Under the pieces are notes generated by a model that made no database searches, had not been told where the DNA came from, and worked only from the letters and a program-made list of their open reading frames with translations. 64,000 bases of DNA from an uncultured Latescibacterota bacterium (GTDB taxonomy: Bacteria; Latescibacterota; UBA2968), in assembly GCA_958295785.1 (NCBI GenBank), contig OY282377.1:4714896-4778895 (forward strand), in the 5' to 3' direction. Positions 1 to 64,000 of this stretch are shown piece by piece; positions within the stretch are counted from its first letter, which is position 1, and the number at the start of each line of letters is the position of its first letter. Position numbers and translations under genes: made by a program.

Positions 1-314
1 AGAACGGACATCAAGGACGAAACGAAGATGATGGTGGGCAAGACTTTGAATGCAAAAAAATGATGGACGTATTCTTCTCCGAAAACCAGACGGGTGCCGG
101 CATCGACAGATCCCAAAATGGCGGTGAAAAAACCGCCGATGTTTTGAAAGACGGCTATACCAATCGATGTTTTCAAAATGAACACCGCGAGGACAAATTG
201 CAACAACAGGCCGCCCCATACCACGCGGATGTTCACCTGTTTTTTTTTCTCGCTCATAGACCATGCCAAACCCATCATGACCACCAGCCCCACCAGACTG
301 ATTGCGCGCTCCAT
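1..314 (-). CDS. nupC: Concentrative nucleoside transporter (NupC/CNT family), N-terminal part, cut by window edge
   Basis: The minus strand reads open from an ATG at 314 to the window edge, giving about 104 residues that begin MERAISLVGLVVMMG. A first membrane helix is followed by a Lys-rich loop (SEKKKQVNIR), a second hydrophobic segment, and then VDAGTRLVFGEEYVHHFFAFKVLP. This matches the N-terminal layout of NupC-type Na+ or H+ coupled nucleoside importers, in which a 'GT.FVFG....FFF.VLP' stretch precedes the core. The protein would sit in the inner membrane and import nucleosides. The start is supported by a GGGAG about 6 nt upstream. The rest of the gene lies outside the window. Family assignment rests on recalled pattern similarity. 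Confidence 0.75.
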   Translation of the reverse strand, partial: MERAISLVGLVVMMGLAWSMSEKKKQVNIRVVWGGLLLQFVLAVFILKTSIGIAVFQNIGGFFTAILGSVDAGTRLVFGEEYVHHFFAFKVLPTIIFVSSLMSV

Positions 315-429
315 AGACACACTCCCTTAACGGTTGCAAATATTTGTAATTGCTCTTAGATTGGTTCAATCGCGGCAAGACAAATATACAATAATAACTC
401 TTTTAGAACACAAAAGTTTGGACGCCACA

Positions 430-1089
430 ATGAAACCCGTTTATCTCACTTTTGATTGTTACGGCACGCTCATTGACTGGAAATCCGGCGTTCTAAACGC
501 GCTTCGAGATTATCCAGAGGTCGATCCCGATGTGTTTTTTGAGATGTGGTGGCGCGTAGATAGACAGCTTACCTGCGGGGTTCCCTATCGGCGGTATCGA
601 GAGGTTCTCGCGTTGGATTTCGCGGAGGCTTTTCAATCCATTGGTATTGCAATCGCCAGCCGGGAAGCCGAATGTCTGGCTGATGGTTTGGGAGATTGGC
701 CGCCATTTCCCGATGCACCCGCCGCGCTTGCGGCGTTTAGGCGATTGGGGTTTAAGTTGGGGATTTTGTCGAATATCGACAACGATTTGCTCGAGCGAAG
801 TGCCAATCAACTCGGCGTGGATATCGATGTGTGTATCACGGCGGAAAATATCCGATCTTACAAACCCGGGACGCGCCACTTTGAAGCCCTTTTGGAAACA
901 ACGGGACTTCAACCAGTGCGGGTTCTGCATATTGCCGCTTCGCGTTTTGTGGATATTGAACCTGCGTCCAGGCTCGGTTTTCGCACGATGTACGTACAGC
1001 GGTCTGAACCCGATGCCGATTGCGATGTCACGCCTGAATTTACTGTTGAAACGCTGACAGATGCGATTCCAATTCTCGAGAGTCTGTAA
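430..1089 (+). CDS. HAD-superfamily hydrolase, haloacid dehalogenase-like (type II)
   Basis: The 219-residue protein starts MKPVYLTFDCYGTLIDW, which holds HAD motif I with its nucleophilic Asp. Motif II is LSNIDND near residue 115, and the motif III lysine is in SYKPGTRHFEALL near residue 150. The layout matches (S)-2-haloacid dehalogenases and related phosphatases, which are cytosolic and hydrolyse small organic substrates through an aspartyl intermediate. The substrate cannot be told from sequence. An upstream in-frame start would add 32 residues that do not look like protein, so ATG 430 is preferred although no strong ribosome site precedes it. It leads a co-directional run of catabolic genes. 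Confidence 0.8.
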   Translation: MKPVYLTFDCYGTLIDWKSGVLNALRDYPEVDPDVFFEMWWRVDRQLTCGVPYRRYREVLALDFAEAFQSIGIAIASREAECLADGLGDWPPFPDAPAALAAFRRLGFKLGILSNIDNDLLERSANQLGVDIDVCITAENIRSYKPGTRHFEALLETTGLQPVRVLHIAASRFVDIEPASRLGFRTMYVQRSEPDADCDVTPEFTVETLTDAIPILESL

Positions 1090-1110
1090 ATTTTAAGAAA
1101 GGATGGTGCG

Positions 1111-1983
1111 ATGGGTATTGAAGTTATTCGAGACGAGATGGTCGAATTGGTCGATCCTGCGGCAGAACCCGAATTGGTTGCAGACGGGTTTCAGTTCACC
1201 GAAGGCCCAGTTTGGGATCCGGCACAAGGATGTTTGTTTTTTTCAGATATTCCGGCCAATACCATTTTTAAGTGGACGCCAGAAGCGGGGGTGGTCGCAT
1301 ATCGCCAGCCGAGTTATCATTCCAATGGGTTGACGTTGGATGGACAAGGGCGACTGCTTTCATGCGAACACTCTGGGCGGCGGGTGAGCATCGAGGCGGA
1401 TGGCGAGTTGAAAACCCTGGTGGATTCGTATCAGGGAAAAAAGCTCAATTCGCCCAACGATCTGGTTGTGTGTCAGAATGGGGATATTATTTTTACGGAT
1501 CCACCTTATGGTTTGTCGAACAGGCATGGCGTGGATGCGGAACAGGAGTTGGATTTTTTGGGGGTGTTTCGTCTGCCTGCGGGCGAATCCGAACCCGTTC
1601 TTTTGATCGACGATTTTGAACGCCCCAATGGCTTGGCCCTCACACCCGATGAGAAAACCCTGTATGTCGATGATAGTGCGCGGGGGCATATTCGCGCTTT
1701 TGATGTGCGGGAAGATGGCTCTCTTGCACATGGCGCGGTGTTTGCCGAACTGAAAGGCGATGGGGAAGGGGTGCCCGATGGCATGACATTGGACCTCAAT
1801 GGCAATATTTATTGCACGGGCCCTGGGGTTGTGTGGGTGTTTAATCCCTCGGGCGGTCTGCTTGGCAAAATTAGACTGCCTCTTGCAGCGGCGAATCTGA
1901 ACTGGGGAGGCGAAGATCGGAAGACCTTATTTTTTACCGCGAGAACCGATGTTTATCGCGTGCAGTGCAAAGTGGGAGGCTAA
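1111..1983 (+). CDS. SMP-30/gluconolactonase-family beta-propeller hydrolase
   Basis: This 290-residue protein has the SMP-30/gluconolaconase/LRE pattern. FTEGPVWDP near residue 30 carries the first metal-binding Glu. FFSDIPANTIFKW follows, then NSPNDLVV near 113, PNGLALTPDEKTLYVDDS near 171 (the Asn and Asp metal ligands), and DGMTLDLNGNIY near 223. Enzymes of this family use one divalent metal to open sugar lactones. AAGAAAGGA lies upstream of ATG 1111. The next gene begins at the base after this stop, so the two are probably one operon: a lactonase supplying a sugar acid to a dehydratase. The exact lactone is unknown. Confidence 0.88.
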   Translation: MGIEVIRDEMVELVDPAAEPELVADGFQFTEGPVWDPAQGCLFFSDIPANTIFKWTPEAGVVAYRQPSYHSNGLTLDGQGRLLSCEHSGRRVSIEADGELKTLVDSYQGKKLNSPNDLVVCQNGDIIFTDPPYGLSNRHGVDAEQELDFLGVFRLPAGESEPVLLIDDFERPNGLALTPDEKTLYVDDSARGHIRAFDVREDGSLAHGAVFAELKGDGEGVPDGMTLDLNGNIYCTGPGVVWVFNPSGGLLGKIRLPLAAANLNWGGEDRKTLFFTARTDVYRVQCKVGG

Positions 1984-3129
1984 ATGAAAATCGCGGCAAT
2001 CAAGACGTTTATGGCGAGCATGGGACAGCGATCTCGTGCGCTGGTCAAGGTGGAAACCGATGAGGGCATTTATGGATGGGGCGAGTGTTATAGCCCCGGC
2101 CCCGATTTGGCAATTGGCCCGACGATGGATTATATTTTTCAACTGGTTAAAGGCGAAGATCCGCGGCGAATTGAGTTTATCATGCTCAAGCTGTTTCAGC
2201 AGTTCCGTTTTCCCCCCGGCGCCATTGGTCTTTCGGCCATGTCGGGCTTGGACCACGCGCTGTGGGATATCAGTGGCAAAGCCGCGGGGGTGCCGGTTTA
2301 TATGTTGTTGGGCGGTGCTGTGCGCGACCGCATTCAGGTTTATCGGAGCATCGGTGGAAAAGATGGTGAGGAGGCCGCCGGTGTTGCGCGTAAGTTGAAT
2401 GAAGAGCACGGCATTACAGCGTTTAAGACTTCGCCATTTCGCGTGGATCCCAGTGCGACCCGATGGGGGCGCGTGTGTGCGGCTGCCGCCGATTATTTCG
2501 AGGCGTTGCGAAAGCATTCGGACGACAACTGGGAATTTGCGTTTGATCCCCACGCCAAAATTTTTGAGCCAATTCGCGCATTGCAACTGGCCAATGCTCT
2601 CGCGCCTTACGATCCGCTTTTTTACGAAGAACCCCTCAGGCCCGAGAACAGCGAGGCGTGGGCGCGATTGCGTTCCCAAATGCAGGTTCCACTGGCAACG
2701 GGTGAATCCCTGTACACGAAGTTTGAATTTTTGGATTTGTTGTCGAAACACGGGGCGGATATTATTCAGCCCGATGTTTGTATCTGCGGGGGATTGTTGG
2801 AGATGCGAAAGATCGCTGCGATAGCACAAGCGCATTACGTGACGGTGGCACCGCACAACCCGATGGGGCCATTGGCGACGGCGGTCAATGTGCATTTTGC
2901 AGCCGCCACGCCCAATTTCAAAATTTTGGAATATCATCTGCCCGATGAAACCCATGCCCTGGATTGGTTGGACGAACCCTATTGGCCTGTGGATGGGGAT
3001 TTGGAATTGCGCGCAGATCGCCCAGGACTCGGCGTGGAGGTGAATGAAGAGGTCATAAAAGCCGGCGAATACGTCCACTGGGAACGGGGCAGTACCAAAG
3101 CGCCAGATGGTTCGACAAATTACATCTGA
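1984..3129 (+). CDS. Mandelate racemase/muconate lactonizing enzyme family, galactonate dehydratase-like
   Basis: The 381-residue enolase-superfamily enzyme shows the three acidic Mg2+ ligands in the usual barrel order: FDPH near 194, YEEPL near 219 and ATGES near 245. A catalytic His follows in APHNPMGPLAT near 295. The capping domain is at the N-terminus (YGWGECYSPGPD). This arrangement fits D-galactonate/gluconate-type acid sugar dehydratases, which remove water from a sugar acid to give a 2-keto-3-deoxy acid in the cytosol. It directly abuts the SMP-30 lactonase gene, which suggests lactone opening followed by dehydration. The precise sugar acid cannot be assigned. Confidence 0.88.
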   Translation: MKIAAIKTFMASMGQRSRALVKVETDEGIYGWGECYSPGPDLAIGPTMDYIFQLVKGEDPRRIEFIMLKLFQQFRFPPGAIGLSAMSGLDHALWDISGKAAGVPVYMLLGGAVRDRIQVYRSIGGKDGEEAAGVARKLNEEHGITAFKTSPFRVDPSATRWGRVCAAAADYFEALRKHSDDNWEFAFDPHAKIFEPIRALQLANALAPYDPLFYEEPLRPENSEAWARLRSQMQVPLATGESLYTKFEFLDLLSKHGADIIQPDVCICGGLLEMRKIAAIAQAHYVTVAPHNPMGPLATAVNVHFAAATPNFKILEYHLPDETHALDWLDEPYWPVDGDLELRADRPGLGVEVNEEVIKAGEYVHWERGSTKAPDGSTNYI

Positions 3130-3188
3130 GGTATTGGGCCAGCTTTGCGTTAGAATGCGGGAATTTGTCAATTTCTAAACAGGAGAAA

Positions 3189-3959
3189 ATGATGACACCC
3201 GAGGAAAAATTTCAGTTTGATCTCGAAGGTTATTTGATTGTCAAAAATGTGCTGACGAAAGAAGAAGTGAATCGGTTAAACGCGGTGGCGGATGAAAAGT
3301 TTGTGCGCGATTATGACGATCCGAGCCAAGACTCGAGGGGTCGAAAAGGTCGCCGGCAAACGGGTCGCGTTTCCGCATGGTCCCTCGAAACGCAAGCGTT
3401 GATCGATCATCCGCGCATTGTGCCCTATCTGATTGAATTGCTTGGCCCGGCTTTTCGTCTCGATCACGACTATTGCATTTTTATGACGCCAGGTGCGGCG
3501 TGTGGTAATCTGCACGGCACGCCGGGTGGACACAAAGGCAGCCAGCGCAAGTATCTGTATTTGGATGGTGAAATGCTGAATGGATTGAGTGTTGTCACCT
3601 TCTTTTTCGCGGATGCCAAGGCGGGAGATGGCGGATTTGCCTGCATTCCCGGCAGTCACAAAACAAATTTTGGGCAATGTGTTCCGCCCGAGGTGCGCCG
3701 GTTTGAGCGCGTGCCCGATTATATGGTGCAACCCGAAGTTGAGGCAGGCGATGCGCTGATTTTTACGGAAGCGTTGATGCACGGCACGATGCCGTGGAAA
3801 GCGCGTCATGAACGTCGGGCATTTTTGTATAAATACGCCCCGGGCAATCTGGCATATTCCAACAATTTTTACAATATAGAGGATTATACCGATCCATCAG
3901 ATCAACAGCGGCGCATCCTAACGCCGCCATCGGCGGGGAGACGGCCACCTGTTGTGTAG
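3189..3959 (+). CDS. Phytanoyl-CoA dioxygenase (PhyH) family protein with atypical metal motif
   Basis: About 256 residues starting MMTPEEKFQFDLEGYLIVKNVLT, the standard PhyH N-terminus, with AGGAG just upstream of ATG 3189. A longer frame from TTG 3165 is less likely. The C-terminal half has the double-stranded beta-helix pattern GDGGFACIPGSHKTNF, EAGDALIFTEALMHGTMPW and RRAFLYKYAPG. PhyH enzymes are Fe(II)/2-oxoglutarate oxygenases using H-x-D...H. The distal His is in MHGT, but the expected H-x-D region reads GNLHGTPGGH, so the Asp is not evident. It may use another ligand, or act as a halogenase-like or non-oxygenase member. It lies 59 nt after the dehydratase gene and may share its operon. 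Confidence 0.8.
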   Translation: MMTPEEKFQFDLEGYLIVKNVLTKEEVNRLNAVADEKFVRDYDDPSQDSRGRKGRRQTGRVSAWSLETQALIDHPRIVPYLIELLGPAFRLDHDYCIFMTPGAACGNLHGTPGGHKGSQRKYLYLDGEMLNGLSVVTFFFADAKAGDGGFACIPGSHKTNFGQCVPPEVRRFERVPDYMVQPEVEAGDALIFTEALMHGTMPWKARHERRAFLYKYAPGNLAYSNNFYNIEDYTDPSDQQRRILTPPSAGRRPPVV

Positions 3960-3984
3960 CCTGCGTCCGAGGTTTGAGCGGGAA

Positions 3985-4839
3985 TTAGGCACTGCCGCTT
4001 AAAACCGCACGGTCTTCTGCAATCCACCGCTTCCACAAAATTTCCTCGGGTTCACCGCCTGTAGCCATTGACCGGCTACCCGCCAGATCATCCACGCCAA
4101 ACAAGCGCATCAGCCGCCGATCTTTTCGCTGTTTGGCCTCTGCGACGATGTTTTGAACATTTGGCCCATTGTGATTGTCTCGGGTGGGCAAAAAACACTT
4201 TGTGTAAAACCGGCTCATGAAAAACCGCGGCCTCCCACTCGTATTTGGCGAACCGGAATGCAAAATACACGAATGGATGATCGCGGTATCCCCTGCCTTT
4301 ACCTCAACCCATCGCTCGTTGGGCAGAGAAGCTCGCAGGTTTTCTTTTGGTACAAACAAAGCACCTCTATGCGAGCCGGGCAGCACGCGAAGAGGGCCGA
4401 CCTCATCCGTCATGTCTTGTAAATAGGTCAATACATTGCACGCCATTGGGGGCAAATAATCATTTGTCTGCCCGACAAACATCGCCCATCCGTCCCGGTG
4501 CCAGTTCGTCGCCGCCACCTCTGCATCGCGTTTGGACACGGAATCCGTGCGGTTCATTCGCAAACTCTCCATCTGCACAAACGGGCCCATTACCCGCTCT
4601 AAAAAATCCAAAATGACCGGATGTGTTACAGCGGGCAACATGGCTTTTGGCTCTCGCTCTACCAGATTATCCAGCACCACTTGATCGCCCACTTCTGGTT
4701 GGCGTTCGCGCTCTATGGCGGGTTGTCGCGTCACCTGATCGTCAAAAATGGTTTTCCACAATGCTATGGTCTGGCGATCAAATAGCCCTTCAAAAACGGT
4801 ATAACCGTCTCGCTTAAATGCTTTGATGTGTTTTTGCAT
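3985..4839 (-). CDS. Phytanoyl-CoA dioxygenase (PhyH) family protein
   Basis: This 284-residue protein has the complete facial triad of Fe(II)/2-oxoglutarate oxygenases: NWHRDGWAMF near residue 118 (H-x-D) and SCILHSGSPNTSGRPRFFMSRFY near 190-205 (distal His and the Arg that binds 2-oxoglutarate). VLPGSHRG near 160 is the usual beta-turn of the family. It is probably a cytosolic hydroxylase of a small organic substrate, which is not identifiable here. It is transcribed convergently with the preceding PhyH gene, only 25 nt apart. No clear terminator hairpin lies between them. Confidence 0.85.
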   Translation of the reverse strand: MQKHIKAFKRDGYTVFEGLFDRQTIALWKTIFDDQVTRQPAIERERQPEVGDQVVLDNLVEREPKAMLPAVTHPVILDFLERVMGPFVQMESLRMNRTDSVSKRDAEVAATNWHRDGWAMFVGQTNDYLPPMACNVLTYLQDMTDEVGPLRVLPGSHRGALFVPKENLRASLPNERWVEVKAGDTAIIHSCILHSGSPNTSGRPRFFMSRFYTKCFLPTRDNHNGPNVQNIVAEAKQRKDRRLMRLFGVDDLAGSRSMATGGEPEEILWKRWIAEDRAVLSGSA

Positions 4840-4977
4840 AGATATCCAGAAAAAAAAAGAGCCCTCTCAAAACAACGCCATCTCGATCTATCGCGGTGCT
4901 TGACGAGGTGCAAAGGCGTCAGGTTGCCGTGAATAACTCAACCCCCTCTCGCCGAGGTGCCAAACAAGGAGGTTTTT

Positions 4978-6417
4978 ATGAATGTCATTCTCATCATCAT
5001 CGACACGATGCGCTACGATTATATTGGTGCAAACGGAAATGATTGGATCGAAACGCCCAATCTCGACCGATTGGCCGCGCAATCATGGTGCTTTGATCGC
5101 GCTTTCGCGGCCAGCTTTCCCACCATTCCCTATCGCACGGATGTCATGACGGGCAAATACGGCAGTCCCTTCCACACTTGGAAACCCCTGCCTTTTGACA
5201 CGCGCAGCCTTCCCTCAATGCTGGGTGAAGCGGGATATGCCACGCAACTCATCCACGATACGCCCCATCTCGTCAACGGTGGACATGCCTTTGATTATCC
5301 CTTTCACACATGGACGTTCATTCGCGGCGCAGAAGTTGACCGCGCATGGATGGACGACGAAGCGCAGTGGCCGAGCAACTGGTGCAAAGATCCTCTCTTT
5401 GACATCTTGGGCAAAGATGCGGATCTGACAAAACACAACCTCACGTATGCCCGCACCAACCGGGGGCGGAAAAATTTAGACGACTGGAATTGCGCCAAAT
5501 TGTTCAATACCGCTGCCCAATTTTTGCGGGACAATGCGCGGCGGGAAAATTTCTTTTTGTGGATCGACTGTTTCGATCCCCACGAACCCTGGGACGTGCC
5601 CCCGTCTTTTATGCTCAAGTACGACAAGACCCCCGGTTACGATGGTCGCATCGATCCCCGCGCTTTTCAGAGCACGCGCAACAATCCCAATTTGCCCGAT
5701 GAAGCCAAGGCCCGCATCAAGGCCAGTTATGCGGCCAAAGTCACTTGGATGGATCACTGCTTTGGGCGGTTCCTCGAAGCCTTTGACGCGACAGGTTTGG
5801 GCAAAAACACCGCGATTATTGTCGCAGGCGATCACGGCACCAACGTGGGCGAACGCGGACGCTTTGGCAAATACGCGCCTGTGTACGAACAGGAAATCCA
5901 CATCCCGCTTTTCATCAAAACCCCCGAAAGCGACTCGGGGCGCAGTTCTGCCATTTTCCAACCCCAGGACTTTTTTGCCACTGTCGGCAATCTGGCCGGC
6001 GCGCCCATTCCGGGAGACTTGGACAGCCACGACATCCTCGCCACAGCGCGGCAAGGCCGTGCAGGTGCGCGGGAACTCGGCCTCGCTGGCACGGCCAGGG
6101 GGTGGTCGGAACAGCGCGGATTTTTCACTGTTTTTGACCAGAATGGGTATTTGGAGTGGAAGCCTGCGCCCGAAGCCTGCATGCTCACGGCATACGGCTC
6201 GCTGGACAATATCGCCGCTGACCGCGCTGACCGCGTTCAGAACCTGCACGCCGCTGGCCTTGCCGAACTCGAACGCCGAGGGGCGGATCCCCTTCTCATC
6301 AACTGGCTCAAAAACGGCGCGAAAGGCGAGGTGCCCGAAGGGTGCCGGCTGTTTGATGGCTGGCCCGGTCCGAAAGGATTTCAGACCTATTTTGCCAGAG
6401 CCTACGGCGGTGTTTGA
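4978..6417 (+). CDS. Sulfatase-fold (alkaline phosphatase superfamily) hydrolase with Thr at the nucleophile position
   Basis: 479 residues starting MNVILIIIDTMRYDYIGANG, the metal-binding N-terminal strand of sulfatases. AAGGAGG lies 6 nt before ATG 4978, so this start is preferred over an in-frame ATG 21 nt upstream. C-terminal ligands appear in VAGDHGTNVGERGRFGKYAPVYEQEIHIPLFI near 280-315. Sulfatases need C/S-x-P-x-R, where Cys or Ser becomes formylglycine; here the segment is SFPTIPYRTDVMTG near residue 50, so Thr occupies that place. Thr is the nucleophile in several phosphatase and phosphotransferase branches of the superfamily. It may therefore cleave phosphoesters or similar bonds rather than sulfate. 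No signal peptide is visible, so it is probably cytosolic. Confidence 0.82.
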   Translation: MNVILIIIDTMRYDYIGANGNDWIETPNLDRLAAQSWCFDRAFAASFPTIPYRTDVMTGKYGSPFHTWKPLPFDTRSLPSMLGEAGYATQLIHDTPHLVNGGHAFDYPFHTWTFIRGAEVDRAWMDDEAQWPSNWCKDPLFDILGKDADLTKHNLTYARTNRGRKNLDDWNCAKLFNTAAQFLRDNARRENFFLWIDCFDPHEPWDVPPSFMLKYDKTPGYDGRIDPRAFQSTRNNPNLPDEAKARIKASYAAKVTWMDHCFGRFLEAFDATGLGKNTAIIVAGDHGTNVGERGRFGKYAPVYEQEIHIPLFIKTPESDSGRSSAIFQPQDFFATVGNLAGAPIPGDLDSHDILATARQGRAGARELGLAGTARGWSEQRGFFTVFDQNGYLEWKPAPEACMLTAYGSLDNIAADRADRVQNLHAAGLAELERRGADPLLINWLKNGAKGEVPEGCRLFDGWPGPKGFQTYFARAYGGV

Positions 6418-6689
6418 TCGGCGGGCAGTGGCGAATGCCAATTCTGAAGCGCATCGGGGAATGGGGACTCGAGCATGTCCCGCGCCACACCCCAATTTGC
6501 GTCATCATTCGCGTGATAAATTGCATGCTTGCTCTCTTGTCTCTTTGGGCGAGCACGGGGGCATCGCCCCTACACACACTCGCCTTTTGTGCCTTTGAAC
6601 GGGTTGTCGCCAGTCGTACCCCGCTCGCGCCTTTTGTGGCTAAACTTCCATCTCGCCTCGCATCGGGCCAACGGCAATTCAATTGGGTA
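6418..6689. other. Intergenic stretch between convergent genes
   Basis: Between the sulfatase-fold gene and the GWxTD gene there is no convincing coding sequence. It holds one copy of the GC-rich dispersed repeat (6547-6573). Frames that cross it read into neighbouring genes in the wrong strand and have no ribosome site. Confidence 0.5.
6547..6573 (-). repeat. Dispersed GC-rich palindromic repeat, copy 1
   Basis: The unit GGGCGAGCACGGGGGCATCG continuing to CCCCTAC is one of five related copies in the window (others at 9983, 41012, 50124 and 60191). GGGGC and GCCCC arms can pair around a short spacer. It lies between convergent genes. Confidence 0.7.
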
Positions 6690-9323
6690 TTATTTTCCAA
6701 TCGCGATCCAAACCTCTTTTGTCGCTGCTGGCTTCCCCGGGCGGTTCAGATCGGTTACAGTCGCGGCAATCGCGAGTTTTTGGCCCGGTTTTGCCGCCAC
6801 ATTGAGGGCGACGTACACAGGCTCTGTTTCCGAATGGCCCCGGTGTTGATATGAAATCTGCACGCCTTCTCGTTTTTCTGATATGCCCAACAATGTGCCG
6901 ATGCCCTTTAACAAGCGGGCACCGGCATTTTTGTTGCCGCGCACGGCGTAATCCACGCGGTAATGCGTTTGCCCGGTGTCATCGCGCAAGAGGTGATACA
7001 CTTCATAGTACAGATAGACCGGCTGTTTGGGGGCAAAGGTGTGCGATGGCAGGGGGATCACTTCGAGGTCGTCTCGAATGAATTTGCCTTCTGCGTGCGT
7101 TTCCAATGCTGCAATTTTCCCGGCTACGACGAGATCGCTCAGCATCAAGGTCGGGGCGTCGTAGGCTTCCACCTCGACGAGTTGCCGATAGATTTGCAAT
7201 CGCCCCGAAGCCGGGTCGGTTACGCGCACGGCTACAAAATACGGCCCCGGCTTCACCTGCGTCGTCACTTGATCCACCCATAAAACCCCGGGGTTGTCCA
7301 CGATTTCGCGTTGCGTTGTCGATGTTTCCAAGGTGTCGCGGGTCATTTCGGTTCCCTCTGCGTCAAACAAGACCCACACGCGCTTCACTGAAGCCGATAC
7401 CTGGCCCCCTCGCTTTTTTGTGGTTAGGGATGCCCACGGCACGCCGACAAAGGCATCTAAGCGCGTATCGCGCCCATCTCCTTTGAAATCTGCCACCGAC
7501 AAATGCAGGGGCATCGGGTCTCCGGGATAGGGATAGCGGTAAACCGATGGGGTGCGGTTGACGACTCGGGCGACCACGGCTTCGGGCGCGAGGTATTGCC
7601 ACAGCAGGCGATTGGGCGAGTCGATGGGGGGATGGGGAAATTGGAAATCAAAATTGCCCAAGGCGTCGAGAAATGTCACTTCAAACCCTTCGCCAATGTG
7701 GGCATAAATCCAGGTTTCCCACTTGTAGTTCAAAGACGCGCCATCTCGAAACAACGCCCCTTGGTGGGGCAGCGGAAATATGGGCAGGCCGCGAACTTCG
7801 GGCGTTACGCGCAGTGCTGTGCCCGCGCCGAACGACTCGGCTTGCAAGGATGATGTGGAGGGAGCGATTTCATGCAGGGCATTTCCCGCCAGATCCATGA
7901 GGCGATTCTTCACCCGAATCACTTTTGCATGGGTTTCAAAGACCAAGTGATCGGACCAACTTCGGTGATCGGGATGTCCAAAGCGGATGTACACGTCGCC
8001 GCGTGCATCCCAGGGCGTTCGGCCTTCGGAAAAATTTTGAATCGCGTAATTCACGCGGCGATAGTGTTCTAATTTGCGCTCGTTGACCGGCGTGGTGGGC
8101 GTGGGGTCCTGCTCGCGCCAGAACAGACCGAGAAATGCGCGTTTTTCATCACGGTCTGCCATGCGAAAGGTTTCGCGTTCTTTCGCGGACAAAAGCAAGG
8201 TGACATCCTCGTACAAGGCGCGTTCACTGTGTGGCACGAGGGATAAAAATCGCGAGAATGTGGCTTCTGCTTGTCCGTAATTGCCCGATTCCAAATGTTG
8301 CGCGCCCAGAAGCGGCAGGTAACGCTCGGGATCTTTTTGCGCGAGATCGCGCAGTTCTGTGGTGGTGTGCAGTGCCTGATTTAGATATTTCAATTCCATG
8401 GCCACACGCGCCAACCTGCCCCGCGCCACGCTGTGCGCTGGATTTACAGCGACTTGTTTTGACAATGCTTTGAGGGCTTTGTCGAAATAGTAGAGCGATT
8501 CGTAAAACACCCCCAGCTTGAAGTACGCATCGCGGTGGTTGGGAAAGCGTTTGACCACATTGCCAAAATGGTGATCCATATCCACGCTGCGCATTGCCAG
8601 ATGGCACATTGCCAAATTGTAAAACGCGGCCTCGTATTGCGGGTCTAGAGACACGGTGTCTTGAAAAAAATCCTGCGCACGGCGCACCTGTTTTTTTTGA
8701 ATGAGACATGCCAGTGCCCGGCCGTGTCGCGCAATGAGAAAACGCCGGTCCTTTTTTAGCACTTGCACAAAAATGCGTTCTGCTTCAGGGCCTTTGTGCT
8801 GTTCCAACAAGCCATAGCCCAGCGCGCACAGGGCGACTCGGTCGTTGGGATTGCTGCGGCGCATCCGCTCAAACAGGGATACCGCATCGTTGAGCAGAGC
8901 CGCATCGGGGGGCACTGCGCGCGTTTTATAGTGCCGGGGTATCAATCGCCCGCGCTCAAAAAATGCGTCTGATACGCTTAGATAGCGATGCCCGAGATGA
9001 TATCCGTAATAAAATTGCAATACTACGGGATTGTGCCGTTGCCAAAAGTCCATCAAGAAGCGCGCTTTCTCCTCCCGGTGGCGTGCCCGATACACGGCTG
9101 CGCTGTCTGCCCCAGCGCGTTCTGCGATCAGAACAGCGGCGAGCGAATCTGCCCTCGCGCCAAAACTCTCGTGTAAATGCTCTCCCCAAACCGGCGCATA
9201 CAGCAGGGCACACATACATGCGACCGCGTACGGGTTGAATTTTTGGATCACCCGCTCACTCGTGGAACGAATCATTTGCCATGCAATCACGTTGATGCCC
9301 TCAAAATAATTCTCTCGAAACAC
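6690..9323 (-). CDS. GWxTD domain protein with tetratricopeptide repeats, probably exported
   Basis: Up to 877 residues. GTG 9323 opens the frame, but a GTG near 9290 preceded by GAGGG, or ATG 9275, is more plausible. The latter gives a positively charged start and a hydrophobic run (YAVACMCALLYAPVWG) resembling a signal peptide. Residues about 150-370 hold TPR-like helical pairs (AAFYNLAMCHLAM, YFKLGVFYESLYYFDKALKAL). Near residue 430, TPWDARGDVYIRFGHPDHRSW is the GWxTD signature. The C-terminal third is beta-rich (GPYFVAVRVTDPASGRLQIYRQ). GWxTD proteins are common in FCB-group and Acidobacteria-like genomes and usually have no assigned role. It probably works in the periplasm. Confidence 0.8.
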   Translation of the reverse strand: MFRENYFEGINVIAWQMIRSTSERVIQKFNPYAVACMCALLYAPVWGEHLHESFGARADSLAAVLIAERAGADSAAVYRARHREEKARFLMDFWQRHNPVVLQFYYGYHLGHRYLSVSDAFFERGRLIPRHYKTRAVPPDAALLNDAVSLFERMRRSNPNDRVALCALGYGLLEQHKGPEAERIFVQVLKKDRRFLIARHGRALACLIQKKQVRRAQDFFQDTVSLDPQYEAAFYNLAMCHLAMRSVDMDHHFGNVVKRFPNHRDAYFKLGVFYESLYYFDKALKALSKQVAVNPAHSVARGRLARVAMELKYLNQALHTTTELRDLAQKDPERYLPLLGAQHLESGNYGQAEATFSRFLSLVPHSERALYEDVTLLLSAKERETFRMADRDEKRAFLGLFWREQDPTPTTPVNERKLEHYRRVNYAIQNFSEGRTPWDARGDVYIRFGHPDHRSWSDHLVFETHAKVIRVKNRLMDLAGNALHEIAPSTSSLQAESFGAGTALRVTPEVRGLPIFPLPHQGALFRDGASLNYKWETWIYAHIGEGFEVTFLDALGNFDFQFPHPPIDSPNRLLWQYLAPEAVVARVVNRTPSVYRYPYPGDPMPLHLSVADFKGDGRDTRLDAFVGVPWASLTTKKRGGQVSASVKRVWVLFDAEGTEMTRDTLETSTTQREIVDNPGVLWVDQVTTQVKPGPYFVAVRVTDPASGRLQIYRQLVEVEAYDAPTLMLSDLVVAGKIAALETHAEGKFIRDDLEVIPLPSHTFAPKQPVYLYYEVYHLLRDDTGQTHYRVDYAVRGNKNAGARLLKGIGTLLGISEKREGVQISYQHRGHSETEPVYVALNVAAKPGQKLAIAATVTDLNRPGKPAATKEVWIAIGK

Positions 9324-9655
9324 GCCTTTTCGAATCCAATACTGTCAAAAAAAGAGGTAAAAAAAAGTGCCGTTCACGCAACTTAGGGGTTGTAAACGAC
9401 CAAGTCAACGATCCCCCTAAACACGCGGACAGCACATGAAACGGATCAAAAGATACACAATCACATCAAAATTTCCAAACCTCAAAAAAATTCTTGCAGA
9501 CGCTTTTTTGTCTCAATCGCCGCCCCTTTTCGATTCGATCAGGACAGGGATCGCTTGATATAGATGGTTGTCATCGCGCACGGCAAGCGATGTGAAAAAG
9601 GAGGTCTGCACGGCTTTGGGCTGGGACCGCATCCGGAAAATTGACGCCTTTCGCG

Positions 9656-9715
9656 TTTCTTATACCCATTTGATTTTTATTTGTCCGTATCCTGCCTCCC
9701 ATCAGTGAGGAATGA
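9656..9715. repeat. Dispersed repeat family 2, copy A
   Basis: The stretch around TTTGTCCGTATCCTGCCTCC resembles 21740-21796 (GTTGTCCGTATTCTGCATCC), including the flanking ATACC-ATTTG and TCCCA-CA-GATGA or TGAGGA parts. Both copies are intergenic, upstream of minus-strand genes. It looks like a short interspersed element rather than coding DNA. Confidence 0.55.
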
Positions 9716-9982
9716 GGAACAGACGTTCTGTACGGATCATGCGTTGCGCGTCTCAAGCGTTTGGTTCTGCCTCCACATGGGTTGCCTTTGATGCGTTGGC
9801 TACGCCATGCCTACGGCGTGCGGCGTCAAACGCTCAAATTATTCGCGTTTTCATCCTTTTTTTTAACAGCAAAAAAAAGTAGGCGAGCGGGGTACAACTG
9901 CCCCAGCAGTATTTGAGGCTGGAGGGAAAGGGCCGATAGCGGATGGCATTTCGCTTATCACCTTCTTGTATCTTGCATTTTC

Positions 9983-10009
9983 GGGCGAGCACAGGGGCAT
10001 CGCCCCTAC
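9983..10009 (-). repeat. Dispersed GC-rich palindromic repeat, copy 2
   Basis: GGGCGAGCACAGGGGCATCG plus CCCCTAC matches copy 1 with one change. It is preceded by CTTGTATCTTGCATTTTC, the reverse complement of the tail seen in the copies at 50124 and 60191. The repeat unit is therefore about 45 bp. Confidence 0.7.
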
Positions 10010-10072
10010 GTTTCTACCCTCGTATCTTGTATCTTTCTTGACAGGCTCTATGGGCTGACCTATATAGATGCT

Positions 10073-12019
10073 ATGGCTGAAATTGCTCGAGAATATCATC
10101 AAGGGGAATCCCTTCCACGCGCATTGACCTATAAGTCGATCATTCTGGGACTGGTGCTCGTGTTGGTGGCGGCATTGGGTGGGTTTTATGCGCGGCATAT
10201 CTTGCATACGACGCGGTTGGCGCAAAATCATCTGTCGTTGGCCGTGGTTTTTCCCTTTGCAATAACGGTTGTGTTTTTGAGGCATTATCTCCGGCTAAAT
10301 CGGGGCGAATTGCTGGTCATTTTTTCGATGGGGCTGATCGCCTCAACGTTGCCGACGTATTTTTTGAGCCGGTTGATCGCCAGTTTTTGCGTGCCGCACT
10401 ATCTGGCCGATCCGACAAACCGATGGGGTGAGTTCACACACGATTATTTGCCGTCTTGGGCCGTGATTCACCCCGGCCCTGCATTGACGTGGTTTTTTGA
10501 GGGCTTGCCGCGCGGGGCATCTATGCCGTGGGAAGTGTGGATTGGACCTCTGTTTTGGTGGTTGAGCTTGCTCGCGGCACTGTGTGCGGTTTTGTTGTGT
10601 ACGGCGGTGATTTTACGCAAGCAGTGGATCGAATACGAGCGGTTGGATTACGCGCTGATGGAATTGCCGCTCGCCATGGTTGAGGGAGGCGATGCGTCGT
10701 CCCGACTGCCGCCATTTATGCGGTCGCCGCTTTTTTATTTTGGTTTTTCGATTTCGATTTTCGGCATCTTGTGGAATATCATTTCCTATTTTAATCCCAC
10801 ATTTCCCGTGTTTCCATGGCGGTTTGAGTCCATTTCCTTTGGGCGAGATTTTCAGGCGATTCGCATGAATCTCTACTGGCCCATCGTGGGGTTTGCCTAT
10901 TTTATCAATTTGGATGTCTCGTTTAGCATCTGCTTTTTTTACGTGTTAGCGGTGATTGAGGAGGGGTTGTTCAACCGCTTTGGCGTGAAAATTTCGGAGG
11001 CGAATTTTTGTGGCACGTCTTTTGTTCCGGTGGGCTGGCAGATGATAGGGGTGTGGTTTGTCGTGGTGGGGTGGGGGCTTTGGATTGCGCGGGGGCACTT
11101 GCGCGATGTGTTTCGCAAGGCATTCAAAGGCGATGCAGGGGTTGACGACTCAGATGAGTTGCTGTCTTATCGGGGTGCTGTTTTTGGTTTGTTGGGCGGG
11201 TTGCTCTATATGGCGTGCTGGTTTTACGCTTCGGGCATGGCACTGTGGGTGATCGCCGTATTTCTCGTTGTCATGATGGTGGTCTATATCGGCATTTCGC
11301 GCATTATTGCCGAGACGGGGGTGATTACCATTCGGGCGGTTATGGTGCCGCAAACATTTGTTATGTTCGCATTTGGCACCTCGCGATTGTCTGCCCAGAC
11401 GATGACCGCGTTGGGCCTTACCTTTGGGTGGTGCGGCGATATGAAGACGACGCTGATGCCCGCTTTGACGCATTCTGTTCGGTTGTTCGATACCATTCGG
11501 CATCACAAAAGACAACTCGTGTGGGGCATGGGCTTGGCGATGGGCGTGGGCATTGTGGCGTCCTTTTTGTACATCATTTCGATGGGCTATGAAGGCGGCG
11601 CGGGCAATTACGGGTCGCAAATTTCCGGCGGCTTGGCGCGTGGCCCTTGGGATTTTGTGGTGAAGTATTCCAAAGACCCTGTCGATCCCGACTGGCGCAA
11701 GATGGCGTTTTTGGGCAGTGGGGTTGCCATGGCCGCGCTGTTGTATTTTTTGCGTTATCGCTATACGTGGTGGCCCTTGCATCCGATGGGTTTGGCGGCA
11801 GGGCCTGCGTATCCCGTTACAAATGTGATTTTTCCAATTTTCTTGGGTTGGTTGGGCAAGTTTGCCATTTTGCGTTTTGGCGGGGGCAAAGCCTATCGCG
11901 TTGCGCGGCCCTTTTTTTTGGGCTTGATTATGGGCTATTACGTGGGGGCGGGCATTTCGTTTTTTGTCGATATGATTTGGTTTTACGGGCGAGGTCACGG
12001 GGTGCCGTTTTCCGATTGA
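10073..12019 (+). CDS. DUF6785/DUF6784 family polytopic membrane protein (first paralogue)
   Basis: 648 residues with about a dozen hydrophobic segments. LRLNRGELLVIFSMGLIASTLPTYF near residue 80 matches the family hallmark (RGELLVIF.M). The tail LRYRYTWWPLHPMGLAAGPAYPVTNVIFPIFLGWLGKFAIL matches the DUF6784 end, with W-W-P-L-H-P-x-G. These proteins look like oligopeptide-transporter-type permeases, but no substrate is established. There is no clear ribosome site before ATG 10073. The gene is 12 nt before a GT39 glycosyltransferase gene and about 37% apart in length-matched blocks from the second paralogue at 13950; the two clearly align end to end. It is probably an inner-membrane transporter within one operon with both neighbours. 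Confidence 0.8.
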   Translation: MAEIAREYHQGESLPRALTYKSIILGLVLVLVAALGGFYARHILHTTRLAQNHLSLAVVFPFAITVVFLRHYLRLNRGELLVIFSMGLIASTLPTYFLSRLIASFCVPHYLADPTNRWGEFTHDYLPSWAVIHPGPALTWFFEGLPRGASMPWEVWIGPLFWWLSLLAALCAVLLCTAVILRKQWIEYERLDYALMELPLAMVEGGDASSRLPPFMRSPLFYFGFSISIFGILWNIISYFNPTFPVFPWRFESISFGRDFQAIRMNLYWPIVGFAYFINLDVSFSICFFYVLAVIEEGLFNRFGVKISEANFCGTSFVPVGWQMIGVWFVVVGWGLWIARGHLRDVFRKAFKGDAGVDDSDELLSYRGAVFGLLGGLLYMACWFYASGMALWVIAVFLVVMMVVYIGISRIIAETGVITIRAVMVPQTFVMFAFGTSRLSAQTMTALGLTFGWCGDMKTTLMPALTHSVRLFDTIRHHKRQLVWGMGLAMGVGIVASFLYIISMGYEGGAGNYGSQISGGLARGPWDFVVKYSKDPVDPDWRKMAFLGSGVAMAALLYFLRYRYTWWPLHPMGLAAGPAYPVTNVIFPIFLGWLGKFAILRFGGGKAYRVARPFFLGLIMGYYVGAGISFFVDMIWFYGRGHGVPFSD

Positions 12020-12031
12020 ATTGATTGAGCG

Positions 12032-13864
12032 ATGATAAAAGACGATGCGATGGTTCGGATCTCGCGCTGGTTTCCCTGGGTTGTGGGTGGGGCCGCGGTT
12101 GTGATCCGTTTTTTTTATTTGCGGTCATTTTGGGCCGATCATCCGTTTTCGCAACAGTTGATTTCGGATGCGCGGATTTTTGACGATTGGGCATGGCGCG
12201 TTGCGTCCGGGGATTGGCTCGGCCCGGCCGAAGTGTTTGTTTTGCCGCCGCTGTATCCATACCTCATGGGCGTTGTGTATGCGATCTTTGGACACGCGCC
12301 CAAATTGATCGCCGCATTGCAGGCTGTTGCCGGCTGTGCGACTGCTGTTCTGGTCTATCGTTTGGGGGCGCGGCATTTTGGCGCGGGAGTGGGGTTGATC
12401 GCTGGGGTGCTGTTTGCCGGGTATGGGCCGCAGATGTTTTACGAGGGCATGTTGCTGGGCACTTCGGGGGCTGTGTTTCTCTGTGTGTTGGGGTTGACGT
12501 TGATCGATTCGGCGAGCGGTGATCGCGGGGGGTGGTATTACGGGGTGGCCGGATTGGTTTTTGGACTGGCGGTGCTGATGAGGCCCAATGCGTTGTCGGT
12601 CATTCCGTTTGTGGTGTTTGGCGCGTGGTGGGTGCATGACAGAGACAAGCCCGTGCGAATTTCCACGCGATGGGGCGGTTGGTTTTTGGGTGGGCTGATG
12701 GTGCCGCTTCTCCTGTGCGGTTTGAGAAATGGACTGGTGGCGGACGATTGGGTGTTGATAACCGCGCACGGGGGCATCAATTTTTATATGGGCAATCACG
12801 CGGATGCGCCGGGCTGGTTTTCCGCGCCGGCTGGCGTGGATGCACAGATTACGCCGGCTGGGGCGCAGGGCAATTTGGAAGGCCCGCGCCGCGTGGCCGA
12901 AGATGCGTTGGGGCGGTCGTTGAAGGCGTCGGAGGTTTCTGCGTTCTGGTTCGACAAAGGGCTTGCATTTTGGATGGACGATCCGTGGGGCGTGCTCGTG
13001 GTGACATGGCGGAAGGTGCGCTTGTTTGCGTTGGGATACGAGGTGCCGCTCAATTACAATTTTTATTCTCAGCGAAAGTTTTCCGGGTTTTTGCGCTTTC
13101 CCCTCGCCGAGTTGTGGGTGGTGTTGCCGCTGGCCTTTGTCGGGCTCGCGGTGCATATCCGACAGTTTGACCGGCATGCGGTGTTGTATTTGTGGCTCGT
13201 CGGCTATGCGGTTGGGGTGGTGGCTTTTCATGTGTCGTCTCGCTACCGCATGCCCGCCATTCCCATTGTGATGGTGTTTGCGGGGGTGGGGGTATGGACG
13301 CTGATAGCGTGGATACAGTCCCAAAAGTGGAAATCCCTGTGCATCGGCGTGGCGGTACTGATCCTGTTGTGGACGGGGTATCGCGTGGCGTTGGACGCGC
13401 AACTCGCCAAAACGAATTGGGGGATGGATCCCTTCAACTTGGGCACGGCTTATTTGTGGCAGAATGAAAATGAACGCGCATTATCCCTTCTCGAAGAAGC
13501 AGAGAGCTATGGGCAGGGCGATGCGTCTTTGTATTACAATTTGGGATTGGCCTATGCGCGGGCGGAAAAACCAGATGCCGCAGAGAACGCATATCGCCGG
13601 GCACTGTTGCAAGACCCCGATCTGGTCAGCGCGTATGTCAATTTGGGCAATATTCTGTTTCACGAGGGCAAGTTTCAAGATGCCATCAATACCTATCGGG
13701 AGGCATTGAAACGGGATGCCGATACGCACAATGCACGGGCGAATATGGGCTGGGCGTATTGGTCTCTCGGACGGATTGAGGAGGCGCGAAAAGCCTGGCA
13801 CAGGGTTTTGCAATCTGCGCCAAATCATCCTTCGGCAAAGGCGGGGATGGCGCGGATTCGGTGA
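12032..13864 (+). CDS. GT39-like (GT-C) membrane glycosyltransferase with C-terminal TPRs
   Basis: 610 residues. The N-terminal part is a multi-span GT-C fold: an early acidic loop (ISDARIFDDWAWRVASGDW, near residue 40-58) and FVLPPLYPYLMGVVYAIFG, as in ArnT/PMT-type enzymes that take sugars from polyprenyl phosphate donors. Eight or more further hydrophobic segments follow to about residue 460. Residues about 480-600 are three TPR units (ASLYYNLGLAYARAEKPDAAENAYRRALLQDPD, and YVNLGNILFHEGKFQDAINTYREALK). It probably glycosylates lipid or protein at the outer face of the inner membrane, with TPRs for partner binding. ATG 12032 follows a GAG; ATG 12050 is an alternative. Confidence 0.82.
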   Translation: MIKDDAMVRISRWFPWVVGGAAVVIRFFYLRSFWADHPFSQQLISDARIFDDWAWRVASGDWLGPAEVFVLPPLYPYLMGVVYAIFGHAPKLIAALQAVAGCATAVLVYRLGARHFGAGVGLIAGVLFAGYGPQMFYEGMLLGTSGAVFLCVLGLTLIDSASGDRGGWYYGVAGLVFGLAVLMRPNALSVIPFVVFGAWWVHDRDKPVRISTRWGGWFLGGLMVPLLLCGLRNGLVADDWVLITAHGGINFYMGNHADAPGWFSAPAGVDAQITPAGAQGNLEGPRRVAEDALGRSLKASEVSAFWFDKGLAFWMDDPWGVLVVTWRKVRLFALGYEVPLNYNFYSQRKFSGFLRFPLAELWVVLPLAFVGLAVHIRQFDRHAVLYLWLVGYAVGVVAFHVSSRYRMPAIPIVMVFAGVGVWTLIAWIQSQKWKSLCIGVAVLILLWTGYRVALDAQLAKTNWGMDPFNLGTAYLWQNENERALSLLEEAESYGQGDASLYYNLGLAYARAEKPDAAENAYRRALLQDPDLVSAYVNLGNILFHEGKFQDAINTYREALKRDADTHNARANMGWAYWSLGRIEEARKAWHRVLQSAPNHPSAKAGMARIR

Positions 13865-13949
13865 GAGACGAGAAGCAACCACCGATGAACAGAGATGAAA
13901 AGCGAGATGCAAAGTGGTAAAAAGAGAAAAGTGAGATCGGAGTAAGCGA

Positions 13950-15902
13950 ATGGCGATCCGAGAAGAACGAGCGCGGGCGATGCCCGTTCGGCGTGCGGTG
14001 ACTGTGCGATCAATTGTGATCGGGGCGGTGTGCGCGGGATTTTTGGGGTGGGGCGGACATTTTACGCGACATATTGCCCATACGACAAAGATGGCGCAGG
14101 ATCATTTGCCGTGGGGGGCGGTGGTGCCGTTTTTGTTGATTGCGGTCGTGCTGAATAAGGTGCTGGAAAAGGCGCGCCCGCAGTGGGTTTTGCGGCCTTC
14201 GGAATTGCTGGTCATTTTCAGTATGGGGTTGGTGGCGTCGGCATTGCCGAGTTATTTTATGGGGCATTTGATCGCCAATGTGTCCGCGCCGTTTTATTTT
14301 GCGAATACAGAGAACCGATGGGCGGAAGACCTCCATCCGCATTTGCCCGATTGGGCCGTGGTGACCGATATGACGGTTGTGCGGTGGTTTTTCGAGGGGT
14401 TGCCAGCGGGCGTCGATATCCCTTGGGGGGTATGGATGACGCCGATGGCCTGGCGCCTGAGTCTGGTGTTTATGATCGGCGTGTTTGGGTTTTGTGCGGT
14501 TTCCATGATGCGTAAGCAGTGGGTGGAGCACGAGCGGTTGCCCTTTCCGTTGATGACGTTGCCGCTGGAACTGGTCAACAGGACGCCGCGTGGGTTTTGG
14601 CCGGTGGGCATGATGAACCGGCCCGTGTTCTGGTGGGGGTTCGCGCTGGCGTCGTTTCCCATTTACTGGAATATGATCGGCTATTTTCAGCCGCTGTTTC
14701 CAACGATTCCGCGCGATCTGGGGCTGATGGAATTTGGCCGGTATTTCCCGCCGATTCACACGCGGTTTTATCCGGTGATTATTGGCGTGTCGTATTTTAT
14801 GGATTTGGATGTGTCGTTTAGCATTATTGTGTTTCACATCTTGTTGACGTTTGAGATGGGGATGTTCAATCGCTTGGGCATTGAGATAGGCCCAACCCAT
14901 GTGTGGCCGGCATCGGAGTTTGAAAACTGGCAGGGGTTTGGCGCGCTGTGCGTGCTGGTGCCGTGGAGTTTGTGGATGGCGCGGGCGCATTTGAAGCAGG
15001 TGGTTCGCAAGGCCGTGCTCAATGCGCGGGAAGTGGATGATTCGGGTGAATTGTTGTCTTATCGTGCGGCACTTGGCGGATTGCTGACGAGCGGGTTGTT
15101 TATTTTGGGCTGGTGTGTGGCGTCGGGCATGTCGGTGTTTGTTGCCAGCACTTTTTTGGGCCTTGTGGTGTTGATCTGGTTGGGCATTACGCGCGTTTGC
15201 GTGGAGGGCGGGCTGATCAGCAGCCGAATGATTCAGGGGCAGTTTGTCGCATACCACCTGCTGGGGCCTGTGAACATTTCGCCATCGGGAATGGCGGCAT
15301 TCGCGCTGACCGAGACGTGGCACCACGATATTAAGACGATTTTGATGGCGAATTTGGGCAATGCCACGCGGCTTTACGACAGCATGCGCCACGAGCGCGC
15401 ACGCTTGGTCATTGCCTTGGGATTGGCGATGGGGGTGGTGATAACGAGCAGTGCGTATTATCAAATTTCGTCGAGTTATGCGACGGGCGCGTTTAATTAT
15501 GGCGGGATTTATGGCCCTTATGTGCAGAACACGTACGACGCGATTGCCGCGCATATCCGGGATCCCTTCGCACTGAAGCGTGAGCGCGTGTTGATCGCGC
15601 TGATTGGGATGGCGACTACGGGGGCGATGCTAACCTTGCGGTACGTGTGGCCCCGATGGCCGTTGCATCCGATTGGCTTTGCCGCGGTGACGGCGTATCC
15701 GGTCAATCGCATTGTGTTTTCGATCTTTTTTGCCTGGTTTGCCAAGTTTGTCATTTTGCGCGCCGGTGGGATTGATTTGTACCGCAAAGCGTCGCCGTTT
15801 TTCCTGGGGCTTATGGTGGGATATTTCACGGGTGTGTTTGTGTCGTTTTTGGTAGATTGTATCTGGTTTCCGGGGCAGGGTCATTCACTGGCGTTGTATT
15901 AA
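13950..15902 (+). CDS. DUF6785/DUF6784 family polytopic membrane protein (second paralogue)
   Basis: 650 residues that align along their full length with the 10073-12019 product: RPSELLVIFSMGLVASALPSYFMGHLIA, the FFEGLPAGVDIPWGVW loop, MDLDVSFSIIVFHILLTFEMGMFNRLG, DSGELLSYRAALGGLL and the tail WPRWPLHPIGFAAVTAYPVNRIVFSIFFAWFAKFVILRAGG. It has about a dozen membrane helices and is a likely inner-membrane permease. Two paralogues on either side of a GT-C glycosyltransferase suggest duplication within one transport or cell-envelope operon, possibly acting as partners. Substrate unknown. AGATCGGAGTAAGCG precedes ATG 13950. Confidence 0.8.
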   Translation: MAIREERARAMPVRRAVTVRSIVIGAVCAGFLGWGGHFTRHIAHTTKMAQDHLPWGAVVPFLLIAVVLNKVLEKARPQWVLRPSELLVIFSMGLVASALPSYFMGHLIANVSAPFYFANTENRWAEDLHPHLPDWAVVTDMTVVRWFFEGLPAGVDIPWGVWMTPMAWRLSLVFMIGVFGFCAVSMMRKQWVEHERLPFPLMTLPLELVNRTPRGFWPVGMMNRPVFWWGFALASFPIYWNMIGYFQPLFPTIPRDLGLMEFGRYFPPIHTRFYPVIIGVSYFMDLDVSFSIIVFHILLTFEMGMFNRLGIEIGPTHVWPASEFENWQGFGALCVLVPWSLWMARAHLKQVVRKAVLNAREVDDSGELLSYRAALGGLLTSGLFILGWCVASGMSVFVASTFLGLVVLIWLGITRVCVEGGLISSRMIQGQFVAYHLLGPVNISPSGMAAFALTETWHHDIKTILMANLGNATRLYDSMRHERARLVIALGLAMGVVITSSAYYQISSSYATGAFNYGGIYGPYVQNTYDAIAAHIRDPFALKRERVLIALIGMATTGAMLTLRYVWPRWPLHPIGFAAVTAYPVNRIVFSIFFAWFAKFVILRAGGIDLYRKASPFFLGLMVGYFTGVFVSFLVDCIWFPGQGHSLALY

Positions 15903-15917
15903 GGAATAAAATTTTGT

Positions 15918-16163
15918 ATGAACTTTACTCAGCACGCCCTCAATAAGCTGGAACTTTATGAAATTGATCCAGATGACGCAGAAACGAGCAGATCAATACA
16001 CATCTTCTACGACACAACTCAAAGCTCCGATATCAAAATCGTTCGCATTGCGGATATATTATTCGCTCTTGTCATTGATCCGAATACCCAAAATCTCATC
16101 GCGATTTATCGAACAGATCAAAAAACCATTGACAACCGACGAAAGGCGCGAAGATGGATTTAA
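15918..16163 (+). CDS. Small DUF4258-like protein, possible toxin of a two-gene module
   Basis: 81 residues: FTQHALNKLELYEIDPDDAE at the start (the 'HALxRxxxR.I' helix of DUF4258-type folds) and LIAIYRTDQKTIDNRRKARRW at the end, close to the 'TVYRT....RR.W' close of that family. DUF4258 proteins are small RelE/BrnT-like RNase-fold candidates and often sit with a DUF2283-type partner, as here. The stop overlaps the next start by 10 nt, so the pair is translationally coupled. Family assignment and toxin role are inference from pattern and context. Confidence 0.5.
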   Translation: MNFTQHALNKLELYEIDPDDAETSRSIHIFYDTTQSSDIKIVRIADILFALVIDPNTQNLIAIYRTDQKTIDNRRKARRWI

Positions 16164-16384
16164 GTTTTAAGCCCGAATTTTTTGAAAAAAAGGTCGATCC
16201 CGAAACCGGAAATATTCTCTTTTTTCGGCGCGATATGCGCGGCATATCTGACCAAGTGATCGAAGGCGATGGTTTTACGGTTGAATTTAAGGACGATCAG
16301 GTTTATTTGATCGATATCTTCAACGCCGAAAAAGTGATGGGGAATCTCTTAAAAACCATCCCGACAGAAGAAGTTGCTCGATAA
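16154..16384 (+). CDS. Small DUF2283-like protein, possible antitoxin partner
   Basis: 76 residues with VEFKDDQVYLIDIFNAEKVMGNLL near the middle. This resembles DUF2283 proteins, in which a '..DGrlVGIeILDAsk' strand-turn-strand closes a small beta domain. It overlaps the preceding DUF4258-like gene by 10 nt, a spacing usual for toxin-antitoxin pairs. The evidence is short-motif similarity plus gene order. Confidence 0.45.
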   Translation: MDLSFKPEFFEKKVDPETGNILFFRRDMRGISDQVIEGDGFTVEFKDDQVYLIDIFNAEKVMGNLLKTIPTEEVAR

Positions 16385-16472
16385 ATTTCAAGGTGGACAA
16401 ACTTTTGGTGTATGCCGTATATTTGTGCAACACTCGTCCAGTTCGTTCTGAACAATCTTGAGGAGTGCGTGA

Positions 16473-16763
16473 ATGTCCGAAACGCGACAAAGACAGAAAT
16501 TGCTTTTTCTGTATCTCGGCAATTCCAGCCCGGAGAGCGAAGTGGTTGCGTGGTCGCTTTACGACGGCACGACAGACGAAACGTTTGAAGCCACAGGTGA
16601 ACAGGCCGAGCCGCCTTACGCATCTGTGCTCGATGCCATGCGCGATGGCTGGCGCGTTATTCAAGTGCCTGTTCTCCAAACCCCGCAAGTGGGTCGAGAA
16701 TACGAAAACGACTATCTCGACTTTGAATTTGTCCTCGAAAAAATGGAGACCGTAAATGGATGA
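16473..16763 (+). CDS. Small conserved hypothetical protein coupled to PhyH
   Basis: 96 residues, MSETRQRQKLLFLYLGNSSPESEVVAWSLYDG and onward, with VLDAMRDGWRVIQVPVLQTP in the middle and an acidic tail. No family is recognised. GAGGAG precedes ATG 16473 by about 10 nt. Its end overlaps the PhyH start by 8 nt, so the two are made together and the small protein may be an accessory of that oxygenase. Confidence 0.65.
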   Translation: MSETRQRQKLLFLYLGNSSPESEVVAWSLYDGTTDETFEATGEQAEPPYASVLDAMRDGWRVIQVPVLQTPQVGREYENDYLDFEFVLEKMETVNG

Positions 16764-17586
16764 GAATCTCTTGCTCACATCGGTTGAAATGGCCCAATTT
16801 GCAAGCACGGGTTTTCTGCGGTTTGACAACCTGGTTCCGCGTGAACTCTGCAAAGCGGCACACGAAGAAATGAGCACGGGCAAGCTCAGACGCCGTGCGC
16901 CGATGGGCGCGCCTTTTGGCGAAGTTTGGCCCGACGAAGCCATTGGCAGGGTTTTTCACTTGCCCAAAGTGGCGGCGATTATCCACAGCTTGGTGGGCCC
17001 CAACCCGCGGTACGATCATCACGCGGCGCACCTCACGCCGGCAAATACCCGCAAGGGGGCGAATTTGCACCAAGATGCCGAATACGATATTCGCGATCTG
17101 CATTTCGATATCCAAATTTCCTTCTTTCCAGAAGACACGCCACTCGAAAGCGGGGGCACGCTGTTTGTGCCCGGCACGCAGTTTCGCCGGGTTCACGAAG
17201 CCGAGATCAAACGCTATCAAAATGTCGTGGGGCAGGTGCAGGCGGTCTGCGAAGCCGGGACGATGTTTTTCTGGCACACCAATATCTGGCATTCGGCCCG
17301 CAGCAATTTTACCCATAGGGACCGCTACATGTTTAAGCTGCGCCTCAATCCCACGGTTCGCCAACAACGCCTGTGGAATACCGATGATTTGGACAGTCCC
17401 AAAGTTGTCCAAATTCTCAACCAGAAAATCCCGTGGCACGGGCAACGCCACCGCATTGAACTCATGAATCGCATCAAATTCTGGCGGTTCCTCACTGGGG
17501 ATCCCACATTTGATTTGGCACTTTGGTGGGGGCGCGTTGAAAACACGCCGGATATTATTCATGCCGAACAGCGGGTCGGCGCGTAA
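16756..17586 (+). CDS. Phytanoyl-CoA dioxygenase (PhyH) family protein, third copy
   Basis: 276 residues. The iron site is GANLHQDAEYDIRDLHFDIQISFF near residue 98 (H-x-D). The distal half is FFWHTNIWHSARSNFTHRDRYMFKLRLNPT near 170-195, with the last His and the Arg for 2-oxoglutarate. GGTLFVPGTQFRRVH near 135 is the usual turn. It differs strongly from the other two PhyH proteins in the window, so this is not a recent local duplication. It is followed by an epimerase-like and a dehydrogenase gene on the same strand, suggesting a short catabolic operon. Substrate unknown. Confidence 0.85.
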   Translation: MDENLLLTSVEMAQFASTGFLRFDNLVPRELCKAAHEEMSTGKLRRRAPMGAPFGEVWPDEAIGRVFHLPKVAAIIHSLVGPNPRYDHHAAHLTPANTRKGANLHQDAEYDIRDLHFDIQISFFPEDTPLESGGTLFVPGTQFRRVHEAEIKRYQNVVGQVQAVCEAGTMFFWHTNIWHSARSNFTHRDRYMFKLRLNPTVRQQRLWNTDDLDSPKVVQILNQKIPWHGQRHRIELMNRIKFWRFLTGDPTFDLALWWGRVENTPDIIHAEQRVGA

Positions 17587-17606
17587 ATTGAGGCAGAGAG
17601 GTTATT

Positions 17607-18494
17607 ATGCACTTGTCTATGCACAACTGGATGCGCTCGGAACCCCTCGAAGTCACGCTTGGGCGGTTGGCAAAATTTGGGTATGAGAGCATTGAACTCA
17701 GCGGCGAACCCGACCGTTATGATACCGCAGAAGTTCGGGCGTTGTTGAAAAAATACAACATCCGTTGCTGGGGGGCGGTCACGCTGATGATGGGCAACCG
17801 CAATATGCTCGCCAAAGACGAGGCGATTCGCGCCCAATCCGTGCAGTACGTCAAAAATTGCGTCACGATGGTCAAAGAACTCGATGGGTGCGAACTGACG
17901 GTGGTGCCGGCCACAGTGGGAAAAATCGAACCGGATTCCACGCCTGAAAATGAATGGGAATGGGCGGTTGATGGCATGCGGGAGGTCTATGGTCATTCGG
18001 AGAGAGAAGGGGTTCGCCTCGCCCTTGAACCCATCAATCGCTTTGAGACGTATTTTATCACGCGAGGTGCTCAGGCCCTCGCGCTCGCCGAAGCGACTGG
18101 GGCCAATTGCGGCGTGTGCTTAGACGCTTTTCACATCAATATTGAAGAGGCCGATCCCTATCGCGCCATTCGAGATGCGGGCGACCGTTTGGTGGATTTT
18201 CATGTGGCTGACAACAATCGCATGGCGTGTGGCTTGGGCAACTGGGATTGGGCGAAATTGGTCGCAACGCTGAAAGAGGTGGGGTATGATGGCGCGCTCA
18301 CAGTTGAATTTGTCGCGCCAATTGACCGCACACCCGCCAATGAATATCCCAATGCGGTTGAGACCGATCCGGTTGACATTACGCCCGAGGAGCTCAAGTT
18401 TATTCAGGATCACGGCAGCAGTCTTTTGAGCGAGGAATTTTATACGTTTCTCGTGAAAAAAACCGCTGAGACTTTGTTGCCGCTGATTGCCTAA
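17607..18494 (+). CDS. Sugar phosphate isomerase/epimerase family TIM-barrel protein
   Basis: 295 residues of the xylose isomerase-like/AP-endonuclease-2 fold. RLALEPINRFETYFITRGAQAL near 140 carries the first metal-binding Glu, CLDAFHINIEEADP near 175 the Asp and His, DFHVADNNRMACGLGNWDW near 203 another His, and LTVEFVAPIDR near 233 the last Glu. Such enzymes (D-tagatose 3-epimerase, hydroxypyruvate isomerase, inosose dehydratase) act on keto-sugars in the cytosol. AGAGAGG sits about 6 nt before ATG 17607. The stop lies 83 nt upstream of the dehydrogenase start at 18577. Confidence 0.85.
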   Translation: MHLSMHNWMRSEPLEVTLGRLAKFGYESIELSGEPDRYDTAEVRALLKKYNIRCWGAVTLMMGNRNMLAKDEAIRAQSVQYVKNCVTMVKELDGCELTVVPATVGKIEPDSTPENEWEWAVDGMREVYGHSEREGVRLALEPINRFETYFITRGAQALALAEATGANCGVCLDAFHINIEEADPYRAIRDAGDRLVDFHVADNNRMACGLGNWDWAKLVATLKEVGYDGALTVEFVAPIDRTPANEYPNAVETDPVDITPEELKFIQDHGSSLLSEEFYTFLVKKTAETLLPLIA

Positions 18495-18576
18495 ACAGAT
18501 GGACGCGCATGGGCGCGTCGCTCGTTTCGACAGGCTTGGCGAGCACGGTACAATGGATAGATGCGAAAGGCAAAAT

Positions 18577-19569
18577 ATGGGACAAAAAATTCTCGTTATG
18601 AACAATCTTCAAAATCCCGAATTTGAATCCGAAGCGCGGGCAAAGGCACTCGATAGGTTGCGCGAATACGCCGAGGTCGAATTTTACACCGCGTCTGAAC
18701 TGGCAGCCGAACACGCCGAGGGCGCGGTGGGCGTTCTGGCGGATTCCGTTGTTTTCACGCCCCAGTTTTACGCCGCCGCACGCGATCTGCGTATTGTTGC
18801 GCGCTGGGGCGTTGGGTTTGAAAAAGTGGATGTGCCACGCGCGACCGATTGCGGTGTTCTCGTCACGGTTTCACCGGTTCACATGGTCGCGGTTGCCGAA
18901 TATGCCATTGCCCAATGGATGGCGACGCTCAAACGCGCTTATACGCTGAACCGAAACAGCCATGCGGGCGATTTTCGGATTATCAAGACGTATGAGGCCC
19001 GGGGCTCGTGTTTGGGGATTTGGGGACTCGGGCGAATCGGTCAGGCCATGGCCGAGCGTGCGCGGCCGCTACTCGGGGATTCGGGCCGCTTGCTCGTTTG
19101 CGATATTCGCTCCGATATTTGCGAAATCGCGGCCCAATACAATGCCGAAGTGGTGGATGATCCCCGCGACCTTTTTGAAGCGTGCGATGCCATCTCTTTG
19201 CATCTTTCCGGCGATGATACCGTCGTCACCTACGATTTGCTTTGCGCGATGCAACCCCATGCCTCGCTCATCAATCCCTCGCGCGGCAATTTGGTGGATG
19301 ACGAAGCTGTGAACCGTGCGATCAAAGAAGAACGCCTGTATTATTACGTGGTGGATGATCCGGTCAATCAGACCCGTGCGATTCACAAAGACCACCCCCG
19401 AATTATATGCACCAATCACAACGCGGGTATTTCCGTTGAATCGGCCATTCGCCTTGACGAGTGTTGCGTTGAACAGATCATCGCCGCGATTGAAGGTCGC
19501 ACACCCGATCATGTGCTCAATCCCGAGGTGCTCGATCACCCGCGCGTTCGGGGATTTCTCAATGCGTAA
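18577..19569 (+). CDS. D-isomer-specific 2-hydroxyacid dehydrogenase (phosphoglycerate dehydrogenase-like)
   Basis: 330 residues from ATG 18577, which has GAAAGG just upstream; an in-frame start at 18487 would overlap the previous gene and add non-protein-like sequence. VARWGVGFEKVD near 70, the Rossmann fingerprint GIWGLGRIGQAMAE near 148, SLHLSGDDTVVTYDLL near 210, INPSRGNLVDDEAV near 232 and CTNHNAGIS near 278 (catalytic His) follow the SerA/GyaR pattern. It interconverts a 2-hydroxy acid and a 2-keto acid with NAD(P)H. Its place after the epimerase and PhyH suggests a shared pathway; substrate unknown. A strong terminator follows. Confidence 0.88.
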   Translation: MGQKILVMNNLQNPEFESEARAKALDRLREYAEVEFYTASELAAEHAEGAVGVLADSVVFTPQFYAAARDLRIVARWGVGFEKVDVPRATDCGVLVTVSPVHMVAVAEYAIAQWMATLKRAYTLNRNSHAGDFRIIKTYEARGSCLGIWGLGRIGQAMAERARPLLGDSGRLLVCDIRSDICEIAAQYNAEVVDDPRDLFEACDAISLHLSGDDTVVTYDLLCAMQPHASLINPSRGNLVDDEAVNRAIKEERLYYYVVDDPVNQTRAIHKDHPRIICTNHNAGISVESAIRLDECCVEQIIAAIEGRTPDHVLNPEVLDHPRVRGFLNA

Positions 19570-19597
19570 CTTACGCCTGACAGATGTTTCGGGAAAA

Positions 19598-19632
19598 ACA
19601 AAAAACGCGCTTTTCAGCGCGTTTTTTGTTTT
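19598..19632 (+). terminator. Rho-independent terminator after the dehydrogenase
   Basis: The stem ACAAAAAACGCGCT pairs with AGCGCGTTTTTTGT (14 bp) around a TTTC loop. The A and T arms let it act on both strands, so it may also serve the minus-strand SWIM gene that ends at 19729. Confidence 0.9.
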
Positions 19633-19728
19633 ATCGAGACTTACTGTTTTGGCGTTGGCCTTTTCAAACGCCCGTGGGACGACTGCGTTCACGGTTTTTG
19701 ACTGCCGCTCATACACAATCTCTCTTCC

Positions 19729-21672
19729 CTAATCAATGATGCGCTTGCCCGCCAAACCATCCAAGACCTCTAAGCAACGTGGTCGCCTGTCGTTTTGGTT
19801 TCTCAAATCGCGCAAATACGCTTCCCATTCGCGGTCCCTTTTGAGACGCTTTAGGGCGTCTCGCACCTCGCGCAAATAACCGCCAGCTTCCTGATAACCG
19901 GAAACTTGGACGCGGCTGATCGCGGACTCGGCCTGCGCTTTCCAGATCTCGATGGCGCGTTCGGGATATTTCTCTTTGATCGCTTGGGCCACTTTGAGTG
20001 ACGATGTGCCAGAATGGCTCCATGAATTTTCAGTTTGGGGTGTTTTTAGATCGTACCACTTCAACACCTCGGTTGGTTTTTGTTCTGCGATGGCAATATC
20101 GATCAAGATTTGGGTATTGGGTACCCTTGAGGGATGAATGTCTTGTTGAAATCCCGTCGCTGGCAAAGGCCATTTGCAATCCGGTTCTCCCTTTCGCTTT
20201 CGGCCCTGTGTTCGCGGTAAGTGCCCTGTTTTTAGAAAGTAGCGCGCCCAGGCTTTGACCGCTGTGCCAGCGTTGACTTTGCGGGCGGCCTCGCATAACT
20301 CTTGAAAGGCGGGTAGCGAGGGCTGTTCGAAAAATTCATCCGCATAAAAGGCCGCCGCGCCCAGATGGTCACCCGTTTTTTCCCGAATGGTACACAGATA
20401 GTCCTTGAGTTTAGAGCAGGTGTCAGGGTGATGGGGACCCGCGTTCGCAATGGCCTTGCGGCACCCGTTTTCGGCGTCTTCAAAGCGTTTTTCCTCGATC
20501 AAAAGGGCGATTAGGGCGGTGTAGTTGCCGGTGATCTCGGCTTCCCGTTCATACAGGGGAATGATCTCATTCTCGCATCCGGCTCCCTCAAGCGCGTCGA
20601 TGAGCCACTCGGTCAATCGTCCGCGCCGGAAATTGTCTGCCTTCATGGCATTCAGGCGTTTCTGCAATTCGTCGGCGAGTGCTCGCCAGTGGGATTTTTT
20701 GTGCGGACCATCCCTAAATGCGTATAGCTCTTCATCAAAAAAGCCATATTCATCTGCCAATTCCAGGTCCACTGCCCATATTAGTTGTTCGGACGGAGAG
20801 AGGGAAGACGCGGTCAAAGCCCGAAACACAATTTCAATGCAGGGGGCGACTGCACCCTCGTCGATCAGGTCGCCTTCGTGATCATAGGTTTCAATGGCAA
20901 AAGAGAGAGAATCGATCATCTCTTTGCCCACCTGAAGGATATCGTCGGCCTGACCGGCTTGAAGGAGTGCATGGAGATATGCTTTCAGACGGTCGAAATT
21001 TATAGGCTGATAGCCCGCATCATAATCATCCCAGTTGGGTTCTCTTATGTCAAGTTCCCGTCTGATTGTTTTGAGCAGGGTGCTAGTCTTGCCACTGTGA
21101 ACATTTTGGCGATCCGACAAAACTGCTTTTACGTCGGGAAAGGCATCCATGAGGTCGCCAAGCAGTGCTACGAGTTGTGCTTTGGATTGTTTTTCAAGGT
21201 AGGCCGAAAGGGTTTCGGTTCTCGTTTCCCGATCTGTCATTGGCCCTGTCCTCCGCATACCTAACCCGGGTTCCCAGTATTGGCCTGCGATTTTGTCTCT
21301 TGCTGGTTGCAAATCCAAACGGGGATCTGTTTCTGGGATTTGCGGGACCTCAAAGTTGTTCTTCACATGCTCCATGTATTCCAATATCACCGCGACTGCG
21401 TGTTTGCAAGTCCCGGCGTAAGGACAGGTACACGTTGAGAGCAATTTGCCATTCCGGATTTCCACGTGCGTGGTATATCGTTTCGTGCCGAACACCCAAG
21501 CGATGATCGCGCCTTCGGGAGTGATGCCCAAATCAGAAACGCTGGTGTTGCGCTGATAGGTGCGCCCCCTGTTGACGATTTTATTCCCCGCCCAATTTAT
21601 CAGATCTTCCCAAGACAGATCGATAAATGGATTTTGCGATGTGGATTTGGACTTTTCTTCAGCCATTTGCAT
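19729..21672 (-). CDS. SWIM zinc-finger domain protein
   Basis: About 647 residues from ATG 21672 (CAGGAACA upstream); ATG 21666 is an alternative. The frame is open to 21882, but that extra part runs through a dispersed repeat. STCTCPYAGTCKHAVAVILEYMEH near residue 75-98 is a SWIM finger (C-x-C-x(n)-C-x-H), a zinc-binding fold thought to bind DNA or protein. The rest is helical and TPR/HEAT-like (FEDAENGCRKAIANAGPHHPDTCSKLKDYL), followed by a basic C-terminus. Proteins of this layout are widespread and uncharacterised. It stands alone between two terminator or repeat regions. Confidence 0.8.
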   Translation of the reverse strand: MQMAEEKSKSTSQNPFIDLSWEDLINWAGNKIVNRGRTYQRNTSVSDLGITPEGAIIAWVFGTKRYTTHVEIRNGKLLSTCTCPYAGTCKHAVAVILEYMEHVKNNFEVPQIPETDPRLDLQPARDKIAGQYWEPGLGMRRTGPMTDRETRTETLSAYLEKQSKAQLVALLGDLMDAFPDVKAVLSDRQNVHSGKTSTLLKTIRRELDIREPNWDDYDAGYQPINFDRLKAYLHALLQAGQADDILQVGKEMIDSLSFAIETYDHEGDLIDEGAVAPCIEIVFRALTASSLSPSEQLIWAVDLELADEYGFFDEELYAFRDGPHKKSHWRALADELQKRLNAMKADNFRRGRLTEWLIDALEGAGCENEIIPLYEREAEITGNYTALIALLIEEKRFEDAENGCRKAIANAGPHHPDTCSKLKDYLCTIREKTGDHLGAAAFYADEFFEQPSLPAFQELCEAARKVNAGTAVKAWARYFLKTGHLPRTQGRKRKGEPDCKWPLPATGFQQDIHPSRVPNTQILIDIAIAEQKPTEVLKWYDLKTPQTENSWSHSGTSSLKVAQAIKEKYPERAIEIWKAQAESAISRVQVSGYQEAGGYLREVRDALKRLKRDREWEAYLRDLRNQNDRRPRCLEVLDGLAGKRIID

Positions 21673-21739
21673 TGTTCCTGTTTGTCGATAAGCACGGCGA
21701 TTTGTGCAAAAATAAGCCACTCGTTTAGATATGGCAACA

Positions 21740-21796
21740 GATTTCATACCTATTTGCTTTCGCGTTGTCCGTATTCTGCATCCCACCAAGGATGAC
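21740..21796. repeat. Dispersed repeat family 2, copy B
   Basis: GTTGTCCGTATTCTGCATCC with flanks matches copy A near 9656. It lies just upstream of the SWIM gene. In the reverse frame it encodes a GCRIRTTRKQIG-type peptide, as does copy A, which can mislead gene callers into extending starts. Confidence 0.55.
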
Positions 21797-21872
21797 ATAA
21801 AAGGCATGTCATTAGGAATTGGAAATGCCCTACACCACCCCTTAGCGGCCCTAAAAATTAGTGAACGACCAT

Positions 21873-21972
21873 TTACCACCATGTTTCATGCCTACGTATT
21901 CCCGTAATTTCCCAAGTTTTCTCTATCATATTCTCAATACTTTCCCGGTATTTGGCTACTGTGGAATAAATA
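21873..21972 (-). pseudogene. Severed 3' end of the N6-adenine methylase gene
   Basis: Left of the IS630 element the minus strand reads YSTVAKYRESIENMIEKTWE and on to a TAA at 21873-21875. If the IS and one TA are removed, this segment continues the methylase at 23165-25087. The frame joins only if the A8 run near 23172-23179 is read as A7. The piece would be the natural C-terminus, a helix typical of the end of specificity-type domains. Confidence 0.6.
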
Positions 21973-22023
21973 CTCTGTAAATTAAATACTTTGGAATTTC
22001 AATTATTTCAAGGAGGCGTTCGC

Positions 22024-22446
22024 ATGCCCAAACAACACGTCCAACTCACCCCCACAGACCGAGATACTTTGACCGCCTTGATCACCAAAGGAGACCAAAA
22101 AGCCCGAATCTACAAACGCGCTTTGGGCTTGCTTGAACTTGACCGAGGCAAAACCTACACCCAAGTGGCTCAAACCCTCGGCATGACCGGGCAGACCCTG
22201 AGCAATTGGGCAAAGAAATACCGCACCCTCGGCTTGGATGGCCTCAAAGATGCCCCGCGGCCAGGACGCCCGGTGGAGATGACCGGCAAGCAACGGGCCC
22301 AAATCACCGCCTTGGCCTGTTCAACCCCCCCGGCAGGCCATGGCAGATGGACGTTGCGCCTCTTGGCGGATCACTGCGTGGCATTGGGCTATTGTGAGCA
22401 TCTCTCACACACGCATGTCAAGACGATTCTAAAAAAAACGAATTGA
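22024..22446 (+). CDS. IS630 transposase, first frame (helix-turn-helix part)
   Basis: 140 residues from ATG 22024 with AAGGAGG 7 nt upstream. YTQVAQTLGMTGQTLSNWAKKYRTLGLDGLKDAPRPGRP is the paired helix-turn-helix DNA-binding region of IS630 transposases. The frame ends at KTILKKTN, beside an A8 run (about 22430-22437). A -1 slip there would give KTILKKNELKPHLKKTW, the usual continuous sequence of IS630 proteins, so the full enzyme is probably made by programmed frameshifting. Confidence 0.9.
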   Translation: MPKQHVQLTPTDRDTLTALITKGDQKARIYKRALGLLELDRGKTYTQVAQTLGMTGQTLSNWAKKYRTLGLDGLKDAPRPGRPVEMTGKQRAQITALACSTPPAGHGRWTLRLLADHCVALGYCEHLSHTHVKTILKKTN

Positions 22447-23153
22447 AGCCCCACTTGAAGAAAACCTGGTGCATCAGCAAAGTGGATGCGTCCTTTCTCG
22501 CACGCATGGAAGCCTTGCTTTGGCTGTATGACCAACCTCATGATCCCAATGTTCCTGTGGTCTGCTTTGATGAACGTCCTTGTTTTCTCATCGGACAAGT
22601 CCTTGATCCCTTGCCCCTAACAACAGGCCAAGTGACCAAAGAACATTATGCCTATACCAAACACGGTTCGTGTGCTTTGTTGGCCGCCATTGAGCCTTTA
22701 ACCGGCAAACGGCTTGCCGAAATCTATCCCCGGCGCACGATGAAGGAAGACACCCACTTTTGTCAGGCCCTGACACAGCATTGGCCACAAGCGGAGAAAA
22801 TCCGCTTGGTGCAAGACAATCTCAACACGCATACCCGCCATGCCTTCTATCGTTACTTGCCGGCCGATGAGGCGTTTGCCCTCGCGCAGAAGTTTGAGTT
22901 CTTCTTTACCCCCAAGTCGGCGAGTTGGCTCAACATGATCGAGATCGAATTTTCGGCTCTGGCGCGAGGATGTTTGAATAGGCGCATTGCGACGCAGGCG
23001 GAACTACGCCGAGAAGTTTTGGCCTTCTTTCAGGAGCGGGAGGCCAAGGGCATCCCCTTGAATTGGCAGTTCACTTTGCCCAAGGCCAGAGACAAGATGA
23101 ATACCCATTATCAACGCGTTTATCCAGACAATTCAAAACTTAGGATAACTTAA
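22443..23153 (+). CDS. IS630 transposase, second frame (DDE catalytic part)
   Basis: 236 residues with the DDE triad in order: VVCFDERPCFL near residue 40, LVQDNLNTH near 118, and SASWLNMIEIEFSALARGCL near 155-165. It lies in the -1 frame relative to the first part and starts at a TTG with no ribosome site, consistent with expression as a fusion through the A8 slip. The reading frame is otherwise intact, so the element may still be active. It catalyses cut-and-paste movement into TA sites. Confidence 0.9.
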   Translation: MKPHLKKTWCISKVDASFLARMEALLWLYDQPHDPNVPVVCFDERPCFLIGQVLDPLPLTTGQVTKEHYAYTKHGSCALLAAIEPLTGKRLAEIYPRRTMKEDTHFCQALTQHWPQAEKIRLVQDNLNTHTRHAFYRYLPADEAFALAQKFEFFFTPKSASWLNMIEIEFSALARGCLNRRIATQAELRREVLAFFQEREAKGIPLNWQFTLPKARDKMNTHYQRVYPDNSKLRIT

Positions 23154-25087
23154 TTTACAGAGTAATAAAGTCTTTTTTTTGCTTCTGAATTGGATTTTGG
23201 AACGGGAATTTTTACTCTGGCTAAATCACGGGTTCGAATTCGATTGTGAGAAGCTGAGGTGCCAGAGGTAAGGCTTCTGATCTGGGCTTGAACGAGATCA
23301 ATAAGAAGGAGAAACGCCACCGAATAACTGTCCAGATCACCAGCGGGTTTCATGATTTCAAATTCTGTAGAGCACGTCAATGGAATACCGAAATTGGGCA
23401 CTACGAGAACTCTGGGAATTCTTGGGTTGATTTTCGAAAGTAAAATTTCACCCGGATAGCACCTAAGCCCCGGTGTTTTGGGCGAATAGTCAAGCATTGA
23501 ATTGACATCCAACATGCCTTCGCCGATTACGTGCAGAACGCTTATACATTTGCTTTCAGGGGGGCAAATATCTCGTTTTCTTTTTTTTGATAGAAATTCG
23601 ACCAAATCGCTCAACAGAACGGCGTGATAATCCTCGTGTTGCTCAATTGAAATGACAGACTGAAACCGCTCGGCACTATAATGGTTTGGCGTCCAAGTGG
23701 TGTTTATCACCTCCGAATAGTCAACGCGGAGGCATGAGGGTTTAGAACACAAAATGCGATACTGACCATTTTTATTTGGGTCGTCAATTTTATAGCACTG
23801 GGAAATGTCTTCTAAGTCATTCACTCCTTTTTTTATTTTGATAGGAACGCCTTTTTTTGAATTGACTTCGAAACCCAGTAATTCTGATTTTGCAATAAAA
23901 ATATCAGAAGGTTCAGCTTTGACTGGGTCTCGTTTGAGTATATGCAAGATCGCTGTTTTAGTACGCGTTCCCGCTTGGGCAAACGCAACACTTGGAAGTT
24001 CAATAATTGCCTTGACTATGGCTTTGTGTTTTAGCCTTTCCCTCAAGATTTGTGCTGTGCCTTTCGCAGAGATGACACTGTCAGGAACGATGATCAACAA
24101 ATGTCCCCCCTCTTTCAAAAAAGATAAAGACCTGTCAATAAATAGCAATTCAGAATCGACATTAGTACCAATACTTTGCCCTAGGTCATGTAAAAGAGGC
24201 AAGTTCTCTCTGCCAGTTTGGGCAATATCTCTATTTGAAAATTTGGCGTTGAATGGAGGATTGGAAAGTACGATATCAATTTTCCCGTTGAGTCTGTCTA
24301 AGAAAGAACCCGGAAGGATTGAATTTCCAATTGTGATATGATAATCAGCCGCATAAAAAAGAATCAAATTCATCTTGCACAGACGTACCATGCGATCAAC
24401 TTTATCCTGTCCATATAATTTAACATGGGTTGTACGTGAGCCTTTGGTTTTAGCGACTCGTTTGTAAAAAGCGGTCAGAAATGATCCCACTCCGCAGGCA
24501 GGGTCTAAGACACGCAATGTCTCTGGTAATCGTCCATTGTTTTCCCTTAAGATATATGACAAGGCGACCTCTACCATGAAATCGACGACCTCGGGAGGCG
24601 TCATATATTGAGCATCCTCAATGTTGCTTCGGAAGTTATCTCGGACAAAGTGTCCAAAGGCTTCATTGAGAATGTCAAAAGATTTATCACCTTCGGCATG
24701 TAGAAACGCATCTTCAAGTGAATGTCCAATCAGGGAAAGCAATTTTTGGGCAAACAAATTATCAGTTTCATGGAGTAAAAGTTGAGGATTTGTCCCAAAG
24801 ATCGATGAACCATCTTGGTTGCGATAGCAGGAGAGTTGTGCCGTTTCTTGGAATTTATTCTGCAAAATCTCAATAATACTGTTGCTGAATGGTTCCAAGC
24901 TGGTTTGAAAAAGGGATGGCGAGTTTGAAATGAGACCTCTTTTTTCAGCGACATAGATAGCGATGATTTTTACCACTTCATCGAGTTTTGCATTTGAGTC
25001 GTCAAATCGACCAGATTTGTGGAATTCTTCCCTTAATGAAGAGAGAGAACCATACAGTTTTTTATAGGTCTGCTCTAATACGGACAT
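23150..25087 (-). pseudogene. N6-adenine DNA methyltransferase (HsdM-like with specificity-type C-terminus), 3' end cut by IS630
   Basis: 645 residues as read. VLDPACGVGSFLT near residue 193 is the SAM-binding motif I, and LSNPPFNAKF near 275 the catalytic N-P-P-F. MTPPEVVDFMVEVAL before motif I is typical of type I modification subunits. After about residue 440 the protein turns to a target-recognition-like region ending TSASHNRIRTRDLARVKIPVPKS, so it may carry its own specificity half. The last residues (SVN and stop) come from the IS630 end. The A8 run before them also puts the original tail (21873-21972) out of frame by one base. It probably methylated host DNA for self-marking; whether the truncated protein works is unclear. 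Confidence 0.82.
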
Positions 25088-25181
25088 TTGGATCTCCTTG
25101 AGCTAATCAGTATAAAAATGGTAATTATTGATCTCTCAATCAACACGAATAACCATCATATTACAACCTATTTTCTACAAA

Positions 25182-25430
25182 ATGACACTTAACTGGCTGA
25201 CACGAGATGAAGATATACGCGCCGCTGCTCGCGTTCCCTATCGCTTGTTGGAAGAAGTGCTCGACTTTTCCACTGGCGACTTCGGTGCGGGCAATATGTT
25301 GATCCATGGCGACAATCTGGACGCGCTCAAGGCGTTGTTGCCGTTTTACGCCGGGCGCGTGATTCTCAAATCCTTTGACAAACAGGCCTGCCGGCCGCTA
25401 TTTTTCCCAAGCGAGCCGCAGACATTTTGA
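25182..25430 (+). pseudogene. N-terminal stub of a type III-like (Mod) DNA methyltransferase
   Basis: 82 residues beginning MTLNWLTRDEDIRAAARVPYRLLEEV and reaching NMLIHGDNLDALKALLPFYAGRV, the standard opening of site-specific adenine methyltransferases in which the DPPY motif should follow within 15 residues. Instead the sequence changes to ILKSFDKQACRPLFFPS and stops. The catalytic half has been lost, leaving a dead fragment in the defence region. Confidence 0.75.
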
Positions 25431-25451
25431 CATGAAAGGAGCCCCACGCCA

Positions 25452-25742
25452 ATGATCTACGCAATCGTACCTTTTCAACGGGGTGACAAAGAAAAAATTC
25501 GCAACAAAGTAGAGGCCCTTGGGTGTCCCGTTTATACTGATGAAGCCCCCAGTGCTTACTTTGTGTCGTACAACGGGACGACGCGCGAATTGGCCGAAGC
25601 TATCGGCCTCAGCGATGGCGAATCGGGCACCGGCATCGTCATACCGGTCTCGAATTACTATGGTTATGCAGCCAAAGATCTTTGGGAGTGGATCAGAATC
25701 TACGAACAGGAAACTTGGGTAGCGGGGGGGCCACGGATATGA
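25452..25742 (+). CDS. Small hypothetical protein of a two-gene unit
   Basis: 96 residues, MIYAIVPFQRGDKEKIRNKVEALGCPVYTDEAPSAYFVSYNGTTRELAEAIGL and so on. It looks like a compact alpha/beta protein. No family is recognised. GAAAGGAG lies about 13 nt before the ATG. The stop overlaps the next start as ATGA, so the two are coupled. Its position between a methylase stub and an IS1595 element inside a defence region is suggestive but gives no function. Confidence 0.7.
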   Translation: MIYAIVPFQRGDKEKIRNKVEALGCPVYTDEAPSAYFVSYNGTTRELAEAIGLSDGESGTGIVIPVSNYYGYAAKDLWEWIRIYEQETWVAGGPRI

Positions 25743-26104
25743 CACCTGATCAAAACAACGCAAAGAAATCAGAAGACAAGGATCTCGGTCCTCCGACACG
25801 TCCAGAATCGCCATCCCCTTTTCCTGCGGACACGAGTCAATGGATTATGCAGGGGCTCAACCTGATTAACGACACACTTGCCGAGATTCGAAAAGACATC
25901 AGCGATCTAAAAGAACGAGTCGCTCGCGTCGAAGAAAAGCTCGAATCGATCTCGCGGGTTGAAAGCGGATTGCAGAGCCTAGAAAAAAGAGTGAGGAAGC
26001 TTGAAAACCGTTTTTGGATCGCCATTGGAATTTTTTTGGTTATTGTCTTTTTAGCGCGAATATTTCTCCCTGATTTTGACATTACGATCACACCAAAGCC
26101 ATAA
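25739..26104 (+). CDS. Coiled-coil protein with C-terminal membrane anchor
   Basis: 121 residues from ATG 25739, which overlaps the previous stop. A Pro/Ser/Glu-rich start is followed by a long coiled coil (INDTLAEIRKDISDLKERV, then ARVEEKLESISRVESGLQSL). One hydrophobic helix (FWIAIGIFLVIVFLARIF) and a short tail complete it. The coil would lie in the cytosol and the tail in the membrane. Such small tail-anchored coiled-coil proteins occur as partners of toxins or membrane effectors, but there is no direct evidence here. Confidence 0.7.
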   Translation: MTPDQNNAKKSEDKDLGPPTRPESPSPFPADTSQWIMQGLNLINDTLAEIRKDISDLKERVARVEEKLESISRVESGLQSLEKRVRKLENRFWIAIGIFLVIVFLARIFLPDFDITITPKP

Positions 26105-26133
26105 ATGACAGCTAAATTTTGGGAATTATATAC

Positions 26134-26161
26134 TTGACAACCTAAACTTTCTTGTTATATT
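26134..26161 (+). promoter_or_regulatory. Likely sigma70 promoter of the IS1595 transposase
   Basis: TTGACA at 26134-26139 and TATATT at 26156-26161 are 16 nt apart, about 30 nt before the transposase ATG. The -35 box lies inside the terminal inverted repeat, so transposase binding to its own end could repress transcription. Confidence 0.6.
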
Positions 26162-26190
26162 TATACAAGTTACGAATTAACAAGGGGGTT

Positions 26191-27132
26191 ATGATGGCAA
26201 AGCAGCTTAGTTTCGTCGCGTTCACACAGAAGTTTGCCACGCCTGAAGCGTGTATTTTGCACCTTGAAAAGATCCGCTTTAAGGATGGCGAGTCTTGTCC
26301 GCATTGTGGTAGTATGGGAAAAATCTATCGTCGTTCTGATTTGGCGTATAGGTGCTCGGATTGTGGGCGTAATTTTCATATGATTTACGGAACGATGTTT
26401 GGCAAGTCTAAAATCAAGATGTTGCCTAAATGGTTCGCGGCAATATGGATTGAAACGAACCACTCAAAAGGTATTTCAAGCGTTCAGTTGGCAAAAATGA
26501 TCGGTACAACGCAAAAGACCGCTTGGTTTATGCTTCAAAGAATACGAAACGCTTTTGGCAACAAAGACGATGATGATGATTTTCTGTCTGGTATCGTTGA
26601 AATTGATGAAACCTACATCGGTGGGAAAGAAAAGAACAAACATAGATCCAAAAAGTTGAATGCGGGTCGCGGAACAGTAGGTAAATCGGTTGCTTTCGGA
26701 ATGCGGGAAAAAGGGGAAGATGGTGAGGCAATGGCGGTTCATGTACAGGACGCAAAAGGGGCAACATGACACGAGAAGATGTTGAACCGGGTATTGACGG
26801 GCGCAACTATTCATGCAGACGAGAACAGCGCATACGGCGCATTGAGGGATGATTACGAAGTGGAACAAATCAATCATTCTGCCGACGAATATGAACGCGA
26901 TGGGGTCCATACAAACGCCATTGAGAGTTTGTGGGCCCTGGTTAAGCGTGTCTATATGGGTATTCATCACCACTGGTCAGACAAACACATGCAAAAGTAC
27001 CTGAATGCTTGCGTGTTTCGCATCAATCGAAAAAAGGTTGATACCTTAAGTCGGGTTGATGAGATGTTGAATATGGCGATGGGCGCACGGTTGACTTACA
27101 AGCAACTTGTAGCAAGTGAGGCGGTTGCATGA
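26191..27132 (+). pseudogene. IS1595 (ISXO2-like) transposase, interrupted by in-frame TGA
   Basis: The first part starts at ATG 26191 (AAGGGGG upstream). It has a zinc ribbon (CPHCGSMGKIYRRSDLAYRCSDCG), then a DNA-binding region and the first catalytic Asp in GIVEIDETYIGG. A TGA at 26767-26769 stops it after AKGAT. The same frame resumes with the second Asp (ATIHADENSAYG) and the N-x-x-E region (NAIESLWALVKRVYMGIHHHW). The stop removes two of three catalytic residues, so the protein is inactive unless the codon is read through. No recoding signal is evident. Confidence 0.85.
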
Positions 27133-27356
27133 ACAAACTTTATTCTGGCGATTGTATGACCATCATGCAACAGGAAATGAGGGCATCAAGCGTTGATCTT
27201 ATCTCCCTTGATCCTCCGTTCAATTCCAATAGGGCTTACCACGCGATTTACAAGGATGAAACAGGGCGACCACTTCCCGAGCAGGTTGAGGCGTTTTGTG
27301 ATAGGTGGACGCTTGACAGTGAACGGGAACGGGCGATCCGAAACAAGAAAATTTAG
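27129..27356 (+). pseudogene. Passenger DNA methyltransferase fragment inside IS1595
   Basis: 75 residues, MNKLYSGDCMTIMQQEMRASSVDLISLDPPFNSNRAYHAIY, reaching the catalytic D-P-P-F of an N4/N6 methyltransferase and stopping at the element's right end after RAIRNKKI. The SAM-binding half is missing. The start overlaps the transposase stop as ATGA, so it was built as a passenger gene and later truncated. Confidence 0.75.
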
Positions 27357-27499
27357 GTTGTCAAGTATATAATTCCCTAAATTTTCTTCCCCTTGTCTTA
27401 ACGCCATACCCCGCATGACGCGCCTACCTTTCTGCCCCAATAGGAGCAACACCACCGCGCAAGCCCGGCAACCGATTAAATCCAGCAAGAGAGTATGTC

Positions 27500-30400
27500 A
27501 TGAAAGTAACCCTCATCACCTGTGGACCTACCGCCAACGACAGCGAACGGAAGGCCATTGGACGAATTAAGGCTGGCTTGATTTCCACTCCGAGTGCAGG
27601 CGAGTGGCTGCTGTTGGCGAACCTCCTGTTTTCCTCTACCCATCGACGCCAATCAGACGAAATCGACATTGTCGCCATCGGCCCACCCGGGATTCGGGTC
27701 ATTGAGGTCAAACACTGGACCGCGGCTTGGGTGAAGCGCAACGCCGAACTCGTGGAACGCGAAGCTGACCGCGTAACGGCCAAGGCGCGCAAGGTAGGTA
27801 CCACATTGCGCCGGAAGGTTGCGAATCTCGACAGGGTGGATGGAGTGTTCTTGGTCACGCAGGACGCCTCAAAGGTCAAACCGCTTGAGGGCAGAGAAAT
27901 CCACGGCGTTCGATTCCACACCTTGAAAACATGGCAAGGTGCTTTGGCAGTGGATGCGCCCGCGTCCTTATCGCCCTCTCAGGTCGAGATGCTGGGCAAG
28001 GCTCTGTACCCGAAGGCCAGTGTGGCTATAGACGGTGCGCTGAGACGTTTGGCCGGCTATGTCAACCTGACGCTCCAGACGCCGGTGGACGAGCGGTTTC
28101 ATCGAAGGTACAAGGGTACGCATTCCACCCGTCGCGATCCCGTGCTCCTGCACCTCTATGACCTGTCGGCTACCGACCTGCCGAATCCGGAGGATAGGGC
28201 GCGGAGGGAATTTGACGCGCTCCGCCGGTTGCAACTTCACGCTTGGGCACCGCGCATTGTCGATTCATTTCAAGAAGCGCCGGGGTACGCTGGCGAGATG
28301 TGGTTCTTCACGGTCGCAGACCCGGCGGCTCCTAGCGTTAGGGATCGCGCCGACGACGATACGTGGGATGCGAAGGCGCGGCTAGCCTTCGCTCGGCGAG
28401 CAGTAGAAGTATTGATGGGGTTGCACGAAGCGGGTGAGGGCGAGGAGCCCATGCTGCACCGGAACCTCACGGCGGGCACGATTCTCGTCAGACATGACAA
28501 CACGCCGATCTTGACCGGTTTCCAGTACGCCCGGATTCCCGCAGACGTCACGGTGGCGGTCTCCGGCGGCACAGAGGACGAGTGGGACGACGCTGTTGCG
28601 CCCGAGGTTCGCCAGCAGGGTCTTAGGGCGGCGGATCGTCGGTCCGACGTGTACTCGTTGTGCACCAGTCTGTCCGTGCTATTTGTAGAACGAGACGATA
28701 ACGAGAGCTTGGCGGCTAGCATGGCACTGGACGAGGGTAGGGCGGACGATCCGGCGGAGCGAACTACGTTGGAAAAACTCCGCGACTCGTTGTCGGCCCG
28801 ACTGGGTGAACCGCCGGCAGTCGTCGCGCCACCGGCCCGATTCTGGACCGAAGATCAAGTTGTGAACTTCCGTGACCGGGATTACCGGATCGTTTCGCGT
28901 CTCGGTTCGGGAGGGGTCGGAACCACGTTTAAGGTGGTGCGGATCGATAGAGCGACCGGCGGGGATCTCGGTGCCTACGTCGCCAAGGTGGTCAGCGACG
29001 AAGAAACAGGCCGACGAGTCCTTCAGACATACAATCTGGCGCATTCGCACCTCGCTGATTCGGCCGCGCTTTCCACTATCTTCGAAACGGCAGAGGAGTG
29101 GCGCGACAACGACTTTGTTGCCTTGATGCAGTGGATTGAGGGCGAACCCTTGAACGAACTTGCCGGCGTCCTCCCGATTCTCGCCGAAGACTTCCACGAA
29201 GAGTCCGGGGAGGCCCTGGCGTTGCGTTGGCTGCAAACGGTTTGCGATGCGTTGGACGTTCTGCATCGCAATGGCTTGGTCCATGGCGACGTCAGCCCTC
29301 GCAACTTGATCGTTGCCAACGATGAGATCGTGTTGACGGACTACGACTGCGTAGCCAAGGTGGGAGATCTGGTCGCCGCTCCCGGCACCGTCCTATATAG
29401 CGCGGATATGCCTCTCAAAGACCGCTTGGCTGCGCCCGCGGACGACTTCTTCGCGTTGGCCGCGAGCTTCTTTCAGGTGCTTTTCGAGAAGGAGCCGTTT
29501 ATGTACGATGGCAACCGGGCCAAGGAACGCGGCTTGAATTGGGAGGGCGTTGAGCGCGCGGAGTACCCAACCGTCGCCGCATTCATGGACCAAGCGACGA
29601 ATCCCGACCGCGAGCAGCGATTTGCGTCTGCGACTGAAGCGAAGGCCGTTTTGAACCTCGGTTCCGAAAAAATAGATGAACCCGTTGACGAGGGAGATAG
29701 TCCGGAGTCAGAACCTCCCGCTCGCAGCGAAAACCAAGTCACTTGGCTTCAATTCCTGTTGCAATCCTACCCCGGTTCGCGCTGGGGCAATAGCGAAACG
29801 CGCGGCCTCGACACGGACTTTGCGGCGCAAACCTATGTTGAAACCCATCTCGAAGAGGCACTGTACCGCGATGTTCTAAGTCGAAAAATTCGGCTCGTCG
29901 TCTTGTGTGGCAATGCCGGGGACGGTAAGACCGCGTTGCTTCAGCATCTTGCCAGTCGCCTCGGGTTTGGCGACCGCGCTTCCTCAAATCGCATTCTCGA
30001 GAAGCAGATAACTAATGGCTTAACGGTGCGGATGAATCTTGATGGGTCGGCGTCATGGCAGGAACGTTCTGCCGATGAACTTTTGGATGACTTCTTGGCG
30101 CCGTTTCGTGAAGGCTCGCCAGACGAGGATATCGTCCATCTTCTGGCGATCAACGATGGTCGCCTCTTGGAGTGGATGGAACGCCATGATGAGAAAACTC
30201 CGCTAACGCAGGCACTCAATGGTGCCTTGATCGAGGGATCCACCCCCGAATCCCACATCCGCTTTATCGACCTCAACCAACGGTCGCTCGTCGGTCGCGT
30301 TATGCAGGGCGAAGCGCGAATTGAAACCGATTTTCTCGATAACCTGCTCAACAACCTCTATGGCGGAGAAAAAGCCCCCGAAATTTGGGCACCTTGCGAG

Positions 30401-31450
30401 ACGTGTTCGGCTCAAGATCGTTGCGAGGTTCGCCGCGCAACGCGCCTGTTTGGCCCCTCAGGGCTTCCCCGCATTGCAGATGAGCGTGATCGCGCTCGGC
30501 AACGGCTGTTCGAGATGTTGCAAGCTATTCATCTTCGCGGCGAAACCCATATCACCGTCCGCGAACTGCGGGCAGCACTGGTATATATCCTGTTCGGCGT
30601 TCACTTCTGCAGCGACTATCACGCAGGCGAGGACGCTCCGCCCTATTGGGACCGCGCCTTCTCGCCGGAATCGCCGGGGCGGCAAGGAGAAGTGTTGCTG
30701 GAACTAATTCGCTTTGACCCAGCCCTTGAAGCGCATCCGCATATTGATCGGAAGTTGCTGTATCAATACGAGAAGATGGGGTTGGAATCGGCGCGTCGGC
30801 GGGCCTATTTTGAATGGACCAAAGGCGACATCGCCGCGCTTACTGCTGATCCCCACGCCCTCGGCTTGGCCCGAGCGCAACATTATCAGCGGTTCCGAAG
30901 CCTCCCAATTGACAAGGACGCGCTTGACGATCTGTGCAGAAAGCTGTGCGAGGGAATCGCACGCTTGGAAAACTTGCCGCCCCGCGCATTTGATCGCCCC
31001 GGTGTGATCCCGCTACGCATCACGCCTCGCACCCCCACGGATACGGCGTTTTGGGTGGAGAAGCCACTGGCCAGCTTTCGGCTTAAAGCCGACCTGCCAG
31101 CCGAATCCGAGGGGATCGACCGCCTGCATCGCCAGGCCTTTCTGATTTATCGCTATCGGGATGGGCGTAAAGAGCGGCTCCGCCTCGGTGCCGATTTGTT
31201 TCACCTGCTAATGGAACTGAGCGACGGATACCAGTTGGGCGATGTCTCGACCGATGACACCTTTGCCCACTTGTCCATCTTCGTGCAACGACTGGTCCGA
31301 GAAGATGACCGCAAGGTGCTGGCTTGGAATCCCATGCAAGACGATGCGATCTACGAAGTCTCTGCGGAGATCGTCGCAGGTGTGGATTCAGACGGTCAGC
31401 AAAAAATGATCATTCAGCGACTGATGGAGGAAACGAAAAATGGCGAATAG
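27500..31450 (+). CDS. NERD nuclease-like / pseudokinase / Ser-Thr kinase / P-loop NTPase fusion (PglW- or MAD6-like)
   Basis: 1316 residues. Near 53-70, SDEIDIVAIGPPGIRVIEVKHW is a NERD (PD-(D/E)XK-like) core. Residues about 200-400 form a kinase-like lobe with HRN in place of HRD and TGF in place of DFG, so probably a pseudokinase. A second kinase has LGSGGVGTTFKV near 468, LVHGDVSPRNLIV near 595 and LTDYD near 614, which look catalytic. CGNAGDGKTALLQHL near 803 is a Walker A, and CETCSAQDRC near 965 may bind zinc. NERD plus kinase is the design of BREX PglW. The gene order kinase, ~600-aa protein, ~1650-aa ATPase recalls the methylation-associated defence system. It is probably a phage-sensing regulator. 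The next ATG overlaps its stop. Confidence 0.78.
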   Translation: MKVTLITCGPTANDSERKAIGRIKAGLISTPSAGEWLLLANLLFSSTHRRQSDEIDIVAIGPPGIRVIEVKHWTAAWVKRNAELVEREADRVTAKARKVGTTLRRKVANLDRVDGVFLVTQDASKVKPLEGREIHGVRFHTLKTWQGALAVDAPASLSPSQVEMLGKALYPKASVAIDGALRRLAGYVNLTLQTPVDERFHRRYKGTHSTRRDPVLLHLYDLSATDLPNPEDRARREFDALRRLQLHAWAPRIVDSFQEAPGYAGEMWFFTVADPAAPSVRDRADDDTWDAKARLAFARRAVEVLMGLHEAGEGEEPMLHRNLTAGTILVRHDNTPILTGFQYARIPADVTVAVSGGTEDEWDDAVAPEVRQQGLRAADRRSDVYSLCTSLSVLFVERDDNESLAASMALDEGRADDPAERTTLEKLRDSLSARLGEPPAVVAPPARFWTEDQVVNFRDRDYRIVSRLGSGGVGTTFKVVRIDRATGGDLGAYVAKVVSDEETGRRVLQTYNLAHSHLADSAALSTIFETAEEWRDNDFVALMQWIEGEPLNELAGVLPILAEDFHEESGEALALRWLQTVCDALDVLHRNGLVHGDVSPRNLIVANDEIVLTDYDCVAKVGDLVAAPGTVLYSADMPLKDRLAAPADDFFALAASFFQVLFEKEPFMYDGNRAKERGLNWEGVERAEYPTVAAFMDQATNPDREQRFASATEAKAVLNLGSEKIDEPVDEGDSPESEPPARSENQVTWLQFLLQSYPGSRWGNSETRGLDTDFAAQTYVETHLEEALYRDVLSRKIRLVVLCGNAGDGKTALLQHLASRLGFGDRASSNRILEKQITNGLTVRMNLDGSASWQERSADELLDDFLAPFREGSPDEDIVHLLAINDGRLLEWMERHDEKTPLTQALNGALIEGSTPESHIRFIDLNQRSLVGRVMQGEARIETDFLDNLLNNLYGGEKAPEIWAPCETCSAQDRCEVRRATRLFGPSGLPRIADERDRARQRLFEMLQAIHLRGETHITVRELRAALVYILFGVHFCSDYHAGEDAPPYWDRAFSPESPGRQGEVLLELIRFDPALEAHPHIDRKLLYQYEKMGLESARRRAYFEWTKGDIAALTADPHALGLARAQHYQRFRSLPIDKDALDDLCRKLCEGIARLENLPPRAFDRPGVIPLRITPRTPTDTAFWVEKPLASFRLKADLPAESEGIDRLHRQAFLIYRYRDGRKERLRLGADLFHLLMELSDGYQLGDVSTDDTFAHLSIFVQRLVREDDRKVLAWNPMQDDAIYEVSAEIVAGVDSDGQQKMIIQRLMEETKNGE

Positions 31451-33230
31451 TGCCCGTGCGTGCGTCAATGATGTTCTCGGCCGCAAAATGACCCGAGAAA
31501 TTTGGTCTGGCAATTACCATAAGGTATTGCCGATTTCGGTTTTGGTTTTCGAGATGTCAGCGGTTCTTCCCGCGGTCTTTTACATGTTCCGCTTCGGTCA
31601 GCGCAGAGGTGACGGAAATTTTCTAAAAACCTTTGGCGACAAAGTGGGGTCACCCAGCCAAAGAAGGCGATCTGCGAATATCGAGCGCGTTGTAGAGACC
31701 CTTTCCTACGCGGCGGGGTTGGACGGTTTTAAGGGCGAACCCGAGAAAGCCATCCTCGGCGACCTACTGCTCTGTTTCTGCCTTGAAAATATCAGGCACA
31801 CTTTGGGGCGCGACCAGCAAATCCAGCGGGTCGCGCCGGCCCATTACATGGCGAGTTGGATCGATCTGCCCCAAAAAATAGTGAATCTTCGCTTTGTTCC
31901 GGAAATGATCGTTGCGATGCTGGCCGATCAAAAGGGCGAGACCGTCGAGCCGAGCGGGGAAAAAAAGCAAACCTATTTCCCTGTGGGAAAAAAATACGAA
32001 GAGAACATTTTGTTGGACGCATTCAGCCAAGGCGTTGTGCGCCGCGGAGAGGTCATAAGCGATCTCACCTCGGATCGGTTCAATGAGGCAGATGACTCGG
32101 TAGGGCTGGACCAACTGTTGATGATCCGACTCGCGCAACAACTTGAAGCGGCACCGGACAAGATGCGCGGCAAAGAAGCAGGCCCAATTTCCAATCAACG
32201 CCCCATCGCCAAGCGAGCAGCAGAGGATTTTTCCGAAGACATTCGCCGCTTCACACGCGCTTATGCGGCCCCGGTGCCGCGCTACGCTCTGGTAGATATG
32301 ATGGAGTCCTGTATTGCCATCGGTTTGACGACCATTCTTACCAGTACGATAGAGTTGTTATTTCAATGGTCCGATACGGGTGTGGTTCCAGAGCCAAAAG
32401 AACAAGAACCCGCTCCCTTGTTTGTAGATTGCTCAAATGGGGTTGAGCTTAGCATGCGGAACGTAGCCGAGCAGTCCATGGATGACGCCATGCGGCGCAT
32501 GGAGCGGTTTCCCGTCATTTTGATGGTACTGCGGTTGCTGGATTATCACGCGCGGGACAACAGGGAAATCAAGAGACAGAATATTCCAACTCGACCCTAT
32601 GCCACGGCTTGGCTGAATCTGTTGGGGGATTTGCTTCACGACCGCCATGAACAAGCGCAACGAATCCGATTCGGAATCGAAGACCATGCCGACAAGCTGG
32701 CCGAAGAACTGGCGGGCGATTACCCCGAGGCCGCGGAGATTTTCGACAATGCGGATAACAACCATCCGGTCTGGCGGCTCGCCAAGGGATTGATGTTGCT
32801 CATGGGGACGAACTTTCGCAACTATCTTACAGGGATGATCGACTCGAGTTTGCTCACCGGGCGTCCAAATGGGTTGGCGGCAAAAAGGACAACGAAGCGT
32901 GGCCTCGGTGGGCGTGCGCGCCCTGTCCGTTCCCTCGTGTTCACCGATTCGGTGCTGGACTATCTGGTGCATCTCCACTTATTGCGACCGGGCAATAAAC
33001 AGGGCGTTCGCCTCCTTTCGTTCAAAGATTTTGTCGATACCCTGTGTGACCGCTATGGATTCCATGTGGATACCGCGCCGCCGGGGATGACGATCTCCAA
33101 CGAATTGTTGCAAAAGAATCGCGTGATCTTGGAACGGCGCCTGCGCGATCTAGGGCTTTTGGTGGGCGTCAACGATGCAGAAGCCATGAAGCGGCTACAA
33201 CCGCGTTTTGATCCTGATGGAGGAAATTGA
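31440..33230 (+). CDS. Uncharacterised 596-aa defence operon protein (MAD7-like position)
   Basis: 596 residues; ATG 31440 overlaps the kinase stop and has GGAGG 10 nt upstream. The protein is mostly helical with no catalytic motif I can name. The C-terminal 100 residues (VLDYLVHLHLLRPGNKQGVRLLSFKDFVDTLCDRYGFHV, then ERRLRDLGLLVGVNDAEAMKRL) look like a winged-helix pair of the kind seen at the end of ATPase partners. It lies between a PglW-like kinase and a giant ATPase with no spacing, so it is probably an obligate component of the same complex. Its assignment to the MADS middle protein rests on size and order only. Confidence 0.65.
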   Translation: MANSARACVNDVLGRKMTREIWSGNYHKVLPISVLVFEMSAVLPAVFYMFRFGQRRGDGNFLKTFGDKVGSPSQRRRSANIERVVETLSYAAGLDGFKGEPEKAILGDLLLCFCLENIRHTLGRDQQIQRVAPAHYMASWIDLPQKIVNLRFVPEMIVAMLADQKGETVEPSGEKKQTYFPVGKKYEENILLDAFSQGVVRRGEVISDLTSDRFNEADDSVGLDQLLMIRLAQQLEAAPDKMRGKEAGPISNQRPIAKRAAEDFSEDIRRFTRAYAAPVPRYALVDMMESCIAIGLTTILTSTIELLFQWSDTGVVPEPKEQEPAPLFVDCSNGVELSMRNVAEQSMDDAMRRMERFPVILMVLRLLDYHARDNREIKRQNIPTRPYATAWLNLLGDLLHDRHEQAQRIRFGIEDHADKLAEELAGDYPEAAEIFDNADNNHPVWRLAKGLMLLMGTNFRNYLTGMIDSSLLTGRPNGLAAKRTTKRGLGGRARPVRSLVFTDSVLDYLVHLHLLRPGNKQGVRLLSFKDFVDTLCDRYGFHVDTAPPGMTISNELLQKNRVILERRLRDLGLLVGVNDAEAMKRLQPRFDPDGGN

Positions 33231-33231
33231 T

Positions 33232-36200
33232 ATGGAGTGGACCAAATTGCATGGACGAGTACTTGGGCATGCGTTTTCAAAAGTGCTGGGCCGAGCCGAA
33301 TCCGGGGCAATGGCCTTTGTCCGTTGCCTGACTTCGGATGGGGTAAAAATGCTCGCCGAAGACGCCGCGTTTGACGTGCGCGATTGGCGGGTCTGTCGCG
33401 TTGCAGACAAGTCCGAGGCGCGAACCATTACCGCGGACCAAGCCGTCGAGATGCGCGAGGCCAAAGGCGATGCCACCCTGTTGCTGGTGGACACCGATCT
33501 CGCTGGCGCAGGCATGGATGGCATCTACAGTGCCTCGCGGGAAGTGGATGAGACAAGCCTGTTCAAGGAAGCGCGCCGGCTGTCCGCCGCCGAGGTGACG
33601 CGCCAATTGTCGCGCCCGCACCGCCAATATGCCGAGCGGGCCATCAAAAAAGCCGAAGGATTCGGCGGTCAGTACAGCGTTTCGCCTTGGGCGGCGTTCG
33701 ATTTCCTGTGTCGCGTTGCAACGCACAAACAGCACCCCGGCGCGTATCTTTATCTGCTCGGTCTGTGGCCGGTCGCGGAATCCGAGGACTTGGACAGCGA
33801 GAAAGCGTTGGACTTATCGCGCCTTTTCGTGGATCACTTGCTGGGAACGGGTGCTTTGGGTCAGACTATCCCGGCGCGCATTGAATTGTTGCGACTGGCT
33901 AAACCAACGGATGATCAACGCCGCGATCTCGAAAATTTCCTCCACACTGCGGAAACCCAGCCGCTTCTGCCCGCATTGGAAAAACTCGTCGATAAGAAAC
34001 ACCTGTGGGTGGGGCCATTAAAGAGAGAGAATGCCCATGCCATCGAGTCCATAGAATTCACATCTTGGCGCAACCGGAACGGCACGCTCGCCAAGTGGTC
34101 GGGATTGGTCGAACAGGCTCATGGCGAACACGAACCGCCCGCGCTCATTTTGAGGCCCGACGCCGAGACATCGGCTGACTATTCGACATTGGAGATCAAA
34201 TGGAAGGCGCGGCCCGGCAACTTGAAAAAAAACGCCGTGGAGTACCGAGTTGCAGTACTGACAGACATGGATGAAGCACTCGCCGAGCGCAACGTGGGCC
34301 ACTCGGCGAAAAAGGAGGAGAAGTGCCGGTTCAGCAATGACGACTTTTCGTTGCTCAACGAAGACGCCTTGGTCTCTGCCAAGGTGGTGGTTTCCGCGGT
34401 CGGCAACGACGATGTCGAACTTCAAGAGAGCGAGGAGTTTATCATTCGCTTTGGCGAACCACCCGAAAAAACCGTGGGAGGGACTGGCAAAAAGGTGCGG
34501 GCGTTTAGCGAGGGATTGGTTGAACTCAGTGACCGAGAAAGCGTCTCGACTATCGCCGACAAGCCGACGGGTTTCAGCGTTGATGAAAAGAACAACTCGG
34601 TGTTGTTACGCACATCCGAAGGTGCAAAACGGTTGAGTTTTAGCGTGTCCTGCCCACCGCTGATCCGCGAAGTGGAAAAGCAATGGCTGGGCCGAGCCGG
34701 CGCGCCAGGGCGTTGGCGCGTCAAAGTGCGGGCGTCTGGTGTACGTGCGGGAGAGGTGGAGTTCATTCGCCCTGAGAATGCAGCGGGGGCGATGTGGAAT
34801 CGCGCCACCGTGGCGAGCCGAAAATTGGCCGACTACTTCAACAAGGGCGGCGGTGTGGTCGGCTATGTCTATGACGATAAGGCAAGGGCGTTTGATTCTG
34901 TCAAAGAGTACATCAACGCTTGGACGCGATTACTGGAAAACGGCGATCCATCCATAGCCCTGTGCAACACCGTTGAGGTGCAATCCCTTTCAGGGCAGAT
35001 GATCGGCTTAATCGTCCTGCCGATGCACCCGTTGCGCGTCGCATGGCATGCGGCTTATGACAACCTCGTTCTTCACGCGACCTTTGAGCAGGGTCAAAAG
35101 GCGAAAACCATAAGGGATGAACTTCAGTGCTTGGACGGCGCCATGTTTCCCGCCTTTCTCCCGAATCTGGAGGGCGGATCGTTTGTCTTTACGGACACTC
35201 TCGGCTTTCATGCGGTCGGCATGGTCCCCGACACGGACAAAGAACCCAAGGCTACCTTGGCGATTATCGCACGCGCCCTGGTGGCAGGCGAGTCAATGGA
35301 CGCCGCCCCAACAGTAGGGGAACAAAGCGCGAAGGTCGTCGGTGACGAGATCGTCAAGTACTTGGATTGCCACAACACGTCCCGCCTGCTTCACGTTCAC
35401 GCACTTCGGGCGGGAGATGGCCTGACTATCGCCAGGTCGTTGGGCCATGTCCACGGCCGCCTGAGCAAGGCCGATGACGAAGATATTTCGGAGGAGGAAT
35501 CTCGGGGCGCGTCCGTCTTCTCGCTGGAGATGTATCCCTCAAAGGAGCAACGCGGCATTGCAGGCCGGTTCATTGTCGAAGCGCGCGAACGGCGGCGCAG
35601 TGGCGCCGGCGGGGTGTCACCCGACGACCAGTGGATGCTCGAATCCCTAAGTCTGCCCGGCGGGATGAACATGCCCCGGTTGCGCTGGGCACGCAAGGAG
35701 GAGTCTAATCCGAAGACCGCAGCCCACGTTGCCGTCGCATTTGACACGTTCAAGTCGCAGGTCGTATCGAAGGAACATGACCTATTGGGCGATGAGCCGT
35801 TCCAAGCGTTTGGCCTGCTCTCCTTCTATGATCGCCACTTCACCACGAAGCCCGCGCCTATGTGGCACAGCGCGGTACCTCTATCAAAGGATGGCGAAAA
35901 GCACCCGTCGGAGCGCGTGCATACAGACCGCTTGGCGCGTTTGCAACATGCCATACAGGACACTGTGGCGCGCCATATCGGCGCGGGGAATGGACAGTTG
36001 CCAGTGCTACAAACAGAGGTCTCATCGAAAAAGGCGGACAACCTCAAGAATCTCCACCTGCTTTGTGATTGGGTTATTACGCTGGACAGAAACGCCGGCA
36101 TCGAGTACTTCGATTCTCCTCGGGACAATAGAGAAATTTACGATGCTTACGTGATTGATTGCGTTCCCGAACGAGAGGATCTGGGCTGTTTGCAACTCAT

Positions 36201-38163
36201 CACTTCTACCAGTAACTTGGATGAGGTGCGCGTGCCGCTCGATGTTGCCTTAAATCAGATGGGGCTAAGCCGCAGTCGCAAGAATGCCGAGTTCCTACTC
36301 GAGCATTTGAAGGCCCTCAGCGGCCGGCTCGCCATTCGCCTCACAGGAGACAAACCGCCGATAGCGGAATTGATCGCGCTCGCCGTTTCGCAGGCAAATT
36401 GCCGGCAGGCGCCGGAGACGGATCCATGCTGGGTATCGCTGGAGCGCGGTTTCATTGTTCCCGTAAATGACGTTCGGGATCTCTTGCCACCGTTGACAGC
36501 CAAGGATGGCGAGAAGAAGGCAGTGAGACCCGATCTGATTTATGTCACCACAGCACCGCGAAAAGGATTGATACTCCGCTTCGTGGAGGTCGCGTACCGT
36601 CGCGATCTACGCACTGCGAGATCCCCGGACATTTTGCACCGCATTCAGGCACAGACCGCTGAAATGTGCAAGCATTGGAACGATAGGTATTCGCATGAAA
36701 AGTGCTCTGCGTTTAGAGCAGTGCGGCGTGCCAAACTGGCCCGCATCCTGCGCTTTTATGCGGATAAAGCACACAGGCACCATTTACCCGCGGCACGGCA
36801 TGGTGAACTCGTGACTGAGATTGACCGCATGATCGAAAAGGGCGACTACGCGCTTGACGCAGACGAAAGCGAATCTCTCGGATGGGTATTTTGTCCCGAG
36901 TATGCAGGGATGAGTCCGTTGAAAATTTCTCCCGGCAATTGGAGCACACAGGTGTTCATGTTCGGTCCCAGCCTTTTGCCCGATTTGGACTTTCGCGGTG
37001 AAATGACCACCAGCCCCCCTGAATCGGAGGCTCGGCCGTCGTCTGAAGAGAGGACGCGGAATCACAGGCCGAGCGGATGGACGGACATGCCACAAACATC
37101 TGGTGACACCGTGCCCTCGATCTGTTTTGGGACAGACGCCTATACAAATGCAAAAGTCCGATGGCCGCTGACCGTAAAGGGCAATCCCCATCTTCTGATC
37201 GCGGGATTGCCCGGAATGGGCAAGACCACTTGCCTGCTCAATATTTGCAAGCAGATGATGACCGCTCGTATTCGACCCATCGTCTTTTCCTACCATCAGG
37301 ACATCGACGAACAACTCGAGCACTTGGTCGACTCGGTTCGGTTCGTGGATTTCGATGGGCTGGATTTCAATCCGCTAGAGGTGGTCAATCGGGAATCGCG
37401 GATGGCGCATCTCGACGTGGCGGGCGCGATGCGAGACATTTTCGCGGCGATCTATTCGGAACTCGGCGACATTCAAACCGAACTTATCCGCGGGGCCATC
37501 AAGGAGAGCTTTGTTGAGGTGGGGTGGGGAGAGGCCAACGCGGCCATCTCGGATCTTCAGGAGCCTGCGTTCAGCCGATTTGTCGAAATTTTGCGTGCCA
37601 AACCGAAACCGGACCGAGGCTTGCACTCCTTGCTCGCACGCTTGGAAGAACTCGAAGACTACGGATTCTTCACCTTGCGCGAGTCGCGTAGCAGTTTATG
37701 GGAAAGTGAGTGTCCGACCATCATCCGCATTCACACGACGCAGAATGGCAACCTCCAGCGGGCTTTTGCGTCTTTGGTGTTCTATAGCCTCTACAAGGAT
37801 ATGTTCCGGCGGGGTATCCGAGATCGAATCACGCACGCCTTGATATTCGACGAAGCGCATCGTGCCGCGGGTCTCAAACTCATTCCCACTATGGCAAAGG
37901 AATGCCGGAAGTACGGGATTTCGCTGGTGCTCGCCTCGCAAGAAGCGCGGGACTTCGACGTCTCGGTGTTTTCGGCGATAGCGAATTACTTGGTTTTGCG
38001 ATTGACCGAGGTGGATGCGAAGTCCCTCGTCCGAAATGTGGCGAGCTCACAACAAGAACGAGTATTGATCGATAAAATCAAGCAAATGGAACGGTTCAAG
38101 GCGATGTATTTTTGCGAAGAAAGAAAAACCCCCTCTGCGGTCACTTTATCGTCATCCCTGTGA
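33232..38163 (+). CDS. Giant HerA/FtsK-like ATPase of the defence operon (MAD8-like)
   Basis: 1643 residues from ATG 33232 (GGAGG 8 nt upstream, one base after the previous stop); an in-frame TTG at 33208 is rejected. Residues 1-1250 are of unknown fold. The C-terminal 350 residues are a P-loop motor: LLIAGLPGMGKTTCLLNI near 1320 (Walker A), DVAGAMRDIFAAIYSELG near 1400, THALIFDEAHRAAG near 1535 (Walker B) and ISLVLASQEARDFDVSVF near 1562 (sensor). This order is that of HerA/DUF87 translocases, which move DNA or drive nucleases in defence systems. It ends the three-gene operon and is followed by a hairpin terminator. Assignment to MADS is moderate; to an anti-phage module, stronger. Confidence 0.75.
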   Translation: MEWTKLHGRVLGHAFSKVLGRAESGAMAFVRCLTSDGVKMLAEDAAFDVRDWRVCRVADKSEARTITADQAVEMREAKGDATLLLVDTDLAGAGMDGIYSASREVDETSLFKEARRLSAAEVTRQLSRPHRQYAERAIKKAEGFGGQYSVSPWAAFDFLCRVATHKQHPGAYLYLLGLWPVAESEDLDSEKALDLSRLFVDHLLGTGALGQTIPARIELLRLAKPTDDQRRDLENFLHTAETQPLLPALEKLVDKKHLWVGPLKRENAHAIESIEFTSWRNRNGTLAKWSGLVEQAHGEHEPPALILRPDAETSADYSTLEIKWKARPGNLKKNAVEYRVAVLTDMDEALAERNVGHSAKKEEKCRFSNDDFSLLNEDALVSAKVVVSAVGNDDVELQESEEFIIRFGEPPEKTVGGTGKKVRAFSEGLVELSDRESVSTIADKPTGFSVDEKNNSVLLRTSEGAKRLSFSVSCPPLIREVEKQWLGRAGAPGRWRVKVRASGVRAGEVEFIRPENAAGAMWNRATVASRKLADYFNKGGGVVGYVYDDKARAFDSVKEYINAWTRLLENGDPSIALCNTVEVQSLSGQMIGLIVLPMHPLRVAWHAAYDNLVLHATFEQGQKAKTIRDELQCLDGAMFPAFLPNLEGGSFVFTDTLGFHAVGMVPDTDKEPKATLAIIARALVAGESMDAAPTVGEQSAKVVGDEIVKYLDCHNTSRLLHVHALRAGDGLTIARSLGHVHGRLSKADDEDISEEESRGASVFSLEMYPSKEQRGIAGRFIVEARERRRSGAGGVSPDDQWMLESLSLPGGMNMPRLRWARKEESNPKTAAHVAVAFDTFKSQVVSKEHDLLGDEPFQAFGLLSFYDRHFTTKPAPMWHSAVPLSKDGEKHPSERVHTDRLARLQHAIQDTVARHIGAGNGQLPVLQTEVSSKKADNLKNLHLLCDWVITLDRNAGIEYFDSPRDNREIYDAYVIDCVPEREDLGCLQLITSTSNLDEVRVPLDVALNQMGLSRSRKNAEFLLEHLKALSGRLAIRLTGDKPPIAELIALAVSQANCRQAPETDPCWVSLERGFIVPVNDVRDLLPPLTAKDGEKKAVRPDLIYVTTAPRKGLILRFVEVAYRRDLRTARSPDILHRIQAQTAEMCKHWNDRYSHEKCSAFRAVRRAKLARILRFYADKAHRHHLPAARHGELVTEIDRMIEKGDYALDADESESLGWVFCPEYAGMSPLKISPGNWSTQVFMFGPSLLPDLDFRGEMTTSPPESEARPSSEERTRNHRPSGWTDMPQTSGDTVPSICFGTDAYTNAKVRWPLTVKGNPHLLIAGLPGMGKTTCLLNICKQMMTARIRPIVFSYHQDIDEQLEHLVDSVRFVDFDGLDFNPLEVVNRESRMAHLDVAGAMRDIFAAIYSELGDIQTELIRGAIKESFVEVGWGEANAAISDLQEPAFSRFVEILRAKPKPDRGLHSLLARLEELEDYGFFTLRESRSSLWESECPTIIRIHTTQNGNLQRAFASLVFYSLYKDMFRRGIRDRITHALIFDEAHRAAGLKLIPTMAKECRKYGISLVLASQEARDFDVSVFSAIANYLVLRLTEVDAKSLVRNVASSQQERVLIDKIKQMERFKAMYFCEERKTPSAVTLSSSL

Positions 38164-38274
38164 GTGCGAACCTACAGAGTACTCAAGTTGATTGCTTCTA
38201 GCTTTTGAACAATGACCATCCAATTTATACTCAGATTTTTAAATTTTTCAAGGCAAAAAAAATAGCATCCTTTT

Positions 38275-38302
38275 AAGGCGACTCAAGACGGGTCGCCTTT
38301 TC
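38275..38302 (+). terminator. Hairpin terminator after the defence operon
   Basis: AAGGCGAC pairs with GTCGCCTT (8 bp) around a 9-nt loop and runs into TTTTC. It is 112 nt after the stop of the giant ATPase gene. Confidence 0.7.
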
Positions 38303-38344
38303 TAATGCGTGTAAGGGAGCGGTCACCACGCCTTCGCGTTTCGT

Positions 38345-39190
38345 TCAGGGCAAGATATCTGCGGTCAACCGGTCTGGTTGCGCTGGGTTGCAGGCCCACA
38401 GCGTTTTGGGATCGCACAGCCGGGGTGCTTGGGGCGGATGGTCGGGCAATGTCCAGTTCGGATTGTACTGCTGGATTAGAGCGGTGGCATTTTGATGGGC
38501 AATTCGATCTTTCAAATCGTCGTCGCAGTCGGCTTTTTCAATGACCCGCTGGAGAAAGCGATAGTCGTAATACGGCAAATCCGCGCCGAAGATCAGCCGG
38601 TCCCGTCCGACTTTATTGGCAAACCATTTGAAATCCCATGTGGAACCCCGTCCATCCGGATACTGAACGACCTCGAACCAGAGGTTGTCGTGTTGCGCCA
38701 GATTCTCAGCCGCCCAGGTGCTGGCGTGTACAATAAACTGTGCATGGGGAAACATCTGCGCGGTGCGGTGCATCAGTTTGTCGTGCCAGTGCAAATTGCA
38801 CAGTCCGTTTCGCGCGGCGGCAACTTCTATCATCGGAAGCACTTCTTCCTTCATCGGTGGATGCCCGACCAGGCCGACCAGTTCCAGATCGTCCATTGCC
38901 TTTTCCGCTTCATCGATCCCGCGTTCCCCAAAGCGCGGCTCGATCAGGGCCATGCCAATGGGAAACACGTTTGGAAAAGTTTTGCACGCCCGTGCAATGG
39001 CTTCGTTCTGTTCTCGAATATCTCGAATCCCCCGCGCAATTGGACTGCCCACGGCAGTTGGCATTGAAATGGCCGCGTAAATATCGGTCTCGGCGAACCG
39101 GGACAAACACATTTGTACATTTTGCCCCACGGCGGGCACGCGGTCAATGGTTCGTCCGATGTGGTTGTGACAACATATATACGGGATCAT
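38345..39190 (-). CDS. Amidohydrolase 2 family (TIM-barrel metal hydrolase/decarboxylase)
   Basis: 281 residues. CCHNHIGRTID at residue 6 has the H-x-H metal pair, NLHWHDKLMH near 140 and FIVHAST near 156 add histidines, and RLIFGADLPYYDYRF near 207 has the catalytic Asp. This is the amidohydrolase-related (ACMSD-like) pattern: hydrolysis or decarboxylation of small organic acids in the cytosol. GAAAGGAGTGTC precedes ATG 39190. It stands alone, convergent with the defence operon. Confidence 0.85.
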   Translation of the reverse strand: MIPYICCHNHIGRTIDRVPAVGQNVQMCLSRFAETDIYAAISMPTAVGSPIARGIRDIREQNEAIARACKTFPNVFPIGMALIEPRFGERGIDEAEKAMDDLELVGLVGHPPMKEEVLPMIEVAAARNGLCNLHWHDKLMHRTAQMFPHAQFIVHASTWAAENLAQHDNLWFEVVQYPDGRGSTWDFKWFANKVGRDRLIFGADLPYYDYRFLQRVIEKADCDDDLKDRIAHQNATALIQQYNPNWTLPDHPPQAPRLCDPKTLWACNPAQPDRLTADILP

Positions 39191-39248
39191 GACACTCCTT
39201 TCGGGTTTGCATGGCGAGGGATATTTGATAGATTTGTCTTCGCGTCAA

Positions 39249-39590
39249 AGGGCGAATAGATGAATAGACGAATCAGCGGAACGGGATACAACAGTGACCG
39301 CAGTTCATCAGCGAAGCAGCGAATAGATGAATGGACGAATCCTGCCCCATCCATCTCAAAAGGCGATTCGCAGATGAGCGCAGATGAAAGGCAATCGCAG
39401 GGGTGCGGCCCCAGTGCCGCCTGAATAGACGAATGGACGAATCGGCGAACAGACGAACCCTGACCGCCCATCCCAAAGGTGAGAATGGCCTGCTGGCGCA
39501 GTCCCGTATCGCAGTTGTACTTCGTCTCGCAGGTGACGGAGTTGTACCTCGTTTCGCAAAATCCATCTTGCAATTCAACAGGACGATACC
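39249..39590. repeat. Low-complexity intergenic region with degenerate short repeats
   Basis: The 401-nt gap before the EpmA-like gene carries repeated GAATAGATGAAT/GACGAAT units (about 39250, 39320 and 39422) and a near-duplicate pair GTTGTACTTCGTCTCGCA / GTTGTACCTCGTTTCGCA near 39516 and 39540. No gene is supported; long frames across it come from the repeats being free of stops. Confidence 0.6.
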
Positions 39591-39591
39591 C

Positions 39592-40854
39592 ATGCGCGAT
39601 TATCCCTCTCCTCGCTATCCTGCCCGGTGCGGGCGCACGCATCGCATTGCTGATCTGCGGCCCTGTGAGGTTGCGGTTGTTACCGGGCGACTGGTGGGCC
39701 GCGACGCGCTTTCCGATGAGACGGGTACGCTTTGCCTTTGTTTTGAGGACGCGCCCGATGCCTGCGCTGGGGATATTGTCGAGGTTGAAGGCTGTCTCAA
39801 AGCGGGTCGCTTTCACGCGAAAGCCCTGCGGGTGCTCGCGCCTTCTCGGAAAACGGGTGCCGCTTTAAGCTCCGAGACGCAAACCAATCTGCGTCAACGC
39901 GCCAAGATTATCGCCGGTATTCGCCGCTTTTTTGATGAAAAAGATTTTGTCGAAGTTGAAACCCCTGTGCTCGTGCCGCAACCGGGCATGGAACCGCACC
40001 TCGAGGCTTTTCAGACGGCTTATGATGCGCGCCCGTTTTTCCTGCATACCTCACCGGAGTATGCGATGAAACGCCTTCTTGCGGCTGGGTTTGAACGGAT
40101 ATACCAGATTTGCAAGGTGTTTCGCAATGAACCTGCTGGCAGAATGCACAGTCCCGAATTTAGCATGCTCGAATGGTATCGCGCGTATGCCGATTACACC
40201 GATATTATGGTGGATACTGAAAATCTGATCGCCCAACTCGCAACGGATCTGAATGGAGAGCCCGTTATCCGCACCGCTCGCCACACGGTTGATCTCACCC
40301 CGCCGTGGCAGCGTCTCAGCGTGCGGGACGCTCTGTTTCACTACGCGGGTATCACGGCGGACCCGCATTTGGAGACCGCCACTTTTATTCGACAAGCCCA
40401 CGCCAAGGGGCATGCGACAATTGACGAGAACGATTCGCCGGACCTCGCGTTTTTTAAGGTCTTTCTCGATGGCGTTGAACGACACTTGGGCACGCAAAAG
40501 CCCGCGATCCTTTGCGATTATCCCGCCCCGATGGCGGCTTTGGCAAAACGCAAGGCCAGCGCGCCAGACGTGGCCGAGCGATTTGAGGTTTATATTGCGG
40601 GGATGGAGTTGGGCAATGCTTTTACAGAACTCAACGATCCGGACGAACAACGCCAACGCCTGACAGAAGAAGCCATCCAACGCCTTCGCGATGGCAACCC
40701 GGTCTATCCACTGGACGAGCACTTTCTCGCGGCACTCGAATACGGCATGCCGCCTTCTGGGGGCATTGCGCTGGGTATTGATCGGTTGGTTATGCTTCTC
40801 ACTGGGGCATCGTCCATTCAGGAGGTCGTTGCGTTTCCTTTTTTAGATGCCTGA
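39592..40854 (+). CDS. epmA: Elongation factor P lysine ligase (EpmA/GenX/PoxA), class II LysRS-like
   Basis: 420 residues from ATG 39592 (AGGACG upstream); an upstream start would read repeats. The N-terminal 100 residues resemble an OB fold (VAVVTGRLVGRDALSDETGTLCLCFED). The catalytic core then follows class II lysyl-tRNA synthetases: motif 2 FERIYQICKVFRNEPAGRMHSPEFSMLEWYRAY near 225-255, and motif 3 GMPPSGGIALGIDRLVMLLTG near 385-402. Lack of a longer anticodon-binding domain and the start of motif 2 fit EpmA, which attaches (R)-beta-lysine to EF-P. E. coli EpmA is about 325 residues, so this one is longer. No efp or epmB is in the window. Confidence 0.8.
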   Translation: MRDYPSPRYPARCGRTHRIADLRPCEVAVVTGRLVGRDALSDETGTLCLCFEDAPDACAGDIVEVEGCLKAGRFHAKALRVLAPSRKTGAALSSETQTNLRQRAKIIAGIRRFFDEKDFVEVETPVLVPQPGMEPHLEAFQTAYDARPFFLHTSPEYAMKRLLAAGFERIYQICKVFRNEPAGRMHSPEFSMLEWYRAYADYTDIMVDTENLIAQLATDLNGEPVIRTARHTVDLTPPWQRLSVRDALFHYAGITADPHLETATFIRQAHAKGHATIDENDSPDLAFFKVFLDGVERHLGTQKPAILCDYPAPMAALAKRKASAPDVAERFEVYIAGMELGNAFTELNDPDEQRQRLTEEAIQRLRDGNPVYPLDEHFLAALEYGMPPSGGIALGIDRLVMLLTGASSIQEVVAFPFLDA

Positions 40855-41011
40855 CGGTTTTGCACGATCTGCGAACCGCACCCGCCCACCAAGTGGTCAG
40901 GGGTCCGTCCGCCCGCCCGCCCGTGCGTTCCCATTCCGATCCGCCCTGTGCGTTACCCCAATCCATAGTCCCTCGCCCCTCGCCTTTCATCTGCGTTCAT
41001 CGGTGTCTATT

Positions 41012-41038
41012 GGCCGGGCACGGGGGCACCGCCCCTAC
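41012..41038 (-). repeat. Dispersed GC-rich palindromic repeat, copy 3
   Basis: GGCCGGGCACGGGGGCACCG followed by CCCCTAC belongs to the same family as the copies at 6547, 9983, 50124 and 60191. Confidence 0.65.
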
Positions 41039-41129
41039 ATCTCGTTGCTCATTGATGAACTGCTAACGCAGTTGTACCCCGCTTCGCTTGTTGTGGGCTA
41101 CGTATGTGCGTTTTTTTGTTGGAGAATAT

Positions 41130-41164
41130 AAAACAGGGTGGAAGAAGGTTTATCTTCCACCCTG
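41130..41164 (-). terminator. Rho-independent terminator of nrdB
   Basis: On the minus strand CAGGGTGGAAGA pairs with TCTTCCACCCTG (12 bp, 7-nt loop), followed by TTTTATATT. It lies 136 nt after the nrdB stop. Confidence 0.85.
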
Positions 41165-41299
41165 CATCGGGCTCTGATTGTTTGCGGCGGTTGCGCCGCT
41201 TGGAAAACGCCACCTCGTTATACATCTGCGCGATGCAGGCAAACAGAGGGTCGTTCACTCCCCTTTCCCGATGTTATTCTCTGACTGCAAGGTCTGTGC

Positions 41300-42442
41300 T
41301 TAATCCTCCCACTGCAAGGTGCCGGCACTTTGATAATCCGTCACGCGCGTCTCAAAGAAGTTCTTTTCCTTTGCCATGTCAATGGTTTCGCTCATCCACG
41401 GAAAGGGATTTTTTGATCCGTATACCGCTTGCAGCCCGATCCGTTCCAACCGGCGGTCGGCAATAAATTGCACGTATTCGCGGAACAGCCCTTCATTGAG
41501 ACCCAACACCCCGTCGGGCAAACAATCCCTCGCATAAAGCACTTCGTATTCCACGGCTTCCTGGATCAGGTCGTAGATGTCTTGTTGCAAATCCGGTGTC
41601 CAAATTTCTGGGTTCTCCAGTTTAATGGTGTTGATCAAGTCAATCCCAAAATTCAGGTGAATGGTCTCGTCGCGCAAAATGTACTGGAACTGCTCCCCGA
41701 TGCCCGTCATTCGGTTTTGCCGATGGAAGGAGAGGATCATCACAAAGCCACTGTAAAAGAAAATGCCTTCCATAATCACGTAAAAACCCACCAAATTTTT
41801 CACAAATTTTTTCATGCCCTCCGCGCTTTGCGTTGAAAAATTGGGTGCCAACACATCTTCGGTCAGTGCCATGACGAATTTGTCTTTGCCTTCAATGGAC
41901 GCCACTTCGTGATACATATTAAATACTTCGCGCCCGTCGAGGCCCAGGGATTCGACAATGTAGTGAAAGGTGTGCGTGTGAATGGCCTCTTCAAAAGCCT
42001 GACGCAACAAATATTGCCGCGCTTCCGAGTTTGTGATGTGCTTAAAAATCGCCAACACAATGTTGTTGCCGACCAAGCTCTCGCCCGTGCTGAAGAATCC
42101 CAGATTGCGCAAAATCACCTGCCGCTCGGCCTCATTGAGTCCATGGGGGTTTTTCCAGAGTTCAATGTCGCGTTGCATCGGCACTTCCGTGGGCATCCAG
42201 TGATTGGCGCATCCATTCAGGTAGTGCTCCCATGCCCACTCGTATTTCAGGGGCATCAGTTGGTTCACATCCACTTGCCGGCAATTGAGCAAACGCTTGT
42301 CCTCTGGATCGATGCGCTTGCCCAAATTGTATGACTCGCCATTGGCCCCGCAACACAGGGCGGACGAAATCTCATTCGCGGACGAATGGTCGTTGCCGTT
42401 GTGTTGCACATGATTCTCAACGTCTTCAAATACCAGCGGCAT
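41300..42442 (-). CDS. nrdB: Class I ribonucleotide reductase, small subunit, probable class Ic (Mn/Fe)
   Basis: 380 residues from ATG 42442, with AAAGGAG 6 nt upstream. It is the ferritin-like radical subunit that works with NrdA to make deoxyribonucleotides. [12 protein letters not shown] near 118 gives Glu where class Ia has Asp84; [14 protein letters not shown] near 148 has the E-x-x-H ligands and Phe at the place of the radical Tyr122; [14 protein letters not shown] near 263 supplies the last E-x-x-H. Glu plus Phe at these sites is the mark of class Ic enzymes such as that of Chlamydia, which use a Mn(IV)/Fe(III) centre instead of a tyrosyl radical. The first 436 bp (42029-42464, including the leader) are duplicated at 44765-45200. 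nrdA lies 9.5 kb upstream. Confidence 0.93.
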
Positions 42443-42464
42443 AAACAACTCCTTTCAGATCAAA
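42029..42464 (-). repeat. D2 repeat, copy in functional nrdB (leader plus first ~138 codons)
   Basis: 436 bp nearly identical to 44765-45200. I saw two base changes in the portions compared (for example GCGCAAAA against GCGTAAAA). It runs from GTTTGTGATGTG to TTTCAGATCAAA, just past the ribosome site. Confidence 0.93.
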
Positions 42465-42477
42465 TCAAACGCATGGG

Positions 42478-43089
42478 TCAGGCCGTTGCCTCAATGATGG
42501 CTTCGCGGAATTTTACAAAGCTATGCGAACGGTTGCGACTGGGATCGACATGCGTGCCAACAACACGGGCCGCTTCCACTTTGCGTAGCCCTGTTTTGAA
42601 ATAGCCGTGCCGCTTTAGGATGCGTTCGAAAGTTTCCCATGTACCGCCGCGAACCGCATCGGGATTGCGTGCTTGATTTGGGATCTTTTGAGACACTCTC
42701 GGATAGGCACTGCGTACTGCCTGCCAGTCGCCGAAGTACCATGCCTCCAATTCCTCAATAACGACGCGGTTGACCAATTGCCAAGGACGACAGAGAGACT
42801 GCGAACGGGTGAGTAGCCCGGCAACGGAAGCAATGGCCTCGAGGTTCTGTTTCAGAGAGAAGCAGTTCTCTCCATCGCGGTCAATGAGCACGATGATGCG
42901 ACATTCGTCAGTTATCCACCGTGCATAAGCACGCAACCGGCCCTCCAAGTTATGGAGGAGGGCGTGCTTACCTTGGAAGGTATGGATGCTGAATGTGCGG
43001 TCCTTTGGCAACAAGCGTGGAAGCACCGCTTGTAGAAAAGCCTCCATCGATTCCTCCTCGACCAGTATTTCCAAGTGATACGCGGTCAT
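42478..43089 (-). CDS. TOPRIM-like DUF4276 family protein, partner of AAA ATPase 1
   Basis: 203 residues. [22 protein letters not shown] at the start (the Glu of the TOPRIM fold), [13 protein letters not shown] near 64 (D-x-D) and [13 protein letters not shown] near 110 are the DUF4276 pattern. Its ATG overlaps the ATPase stop by 4 nt. ATPase plus TOPRIM pairs include PARIS, OLD/Gabija-like and RloAB systems, where the TOPRIM protein is a nuclease effector. It lies directly upstream of nrdB. Confidence 0.72.
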
Positions 43090-44330
43090 CGCTCGCGCCC
43101 CTCAAATGACCGGGATGGCCCACCGTGTTTGACCAGCGGATCGCCCACACGAAATTGTCCCTCCATCCACAGATAGCCGAGAGACGCGCCCTCGTCCACA
43201 AATTCCGGTACGCCGGGTATATCTGCGACACGGCTCGTTTGCGTGTGTCCCGCCTCGTCGCGCCAGAGGACGCGCACCTCTTCGGACCGCAGTGCATTAA
43301 GAAAAAAAGGGGAATGCGTGGTCGCCAACAACTGCGCGCGCTCGCAGGCCGCCCGGCACTCCTCGGCCAATTCTGGGAGTAGCCGAGGATGCAGGAAATT
43401 CTCCGGTTCCTCAATGCCGATGAAGGACGGAGGTTCGGGATCGTACAGTAGGGTTAAATAGGCGAGCATTTTCAACGTGCCATCCGAGGCAAATCGCGCC
43501 AGCACCGGATTGTCGAATGGCGCGTCCTTTATTTGCAACAGCAGCCGGCCGCCGGGCATGATTTCGGCCAACACGCGCTCGACACGCGGCACCCGTTGAC
43601 GCAGTGCCTCAAAGATGTGGTTAAGCCGGTCGGGATATTGCTCGGTCAAGTGTTGGATCACGTTGGCGAGGTTGTCCCCCGTCATATTTAGCCGCTCGTG
43701 AGGTCCTACCTCGGGTTGCCCTCGTGTGCTGTCTGCCGAAAGGTACGACACATGCCATCCTGTGATGAAGTCGCGCAATGCTGCCACGCGCGGGTGATCG
43801 GCAAACTGTCCAAGTGCATTGACTGCCAATAGGTCGGGTGATTTGAGCGGCACCTCAATGCGCGTGTCCAACTCGTCGGGTTGCTCACCGCTGACCGCTC
43901 GACCATGTCCTTCGCGGTATTCGAGGAATCGGAAGGGCTTACCATAACGCTTACGTCGCCAGTGCAACCACTCCGTCCTGACAACGGGCCGGTGCTGAAC
44001 TTCGTCAATGGCAAGGTGATAGGTGATCAAAGGCGTGTCCGGTTGCTCACGGTATTTGAGTTCAATGACAATGGGCCCTGTGCTGCCGCGAGTACGCAGT
44101 TCTTTGGCACGTCCACGTCGATCCCAAGCTCGGCGCAACCCCGATTCGAAGCATTCGGACAGGAACGCGAAGACATCGAACACTGTGGATTTGCCGCTGC
44201 CATTGGGACCAAGGAGCACCGTCATTGGCGTTAGGTGCTTGAACTCAATCTCCATCAAAGCGCGGAAGTTCCGCACCTTCAAGTATTCAATGCGCGCCGA
44301 AGGACGGGGTTGTGAGGTGGGTGAACCCAT
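43086..44330 (-). CDS. AAA15/ABC-type ATPase 1, defence-associated
   Basis: 414 residues from ATG 44330. [34 protein letters not shown] is the N-terminus and Walker A (near 39), [18 protein letters not shown] the signature helix near 280, [13 protein letters not shown] the Walker B near 301, and [10 protein letters not shown] the switch His. This is the RecF/SMC-like ATPase seen in OLD, RloA and PARIS AriA. It probably senses phage factors and licenses the coupled TOPRIM protein. It replaced a different ATPase gene: just upstream (44359-44396) remain the first 13 codons of the other allele ([13 protein letters not shown]), which belong to the duplicated D1 block. Confidence 0.82.
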
Positions 44331-44358
44331 AGCTTTTTCGCTGGACTTTTGGCTTTCA

Positions 44359-44764
44359 GATGCTCTTGAAGCCCTTGATGGTGATGTCGTCAAACATTGG
44401 GAGAATTTGGCTTTTTGTAAATGGTGATTCCGAAGGTGTCTATGTGCTGCTTGAGCGGGATGGACGCGATGTTTTCGTAGGCTTGCAGGTCGCATTTTTG
44501 CGGGATGGGTATGTCCTCTAAGTCGAAGGCGAGCATGCCGAGGCGGTGTTCGTTCGCAATGCCCTTGGTGGCTAAGTCAATGTCCGAATGCGCGGTTGCC
44601 TTGCCCGTGGCGCGAGACCCGAAGAGCTTGACTTCTGCCAATTCGGGATATGCGGCAAAAACCCGGGTGAACTTTTCTATGGTTTCAGCGGGCAATTCAG
44701 GGGCGTTCATGGTGACGGTACCTCGGGTAGCAAGTTCTCGTAGAGCGCGTCCAAAATGTTCAAA
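44359..44764 (-). repeat. D1 repeat, copy 1 (nucleotidyltransferase block)
   Basis: 406 bp nearly identical to 46918-47323. It covers the MNT-type nucleotidyltransferase gene, its short upstream region and the first 13 codons of the AAA2-type gene. A visible difference is Ser against Phe in the KKPN-S/F-PNV tail. Confidence 0.93.
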
Positions 44765-45178
44765 GTTTGTGATGTGCTTAAAAATCGCCAACACAATGTT
44801 GTTGCCGACCAAGCTCTCGCCCGTGCTGAAGAATCCCAGATTGCGTAAAATCACCTGCCGCTCGGCCTCATTGAGTCCATGGGGGTTTTTCCAGAGTTCA
44901 ATGTCGCGCTGCATCGGCACTTCCGTGGGCATCCAGTGATTGGCGCATCCATTCAGGTAGTGCTCCCATGCCCACTCGTATTTCAGGGGCATCAGTTGGT
45001 TCACATCCACTTGCCGGCAATTGAGCAAACGCTTGTCCTCTGGATCGATGCGCTTGCCCAAATTGTATGACTCGCCATTGGCCCCGCAACACAGGGCGGA
45101 CGAAATCTCATTCGCGGACGAATGGTCGTTGCCGTTGTGTTGCACATGATTCTCAACGTCTTCAAATACCAGCGGCAT
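44390..45178 (-). CDS. Chimeric frame: nrdB N-terminus fused in frame to MNT-type nucleotidyltransferase
   Basis: 262 residues from the duplicated nrdB start (ATG 45178, AAAGGAG). Residues 1-138 equal NrdB up to AIFKHITN. The reading then passes at 44765/44764 into [18 protein letters not shown] and the complete nucleotidyltransferase (MNAPELPAE at ATG 44710, residues 1-106 of that protein, with [18 protein letters not shown] as the metal site). Either the fusion or the internal nucleotidyltransferase alone may be made. The NrdB part lacks its E-x-x-H ligands and cannot be an active reductase subunit. MNT enzymes are minimal nucleotidyltransferases, often antitoxins to HEPN proteins or AMPylators. 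Confidence 0.75.
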
Positions 45179-45200
45179 AAACAACTCCTTTCAGATCAAA
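44765..45200 (-). repeat. D2 repeat, truncated nrdB 5' copy
   Basis: 436-bp second copy of the nrdB leader and first ~138 codons, fused at its 3' side to D1. See the copy at 42029-42464. Confidence 0.93.
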
Positions 45201-45221
45201 AAACAGTCAATTCGCTCAACT

Positions 45222-45917
45222 TCATGCGCGTCCTGCCCGTTCCAAACGCGCCAACCAGCTTTGAAAATGCGGACAAGTAGCGCGGATTGTCTCGAGGCCA
45301 ATATCCAGCGCGGCAAGTGTTCCTAGTAGCGGCTTCTGGTATCCCGGTACCAATGTTTCTACGCACTTGGAGGGTGCGGTGTGAGGCGAATCGTCGATCT
45401 CTTCTGGGCTTCCGAATGCGTCGCGGATTTCCTGAAACTCTCGGGCGAGGTCTGGACGACCAATTCCTCGGCTGAATGCCTCACAATCGCTGAAAAGCAT
45501 GGCCTCAAATTCATGCATCATGAGATATGGAACGAATCGGTTGGGATTGAAGGCACTACCCATCTGCTCACAAACATCCGCCAAGAGCGCGTTCTCAACC
45601 GCACTCGCCTTCTCGGGGAATACTAAATTGTTGGCAGTCTTGCGTCCAGGCCAAGCACCAGAACCACTTTGAGGCAGTCCATAGTAGTCCACCATTGTGC
45701 TGACCAGACATCCTTGGTCTTCCCTGAGGTGATTCAAGATGTCCCTTCTCACCGTAGGCCATGGCCGGATTCCACCGCGGCGGTTGCGCTGGCGAGCGTT
45801 TCCTATCAGGCGGGCACTGACCATAGCATAGCCACACCTGTAAAGATGCGGTCCGAGCATCGCATTTACGAAAGTCTCTTCGGTTTCGCCTTCGACGTGG
45901 ATGAGCAGTCTGGTCAT
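45222..45917 (-). CDS. TOPRIM-like DUF4276 family protein, partner of AAA ATPase 2
   Basis: 231 residues from ATG 45917. LLIHVEGETEETFVNAML at the start, CLVSTMVDYYGLP near 75 and YLMMHEFEAMLFSDCEAF near 130 are the DUF4276 hallmarks. A frame open to 45959 overlaps the ATPase end, but ATG 45917, 16 nt after that stop, gives the conventional start. It shares the fold, but little sequence, with the protein at 42478-43089, so the two cassettes are distinct alleles. Probable nuclease effector of an ATPase-gated anti-phage pair. Confidence 0.8.
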   Translation of the reverse strand: MTRLLIHVEGETEETFVNAMLGPHLYRCGYAMVSARLIGNARQRNRRGGIRPWPTVRRDILNHLREDQGCLVSTMVDYYGLPQSGSGAWPGRKTANNLVFPEKASAVENALLADVCEQMGSAFNPNRFVPYLMMHEFEAMLFSDCEAFSRGIGRPDLAREFQEIRDAFGSPEEIDDSPHTAPSKCVETLVPGYQKPLLGTLAALDIGLETIRATCPHFQSWLARLERAGRA

Positions 45918-45933
45918 TTTGCCGATTCTCTGT

Positions 45934-46956
45934 CTAATCCACAGCGGGGCGACCACCAATCTCGTTTTTTTCCCAAAGTTGACCGAGGCTATAGTCTTGC
46001 AACCACATCTTCAGGCGGGCGGTATCAAGCCGCGTCAACTGCGTTTGTCCATCCATCCGTTCAGCCACGAGCACATCTTCAGGTTGGAAATGATCGATCA
46101 GCAAGGATGACTGTGTCGAAAGAATGACTTGGGTCTTAACAGATGCCTGCTTCACAAGCGAGGCCAGCATCGCTATCGCATAAGGATGCAATCCCAGTTC
46201 CGGCTCGTCTAACAAAATAATAGATGGACGGAGCGACTCCGGTTGTAAAAACAAGGTTGCCAATGCCATAAACCGCAAAGAGCCGTCAGAGAGCGATGCC
46301 GCATCAAAGTACGCGTCAGATCCTTGATGACGCCACTCGAGGCGGATTTTGGCTGTGTTCAGTGCCTGTGGCTGAAGAAGAAAATCATCGAAAAATGGCG
46401 CGACCTGTTGTACCGTGCGGCGGATTAGATTGTATGAAGCGTTATGTTTTTTGTGCAAATAGTACAAAAACGCGGGTAGATTAGAACCTTTGGGGCGCAA
46501 ATAGCGGTTGTCGTTCACATCGGCAGTCTTCCGCATCGGCGAGGTGGAACTCGTGTCATGGAAGTGATAAAAGTGCCAACTATCGGCAGGGTCGCAGGCA
46601 GAAAAAGAAAAAAAAGGGGGCCAGAAATGACCAGACTCTGAAAACGGATAGAGCATGTCGGTATCGGTTGCGCGCAACTTGATTTCGTATTGATTGACGA
46701 TGTTGTCAAATGAGAGGCGAACGATCAGGTCCTCAGTTGTCTTAGAACCGAAATGAAGAATTTTTTCAGCTCCGCCAGCGCGGATCACATAGTCCTGCAA
46801 CTTCCCTAAGCGAATGTCACGCAGGAAAGAGAAAATCCCTATGAAGTTTGACTTGCCCGATCCATTTGGGCCGATCAAGATGTTGATTGGGCCGAGTTTC
46901 AAGTTTTCGATAGAACCGATGCTCTTGAAGCCCTTTATGGTGATGTCGTCAAACAT
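45934..46956 (-). CDS. AAA15/ABC-type ATPase 2, defence-associated
   Basis: 340 residues. [42 protein letters not shown] holds the N-terminus and Walker A (near 32), SLSDGSLRFMALATLFL near 222 the signature, SIILLDEPELGLHP near 243 the Walker B, and VILSTQSSLLIDHF the switch region. Its ATG lies 8 nt inside the end of the nucleotidyltransferase gene (ATGTTTGA), so the nucleotidyltransferase, ATPase and TOPRIM genes form one coupled unit. It is shorter than ATPase 1 and clearly different in sequence. Confidence 0.85.
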   Translation of the reverse strand: MFDDITIKGFKSIGSIENLKLGPINILIGPNGSGKSNFIGIFSFLRDIRLGKLQDYVIRAGGAEKILHFGSKTTEDLIVRLSFDNIVNQYEIKLRATDTDMLYPFSESGHFWPPFFSFSACDPADSWHFYHFHDTSSTSPMRKTADVNDNRYLRPKGSNLPAFLYYLHKKHNASYNLIRRTVQQVAPFFDDFLLQPQALNTAKIRLEWRHQGSDAYFDAASLSDGSLRFMALATLFLQPESLRPSIILLDEPELGLHPYAIAMLASLVKQASVKTQVILSTQSSLLIDHFQPEDVLVAERMDGQTQLTRLDTARLKMWLQDYSLGQLWEKNEIGGRPAVD

Positions 46957-47323
46957 TGGGAAAATTTGGCTTTTTGTAAATGGTGATTCCGAAGGTGTCT
47001 ATGTGCTGCTTGAGCGGGATGGACGCGATGTTTTCGTAGGCTTGCAGGTCGCATTTTTGCGGGATGGGTATGTCCTCTAAGTCGAAGGCGAGCATGCCGA
47101 GGCGGTGTTCGTTCGCAATGCCCTTGGTGGCTAAGTCAATGTCCGAATGCGCGGTTGCCTTGCCCGTGGCGCGAGACCCGAAGAGCTTGACTTCTGCCAA
47201 TTCGGGATATGCGGCAAAAACCCGGGTGAACTTTTCTATGGTTTCAGCGGGCAATTCAGGGGCGTTCATGGTGACGGTACCTCGGGTAGCAAGTTCTCGT
47301 AGAGCGCGTCCAAAATGTTCAAA
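46918..47323 (-). repeat. D1 repeat, copy 2
   Basis: 406-bp counterpart of 44359-44764. Beyond 47323 it continues into the HEPN-like remnant, which copy 1 lacks. Confidence 0.93.
46949..47269 (-). CDS. MNT-type nucleotidyltransferase (copy 2)
   Basis: 106 residues from ATG 47269. [24 protein letters not shown] is the G-S-x(10)-D-x-D metal site of minimal nucleotidyltransferases. It overlaps the ATPase 2 start by 8 nt. Its own start overlaps the end of a HEPN-like frame as ATGA, the usual order HEPN then MNT. It is almost identical to the copy at 44390-44710. In HEPN/MNT pairs the MNT protein neutralises the HEPN RNase, often by adding AMP; here the HEPN gene is only a remnant, so the enzyme may now serve the ATPase/TOPRIM pair. 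Confidence 0.8.
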   Translation of the reverse strand: MNAPELPAETIEKFTRVFAAYPELAEVKLFGSRATGKATAHSDIDLATKGIANEHRLGMLAFDLEDIPIPQKCDLQAYENIASIPLKQHIDTFGITIYKKPNFPNV

Positions 47324-47343
47324 TAGCGCGTGTGTATGTTTCT
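47266..47343 (-). pseudogene. C-terminal remnant of a HEPN-like (nucleotidyltransferase substrate-binding) gene
   Basis: Read in the frame whose TGA overlaps the nucleotidyltransferase ATG, the minus strand gives [19 protein letters not shown], like the end of HI0074-type HEPN proteins. Upstream of about 47343 the sequence runs into the end of the HNH gene, so only the tail survives. Confidence 0.5.
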
Positions 47344-47359
47344 GACGACGACGCACAGT

Positions 47360-48274
47360 TTACTGCGTTGTCCTTCTTGCGTTTGTTAAGTGTTGTCGCA
47401 GTTCATCAACAGAGAGTGCTGGCTTCTCTTGATGGAGCATGGCGTGACAGTTTGGACACACTGGACAAAGGTCTTTGACAGGGTCAACCTCATACTCACC
47501 GCTAATGTTCGAAAGTTCCTTGATATGATGCACCTGAATGAACCCTCGCCCGAGATCGCCGTAGTATTCCTCAAAACTCATCTCGCAGACCGAGCACTTG
47601 TATCCGTGCGTGTCTAAGCATTTCTGTCGAGCTTGAGGATTGCGTTCATACGCATTGACTGTCATCTTCTTGCGTGCTCCCTCAACGAACAACTCTTGAG
47701 GGTCAATCTCATCAGGATAGACAGGGCTGAGTCCCGATAACTGACTTAGTATGTTGTTTAGTATCTCTCTGCTTTCTGGTTTATCCGGATACCAGATATT
47801 TGGTCGACCCATTCCACCTCGAACCATTCTGGGTACTTTAATAGTTCTCTGCTCAATTGAGAGGCGTGTGCAGTTTGATTTCTCGGCAACAATGCGGTAG
47901 CCATTGACCTTGTTGGCTCTATGGCATGGTGGAGTTGCTTTACCGAATTTTTGATACTCTCGATAAACAGTCGCATTTTTGTACTCGCCAACAATAAATG
48001 TCCCGCTTCGATTTGGGTCCTTGGCAGTCCATATCACATTCACATTTTCAATACGATCATCATTTTTATCCGCCCCTAAATGATCGATGTTTATTTTTTT
48101 TCCTCCTGAAGGCTTAACATATCCGTACATTCGATTTTTATAGGGTGCAAAATTACAGACTTCATATCCCGTCTCTTCTTTTTCAACATAAGAGCCGCCA
48201 CCAACAATTTTATCATTTTCATTTTGACCTTTATAGTCTTTCATCCATCCAACGTTACAGAATAGATAGCTCAT
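47360..48274 (-). CDS. HNH endonuclease, McrA-like, possible type IV restriction enzyme
   Basis: 304 residues; AAAAGGAGTAACC precedes ATG 48274. The C-terminal third is a beta-beta-alpha-metal HNH nuclease: GYKCSVCEMSFEEYYGDLGRGFIQVHHIKEL near 225-255 and DLCPVCPNCHAMLHQEKP near 272-288, with four Cys for structural zinc. The N-terminal part (residues 1-190) is of unknown fold and may read modified DNA or a partner. McrA-type enzymes cut methylated phage DNA. It is co-directional with the AAA/TOPRIM cassettes. Confidence 0.82.
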   Translation of the reverse strand: MSYLFCNVGWMKDYKGQNENDKIVGGGSYVEKEETGYEVCNFAPYKNRMYGYVKPSGGKKINIDHLGADKNDDRIENVNVIWTAKDPNRSGTFIVGEYKNATVYREYQKFGKATPPCHRANKVNGYRIVAEKSNCTRLSIEQRTIKVPRMVRGGMGRPNIWYPDKPESREILNNILSQLSGLSPVYPDEIDPQELFVEGARKKMTVNAYERNPQARQKCLDTHGYKCSVCEMSFEEYYGDLGRGFIQVHHIKELSNISGEYEVDPVKDLCPVCPNCHAMLHQEKPALSVDELRQHLTNARRTTQ

Positions 48275-48360
48275 GGTTACTCCTTTTTAGAAGCCGTTTT
48301 AAGACCCTCAATAATTATGCGAGACTGCCCCGCGTTCCTATCCTGTCGCTTTGTTCTGCT

Positions 48361-48915
48361 TCATGCAGTCTTGCCTTTGTTTGGCCCTTCACCAATCACC
48401 GCTTCAATTCTGTTTGTCAGATCCTTGCGAAACTCGTCGAGCTTGTTATTCTCCCAAAAGATATGATTGTATTGCCGAGTGTCGAAGTGTAGTTTATCTA
48501 CCAGGTCATTCCGGTACGAGAAAATCACGGGCAGACCGAGTCCGTGTGCAAATCCCGCTTCGCAGTACACGCCACCTCTCGCACCGTCTTTCCCATGTGT
48601 GAAATCCGCCACCAAGAATCGAGAGCGCCGGATTTCGGCAATGATTTCGTCGTCAATTTTATTGGCGTGTGGTTTTTTATCTATCCTCATAGGGGTATAT
48701 CCGGTTGCTTCTATGGCGGGTTTGATTCCTTGGTCGTAAAGATCATTCACTTTATCCCCGAACCACATAGCTACAAAGCATTGTGCTGAATCTTGATTTG
48801 TCACGAGGTCCCCAATATGACCGTATCCTTCAACTGTCACTTCGAGAGAAACCAGTTGTGGACCTGCTGCAGTATGTCCCAAATCACCAACAATCCAACC
48901 TTTCTTCTCTAAATG
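48361..48915 (-). pseudogene. C-terminal part of a split TIR/nucleoside-deoxyribosyltransferase-like gene
   Basis: Reads HLEKKGWIVGDLGHTAAGP and then QCFVAMWFGDKVNDLYDQGIKPAIEATGYTP, RRSRFLVADFTHGKDGARGGVYCEAGFAHGLGLPVIF. This is the NDT-like fold (F.AMWF...; ADFT..N.GVYYEAG.AHGLG), which often makes NAD- or nucleotide-cleaving effectors. Its 5' part lies at 50469-50891. The gap is a 1.55-kb segment bounded by two 110-bp miniature elements. The two parts join at one CTTAG, but the frame is off by one base at a T7 run. Confidence 0.72.
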
Positions 48916-48920
48916 CTTAG

Positions 48921-49030
48921 AAGCCCTAACATAAAGAAATCAAGCGTCTGAAACAGAGGAGTGAACACCCGCAGGAACGCCTCAAAGGCGGCCTCTCACA
49001 AATCCAGGTCAACCCTTTTTGTTAGGGACG
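48921..49030. mobile_element. Miniature inverted-repeat element, copy 1 (110 bp)
   Basis: Ends AAGCCCTAAC and GTTAGGGACG are inverted repeats. The gene-side flank is CTTAG (48916-48920) and the Rpn-side flank CTAAG (49031-49035). It is about 92% identical to copy 2 at 50354-50463 in the same orientation. No coding sequence inside. Confidence 0.75.
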
Positions 49031-50032
49031 CTAAGCCTCTGCGTCCAACGCATGCTGAAAAGCATCGAGATTGTCCACTTGCACCGCCGCACGAAGCAAC
49101 TGCTTGAGTTGTTGCAAATCGTCAATGGCCCGAATGCGACCGGCGAACTGACCGGGCGCGTCTGCATCAAAGCGAACCTCCAACACATCGAAAATAGCTT
49201 CAATGGTGCTTTCTCTACTCCCGCGCTCCAGACCCTGTTCAATCCCTTGCTCCCTGCCGCGACGCATCCCCTGTTCAATGCCCTGTTCAATGCCCTGTTC
49301 AATGCCCTGTTCAATCCCCTGTTCAATCCCGCGGTCAATACCTTGTTGGGTAAGGTATTGGGCAAACGATGATTCACGCATAATCGCATCCATAAAACCC
49401 TCCTGAGAAATAATACGCCTAACGGTGGACAACTCATACGATATCCCACCTAAAATAGCCATACCCGCCATCATGTCAACCTTGGTTGAAGCGTCCAAGG
49501 GCAAGGCTTCCGTCGCTTGAAGACATTGACGCAACCACGCATCCGCAGACATCCCAGACGGAGGTTTCATCAATGGCGCAAACGGAAGCAAGCCCGGATG
49601 ACCACCCTCGATAATCGCTTGACCGTCGATCTCACTCAGACGAATCACCTTGTATTTCACCAGCACCTCATGGCCGGGCAGTTCTTGGATGTAGTATCCC
49701 TTATCGCGTCGTCCAGCACCGGGACGCAGGTAGATCACAAAGGAAAAGATCGGCAGGCCATAGCGTTCTATGGCGCGACCGATATAGCCGGCCATGCGAT
49801 GCGACATCGGAGTGTCCGTGCTGTCCGCGGTTTGAAATTCGCAATGAATCAACGCATCCTCACCCTCAATACGCACGAGAATCAGGCTATCGGCGCGCCG
49901 GGATTCCACGGTGGGTTGCTCGGTTTCGAGCACCTCGAGCACCTCGATGTCAGCGCGTCCGAGTGTGAAGCGAATGAAATCGTCCGGGTAGGTTTGAATC
50001 AGGTGTTTGGATATCGTATCGTATTCGGCCAT
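49031..50032 (-). CDS. Rpn-family recombination-promoting nuclease/putative transposase (PD-(D/E)XK)
   Basis: 333 residues from ATG 50032 (AAGGTGG upstream); a longer frame to 50239 reads through a dispersed repeat. RRADSLILVRIEGEDALIHCEFQTADS near 54-80 has the D...E-x-Q nuclease core, and MAGYIGRAIERYGLPIFSFVIYLRP follows. Near 225-250 a run of GIEQ repeats (12-bp tandem DNA units, about 49262-49345) forms a charged linker. Rpn proteins are DNA nucleases that raise recombination and influence phage defence. The stop codon lies in the CTAAG flank of a miniature element. The whole gene sits between two such elements. Confidence 0.82.
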   Translation of the reverse strand: MAEYDTISKHLIQTYPDDFIRFTLGRADIEVLEVLETEQPTVESRRADSLILVRIEGEDALIHCEFQTADSTDTPMSHRMAGYIGRAIERYGLPIFSFVIYLRPGAGRRDKGYYIQELPGHEVLVKYKVIRLSEIDGQAIIEGGHPGLLPFAPLMKPPSGMSADAWLRQCLQATEALPLDASTKVDMMAGMAILGGISYELSTVRRIISQEGFMDAIMRESSFAQYLTQQGIDRGIEQGIEQGIEQGIEQGIEQGMRRGREQGIEQGLERGSRESTIEAIFDVLEVRFDADAPGQFAGRIRAIDDLQQLKQLLRAAVQVDNLDAFQHALDAEA

Positions 50033-50353
50033 AAACGCCACCTTGAAAAAATTGAGGAACAAAAATGGGGAACAAAAAAATGATACAATCACGCCATTTT
50101 TGACAAAGATGCGAAAATAAAATGTAGGGGCGGTGCCCCCGTGCCCGCCCGAAAAGGCAAGATACAAGGCGAAAGGCAACCCTAGAGGGACAAACATTGG
50201 GAAGCGCAGGACAGCGAATGGAGCAGACAGAGAGGACATAGCGGAGGCAGGAGGGTGGGGGGTAATCCGCGCAATCCCCTAATCCGCGACAATCCGCGAT
50301 CCAGACAGTGGCGTTGCAGAGCCTGTGCCAAAACGCCGTAAGCCAGTGCTAAG
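50033..50353. other. Gene-free stretch upstream of the Rpn gene
   Basis: It contains a GC-rich dispersed repeat (50124-50169) and, near 50270-50300, two CAATCCGCGA-like short repeats (AATCCGCG three times). No gene is supported. Confidence 0.5.
50124..50169 (+). repeat. Dispersed GC-rich palindromic repeat, copy 4
   Basis: GTAGGGGCGGTGCCCCCGTG, then CCCGCCCGAAAAGGCAAGATACAAGG. It is nearly identical over 45 bp to the copy at 60191-60235. Confidence 0.75.
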
Positions 50354-50463
50354 AAGCCCTAAGAAAAAGAAATTAAGCATCTGAAACAGAGGAGTGAACA
50401 CCCGCAGGAACGCCTCAAAGTCGGCCTCTCACAAATCCATGTCAACGCTTTTTGTTAGGGACT
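50354..50463. mobile_element. Miniature inverted-repeat element, copy 2 (110 bp)
   Basis: Ends AAGCCCTAAG and GTTAGGGACT. Rpn-side flank CTAAG (50349-50353), gene-side flank CTTAG (50464-50468). Partner of copy 1 at 48921-49030. Confidence 0.75.
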
Positions 50464-50468
50464 CTTAG

Positions 50469-50891
50469 CAAAAAAAGAACTTGTTTCGAATCTATTGACT
50501 CAGACCAAGCCATTGCGCCCTGAAATATTGGATTATTAATATCGTCGTTAAACCTTAAAGACTGTCCTACCCTGTCAGTTTTGCTTACAAAATACTGAAG
50601 AAGTCTCTCGGCACGCTCATAGACAGAAAGCGGGTGCTTATTTTTTGCATCTTCGACAAGTTGGGGCGTTACTTCTGGCAACTCAACTCCCTGTCTTCTC
50701 TGATCAATAAGCATGGTCGTCAGCCGTGCTTTATGTGCGTCGTCACAGCCCCTTACTATATCCGACACTTCTGGGGTAATAATATATCTCCCGCCTGCCC
50801 GATCAGAGCATCCTTCGCGTATTGAATTTGACATGATTGTGCCATGTAGTCCCCAAATTGGACATGGACATTCGGGGGAATCATTTGTCAT
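50469..50891 (-). pseudogene. N-terminal part of the split TIR/nucleoside-deoxyribosyltransferase-like gene
   Basis: Starts at ATG 50891 (AAAGGAG 8 nt upstream): MTNDSPECPCPIWGLHGTI, a short Cys-rich start, then RYIITPEVSDIV and HKARLTTMLIDQRRQGVELPE, ending natively at SKQVLF. It then runs into miniature element copy 2. The rest of the gene is at 48361-48915. In intact relatives a zinc-ribbon-like N-terminus, a helical linker and the NDT-like domain form one protein of about 300 residues. Confidence 0.7.
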
Positions 50892-50894
50892 CAA

Positions 50895-51086
50895 CCTGAC
50901 TCCTTTCGTTAATTTTTACCCATCTTGAACTATTACCTTCCATGTGTCTCTGCCGCTACTCACTAAAAGGCGAGATACAAGAGGCAAAACGCAAGTAGTA
51001 AGACATCCTCCCAACGCCTCTTGGCGATCTGCATTACTGACGTTGTGCTTGCACTGGAAGGACGGTGGGATAGGTATTTTGAGGGG
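50895..51086. other. Short intergenic region
   Basis: No supported gene. It separates the split NDT-like gene from the HEPN/MNT pair and includes GGCGAGATACAAGAGGC, similar to the tail of the GC-rich dispersed repeat. Confidence 0.4.
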
Positions 51087-51395
51087 TTACAACCTCACCT
51101 CTCGTTCTTCTTTCTCTATCAGCACCACATGCGTTGCTTTGATATTTCTGCGGAACGACTCTGGCACTTCGTCCCACACAAGTACATCCACCCGAAAAGG
51201 CAGGTTGCTTTCTTCATAAGCTTCGCGCAGGTCTGAAACCTGTCTTTTTTTTTCTGGCGTTGCAAAAACCACCATATCTAAATCGGAGTATGGACGGGCG
51301 GTTCGCTTAACGCGGGAGCCATAGGCCCATGCTGTAATATTCGGCAGATACTTTTTTAGCAAGCCAAGAATGAGGTCGTGCTGGTCGCCGGTCAT
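51087..51395 (-). CDS. MNT-type nucleotidyltransferase (antitoxin of HEPN/MNT pair)
   Basis: 102 residues from ATG 51395, 2 nt after the HEPN stop; a GTG or ATG at 51419 in the same frame is less likely. ITAWAYGSRVKRTARPYSDLDMVVF near 24-48 is the G-S-x(10)-D-x-D metal site. With the upstream substrate-binding gene it forms the standard HEPN/MNT toxin-antitoxin arrangement, where the MNT protein inactivates the HEPN RNase by nucleotide transfer. It differs from the D1-encoded MNT proteins. Confidence 0.82.
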   Translation of the reverse strand: MTGDQHDLILGLLKKYLPNITAWAYGSRVKRTARPYSDLDMVVFATPEKKRQVSDLREAYEESNLPFRVDVLVWDEVPESFRRNIKATHVVLIEKEEREVRL

Positions 51396-51397
51396 AT

Positions 51398-51817
51398 CTA
51401 TGGTAGCGTTCCGTCCCATGTCTCTCTGCTCATGGTCTGATACAGATCGATGGCATCGCGAATAAAATCGCCCATGATCTCCAAAGCTTTTTCGCCGCTG
51501 TAGTCATGCGTGGTATCAATTCGGGCATCGGCATACGTCAGCCATTGTTCAGTTGATGAGGCAAACAACTCATTTTCACCTGCCAATCGGAGAATCGGCT
51601 TGGGGCTATTGGAGACTTCGGGAATACCCAAATCTTCCTGTAGATGGCGTTTCAGTACCTTCCACAGTGTGTCATAGCAGGTTTCAAAACGCTGAATCAC
51701 GGATTCGGCTACGGCTTCTTGTATGAGTTGCGGCCATTCGGGGTTCGGATTTTCGCAGTTGTGATATTGCATCTCGAGATGCGCGAGGGCCTTTTTGAAT
51801 TTTCCGTAATCAATCAT
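51398..51817 (-). CDS. HEPN-like nucleotidyltransferase substrate-binding protein (HI0074 family)
   Basis: 139 residues, four-helix: MIDYGKFKKALAHLEMQYHN, VIQRFETCYDTLWKVLKRHLQEDLGI, WLTYADARIDTTHDYS and FIRDAIDLYQTMS. The order 'R.E...D..WK.LK..L....G' and 'R...TTHDY' is typical of the partner of MNT enzymes. The RNase R-x4-6-H motif of active HEPN proteins is not obvious. Likely toxin or binding partner, co-transcribed with the MNT gene. Confidence 0.8.
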   Translation of the reverse strand: MIDYGKFKKALAHLEMQYHNCENPNPEWPQLIQEAVAESVIQRFETCYDTLWKVLKRHLQEDLGIPEVSNSPKPILRLAGENELFASSTEQWLTYADARIDTTHDYSGEKALEIMGDFIRDAIDLYQTMSRETWDGTLP

Positions 51818-51911
51818 CGCCTATTCGCTTAAAAATGAGCACAGCGGTTAGGGTATAGAAGGCGGAATGGCGTGCAGATCTTGACGTGACCACTGATCCG
51901 TGATCACCGCT

Positions 51912-54908
51912 TCACTGACACGCTTCACACGCGCCATCTGTAATGTCGCAGGATACGGGGGTTGGCACTTTCGGGGCCGTCCATTCACGGGTTTTGCCGT
52001 GCCAAGACATGGCGTCGGCGGGTGGGTTCTGATGCACAGGGGGCGTCGCGGGGGTTGCGTTTGTCGCGTGGGGTAGAGCTACGTCAGGCATTTCAACAGG
52101 TGCATTGCCGTTTCCCGTGTCGGGATGGATTTCGTCGCGTTGGACTTGCACGTCGCTCGACGCGGATTTGGATTGCATCCATCGGGGTTGCACGCCGCGT
52201 TTGTTGATATCTATGGTCGATTTCTCGATCTGCGTTGCGGCCAATGAGCGCAAATAATACGTGGTCTTCAGCCCGCGCACCCAGGCCAATTTGTACATCT
52301 CGTCCAACGCCTTGCCGCTGGGGGATGCAATGTACAGATTGAGCGATTGCCCCATATCGATCCATTTTTGCCGGCGGCTGGCGCATTCGATGAGCCAGTC
52401 GGGTGCCACTTCAAACGCGGTTTTGTAAAGGGCTTTCAGATCTGCGGGCACGCGGTCGATCTCTTGGAGCGAGCCGTCGAAATACTTGAGGTCATCCACC
52501 ATCTGATCGTCCCACAAGTTGCGCGCTTTCAACTCGCTGACCATATACGGGTTCAACACGGTAAAGTCGCCCGACAAATTGGCTTTCACATACAAATTGC
52601 GATACATCGGCTCGATGGACTGGGTCACGCCCGAGATGTTCGAAATGGTGGCGGTTGGGGCAATCGCCATCACATTGCTGTTCCGCATGCCGTGTGTGGC
52701 GATGGCCTCGCGCACGGGTTGCCAATCCAAGCGGGCGGACATATCGACCTCTGTGTGCGATCCGCGTTCCTCGGCCAACAATTTTAAGGTATCTATCGGC
52801 AACAGCCCGCGGTCCCACTTTGAACCGGGATAGGATTGATAGGTGCCGCGTTCACGGGCCAAGCGCGTGGAGGCCAAAATCGCATAGTACGCGATCATTT
52901 CCATGCTCTCGTCGGCAAAATCGACCGCGCCTTGGGAATCGTAGGGCAAATTCAGCAGGTAGAGCGCGTCTTGAAACCCCATGATGCCCAACCCCACCGG
53001 GCGATGGCGTTTGTTGGAGGTGGCCGCTTCTTTGGTCGGATAAAAATTGATGTCGATCACGTTGTCCAGCATCCGCAAAGCCGTGGAGATGGTGTCTTCC
53101 AACAGCGTGCGATTCAGCCCCTGAGCTGAGACATGCGCCACTAGATTTACGGATCCCAGATTGCACACCGCGGTCTCTTTGCGGCTCGTGTTCAACAAAA
53201 TTTCAGTACACAAATTCGAACTGTGGACAACGCCTGCGTGGTCTTGCGGGGAGCGGATGTTGGACGGGTCCTTAAATGTGATCCACGGATGCCCGGTTTC
53301 AAACAGCATAGACAACATCTTTCGCCACAATTGCACGGCATCGACTTGGCGATATTGTTGCAATTCCCCGGCTTCGGCTTTTTGTTCGTAGGCGGTGTAT
53401 CGGTCTTCAAATGCCTTGCCGTACAAATCGTGCAAGTCGGGGACTTCATCGGGGCTAAACAAGGTCCAGGTTCCCTTTTCCATGACGCGCTTCATGAACA
53501 GGTCGGGGATCCAATTGGCCGTGTTCATATCGTGCGTGCGGCGGCGGTCGTCGCCCGTGTTTTTTCGCAACTCCAGAAAATCCTCGATATCCAAGTGCCA
53601 GGCTTCCAAATACGAGCACACAGCCCCCTTGCGTTTGCCGCCTTGATTGACGGCAACTGCGGTGTCGTTCACCACTTTCAAAAAGGGAATCACGCCCTGG
53701 CTTTTGCCATTTGTGCCGCGAATATAAGAATTGGTCGCGCGCACATTGGTCCAGTCATTGCCCAAGCCGCCGGCCCATTTGGACAATTTGGCATTGTCGG
53801 AGACCATTTTGAAAATGTGTTCCAAATCGTCTTGCGCGGTGGAGAGATAACACGAGGACAACTGCGGATGCAGGGTGCCGGCGTTGAACAGGGTGGGCGT
53901 GGCAGAAACGAATCGGAAGGAAGACAGCACCTCGTAAAACTGAATGGCGCGTGCGTCCCTGTCATCTTCATCCCACGCCAAGCCCATGGCCACGCGCATC
54001 CAGAAAAACTGCGGCGTTTCAATGCGGCGTTCATGGACGTGGAGCAAGTAGCGATCAAAGATGGTTTGCACACCCAAATACGCGAATTGTTCGTCGCGCT
54101 CGGGTTTGAGGGCTGCGGATAGACGTGCGAGATCATAGGCGTGCAGTTCGGGAGCCAACCGGTCGTTTTCAATGCCCGTTTCGATGAATGCGGCAAAGCC
54201 CTGCCGACAGGCTTTGTCTCGGTCTTCAACGGCGGGTTTGAACCCCAGGGCGTGGCGGTAGATCACGTTGAGCAACAAGCGCATCGCAACCTTGCCGTAG
54301 GCGGGTTCTTTTTCCAAGCGACTGCGTGCGGCCAAGATCATGGCGCGTTCGATATCGTCGGGTTTGATGTCGTCGTAGAGCGAGCGGTAGATTTCGTCGA
54401 GCAAGTCTTGGGCGTCCACCTCTTGGAGCCCTTCGCAGACAGAGAAGACTTCGGCGCGAATGCGGCTGGCATCTAAGGGTTCGCGCTTGCCATCGGGCGT
54501 TTGCACGCGCAGTTTGGGGGCATTGGGATCTGCGGGTTCTTCTTTGCCGCTGAGCACGCGGGCTTTTTTGTGGTCTTCTCGATAGACGATGTAGCGTCGG
54601 GCAACCGCAAAATGGCCAGCGCGCATCAACTGGATTTCGACTTTGTCCTGAATGCGCTCGACATCCACGCTGTCGTCTGGCTCGCGCATTTCATCGGCGA
54701 TTTCATCGATGACGGCATCGGTCAGATCCGACACATCGGTTGCCATTTTGGGCGGCAATGCCAGATCGCTGGACAAACCCAACTCGGCTCTGAATGCCGC
54801 CGCGATGGCGCGTTCAATGCGCGTGCGATCAAATTCCACATCTCGACCGTCGCGCTTACGCACTGTAAAATTAACATTCGTTAATACAGCTTCAACAGTT
54901 TCTGCCAC
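51912..54908 (-). CDS. nrdA: Class I ribonucleotide reductase, large catalytic subunit
   Basis: 998 residues from GTG 54908, preceded by GAGGGAGGGATAC; an ATG at 54959 in frame is weaker. Two ATP-cone regulatory domains lie at the N-terminus (residues about 8-105 and 130-225). The barrel carries [17 protein letters not shown] near 350 (redox Cys), [25 protein letters not shown] near 575-600 (the N, C, E catalytic set and second redox Cys), and [17 protein letters not shown] near 760. The tail ends [12 protein letters not shown], the C-x-x-C shuttle reduced by thioredoxin. It reduces NDPs together with NrdB, whose gene lies 9.5 kb downstream on the same strand. Two ATP cones suggest strong allosteric control. 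Confidence 0.94.
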
Positions 54909-55018
54909 GTATCCCTCCCTCGCCAATATGTATGATAGTTTTGCATATTTAATCCACATATTGGTGAGGAGTAGTAACCGGGCGAGTAGTAACGCGGAAA
55001 GTACTGATAAGACATCAT
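54881..55018 (-). CDS. Candidate Tyr-rich leader peptide overlapping the nrdA start
   Basis: 45 residues from ATG 55018, preceded by AAAAGGAGGAGAAAC, the best ribosome site of the region. [20 protein letters not shown] and on, with 9 Tyr. It ends 28 nt inside nrdA in another frame. It could couple translation to nrdA or act as a regulatory leader. No relatives are known to me, so it may also be a chance frame. Confidence 0.4.
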
Positions 55019-55442
55019 GTTTCTCCTCCTTTTGAATTGAAACAAAAGAAACCCATGCCCGCTGAATGCAAACCGCAACGGAGAGGGTTAAAAGATGAGA
55101 TTTGGATTGGGTTTAAGATCGCGAATCGGGAAAACGCAGGATGGGTAATCCGATTCGCAGAGGAGGGGGAGAACGACCATACGAAATGAAATTAATTTCG
55201 CATGCAGAGCGAACGGACATGAAGTTAAGCCCAATATATGGGAATTATATACAAAATGGCCGGGGTCATTCAGTATCTCGCGCCATAACGCCTTAGACGC
55301 ACACGCTTTTACACAAAAATTTCAAAACCAACAACATTGTATATATTCCCTCTAAAAAAAATACTCAACCACCCCACAAGTAATCAAGGTATCAGACGCC
55401 CAAACAGACCAGCAAACATCCAAACATCACCTTATCCCCTTT

Positions 55443-55618
55443 TTACCACTTTACCACTTTACCACCACATTTTTTATACTTTTTCTTACTACCACACGGA
55501 CACAATTCATTCCGTCCCACCTTTCGCCCCACCTGTGTCTTAAACTGTGGCGTGCTGACAAAATCTATCTCCCCCTGCGACGGATAACGAAACGTAAAAA
55601 CTGTACGGTTTCTATAAT
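55443..55618 (-). pseudogene. SEC-C motif protein, 5' end separated by IS701
   Basis: The minus strand reads YYRNRTVFTFRYPSQGEIDF and then VGRNELCPCGSKKKYKKCGG, the zinc-binding SEC-C motif (C-x-C-x8-C-C/H), ending KVVKW. Removing IS701 and one TA joins it in frame to 58000-58027 (VVVGDKEYY). The intact protein would be about 65 residues. SEC-C tails bind SecB or ribosomes in known proteins; here it may help a passenger protein. Confidence 0.6.
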
Positions 55619-55623
55619 AGGAC

Positions 55624-56644
55624 TTACGCAATTTCCATTGGAATATGAGGTGCTTTGAGTTGTTGTCTCAAGAAGTCAGCCAGCCCCCGGTATTTGACTT
55701 GATAAATGGTTTGTCCTGTTTGATAGGCCACCTGCGCGAGTCTTATCCAAACGAACATCGCACACCCAATATGATTTCGTACCATGCGTGCCAACCGACA
55801 TGGACACTTTTCAAGCCCGGTCACTTGTTTGACTTCGCGGTGAAATGGCTCAATTTTCCATCGTTGGTGACACACCTGTTGTACCCCTGAAGAATCGTTT
55901 TGAGCATGGTCGTTGGTCACGACATACGCCGTGCGTCTGGCAGAAGACGCCACCCGGAATAATTTCACTTTGTGGTCTTTGGGAAACCCTCTGATTTTAA
56001 TTGGCTTGCCTTGTTTGCATTCCGCTTGAGTCCAAGTTAAGCTATCTACGCGCTGGTAGGGGGTTGTGCCTGCCGAATCGTCCACGCGCCGGTTCGTCTT
56101 GAGGGGACAGGAATAGGTTTTTTGCATCTGCTCTATGTGTCGCATGACCGTTTTGGTCGCATACCCACTGTCCATCAAGACCCCGGTAAAAGGGAGGCAC
56201 TTCTGATAGACCCACGCAGAGAGCATGTCCTTGAGATGATCCAATTTGGTTTTGCCATCGCCTTGCGGGTCATAAATCCGATAGTCAATCAGCCAGAACC
56301 GATCCTGTTGCGGATGGACATAGACACATGTGACCACCCCGATGCCATTGATGACGCCTTGGGCGTTGCCGCTATATTGATTGACGACGCACTCACGCGA
56401 TCTTGCGTGCGTGTCGCTTGTCTAAAACCGTGTCATCAAAGATCACATAGCCTTCAGGCGTCAACGCGATGTGGTCTTTGACGTGTTCCCACACCAAGCG
56501 GGGTGGGATACGATCACCGGCGAGATAGCGGTTGATCCTATCATGACTGAACCCTTCGCTATGGTCGGCGAAATGGGTCAGGGTATCGTTGAGGGGACTG
56601 CTAAGCAGATACTGACAGTAATCCAAACGCGTCGGGTGGCGCAT
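55624..56644 (-). pseudogene. IS701-family transposase, frameshifted
   Basis: The first part starts at ATG 56644 (GAGGAGGTGTCA upstream): MRHPTRLDYCQYLLSSPLND, then FDDTVLDKRHARKIA and stop at 56393. The second part, in another frame, is visible from about 56385 as CVVNQYSGNAQGVINGIGVV and continues VTCVYVHPQQDRFWLIDYRIYDPQGDGKTKLDH to the end at 55624. It has the DDE Asp in PFTGVLMDSGYAT and the Glu in WKIEPFHREVKQVTGLEKC. One base near 56390 (GCGTGAGTGC) breaks the frame. There is no slippery run, so this is decay rather than programmed shifting. Confidence 0.85.
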
Positions 56645-56692
56645 TGACACCTCCTCAAAGTGATAAATTTTACGGAATTGCACCCTTTTTTA

Positions 56693-57972
56693 GGGAATTA
56701 TATACAAAGTGGCCGGAAATTTCCTGTTACGTACAATACAATCAAATAATACAATCGGCTCCTTACACGATCACACACCTAAAAAAATAACAGGGCAGGC
56801 AAAACTTTTTGGATTCACCCACGCTAAAACCCAATCTCTTTGTGAACTGTATCACTACAACCATATTCTGTCTTGCTTTCCTCTTGATCAATCACCCCAT
56901 CCACTATTTGTCGAACCACTATTCGTTCAAGTAGTACATTCGTCCTACGTTGTTCTTTAAGCCTTTCAACGCTCAACTTGTTATTCTCTTTGACAACATC
57001 CACCATTTCTGACACAGCACTCAACCTGGCAGGTAAAAGTTTAGGTTCAGACAACACATTGCCCATCTTAAGAAAATCAAAAGGCTCCGTGGCAAGCCTC
57101 GCAACCTCTGCAACCCTTGTCATCTCCACATTCATCCTCTTGTAAGGCTCCATAGCAAACCTCGCAACCTCTGCAACTGCAAACCTCGTAGAATACATAG
57201 TGTTCAACACATTGCCCATCTTAAGAAAATCAAGACGTAAAGTACGTAGAGGCTCCGTGGCAAGCCTCACAGACTCTGCAACCCTTGTCATCTCCACATC
57301 CATCCTCTTGTAAGGCTCCATAGCAAACCTCGCAACCTCTGCAACCCTTGTCATCTCCACATCCATCCTCTTGTAAGGCTCCATAGCAAACCTCGCAACC
57401 TCTGCAACTGCAAACCTCGTAGAATACATAGTGTTCAACACATTGCCTATCTTAAGAAAATCAAGACGTAAAGTACGTAGAGGCTCCGTGGCAAGCCTCA
57501 CAGACTCTGCAACCCTTGTCATCTCCACATCCATCCTCTTGTAAGGCTCCATAGCAAGCCTCGCAACCTCTGCAACCCTCGCAACCTCTGCAACCCTCAC
57601 AGACTCTGCAACCCTCGCAACCTCTGCAAGCCTCACAGACTCTGCAACCCTTGTCATCTCCACATTCATCCTCTTGTAAGGCTCCATAGCAAGCCTCGCA
57701 ACCTCTGCAACCTCTGCAAGCCTCACAGACTCTGCAAACCTCGTATGTTGAACTACCATGGCAACCCTCTCTTCCATAGACTGAAAATTGACATTCTTAA
57801 AAACATCCATGAGAAGCATAGATACCTGCTTTTCCCTCTGCTTCTCAATTTGCTTTTTCATCTTGTTCTCCTTCTTCGCCCCACAGGGCGGATTAAAGTG
57901 TACAGGTGTTCTCCCCTTACAAAACCAATCCGTAGAGGAGTAAGTTTCACTTCATCTTTGTATATAATTCCC
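56693..57972 (-). mobile_element. Element B: transposase-less element with IS1595-like ends, nested in IS701
   Basis: 1280 bp. The ends GGGAATTATATACAAAG and CTTTGTATATAATTCCC are perfect 17-bp inverted repeats, flanked by the exact 8-bp duplication CTTTTTTA (56685-56692 and 57973-57980). The only gene is a 345-aa repeat protein on the minus strand. The first 13 bases equal the IS1595 end at 26121, so movement in trans by an IS1595 transposase is plausible. Confidence 0.88.
56824..57861 (-). CDS. Repetitive passenger protein of element B
   Basis: 345 residues from ATG 57861 with AAGGAG 6 nt upstream. After MKKQIEKQREKQVSMLLMDV it consists of repeated helical units: ARLAMEPYKRMDVEMTRVAE, ESVRLATEPLRTLRLDFLK and IGNVLNTMYSTRFAVAEVAR. 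At the DNA level a 231-bp (77-codon) block recurs in tandem (starting near 57184 and 57415). The C-terminal 70 residues are not repeated (ARLSAVSEMVDVVKENNKLS). No family is recognised. It may be a coiled-coil or amphipathic scaffold; the clean frame through all repeats argues for selection. Confidence 0.7.
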   Translation of the reverse strand: MKKQIEKQREKQVSMLLMDVFKNVNFQSMEERVAMVVQHTRFAESVRLAEVAEVARLAMEPYKRMNVEMTRVAESVRLAEVARVAESVRVAEVARVAEVARLAMEPYKRMDVEMTRVAESVRLATEPLRTLRLDFLKIGNVLNTMYSTRFAVAEVARFAMEPYKRMDVEMTRVAEVARFAMEPYKRMDVEMTRVAESVRLATEPLRTLRLDFLKMGNVLNTMYSTRFAVAEVARFAMEPYKRMNVEMTRVAEVARLATEPFDFLKMGNVLSEPKLLPARLSAVSEMVDVVKENNKLSVERLKEQRRTNVLLERIVVRQIVDGVIDQEESKTEYGCSDTVHKEIGF

Positions 57973-58036
57973 CTTTTTTAACTCAGCATGCGTAAGTCCT
58001 ACTCCTTATCCCCCACAACCACTTCCCCACTTAAAC

Positions 58037-58432
58037 CTACCTTCTTTCCGCCAACAAACGATTCACCTTCTCCAAAGCGTCTTTATCATCCGCAAACACT
58101 TCCTCAATCTTTTGACGCATTTCCTCACGACCCTCCTCACGACCCTCCTCACGACCCTCCTCACGACCCTTCTCAAGCCCTAACATACGCTCCCGTTTTG
58201 CCCAAGCATCATAAAATAGCATGATTGCCTCTCTCCAAGAAGTGTAAATAAATACCAACAACAACACCAACCCAGCCAAATCACCCAACCCGTGAATCCC
58301 ATCTAACAAATTGAGCCAACCCTTCACCACAAAAATATAAATCGCTAAAACAATGAACACGTTGTAAAAAATCACACGCGACCAAATGTTCCAGTTGGAA
58401 TCCACACGATCAAGACTCTCTTCCAAATCCAT
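58037..58432 (-). CDS. Small two-span membrane protein of element A
   Basis: 131 residues from ATG 58432 (GAGGGAGGG upstream). Two hydrophobic segments (VIFYNVFIVLAIYIFVV and LAGLVLLLVFIYTSW) are followed by a charged GREE repeat (four units, 12-bp tandem DNA) and a helix EEVFADDKDALEKVNRLLAERR. The tail is probably cytosolic and coiled. It is followed by the SEC-C gene, so the two form the cargo of element A. No function is known. Confidence 0.65.
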   Translation of the reverse strand: MDLEESLDRVDSNWNIWSRVIFYNVFIVLAIYIFVVKGWLNLLDGIHGLGDLAGLVLLLVFIYTSWREAIMLFYDAWAKRERMLGLEKGREEGREEGREEGREEMRQKIEEVFADDKDALEKVNRLLAERR

Positions 58433-58546
58433 AGAACCCTCCCTCTATTCTCAAATACAAGGACATGATATACAAATACCCAGTTAACAAAAAGAATATA
58501 ATAATATAATATAGTATGTCAAAACCTTTTTAATTCCCCAATATAT

Positions 58547-59010
58547 GGTATAGTCAACAAAAAATTCGACCGTAACAGTACAAAATGTTGCAATGTCGCA
58601 TCTGCGTCCAATTGCTTGTATATGCGCGATTTAGCGCGAAAAACGCCTCATCGCAAGCGAACGGGGTGCGCGTGATCAGCGATATTTTTTAGAAATTTCA
58701 GATAAACAGATGAGGGACTTTTTCCGGCCGCTGTCGCGCAGGGAAAACGGCGCAGATGTCAAAGCATGTCCTTTTGTGCGCGGCTTTTGATCGGACAAAA
58801 GGGCCCCCGATGTGCGGGTGGTCGCTTCCCGATTTTTCCGCGAAAAAATCCTTTGACTCATGGGATAAATGGCCGAATATTTCGGTCATACAGACCATTG
58901 AAAATCCGCTATCAGCATTTGGATTTCAGCCTCGTAGGAGGGGCGCGAAAAACAACCACATAAGAACGCGGATGGGCCGGGGCTAACCGCTAAACAGGAG
59001 GAGGGACGCT
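58547..59010. other. Gene-free region upstream of GH172
   Basis: No supported gene. It probably holds the promoter of the GH172 gene. Short frames on both strands lack ribosome sites. Confidence 0.45.
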
Positions 59011-60186
59011 ATGGAAATTACCACAGGAAGTCATTTGCTCGCGTCATTGACGCAGACAAAAAAGGCGAGAACGCTGCGCGCATCGTCTTGGGATACGAGT
59101 GGACGCAATCGGGATGCCTGGGTTATTGAAGGCGGGGAGACGCGCATTTTGGCCGATCTCAAAGGGCCGGGGTGTATTACGCATATTTGGATGACGCAAA
59201 GCGGGGAGGGCGCGTTTCGCAATGTGGTCTTGAAGATGTTTTGGGATGGGGAAGACGATCCGAGTGTGGAAGTGCCGTTGGGCGATTTCTTTTGTTTGGG
59301 GCACGGCATTGCAGCGTCTTTTCAATCCCTGCCCTTTTCTGCGTCTGTCAATGAACAGCGCGAAAATCAGTTTGGCCCCAATGCCGCGCTCAATTGCTAT
59401 TTGCAGATGCCGTTTAATATCGCGGCACGCCTTGAAGTGACGAACGAGGGCGATGTGCCCTATCGGCAGTATTTCTATGTTGATTACGAGGTGTATGACG
59501 CGCCCTGGGGCGCGGATACGGCGTATTTTCACGCGCAATTTCACAGGGAAAATCCCTGCGATGGTTGGGGGCATGAAATTCGCGTCAATACGCCAGAGGC
59601 CAATATCGTCAATGTTGAGAAACAAGCGTGGGATGGAAATTACGCGATTTTGGAGGCCAAAGGCACGGGGCATTATGTTGGGTGCAATTTGTCGGTGACC
59701 AATTTTCAGGGCACATGGTGGGGCGAAGGCGATGATATGATTTGGGTGGATGGATACAAATGGCCGCCGGATTTGCACGGTACGGGCAGCGAAGATTATC
59801 TCAATCAGGCGTGGGGGATGCAGGACAATGCGTTTTTGATGAATGGCTCGTCGATCTACGAACACAATACGGGTGGGTACCAGACGTCATACGTTTTTCA
59901 TTTGACCAATCCCGTGCGGTTTGAGCGCGAGATTAAGGTGACGATTGAACACGGGCACGGGAATCACTTGGCGAATGAAATGGCGTCTGTGGCCTATTGG
60001 TATCAAAAAGAGCCGCATCAAAAGTTTTCGATTCTCCCGGTGCAAAAGCGGCAGCCCGTGGCGCGGTTGCGCGAACGCCGCACGGTTGATTGGGCACAAG
60101 ACCGCGAATCCCAGACCGCACCGCGCGAGGTGGGGTTGAATGCGGAGATGGAAGAGATGAAGCGACAGTGGGCGATGGGAGGATAG
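59011..60186 (+). CDS. DUF2961 / glycoside hydrolase family 172 protein
   Basis: 391 residues; AGGAGGAGGG precedes ATG 59011. KGPGCITHIWMTQ near 52, VEVPLGDFFCLGHG near 89, then GEGDDMIWVDGYKWPPDLHGTGSEDYLNQAWG near 242-272 is the family core with its acidic catalytic cluster. GH172 enzymes hydrolyse fructofuranosyl or arabinofuranosyl bonds. There is no signal peptide, so it may act in the cytosol. It begins a carbohydrate-related group that continues to the window end. Confidence 0.88.
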   Translation: MEITTGSHLLASLTQTKKARTLRASSWDTSGRNRDAWVIEGGETRILADLKGPGCITHIWMTQSGEGAFRNVVLKMFWDGEDDPSVEVPLGDFFCLGHGIAASFQSLPFSASVNEQRENQFGPNAALNCYLQMPFNIAARLEVTNEGDVPYRQYFYVDYEVYDAPWGADTAYFHAQFHRENPCDGWGHEIRVNTPEANIVNVEKQAWDGNYAILEAKGTGHYVGCNLSVTNFQGTWWGEGDDMIWVDGYKWPPDLHGTGSEDYLNQAWGMQDNAFLMNGSSIYEHNTGGYQTSYVFHLTNPVRFEREIKVTIEHGHGNHLANEMASVAYWYQKEPHQKFSILPVQKRQPVARLRERRTVDWAQDRESQTAPREVGLNAEMEEMKRQWAMGG

Positions 60187-60190
60187 AAAC

Positions 60191-60235
60191 GTAGGGGCGG
60201 TGCCCCCGTGCCCGCCCGAAAATGCAAGATACAAG
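60191..60235 (+). repeat. Dispersed GC-rich palindromic repeat, copy 5
   Basis: GTAGGGGCGGTGCCCCCGTG, then CCCGCCCGAAAATGCAAGATACAAGG. The 3' end of the repeat (AAGGAGG) doubles as the ribosome site of the Uma2 gene at 60247. Confidence 0.78.
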
Positions 60236-60246
60236 GAGGTCGCACC

Positions 60247-60816
60247 ATGTCGAAGATGCAGTTGAACTTGGGGTTGAACGATCAGGGGCGTTTGCTCGCG
60301 GACGAGGAGTTTGCCCGTGCAGAATGCGATGCGCCCTTTCGGTATGAGCGCGTGGAAGAGAGATTGATCGTTATGGAACCCAGCGATTTGCCGCATACGC
60401 AAGTCGTGTCTGCAATTCTCGAGACGCTCTATCTTTACAAACACGGTCATTCAGGGGCGATTGAACTCATCGCGCCCGAGGGTTGGATACGCACGTCGGC
60501 GCAAACGGATCGGATAGGCGATATCGCTGTTTATTTGGCGGATGTGTCTGGCGAGCATATTTGCGATATGGTGCCCGATCTCGTTTTTGAGGTTGTGAGC
60601 AAAGGCAGAGAAGAGCGGGATTATGTCGTCAAGCGCGATGAGTATTTCGCGCACGGGATTTGGGAATACGTCATTGTCGATCCCTTCCGAAAGGTTGTTA
60701 CCGTGCTTTCGCGTGGGGCGCGTGGTTATCTGGCACGCGAGTTGAGAGATGGCGAGGTTTATACTTCTGAGCAACTTCCCGGCTTTGAATTGCCAATCGC
60801 TGATTTGGCCTGGTAG
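60247..60816 (+). CDS. Uma2 family (DUF820) PD-(D/E)XK endonuclease-like protein
   Basis: 189 residues from ATG 60247 with AAGGAGG upstream; an earlier in-frame start reads through a repeat. RIGDIAVYLADV near 91 and PDLVFEVVSKGREERD near 110 give the D...E-x-S/K nuclease core. YEVVDPFRKVVTVL-type strand and GFELPIADL close the protein. Uma2 proteins are abundant in cyanobacteria and environmental phyla, often near mobile DNA; role unclear. It appears inserted among carbohydrate genes together with a dispersed repeat. Confidence 0.83.
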   Translation: MSKMQLNLGLNDQGRLLADEEFARAECDAPFRYERVEERLIVMEPSDLPHTQVVSAILETLYLYKHGHSGAIELIAPEGWIRTSAQTDRIGDIAVYLADVSGEHICDMVPDLVFEVVSKGREERDYVVKRDEYFAHGIWEYVIVDPFRKVVTVLSRGARGYLARELRDGEVYTSEQLPGFELPIADLAW

Positions 60817-60886
60817 GTCCAAAGAAGTTACACCCATGATGGCGCCGGGTTTTTGTTTTGCGGGCATTGACTTATGGAGAACATGT

Positions 60887-61990
60887 ATGTCTGAACACAT
60901 TGCAATTTTGGGCGGAGGCAATACGGCGTTTGCCACGGCTGCAAATCTGACTTTGAGAGGGTTTGACGTGACGCTTTGCGATTTGCCGGGATTTGGGCAT
61001 GTGCTCGATCCCGTGCGCGACACGGGGGGGATTCATCTGTTGGGGGTCGAGGAGACGGGCGCGGCGAAAATTCACTGTGTCACGACGGATATCGAGGCGG
61101 CTTTGGATGCTTCGGATCTGATTTTGGTGATTGTGCCGGCCTATGCCCACGAACCGTTTGCCCTCGCCTGTGCGCCGCATCTCAAGCCCGAACACGCGGT
61201 TGTGCTGATGCCGGGCACGTTGGGCACGTTGGCGTGGGCAACCCTGTTGCGCGAGCGCGGGGTGACGGGGATCACGCTTGCCGAGGTGGATACCGCGCCG
61301 TATGTGTGCCGGAAGACAGGGCCGGATGAGGCCACGATTTGGGGTGCGGTGAGCGGTTTGGGACTGGGGGTGTTGCCTGCGACTGAGACCGGGCGGGTGC
61401 GCGACCGGTTGGCGCCGTTGTTTCCGGGGATGCAGGCGTATCCCACTGCGATGGCGTGTGGGTTGTCTGCGATGAATCCGGTGGTGCATCCCGCGGGCGT
61501 GCTGATGAACGCGGGGCGGATTGAGTATTCGCACGGCGAGTTTTATTTTTACGAAGAAGGGGTTTCGCCGTCTGTTGCCAAGACGATTATGGCTGTGGAT
61601 GCAGAGCGCAGGGCCATTGCAAGAGCCTTGGGGTACGCTCTCGTGGCTGCGGATGAGGCGTTTTACCGGGCGGGCTTTGGGCCTCGGGGCGATTTGTGGG
61701 CCGCGATTAACGGCAGCCGAATGCTGACGCAACTCAAAGCGCCGGGGTCGCTCGAAAGCCGCTGGCTCACCGAGGATATTCCCTACGGCCTTTCAACGTG
61801 GCACGATGTGGGGGCGCAATACGGGGTGGATGCACCTTTGATGCGCGGGTTGGTGGATATCGGGTCCGTGGTGATGGGGTTTGATGGATGGACCGCGGGG
61901 CGTAGCGTGCGCGAGTTGGGGATTGAGGGGATGGATTTGGATGGGTTGAATGCGTTTTTGCAAACGGGGGACTGGCGACGAAGTTCGTAG
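60887..61990 (+). CDS. NAD/octopine dehydrogenase family oxidoreductase
   Basis: 367 residues from ATG 60887 (GGAGA upstream). AILGGGNTAFATAANLTLRGFDVTLCD at the start is a Rossmann nucleotide-binding site, LILVIVPAYAHEPFA near 85 and VVLMPGTLGTLAW near 108 continue it. NPVVHPAGVLMNAGRIEYSHGEFYFYEEG near 198-226 has the catalytic His region of octopine/nopaline dehydrogenases, and WLTEDIPYGLSTWHDVGAQYGVDAPLM near 290 the C-terminal part. It reduces a keto acid with amine coupling or oxidises a related compound. It ends at a bidirectional terminator. Confidence 0.86.
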   Translation: MSEHIAILGGGNTAFATAANLTLRGFDVTLCDLPGFGHVLDPVRDTGGIHLLGVEETGAAKIHCVTTDIEAALDASDLILVIVPAYAHEPFALACAPHLKPEHAVVLMPGTLGTLAWATLLRERGVTGITLAEVDTAPYVCRKTGPDEATIWGAVSGLGLGVLPATETGRVRDRLAPLFPGMQAYPTAMACGLSAMNPVVHPAGVLMNAGRIEYSHGEFYFYEEGVSPSVAKTIMAVDAERRAIARALGYALVAADEAFYRAGFGPRGDLWAAINGSRMLTQLKAPGSLESRWLTEDIPYGLSTWHDVGAQYGVDAPLMRGLVDIGSVVMGFDGWTAGRSVRELGIEGMDLDGLNAFLQTGDWRRSS

Positions 61991-62028
61991 GGGTTAGGCG
62001 GGGACTGGCTACTGACAACCGAAAAAAT

Positions 62029-62063
62029 AAAACGCCGGGGATCTGAACGATCTCCGGCGTTTT
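62029..62063. terminator. Bidirectional terminator between convergent genes
   Basis: AAAACGCCGGGGATC pairs with GATCTCCGGCGTTTT (15 bp with one G-T pair, loop TGAAC), with A and T tracts on both sides. It serves the dehydrogenase on plus and the DUF1080 gene on minus. Confidence 0.9.
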
Positions 62064-62081
62064 GTGTGCGATTTCCCCGCG

Positions 62082-62660
62082 TTACAACTTCTCAATTTCA
62101 ATATCGCGGAACCAGATTTGGTTGCCGTGGTCTTGAAGGCCGATGTAGCCGGCTTCGGTCATTTCGCAGAATGCGCGTTTGAATTTGTTGGGCGTGCCAT
62201 CGGGGTTTTGGCCCGGCGCGGTCCAATGATTGAGGTCCATATCGACAATTTGCTCGCCGTTTAAGGTGACGCGGATGATGTTGTCCAGGGCGTAGAGGGT
62301 CATGTGATTCCATTCGCCCGCGGGTTTGCAAGTGTTGTGCGTGGGGGCTTGCAGATCATAGACCGCGCCGCAGCATTTGACGGTTGCGGGTTCGTGACCA
62401 TGGGTGTCCAAAATTTGGATTTCAATGCCGGTTTGCACGGGGTTGTCCAAATCCGTCCATCGAAAAAACACGCCGCTGTTGGTGTTGGGCGGGTGTTTGA
62501 ACGCGAGCGAGAGTTCAAAGTTTTGAAATTGGTCTTCGGTGTAATACAGGTATTTCCCTTTTTCTGCGGTGCAGAAGATGCAACCGTGATCCACGACCCA
62601 ACCGTCGGGATTGCCAGTGGTTGCCCAGCCATTGAGGGTACTGCCGTCGAAGAGTTGCAT
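62082..62660 (-). CDS. DUF1080 (3-keto-disaccharide hydrolase) family protein
   Basis: 192 residues; AAAGGAGACTTC precedes ATG 62660. LFDGSTLNGWATTG at the start, LYYTEDQFQNFELSLAFKHPPNTNSGVFFRW near 40-68, IEIQILDTHG near 80, WNHMTLYALDNIIRVTLNGEQIVDMDL near 118, and IGLQDHGNQIWFRDIEIEKL at the end follow the family from strand to strand. It is a concanavalin-like beta sandwich that cleaves 3-keto-glycosides. No signal peptide is visible. It is co-directional with the Gfo/Idh/MocA gene, which could make the 3-keto sugars. Confidence 0.9.
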   Translation of the reverse strand: MQLFDGSTLNGWATTGNPDGWVVDHGCIFCTAEKGKYLYYTEDQFQNFELSLAFKHPPNTNSGVFFRWTDLDNPVQTGIEIQILDTHGHEPATVKCCGAVYDLQAPTHNTCKPAGEWNHMTLYALDNIIRVTLNGEQIVDMDLNHWTAPGQNPDGTPNKFKRAFCEMTEAGYIGLQDHGNQIWFRDIEIEKL

Positions 62661-62800
62661 GAAGTCTCCTTTGGTGTTGGTGATGGGGACCTACTCCCTA
62701 ACCCCGTTATTCGCGCCGCTCATTATAGGGCTTTGCTTGTGCCTAAGAGGAAGGGGGAATTTCGTCTCCCTCTCTGTTTCGGGGAGGGGCATGATGCCTT

Positions 62801-63823
62801 TTACCGTTCCCCGTAGTACGTGATGAGGCATTGATCCATGACCCAAGAGGCGCGGGCGCCGGTTTCGCCGGTGGATACGCATTGGCCTTTGCCGCGCAGT
62901 TCATCGACAATGGATTGAATCAAGGGTTGGTGAACGTGTGGGGGATTGGGCGCGGATATGCGTTCTTCCGCGCCGTTGCGCTTGAGGATGATGTCGGTGT
63001 TTGAAAAGACGGGCGTTTGGATTTCGCCTTCGGAGCCTGTAAATGCGATGCGGTTGTCGGAATGATCGGCGTGGAAGTTATAGATGCCCGTGCCCACGAC
63101 GCCGGTTTCAAATTCAAATGCAGCGGCGGTGACGTCTTCGGCCTCGTACGTTCCACCCGTGTTGAGCGCGAACCCACAGACGCGGGTGATGGGGCTGATG
63201 AGAAAGTCCAAAATGTCGAACCCGTGCGATGCGAGGTCGAGGAACAGACCCGCTCCGGCAATGGACGGGTCAAAACGCCAGTTGTTGGGATTTTTGTGTG
63301 GGTATTGGGGGTGAGTTGCGCGATGCGTATTTGGAGCAAAATTTTTGTCCAGTTTGCCGTAGTGAACGATGTGAACCGATGTGAGCGTGCCTATCGCGCC
63401 TTCTTGGAGGAGTGCGCGGACTTTGAGGAAACGCGGGAGCGCGCGGCGGTAATAGGCGACGTAGAGGGGGATGTTTTTGGCCTGAAATGCGGCGACCATT
63501 TGCCGACATTCGCGGTGGTTCATTGCCATGGGTTTTTCCACATAACAGGGTTTGCCCGCTTCGGCGACTTTGAGGGCGTATTCGCAGTGCGAGGAGGGCG
63601 GCGTGGCAATGTACACGGCATCGACATCGGGGTGATGAATGACCTCATCGGCGTTGTCGGTGGATCGGGAAACGCCGTGGCGTTTGGCAAAGTCAGCCGC
63701 TTTTTCGGCATTTCGGCGCATGACAATGGCGAGTTCTGAATGGTCGGCTTTGTAAAACCCCGGGCCGCTTTTTACTTCGCACACATCGCCGCAACCGATG
63801 ATGCCCCATCTTATGTTTTCCAT
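62801..63823 (-). CDS. Gfo/Idh/MocA family sugar oxidoreductase
   Basis: 340 residues from ATG 63823 (AAAGGACGCGCC upstream). IRWGIIGCGDVCEVKSGPGF gives the Rossmann G-x-G-x-x, VDAVYIATPPSSHCEYALKVAEAGKPCYVEKPMAMN near 63-98 the E-K-P lysine, and GLFLDLASHGFDILDFLI near 175-192 the catalytic Asp and His region. NAD(P)-dependent oxidation of a sugar or inositol in the cytosol. Paired with the DUF1080 gene, it fits a 3-keto-glycoside pathway. Confidence 0.9.
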   Translation of the reverse strand: MENIRWGIIGCGDVCEVKSGPGFYKADHSELAIVMRRNAEKAADFAKRHGVSRSTDNADEVIHHPDVDAVYIATPPSSHCEYALKVAEAGKPCYVEKPMAMNHRECRQMVAAFQAKNIPLYVAYYRRALPRFLKVRALLQEGAIGTLTSVHIVHYGKLDKNFAPNTHRATHPQYPHKNPNNWRFDPSIAGAGLFLDLASHGFDILDFLISPITRVCGFALNTGGTYEAEDVTAAAFEFETGVVGTGIYNFHADHSDNRIAFTGSEGEIQTPVFSNTDIILKRNGAEERISAPNPPHVHQPLIQSIVDELRGKGQCVSTGETGARASWVMDQCLITYYGER

Positions 63824-64000
63824 TGGCGCGTCCTTTCGATGAAATTCAGTCGTCGTTTTGGTTCCCAATATTTTTTAATTTGCCGCGAGAGAGCCGCCTG
63901 CGAAAAAATAAAATCCCAAGGCGAGATGATGGGAATTGAGCGCGAAAGATGCGTCGAAATACCCATTCTGTGAAAGACATTATTAAGCGGGTGTGGGTGC

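Follow-up and report, generated by a model that had tools for sequence, protein, structure and literature searches.

Which system is encoded by three tandem genes, joining a NERD nuclease-like domain, protein kinases and a HerA-type motor, in a 64,000-nucleotide stretch (the window) of an uncultured Latescibacterota genome? An earlier note, made from the letters of the sequence, had seen in them a likeness to MAD6-MAD7-MAD8 of the methylation-associated defence system (MADS) and to PglW of BREX type 2, and had proposed a reduced or new variant. The three frames, here called F, G and H, lie uninterrupted on the plus strand, with F and G overlapping by 11 bases; they are the overlapping or abutting, linked genes of 1316, 596 and 1643 residues described at the outset, the last length being counted from ATG 33232. 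This ATG is favoured over TTG 33208 as the start of H because relatives begin at the matching residue (alignment consensus MxWTxLH). A scan covering one genome per species recovered 31 related loci, spread over about 13 phyla; within the reach of the contigs, all 31 have F, G and H in this order. The trio is therefore no chance arrangement, and the co-occurrence that was to be surveyed is conserved. We conclude that the locus is a DndFGH-type restriction trio in the broad sense, and neither a reduced MADS nor a BREX system. Adjacent F, G and H genes, a derived P-loop with canonical Walker A and ND motif in F, a DndG fold and a HerA motor are all found; an active PD-(D/E)XK endonuclease (REase), a further feature of such trios, is predicted to be missing from the window copy but belongs to the family itself.

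Table 1. Features of the trio and of the neighbouring methylase, in window coordinates
Feature	Position	Strand	Basis or detail
N6 methylase, best as HsdM	23150-25087	-	N6_Mtase 118.6 bits
Gene F, 1316 aa: NERD, pseudokinase, Ser/Thr kinase, DndF/SspF-type P-loop core	27500..31450	+	
NERD nuclease-like domain	27587..27742	+	Pfam NERD residues 30-81, 32.5 bits
Pseudokinase, aa ~195-440, approximate borders	28082..28819	+	HRD replaced by HRN, DFG by TGF
Second kinase, aa ~457-720	28868..29659	+	Pfam Pkinase 57.8 bits
DndF/SspF-type P-loop NTPase	29759..30757	+	Walker A GNAGDGKT, ND motif AINDGR, CETCSAQDRC cysteine insert
Gene G, 596 aa: DndG/MAD7-type DNA-binding subunit	31440..33230	+	AF2 fold match and MAD7 profile
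Gene H, 1643 aa from ATG (1651 from TTG 33208): DndH/MAD8-type subunit	33232..38163	+	
PD-(D/E)XK endonuclease segment of H	36433..36807	+	RPDLIYV...RFVEVAYR
H codon 1129 (numbered from TTG 33208)	36592..36594	+	GCG (Ala), vs Lys in almost all relatives
HerA/FtsK-like motor of H, DptH type	37096..38124	+	Walker A GLPGMGKT, DEAH Walker B, ASQ sensor

Pfam matches and alignment motifs bear out the expected order of gene F, in which NERD is followed by a degenerate kinase, an active-type kinase and a P-loop. In the alignment of relatives, the NERD motif D-(E)ID...(E/D)VK is intact in every copy that reaches the region, with D...EVKH kept, and the second kinase retains its catalytic residues (K496, HGDVSPRN and DYD). 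From residue 779 onwards, F matches SspF (58.5 bits) and DptF (E 4e-5) in a profile search, and hhalign aligns it with DptF at E 3e-5. According to Rakesh, Aravind and Krishnan (2024, PMC10853773), the ND motif and the cysteine insert are DndF features; both recur in F. The same paper describes systems whose DndF core is preceded by a fused NERD domain and a tandem inactive-active kinase pair, a fusion restated in PMC12839542, and the architecture of F is thus of a basic kind already published. Those NERD/tandem-kinase DndFGH systems share with the trio the domain order of F, the three-subunit operon, stand-alone occurrence and the HerA motor in H. They differ in that the F architecture is treated there as one of several N-terminal fusions, and the main text is without this clade, its distribution, its kinship with MADS or a dead REase. 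Added here to the published fusion are a distinct clade, the limits of the nearest copy, the absence of writers, the MADS kinship and a lysine-to-alanine change in H (K1129A).

Gene G matched nothing in a Pfam search and gave no sequence match in a profile search of the PDB; its relative was found by fold alone. Foldseek comparison of the AF2 model (pLDDT 87.6, pTM 0.90) with the PDB yielded DndG 7exx as sole significant match (E 9e-6, probability 1.0, TM 0.41/0.52), so that the structure comparison proposed for the 596-residue protein identified a DndG fold. Viral contigs scanned with G held no relative. At the C-terminal end of H, the predicted HerA-type motor was recovered both as DndH (86 bits) and, in a PDB search, with DptH 7es4 as best solved relative (E 9e-13). 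BLAST matches stopping near residue 1263 had raised the suspicion of a HerA swap inside the family; because every copy keeps the same motor, the swap was rejected and the break is attributed to a variable linker. The N-terminal ~1290 residues of H have no direct profile match to DndH and are linked to it only via MAD8: for the SF2-like, beta-sandwich, TRD and inactive-methylase domains of DndH, the DndH profile matches the middle of MAD8 (residues 891-1077) at 1e-5. Residues 590-1300 of H gave a poor AF2 model (63.6), and a Foldseek search with this low-confidence model returned no match. Within the nuclease segment, the RPDL...VEVK pattern or an equivalent aligns across Dpt, cytosine-methylase-linked trios, MADS and the trio family.

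Profile searches against MADS models, as the earlier note had advised, matched MAD6 and MAD7 below their cut-offs. Homology extends over most of the length of all three proteins: F aligns with MAD6 (1375 aa) over F 2-1291 at E 8e-114, G with MAD7 (555 aa) over G 21-594 at E 1e-35, and H with MAD8 (1802 aa) over H 19-1210 at E 2e-28, the last alignment ending before the motor. The gene order is shared, MAD8 has a PD-(D/E)XK motif, and MAD7 matches SspG at 9e-10. Because MAD6-7-8 are homologous to F, G and H, MADS seems, on these alignments, to contain the same F-G-H engine as the trio. No open paper stating a MADS-DndFGH link was found, and the primary MADS paper lay outside the search, so that priority is uncertain. 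A 2026 review (PMC12904381) leaves blank how MADS attacks phage; the homology predicts that MAD6-8 would be a translocating nuclease of the DndFGH type.

Kinship is, however, not membership. MADS adds methylase and specificity genes, and the motor of the trio matches DptH best. At the curated cut-offs, which MAD2, MAD5, MAD6, MAD7 and MAD8 pass in L054/L055, the source of the MAD6-8 proteins aligned above, the window trio reaches 136 of 410 bits for MAD7 and 153 of 460 for MAD6. In each of the 32 genomes the trio G proteins stay far below the MAD7 cut-off of 410, at about 76-172 bits, and three of these genomes (G199, G200 and G219) carry a true MAD7 of 615-623 bits beside the trio. The trio clade, F-G-H throughout, is distinct from MAD7, from which a long branch with 100/100 support separates it. 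A decayed MADS that lost MAD1-5 and retained MAD6-8 with a broken methylase is therefore very improbable, even though MAD6-8 are the nearest named relatives and the adjacent methylase bears a distant likeness to MAD2 (78 bits with mad2) and is similar to a Piscinibacter MAD2. That methylase scores better as HsdM; the nearest copy of the trio has no methylase; no true MAD2 exceeds the cut-off in the host genome (best 308 of 720 bits); no MAD1, MAD3, MAD4 or MAD5 operon lies among the flanking genes beside the trio, and the trios examined here are nowhere linked to MAD1-5. The supposition of a reduced or new variant thus stands for the distinct clade and falls for the reduction, since the trio is not decayed, and the broader MADS-like hunch, including the likeness to MAD6-MAD7-MAD8, stands as homology over nearly the full length, with gene order preserved, and fails as membership. 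The lack of further genes, which had seemed unusual, is the rule in this family. Trio loci are easily missed because NCBIfam and PADLOC models score them weakly or below cut-off. Separately, the PADLOC mad7 profile gives a genuine DptG (L075:6798-8114) 241.7 bits, so that what is called mad7 may in fact be a DndG.

The resemblance to BREX is confined to one half of F. PglW likewise joins NERD, pseudokinase and kinase, an arrangement common to PglW, MAD6 and some DndFs, but its C-terminal half is a triple wHTH with iSTAND, whereas that of F is DndF-like. F has no PglW match in NCBIfam, and neither PglX, PglZ nor other BREX genes occur among the flanking genes scanned beside the trio; BREX was rejected on these grounds, the likeness noted earlier surviving for the NERD-kinase half. 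With DptFGH/DndFGH and SspFGH the trio shares the DndG fold, the DptH motor and the DndF/SspF P-loop. It differs from them in the NERD and kinase domains of F and in a host without a DndC- or SspD-like enzyme: the host genome has no TIGR03183 match for DndC and no SspD-like enzyme, and its sole PF01507 (PAPS-reductase-type) protein is CysH (258 bits). A phosphorothioate system, which would need such a writer, was likewise rejected.

Related loci include two Rhizobium plasmids, the Rhizobium phaseoli plasmid copy being an example of an intact trio, and a few copies are frame-broken, L041 for example. No recurring neighbour gene was found, any one Pfam family being present in at most 4 of 91 neighbours; individual copies lie amid genes of other known defence systems. 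The nearest copy, in a genome of another Latescibacterota family (G046), is similar at the DNA level from 27500 to 38117, the similarity stopping at the three genes; its flanks are metabolic genes, with no methylase there. Identity along 27500-38163 to one relative (L011) is mosaic, with blocks of 79-84% among blocks of 97-99%, a pattern pointing to recombination among cassettes from different families. The trio appears to travel between distant bacteria without the DNA-marking genes on which such machines ordinarily depend. Self DNA might nonetheless be marked by an unlinked or interchangeable host methylase, as may be imagined from FGH-like trios in Sinorhizobium and Pseudoalteromonas that adjoin a cytosine methylase. 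Two methylases lie just downstream of one Rhizobium trio copy and the host encodes many N6 methylases, but no methylase family is common to the neighbours, and we regard such marking as unlikely, if less so than a decayed MADS. As a further variation, otherwise normal trios at L014:8100-11806 and L039:1385-4989 have a tandem second G.

The REase motif of H is intact in most of the trio family and in MADS. In the window copy, codon 1129 differs by two base changes from the AAG of G046, and the Caldilineaceae copy (L014) has lost the E as well as the K of the REase. The AF2 model puts residue 1129 in a beta hairpin with a helix after it; local pLDDT is 84-88, although the segment as a whole is poor. 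Judging by the motif, K1129A has probably left the H nuclease of the window copy dead, unless a displaced residue may serve in catalysis. The NERD, second-kinase, P-loop and HerA motifs are intact, however, and against G046 the trio evolves under purifying selection (dN/dS 0.21-0.36), strongest in the H motor (0.05-0.14), so that H is no plain pseudogene. Loss of the lysine might have ended self-damage and left a disarmed remnant with no present function; the similar loss in L014 and the toxicity of unmarked DndFGH-type engines (PMC8092258, PMC11662687) would fit, but three open frames, the intact motifs and the selection on the motor make this a doubtful account.

The reading we favour, and consider probable, is that F, G and H form one DndFGH-type complex that is kinase-gated and restricts invading DNA with no enzyme devoted to self-marking. 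G would bind DNA, H would track along it by its HerA motor and position the nuclease, and F would be the nucleotide-binding regulatory subunit, bringing a putative NERD nuclease of its own and the pseudokinase-kinase pair, with the kinase gating the complex. DndFGH translocates and nicks DNA and harms unmarked cells, its ATPase being repressed when self DNA carries phosphorothioate (PMC11662687); DndFGH and SspFGH damage cells that lack the mark (PMC8092258). In vitro, phosphorylation by a kinase of phage origin inhibits nicking by DndFGH, although in phage the kinase alone is insufficient (PMC12345140). Because complexes of this type are toxic to unmarked cells and inhibited by phosphorylation, and because the trio lacks a writer but has a kinase built into F, the analogy with the phage kinase, which acts from outside, suggests that the F kinase gates the complex. 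For a stand-alone trio with no writer, it has to be asked how a DndFGH-type complex leaves its own host unharmed; the fused kinase is a possible answer. PMC10853773 proposes instead that kinase and NERD are backup suicidal effectors. Since the H nuclease is probably dead in the window copy, NERD would be the source of any DNA damage there; alternatively, the motor would block the invader by itself. More speculatively, and with the odds against it, Dnd, Ssp, MADS and the stand-alone clade might all use one F-G-H engine with varied self-recognition modules, the kinase serving as restraint in the stand-alone form in place of DNA modification, and the F NERD domain being able to take over cutting from the H REase, as the window copy hints.

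Upstream of the trio, the opposite-strand methylase that the earlier note called broken exists; its stop codon falls just where an IS630 transposase ORF ends, which makes truncation plausible. As it is not a conserved neighbour, it was rejected as a partner of the trio. A short fragment at 25145-25380 resembles the start of another DNA methylase and is similar to L036:1533-3074. An IS1595-family element at 26121-27377 has inverted ends that match by eye, a transposase split in two frames (26152-26769 and 26779-27132) and a passenger fragment at about 27130-27356 that reads like the start of a DNA methyltransferase. Elsewhere, FGH-like trios adjoin a DNA cytosine methylase at L077:2602-13456 and L078:3964-14372, in L077 also Vsr; F and G of L077 match no PADLOC model at E 1e-4.

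The region around the HEC-01-like genes, 4-9 kb downstream of the trio, is a defence island. It comprises a HEC-01-like pair at 42478-44495 (AAA_21 ATPase and DUF4276) and a second HEC-01A-like ATPase at 45934-46956, which sit between ribonucleotide reductase small and large subunit genes (41300-42448 and 51912-54959) that share a strand and are separated by about 9.5 kb. On the other side, 19729-21882 encodes a 717-residue SWIM zinc-finger protein that matches the candidate defence family PDC-S62 and the start of DpdE, and in a strongly skewed region at 10073-15902 a TPR membrane protein is flanked by two DUF6785/DUF6784 paralogues.

Follow-up and report, generated by a model that had tools for sequence, protein, structure and literature searches.

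The gap between nrdA and nrdB in this uncultured Latescibacterota bacterium carries two different ATPase-DUF4276 modules of the PADLOC HEC-01 type, U (genes A_U and T_U) and P (A_P and T_P), in tandem between almost identical direct repeats. The array is probably the product of a single non-homologous join, which placed two alleles of one species, one with only U and one with only P, head to tail. On the minus strand of the window (the whole stretch of 64,000 nucleotides analysed), the order is MNT, A_U, T_U, partial nrdB, MNT, A_P, T_P and full nrdB, within a gap of ~9.5 kb that runs from the end of nrdA to full nrdB (Table 1). How immunity genes are swapped at integrase-free sites is unsettled, and recombination through flanking core genes has been proposed (PMC5635113, PMC10250203). 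The array is a possible snapshot of such shuffling between conserved neighbours: an apparent two-allele tandem with a readable junction, beside intact, scarred and empty alleles, makes the steps of tandem gain and subsequent loss by repeat recombination testable.

Table 1. Features of the nrdA-nrdB gap and its borders, in reading order on the minus strand
Feature	Position in window	Strand	Evidence
nrdA, left border of variable gap	51912..54959	-	Pfam Ribonuc_red_lgC/lgN, ATP-cone
D1 first copy: complete MNT gene and 13 codons of A_U	46918..47323	-	404/406 identical to 44359-44764
MNT (106 aa, minimal nucleotidyltransferase), overlaps A_U start	46949..47269	-	Polbeta PF18765 2.6e-13 on longer frame 46949-47356
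A_U, ATPase of module U, 340 aa	45934..46956	-	AAA_21; HEC-01A PDLC04175 7.8e-130
T_U, DUF4276 partner of module U, 231 aa	45222..45917	-	PF14103 8.5e-47; HEC-01B PDLC04188 5.7e-71; both on longer frame 45222-45959
D2 extra copy: nrdB leader and first 138 codons	44765..45200	-	434/436 identical to 42029-42464
Fusion ORF nrdB(1-138)-MNT, in frame, 262 aa from ATG	44390..45178	-	Pfam Ribonuc_red_sm and Polbeta in one frame
D2/D1 non-homologous junction	44764..44765	.	1-nt microhomology between both native sequences
D1 second copy: MNT and 13-codon A_U stub (deletion scar)	44359..44764	-	Sequence alignment
A_P, ATPase of module P, 414 aa	43086..44330	-	AAA_21; HEC-01A PDLC04182 9.2e-158; both on longer frame 43086-44495; start by alignment to relatives
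T_P, DUF4276 partner of module P, 203 aa	42478..43089	-	PF14103 1.8e-29; HEC-01B PDLC04202 2.1e-81
D2 native copy: leader and first 138 codons of full nrdB	42029..42464	-	Sequence alignment
Full nrdB, right border of gap	41300..42442	-	Ribonuc_red_sm 1.3e-89; 88-90% protein identity in 10 same-genus relatives

The two copies of D1 (406 bp) and the two of D2 (436 bp) align ungapped with two differences in each pair, and ungapped 400-bp copies at >99% identity need no chance expectation. Direct repeats flank two different contents of one region, which is the arrangement of a tandem partial diploid. The initial annotation had described these near-identical repeats of equal length, cargos of 1717 and 1894 bp and the minus-strand order, all of which were recovered. 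It had placed the array within nrdB, however, and the actual place is the nrdA-nrdB gap: full nrdB is open, and truncation is confined to the extra copy. The 13 ATPase codons that it had noted in D1 are indeed part of the upstream ATPase; ahead of the second one they are no more than a stub running into TGA.

The junction (44765|44764) falls exactly after codon 138 of nrdB and leaves MNT in frame, but one join in three would do so by chance, and the frame of the nrdB-MNT fusion is therefore no evidence of function. Each D1 copy contains the own ATG of MNT (47269 and 44710), so that both MNT copies can be complete. An extra N-terminal piece of nrdB was found in one of 15 genomes with an nrdB match (60 genomes searched). 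Three of the four differences between repeat copies can be polarised; all three are synonymous, with derived bases in both units. At the D2 sites 42173 and 42110 all ten relatives have G, so that each copy, the full and the truncated nrdB, has one derived change, and in D1 the derived base lies at 46936 in the upstream copy (reference: the A_U starts of loci L020 and L024). The fourth difference (46962/44403, F/S in MNT) is unpolarised.

The same junction bears on whether the tandem is an artefact, in which the assembler or a chimaeric read brought two strain alleles together. The nearest relatives are metagenome assemblies, the window genome may be one too, and strain mixtures occur. Alleles with common D1 and D2 would be expected to form a bubble and not a tandem, however; a tandem would need an edge from D2 to D1, and since the microhomology there is about 1 nt, joining of separate alleles by overlap is unlikely. 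The window genome is moreover one contig of 5,660,449 bases, and we consider an artefact improbable.

All 10 other available genomes of the genus, one per species, were examined for the contents of the gap; the loci L019-L025 come from metagenome assemblies, of which one carries the label Gemmatimonadota and the other six Latescibacterota or Latescibacteria. Among the ten relatives, one has U only, four have P with or without scars of U, and five have neither. With the window included, intact U or P is present in 6 of 11 genomes and neither in 5, the same core flanks enclosing variable content as in a hotspot. The U-only genome G005 (L020) reads A_U-T_U-nrdB and has a GIY-YIG gene in the gap. 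In three P carriers A_P-T_P-nrdB is preceded by remains of U: an A_U fragment and a T_U stub in G004, the last A_U codons and a T_U stub in G006, and in G008 an A_U/T_U scar, an intact A_U, a T_U stub and about 330 bp, with a SocA/Panacea gene also in the gap. In the fourth, G009, the last bases of nrdA at the contig edge are followed by about 20 bp and A_P-T_P-nrdB. As for genomes with neither module, nrdA and nrdB are about 30 bp apart in G002; G001 has a PIN protein and a Mutator-family transposase; G003 has a HigB-like gene (below cut-off), an HTH-M78 gene, an MBL-like gene (PADLOC only) and an E2/JAB gene with a weak ThiF match; and G007 and G010 have other genes or remnants.

The scars give an order to these contents. 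Remains of A_U or T_U lie just upstream of A_P in four places (L019, L023, L024 and the window, the relatives being G004, G006 and G008), so that U and P were once neighbours on one chromosome in the order U-P-nrdB. Among these scars is the stub of 13 codons in the second D1; it is no part of A_P, whose alignment with its orthologues starts at 44330. L019 and L020 also have short pieces of the TIR/deoxyribosyltransferase-like gene of the window, upstream of A_U or of its scar. The initial annotation had expected relatives with other contents at the site and a strain able to hold two modules at once; the former were found, and the window is the one genome with both U and P. Its view of the cargos as interchangeable fillings of one slot was not supported, because the scars in G004, G006, G008 and the window place U upstream of P. 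The scar in G008 has an internal deletion join in common with that of G004, and an intact A_U then follows; to judge by this sequence, G008 may be a second composite genome with two U remnants of different history in tandem, or its two A_U copies could stem from a duplication followed by decay of one copy.

The gap of the window holds further genes. Directly after nrdA stands a gene pair (51087-51817, minus strand) of a PF08780 nucleotidyltransferase-substrate-binding gene (NTase_sub_bind), which we take to be HEPN-like, and an MNT gene, likely a toxin-antitoxin pair. An ORF at 49031-50239 (minus strand), which we presume to be Rpn-like and which lacks a Pfam match, contains 12-bp repeats; the gaps of L024, L099, L100 and L101 hold ORFs related to it, or remnants. 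The TIR/deoxyribosyltransferase-like gene is below the Pfam cut-off and matches a PADLOC TIR effector at 6.5e-12, and an HNH gene is barely above its cut-off. The best reading of these contents is that the nrdA-nrdB gap is a turnover site for defence and toxin-antitoxin genes in this genus.

A wider survey kept 80 of 167 nrdB loci, with nrdA upstream in 72; 10 of these 72 gaps exceed 1 kb, four of them in the window genus. We rejected a general nrdA-nrdB defence site across phyla, as the six gaps >1 kb outside the genus, and L030, had no obvious defence gene when their ORFs were read by eye. Three of the six, in L038, L049 and L063 (Limisphaerales, bacterium, Verrucomicrobiales), have a metE-like ORF, again by eye, between nrdA and nrdB. 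Within the family, the gap measures 110-454 bp in L026, L027 and L037, which represent three of the four other genera (G013 left out). At L037 (10972-11288) an insertion interrupts nrdB of G011 in frame: the two matching pieces, residues about 30-354 and 346-381, lie in one open frame and are separated by about 315 bp.

On this background, the gap once held both modules side by side in the order U-P-nrdB, with MNT probably preceding them, and deletions would have given rise to U-only, P-only and empty alleles. An MNT-U-nrdB allele and an MNT-stub-P-nrdB allele of the same species, about 0.5% diverged, would then have been joined head to tail through a single join between nrdB codon 138 and a site that precedes the MNT start by 54 bp. 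The outcome would be that one full nrdB was kept and both modules were gained, with a truncated nrdB fused in frame to MNT. The likely route would be uptake of P-allele DNA, homologous recombination at the nrdB side and an illegitimate join at the other end; alternatively, P-allele DNA may have been circularised and integrated by one crossover. PMC3240628 and PMC3784515 offer precedent for these routes. ComEC is present, as is a DprA match with one TAG in frame (L106, G000:C1:3367798-3368412); these are common genes and say little. The nrdB leader is kept in both units, as would be expected if each allele had once stood before a functional nrdB. Single-module alleles are seen only in other species, and those of the window species are postulated. 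A crossover between the copies of either repeat (D1 or D2) would be expected to reduce the array to one module, P or U, and the locus should accordingly behave as a heteroallelic partial diploid.

The mechanism first proposed, tandem duplication of one D1-cargo-D2 unit in one strain followed by replacement of one cargo through homologous recombination with another allele, would lead to an identical arrangement. The genus does contain alternative alleles, the 5' part of nrdB looks recombined (see below), and the two A_U copies of G008, one decayed, may be an old duplication. This sequence of events nevertheless takes two steps where one illegitimate join suffices, and none of the 10 relatives has two nrdB 5' copies or a repeated D1-cargo-D2 unit; we regard it as unlikely, although four copy differences are too few for sequence alone to separate it from a single join. 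It is more doubtful still that an ancestral MNT-U-P-nrdB(1-138) block was duplicated in tandem and then lost P from its first copy and U from its second. U and P were indeed once neighbours, and none of the four relatives with P retains an undamaged U next to it, but three events would be needed, the first copy retains the nrdB leader despite its truncated nrdB, and a U-only allele with T_U adjoining nrdB is already present in G005.

We compared the divergence of the modules with that of the core genes around them. Identities between the window and its relatives are 80% for A_U, 80% for T_U, 79-80% for A_P and 72-73% for T_P, against 83-85% for nrdA (DNA, 9 relatives), 83-85% for later nrdB, 80-82% for the gene at 38345-39190 and 74-77% for a core gene that we take to be genX. 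With divergence so close to that of neighbouring core genes, U and P are either old at the gap or exchanged among close relatives only. The D2 part of nrdB has 34 polymorphic to 46 fixed sites and is poorer in polymorphic sites relative to fixed ones than the rest of nrdB (115 to 59, p=5.7e-4) and than nrdA, genX and gene 38345-39190 together (924 to 458, p=1.7e-5), whereas the rest of nrdB does not differ from these three genes (p=0.86). This sign of homogenisation is supportive only, because the sites are linked, nrdA is without L025 and gene 38345-39190 without L021, and a sliding scan was inspected beforehand; an earlier cut at column 480, picked after that scan, gave p=6.0e-5, and the D2 boundary was used instead. 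At the 3' end of nrdA, the last 480 columns hold 72 polymorphic and 38 fixed sites and show no excess homogenisation. Statistical support for recombination is modest on the nrdB side and absent on the nrdA side.

A further sign of recombination among relatives comes from the block pattern between L019 and L023. The two differ by 0-2% in the blocks from 43314 to 42571 (the end of A_P and most of T_P) and by 4.7% in the next block; in nrdB they differ by 1.3-2.7% from 42334 to 41885 and by 3-8% later. The 17% difference in the block at 42427, where the variable start of the nrdB coding sequence lies, argues against a single continuous tract. Flank trees disagree as well: L020 (U only) pairs with L023 (P) on nrdA (97% support) and on the concatenation (76%), and with L019 on nrdB (67%), while genX and gene 38345-39190 place L020 elsewhere. 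Module content follows none of the trees cleanly, and with such disagreement gains and losses are not firmly placeable.

The MNT gene of the array has a match at E<=0.001 in one of 11 genomes, the window's own. Remnants directly before nrdB in L021 and L100 score 39.4 and 50.4 bits, where the best of 300 first-order random sequences per locus reached 25.3 and 30.0, and L101 aligns to MNT likewise, yet gave no match in the scan. MNT is by this evidence an old resident of the gap, its decayed copies standing directly before nrdB in two relatives, perhaps three. The overlap of its stop with the A_U start suggests coupling to module U, although A_U occurs without intact MNT in G005 and G008. We rejected MNT and nrdB as dedicated arms of a site-specific cassette system, since MNT as a left arm is absent from the other module carriers. 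The initial annotation had made both genes exchange arms; this has modest support for the 5' part of nrdB, with its excess homogenisation, and none for MNT, which is found in one of 11 genomes and whose decayed copies occur only in relatives with neither module. As a description of the mechanism, a join between two pre-existing alleles at a long-standing turnover site is preferable to a dedicated cassette-exchange system.

HEC-01 models are the best PADLOC matches for all four module genes, with adjacent HEC-01A and HEC-01B in U as in P. DUF4276 is presumably a TOPRIM domain. By sequence, the nearest solved chains are SMC, ABC, OLD-family and GajA ATPases for A_U, and PtuA, OLD-family, retron Ec78 ATPase and Rad50 for A_P, all as short or partial matches; T_U has no PDB sequence match at E<=1. 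By analogy with such systems, U and P would sense phage and then act as nucleases or cause abortive infection. No integrase was recognised in either module, and the U, P and MNT proteins gave no tblastn match at 1e-5 in L026-L098. The whole window genome is rich in ATPases of this kind, with 35 matches to A_U at E<=0.001 (some genes give two).

Beyond the single join, we tentatively put forward the idea that the gap is a recurrent exchange site, at which incoming defence alleles would be captured in tandem beside the resident, both carried and later segregated by repeat recombination; two of the six module carriers (the window and G008) would be in, or show traces of, such a composite stage.

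Literature searches by title and abstract start (HEC-01/PADLOC, defence island exchange, homology-facilitated illegitimate recombination, Latescibacter defence, nrdA-nrdB hotspot, merodiploid) gave no paper on this locus and no HEC-01 among the matches listed; a search for DUF4276 found no paper, and the words HEC and TOPRIM are absent from PMC8565338. The locus does resemble several known systems. Like the candidate HEC-01 defence modules of PADLOC-DB, U and P pair an AAA_21 ATPase with a DUF4276 partner, but here two modules with different best models stand in tandem. With the chromosomal hotspots of PMC5635113 the gap shares a variable gene content flanked by fixed core genes, modules (U and P) without a recognised integrase and a recombination signal in one flanking core gene; it differs in lying inside the nrdAB operon of an uncultured lineage and in a tandem that looks like two alleles caught together. 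The core defence hotspots of Pseudomonas aeruginosa (PMC10250203) likewise hold immune modules between conserved flanks without one mobilising element, whereas the nrdA-nrdB site is a small gap with few modules in 11 genomes only. Homology-facilitated illegitimate recombination, or circularisation with a single crossover (PMC3240628), would either way give the observed structure; those were laboratory events, whereas ours is deduced from a genome. The merodiploids made by transformation in Streptococcus pneumoniae (PMC3784515) are also tandem partial diploids with two alleles of a region, but span about 100 to 900 kb and form via long repeats, while the array measures about 2.7 kb and has a 1-nt microhomology junction.
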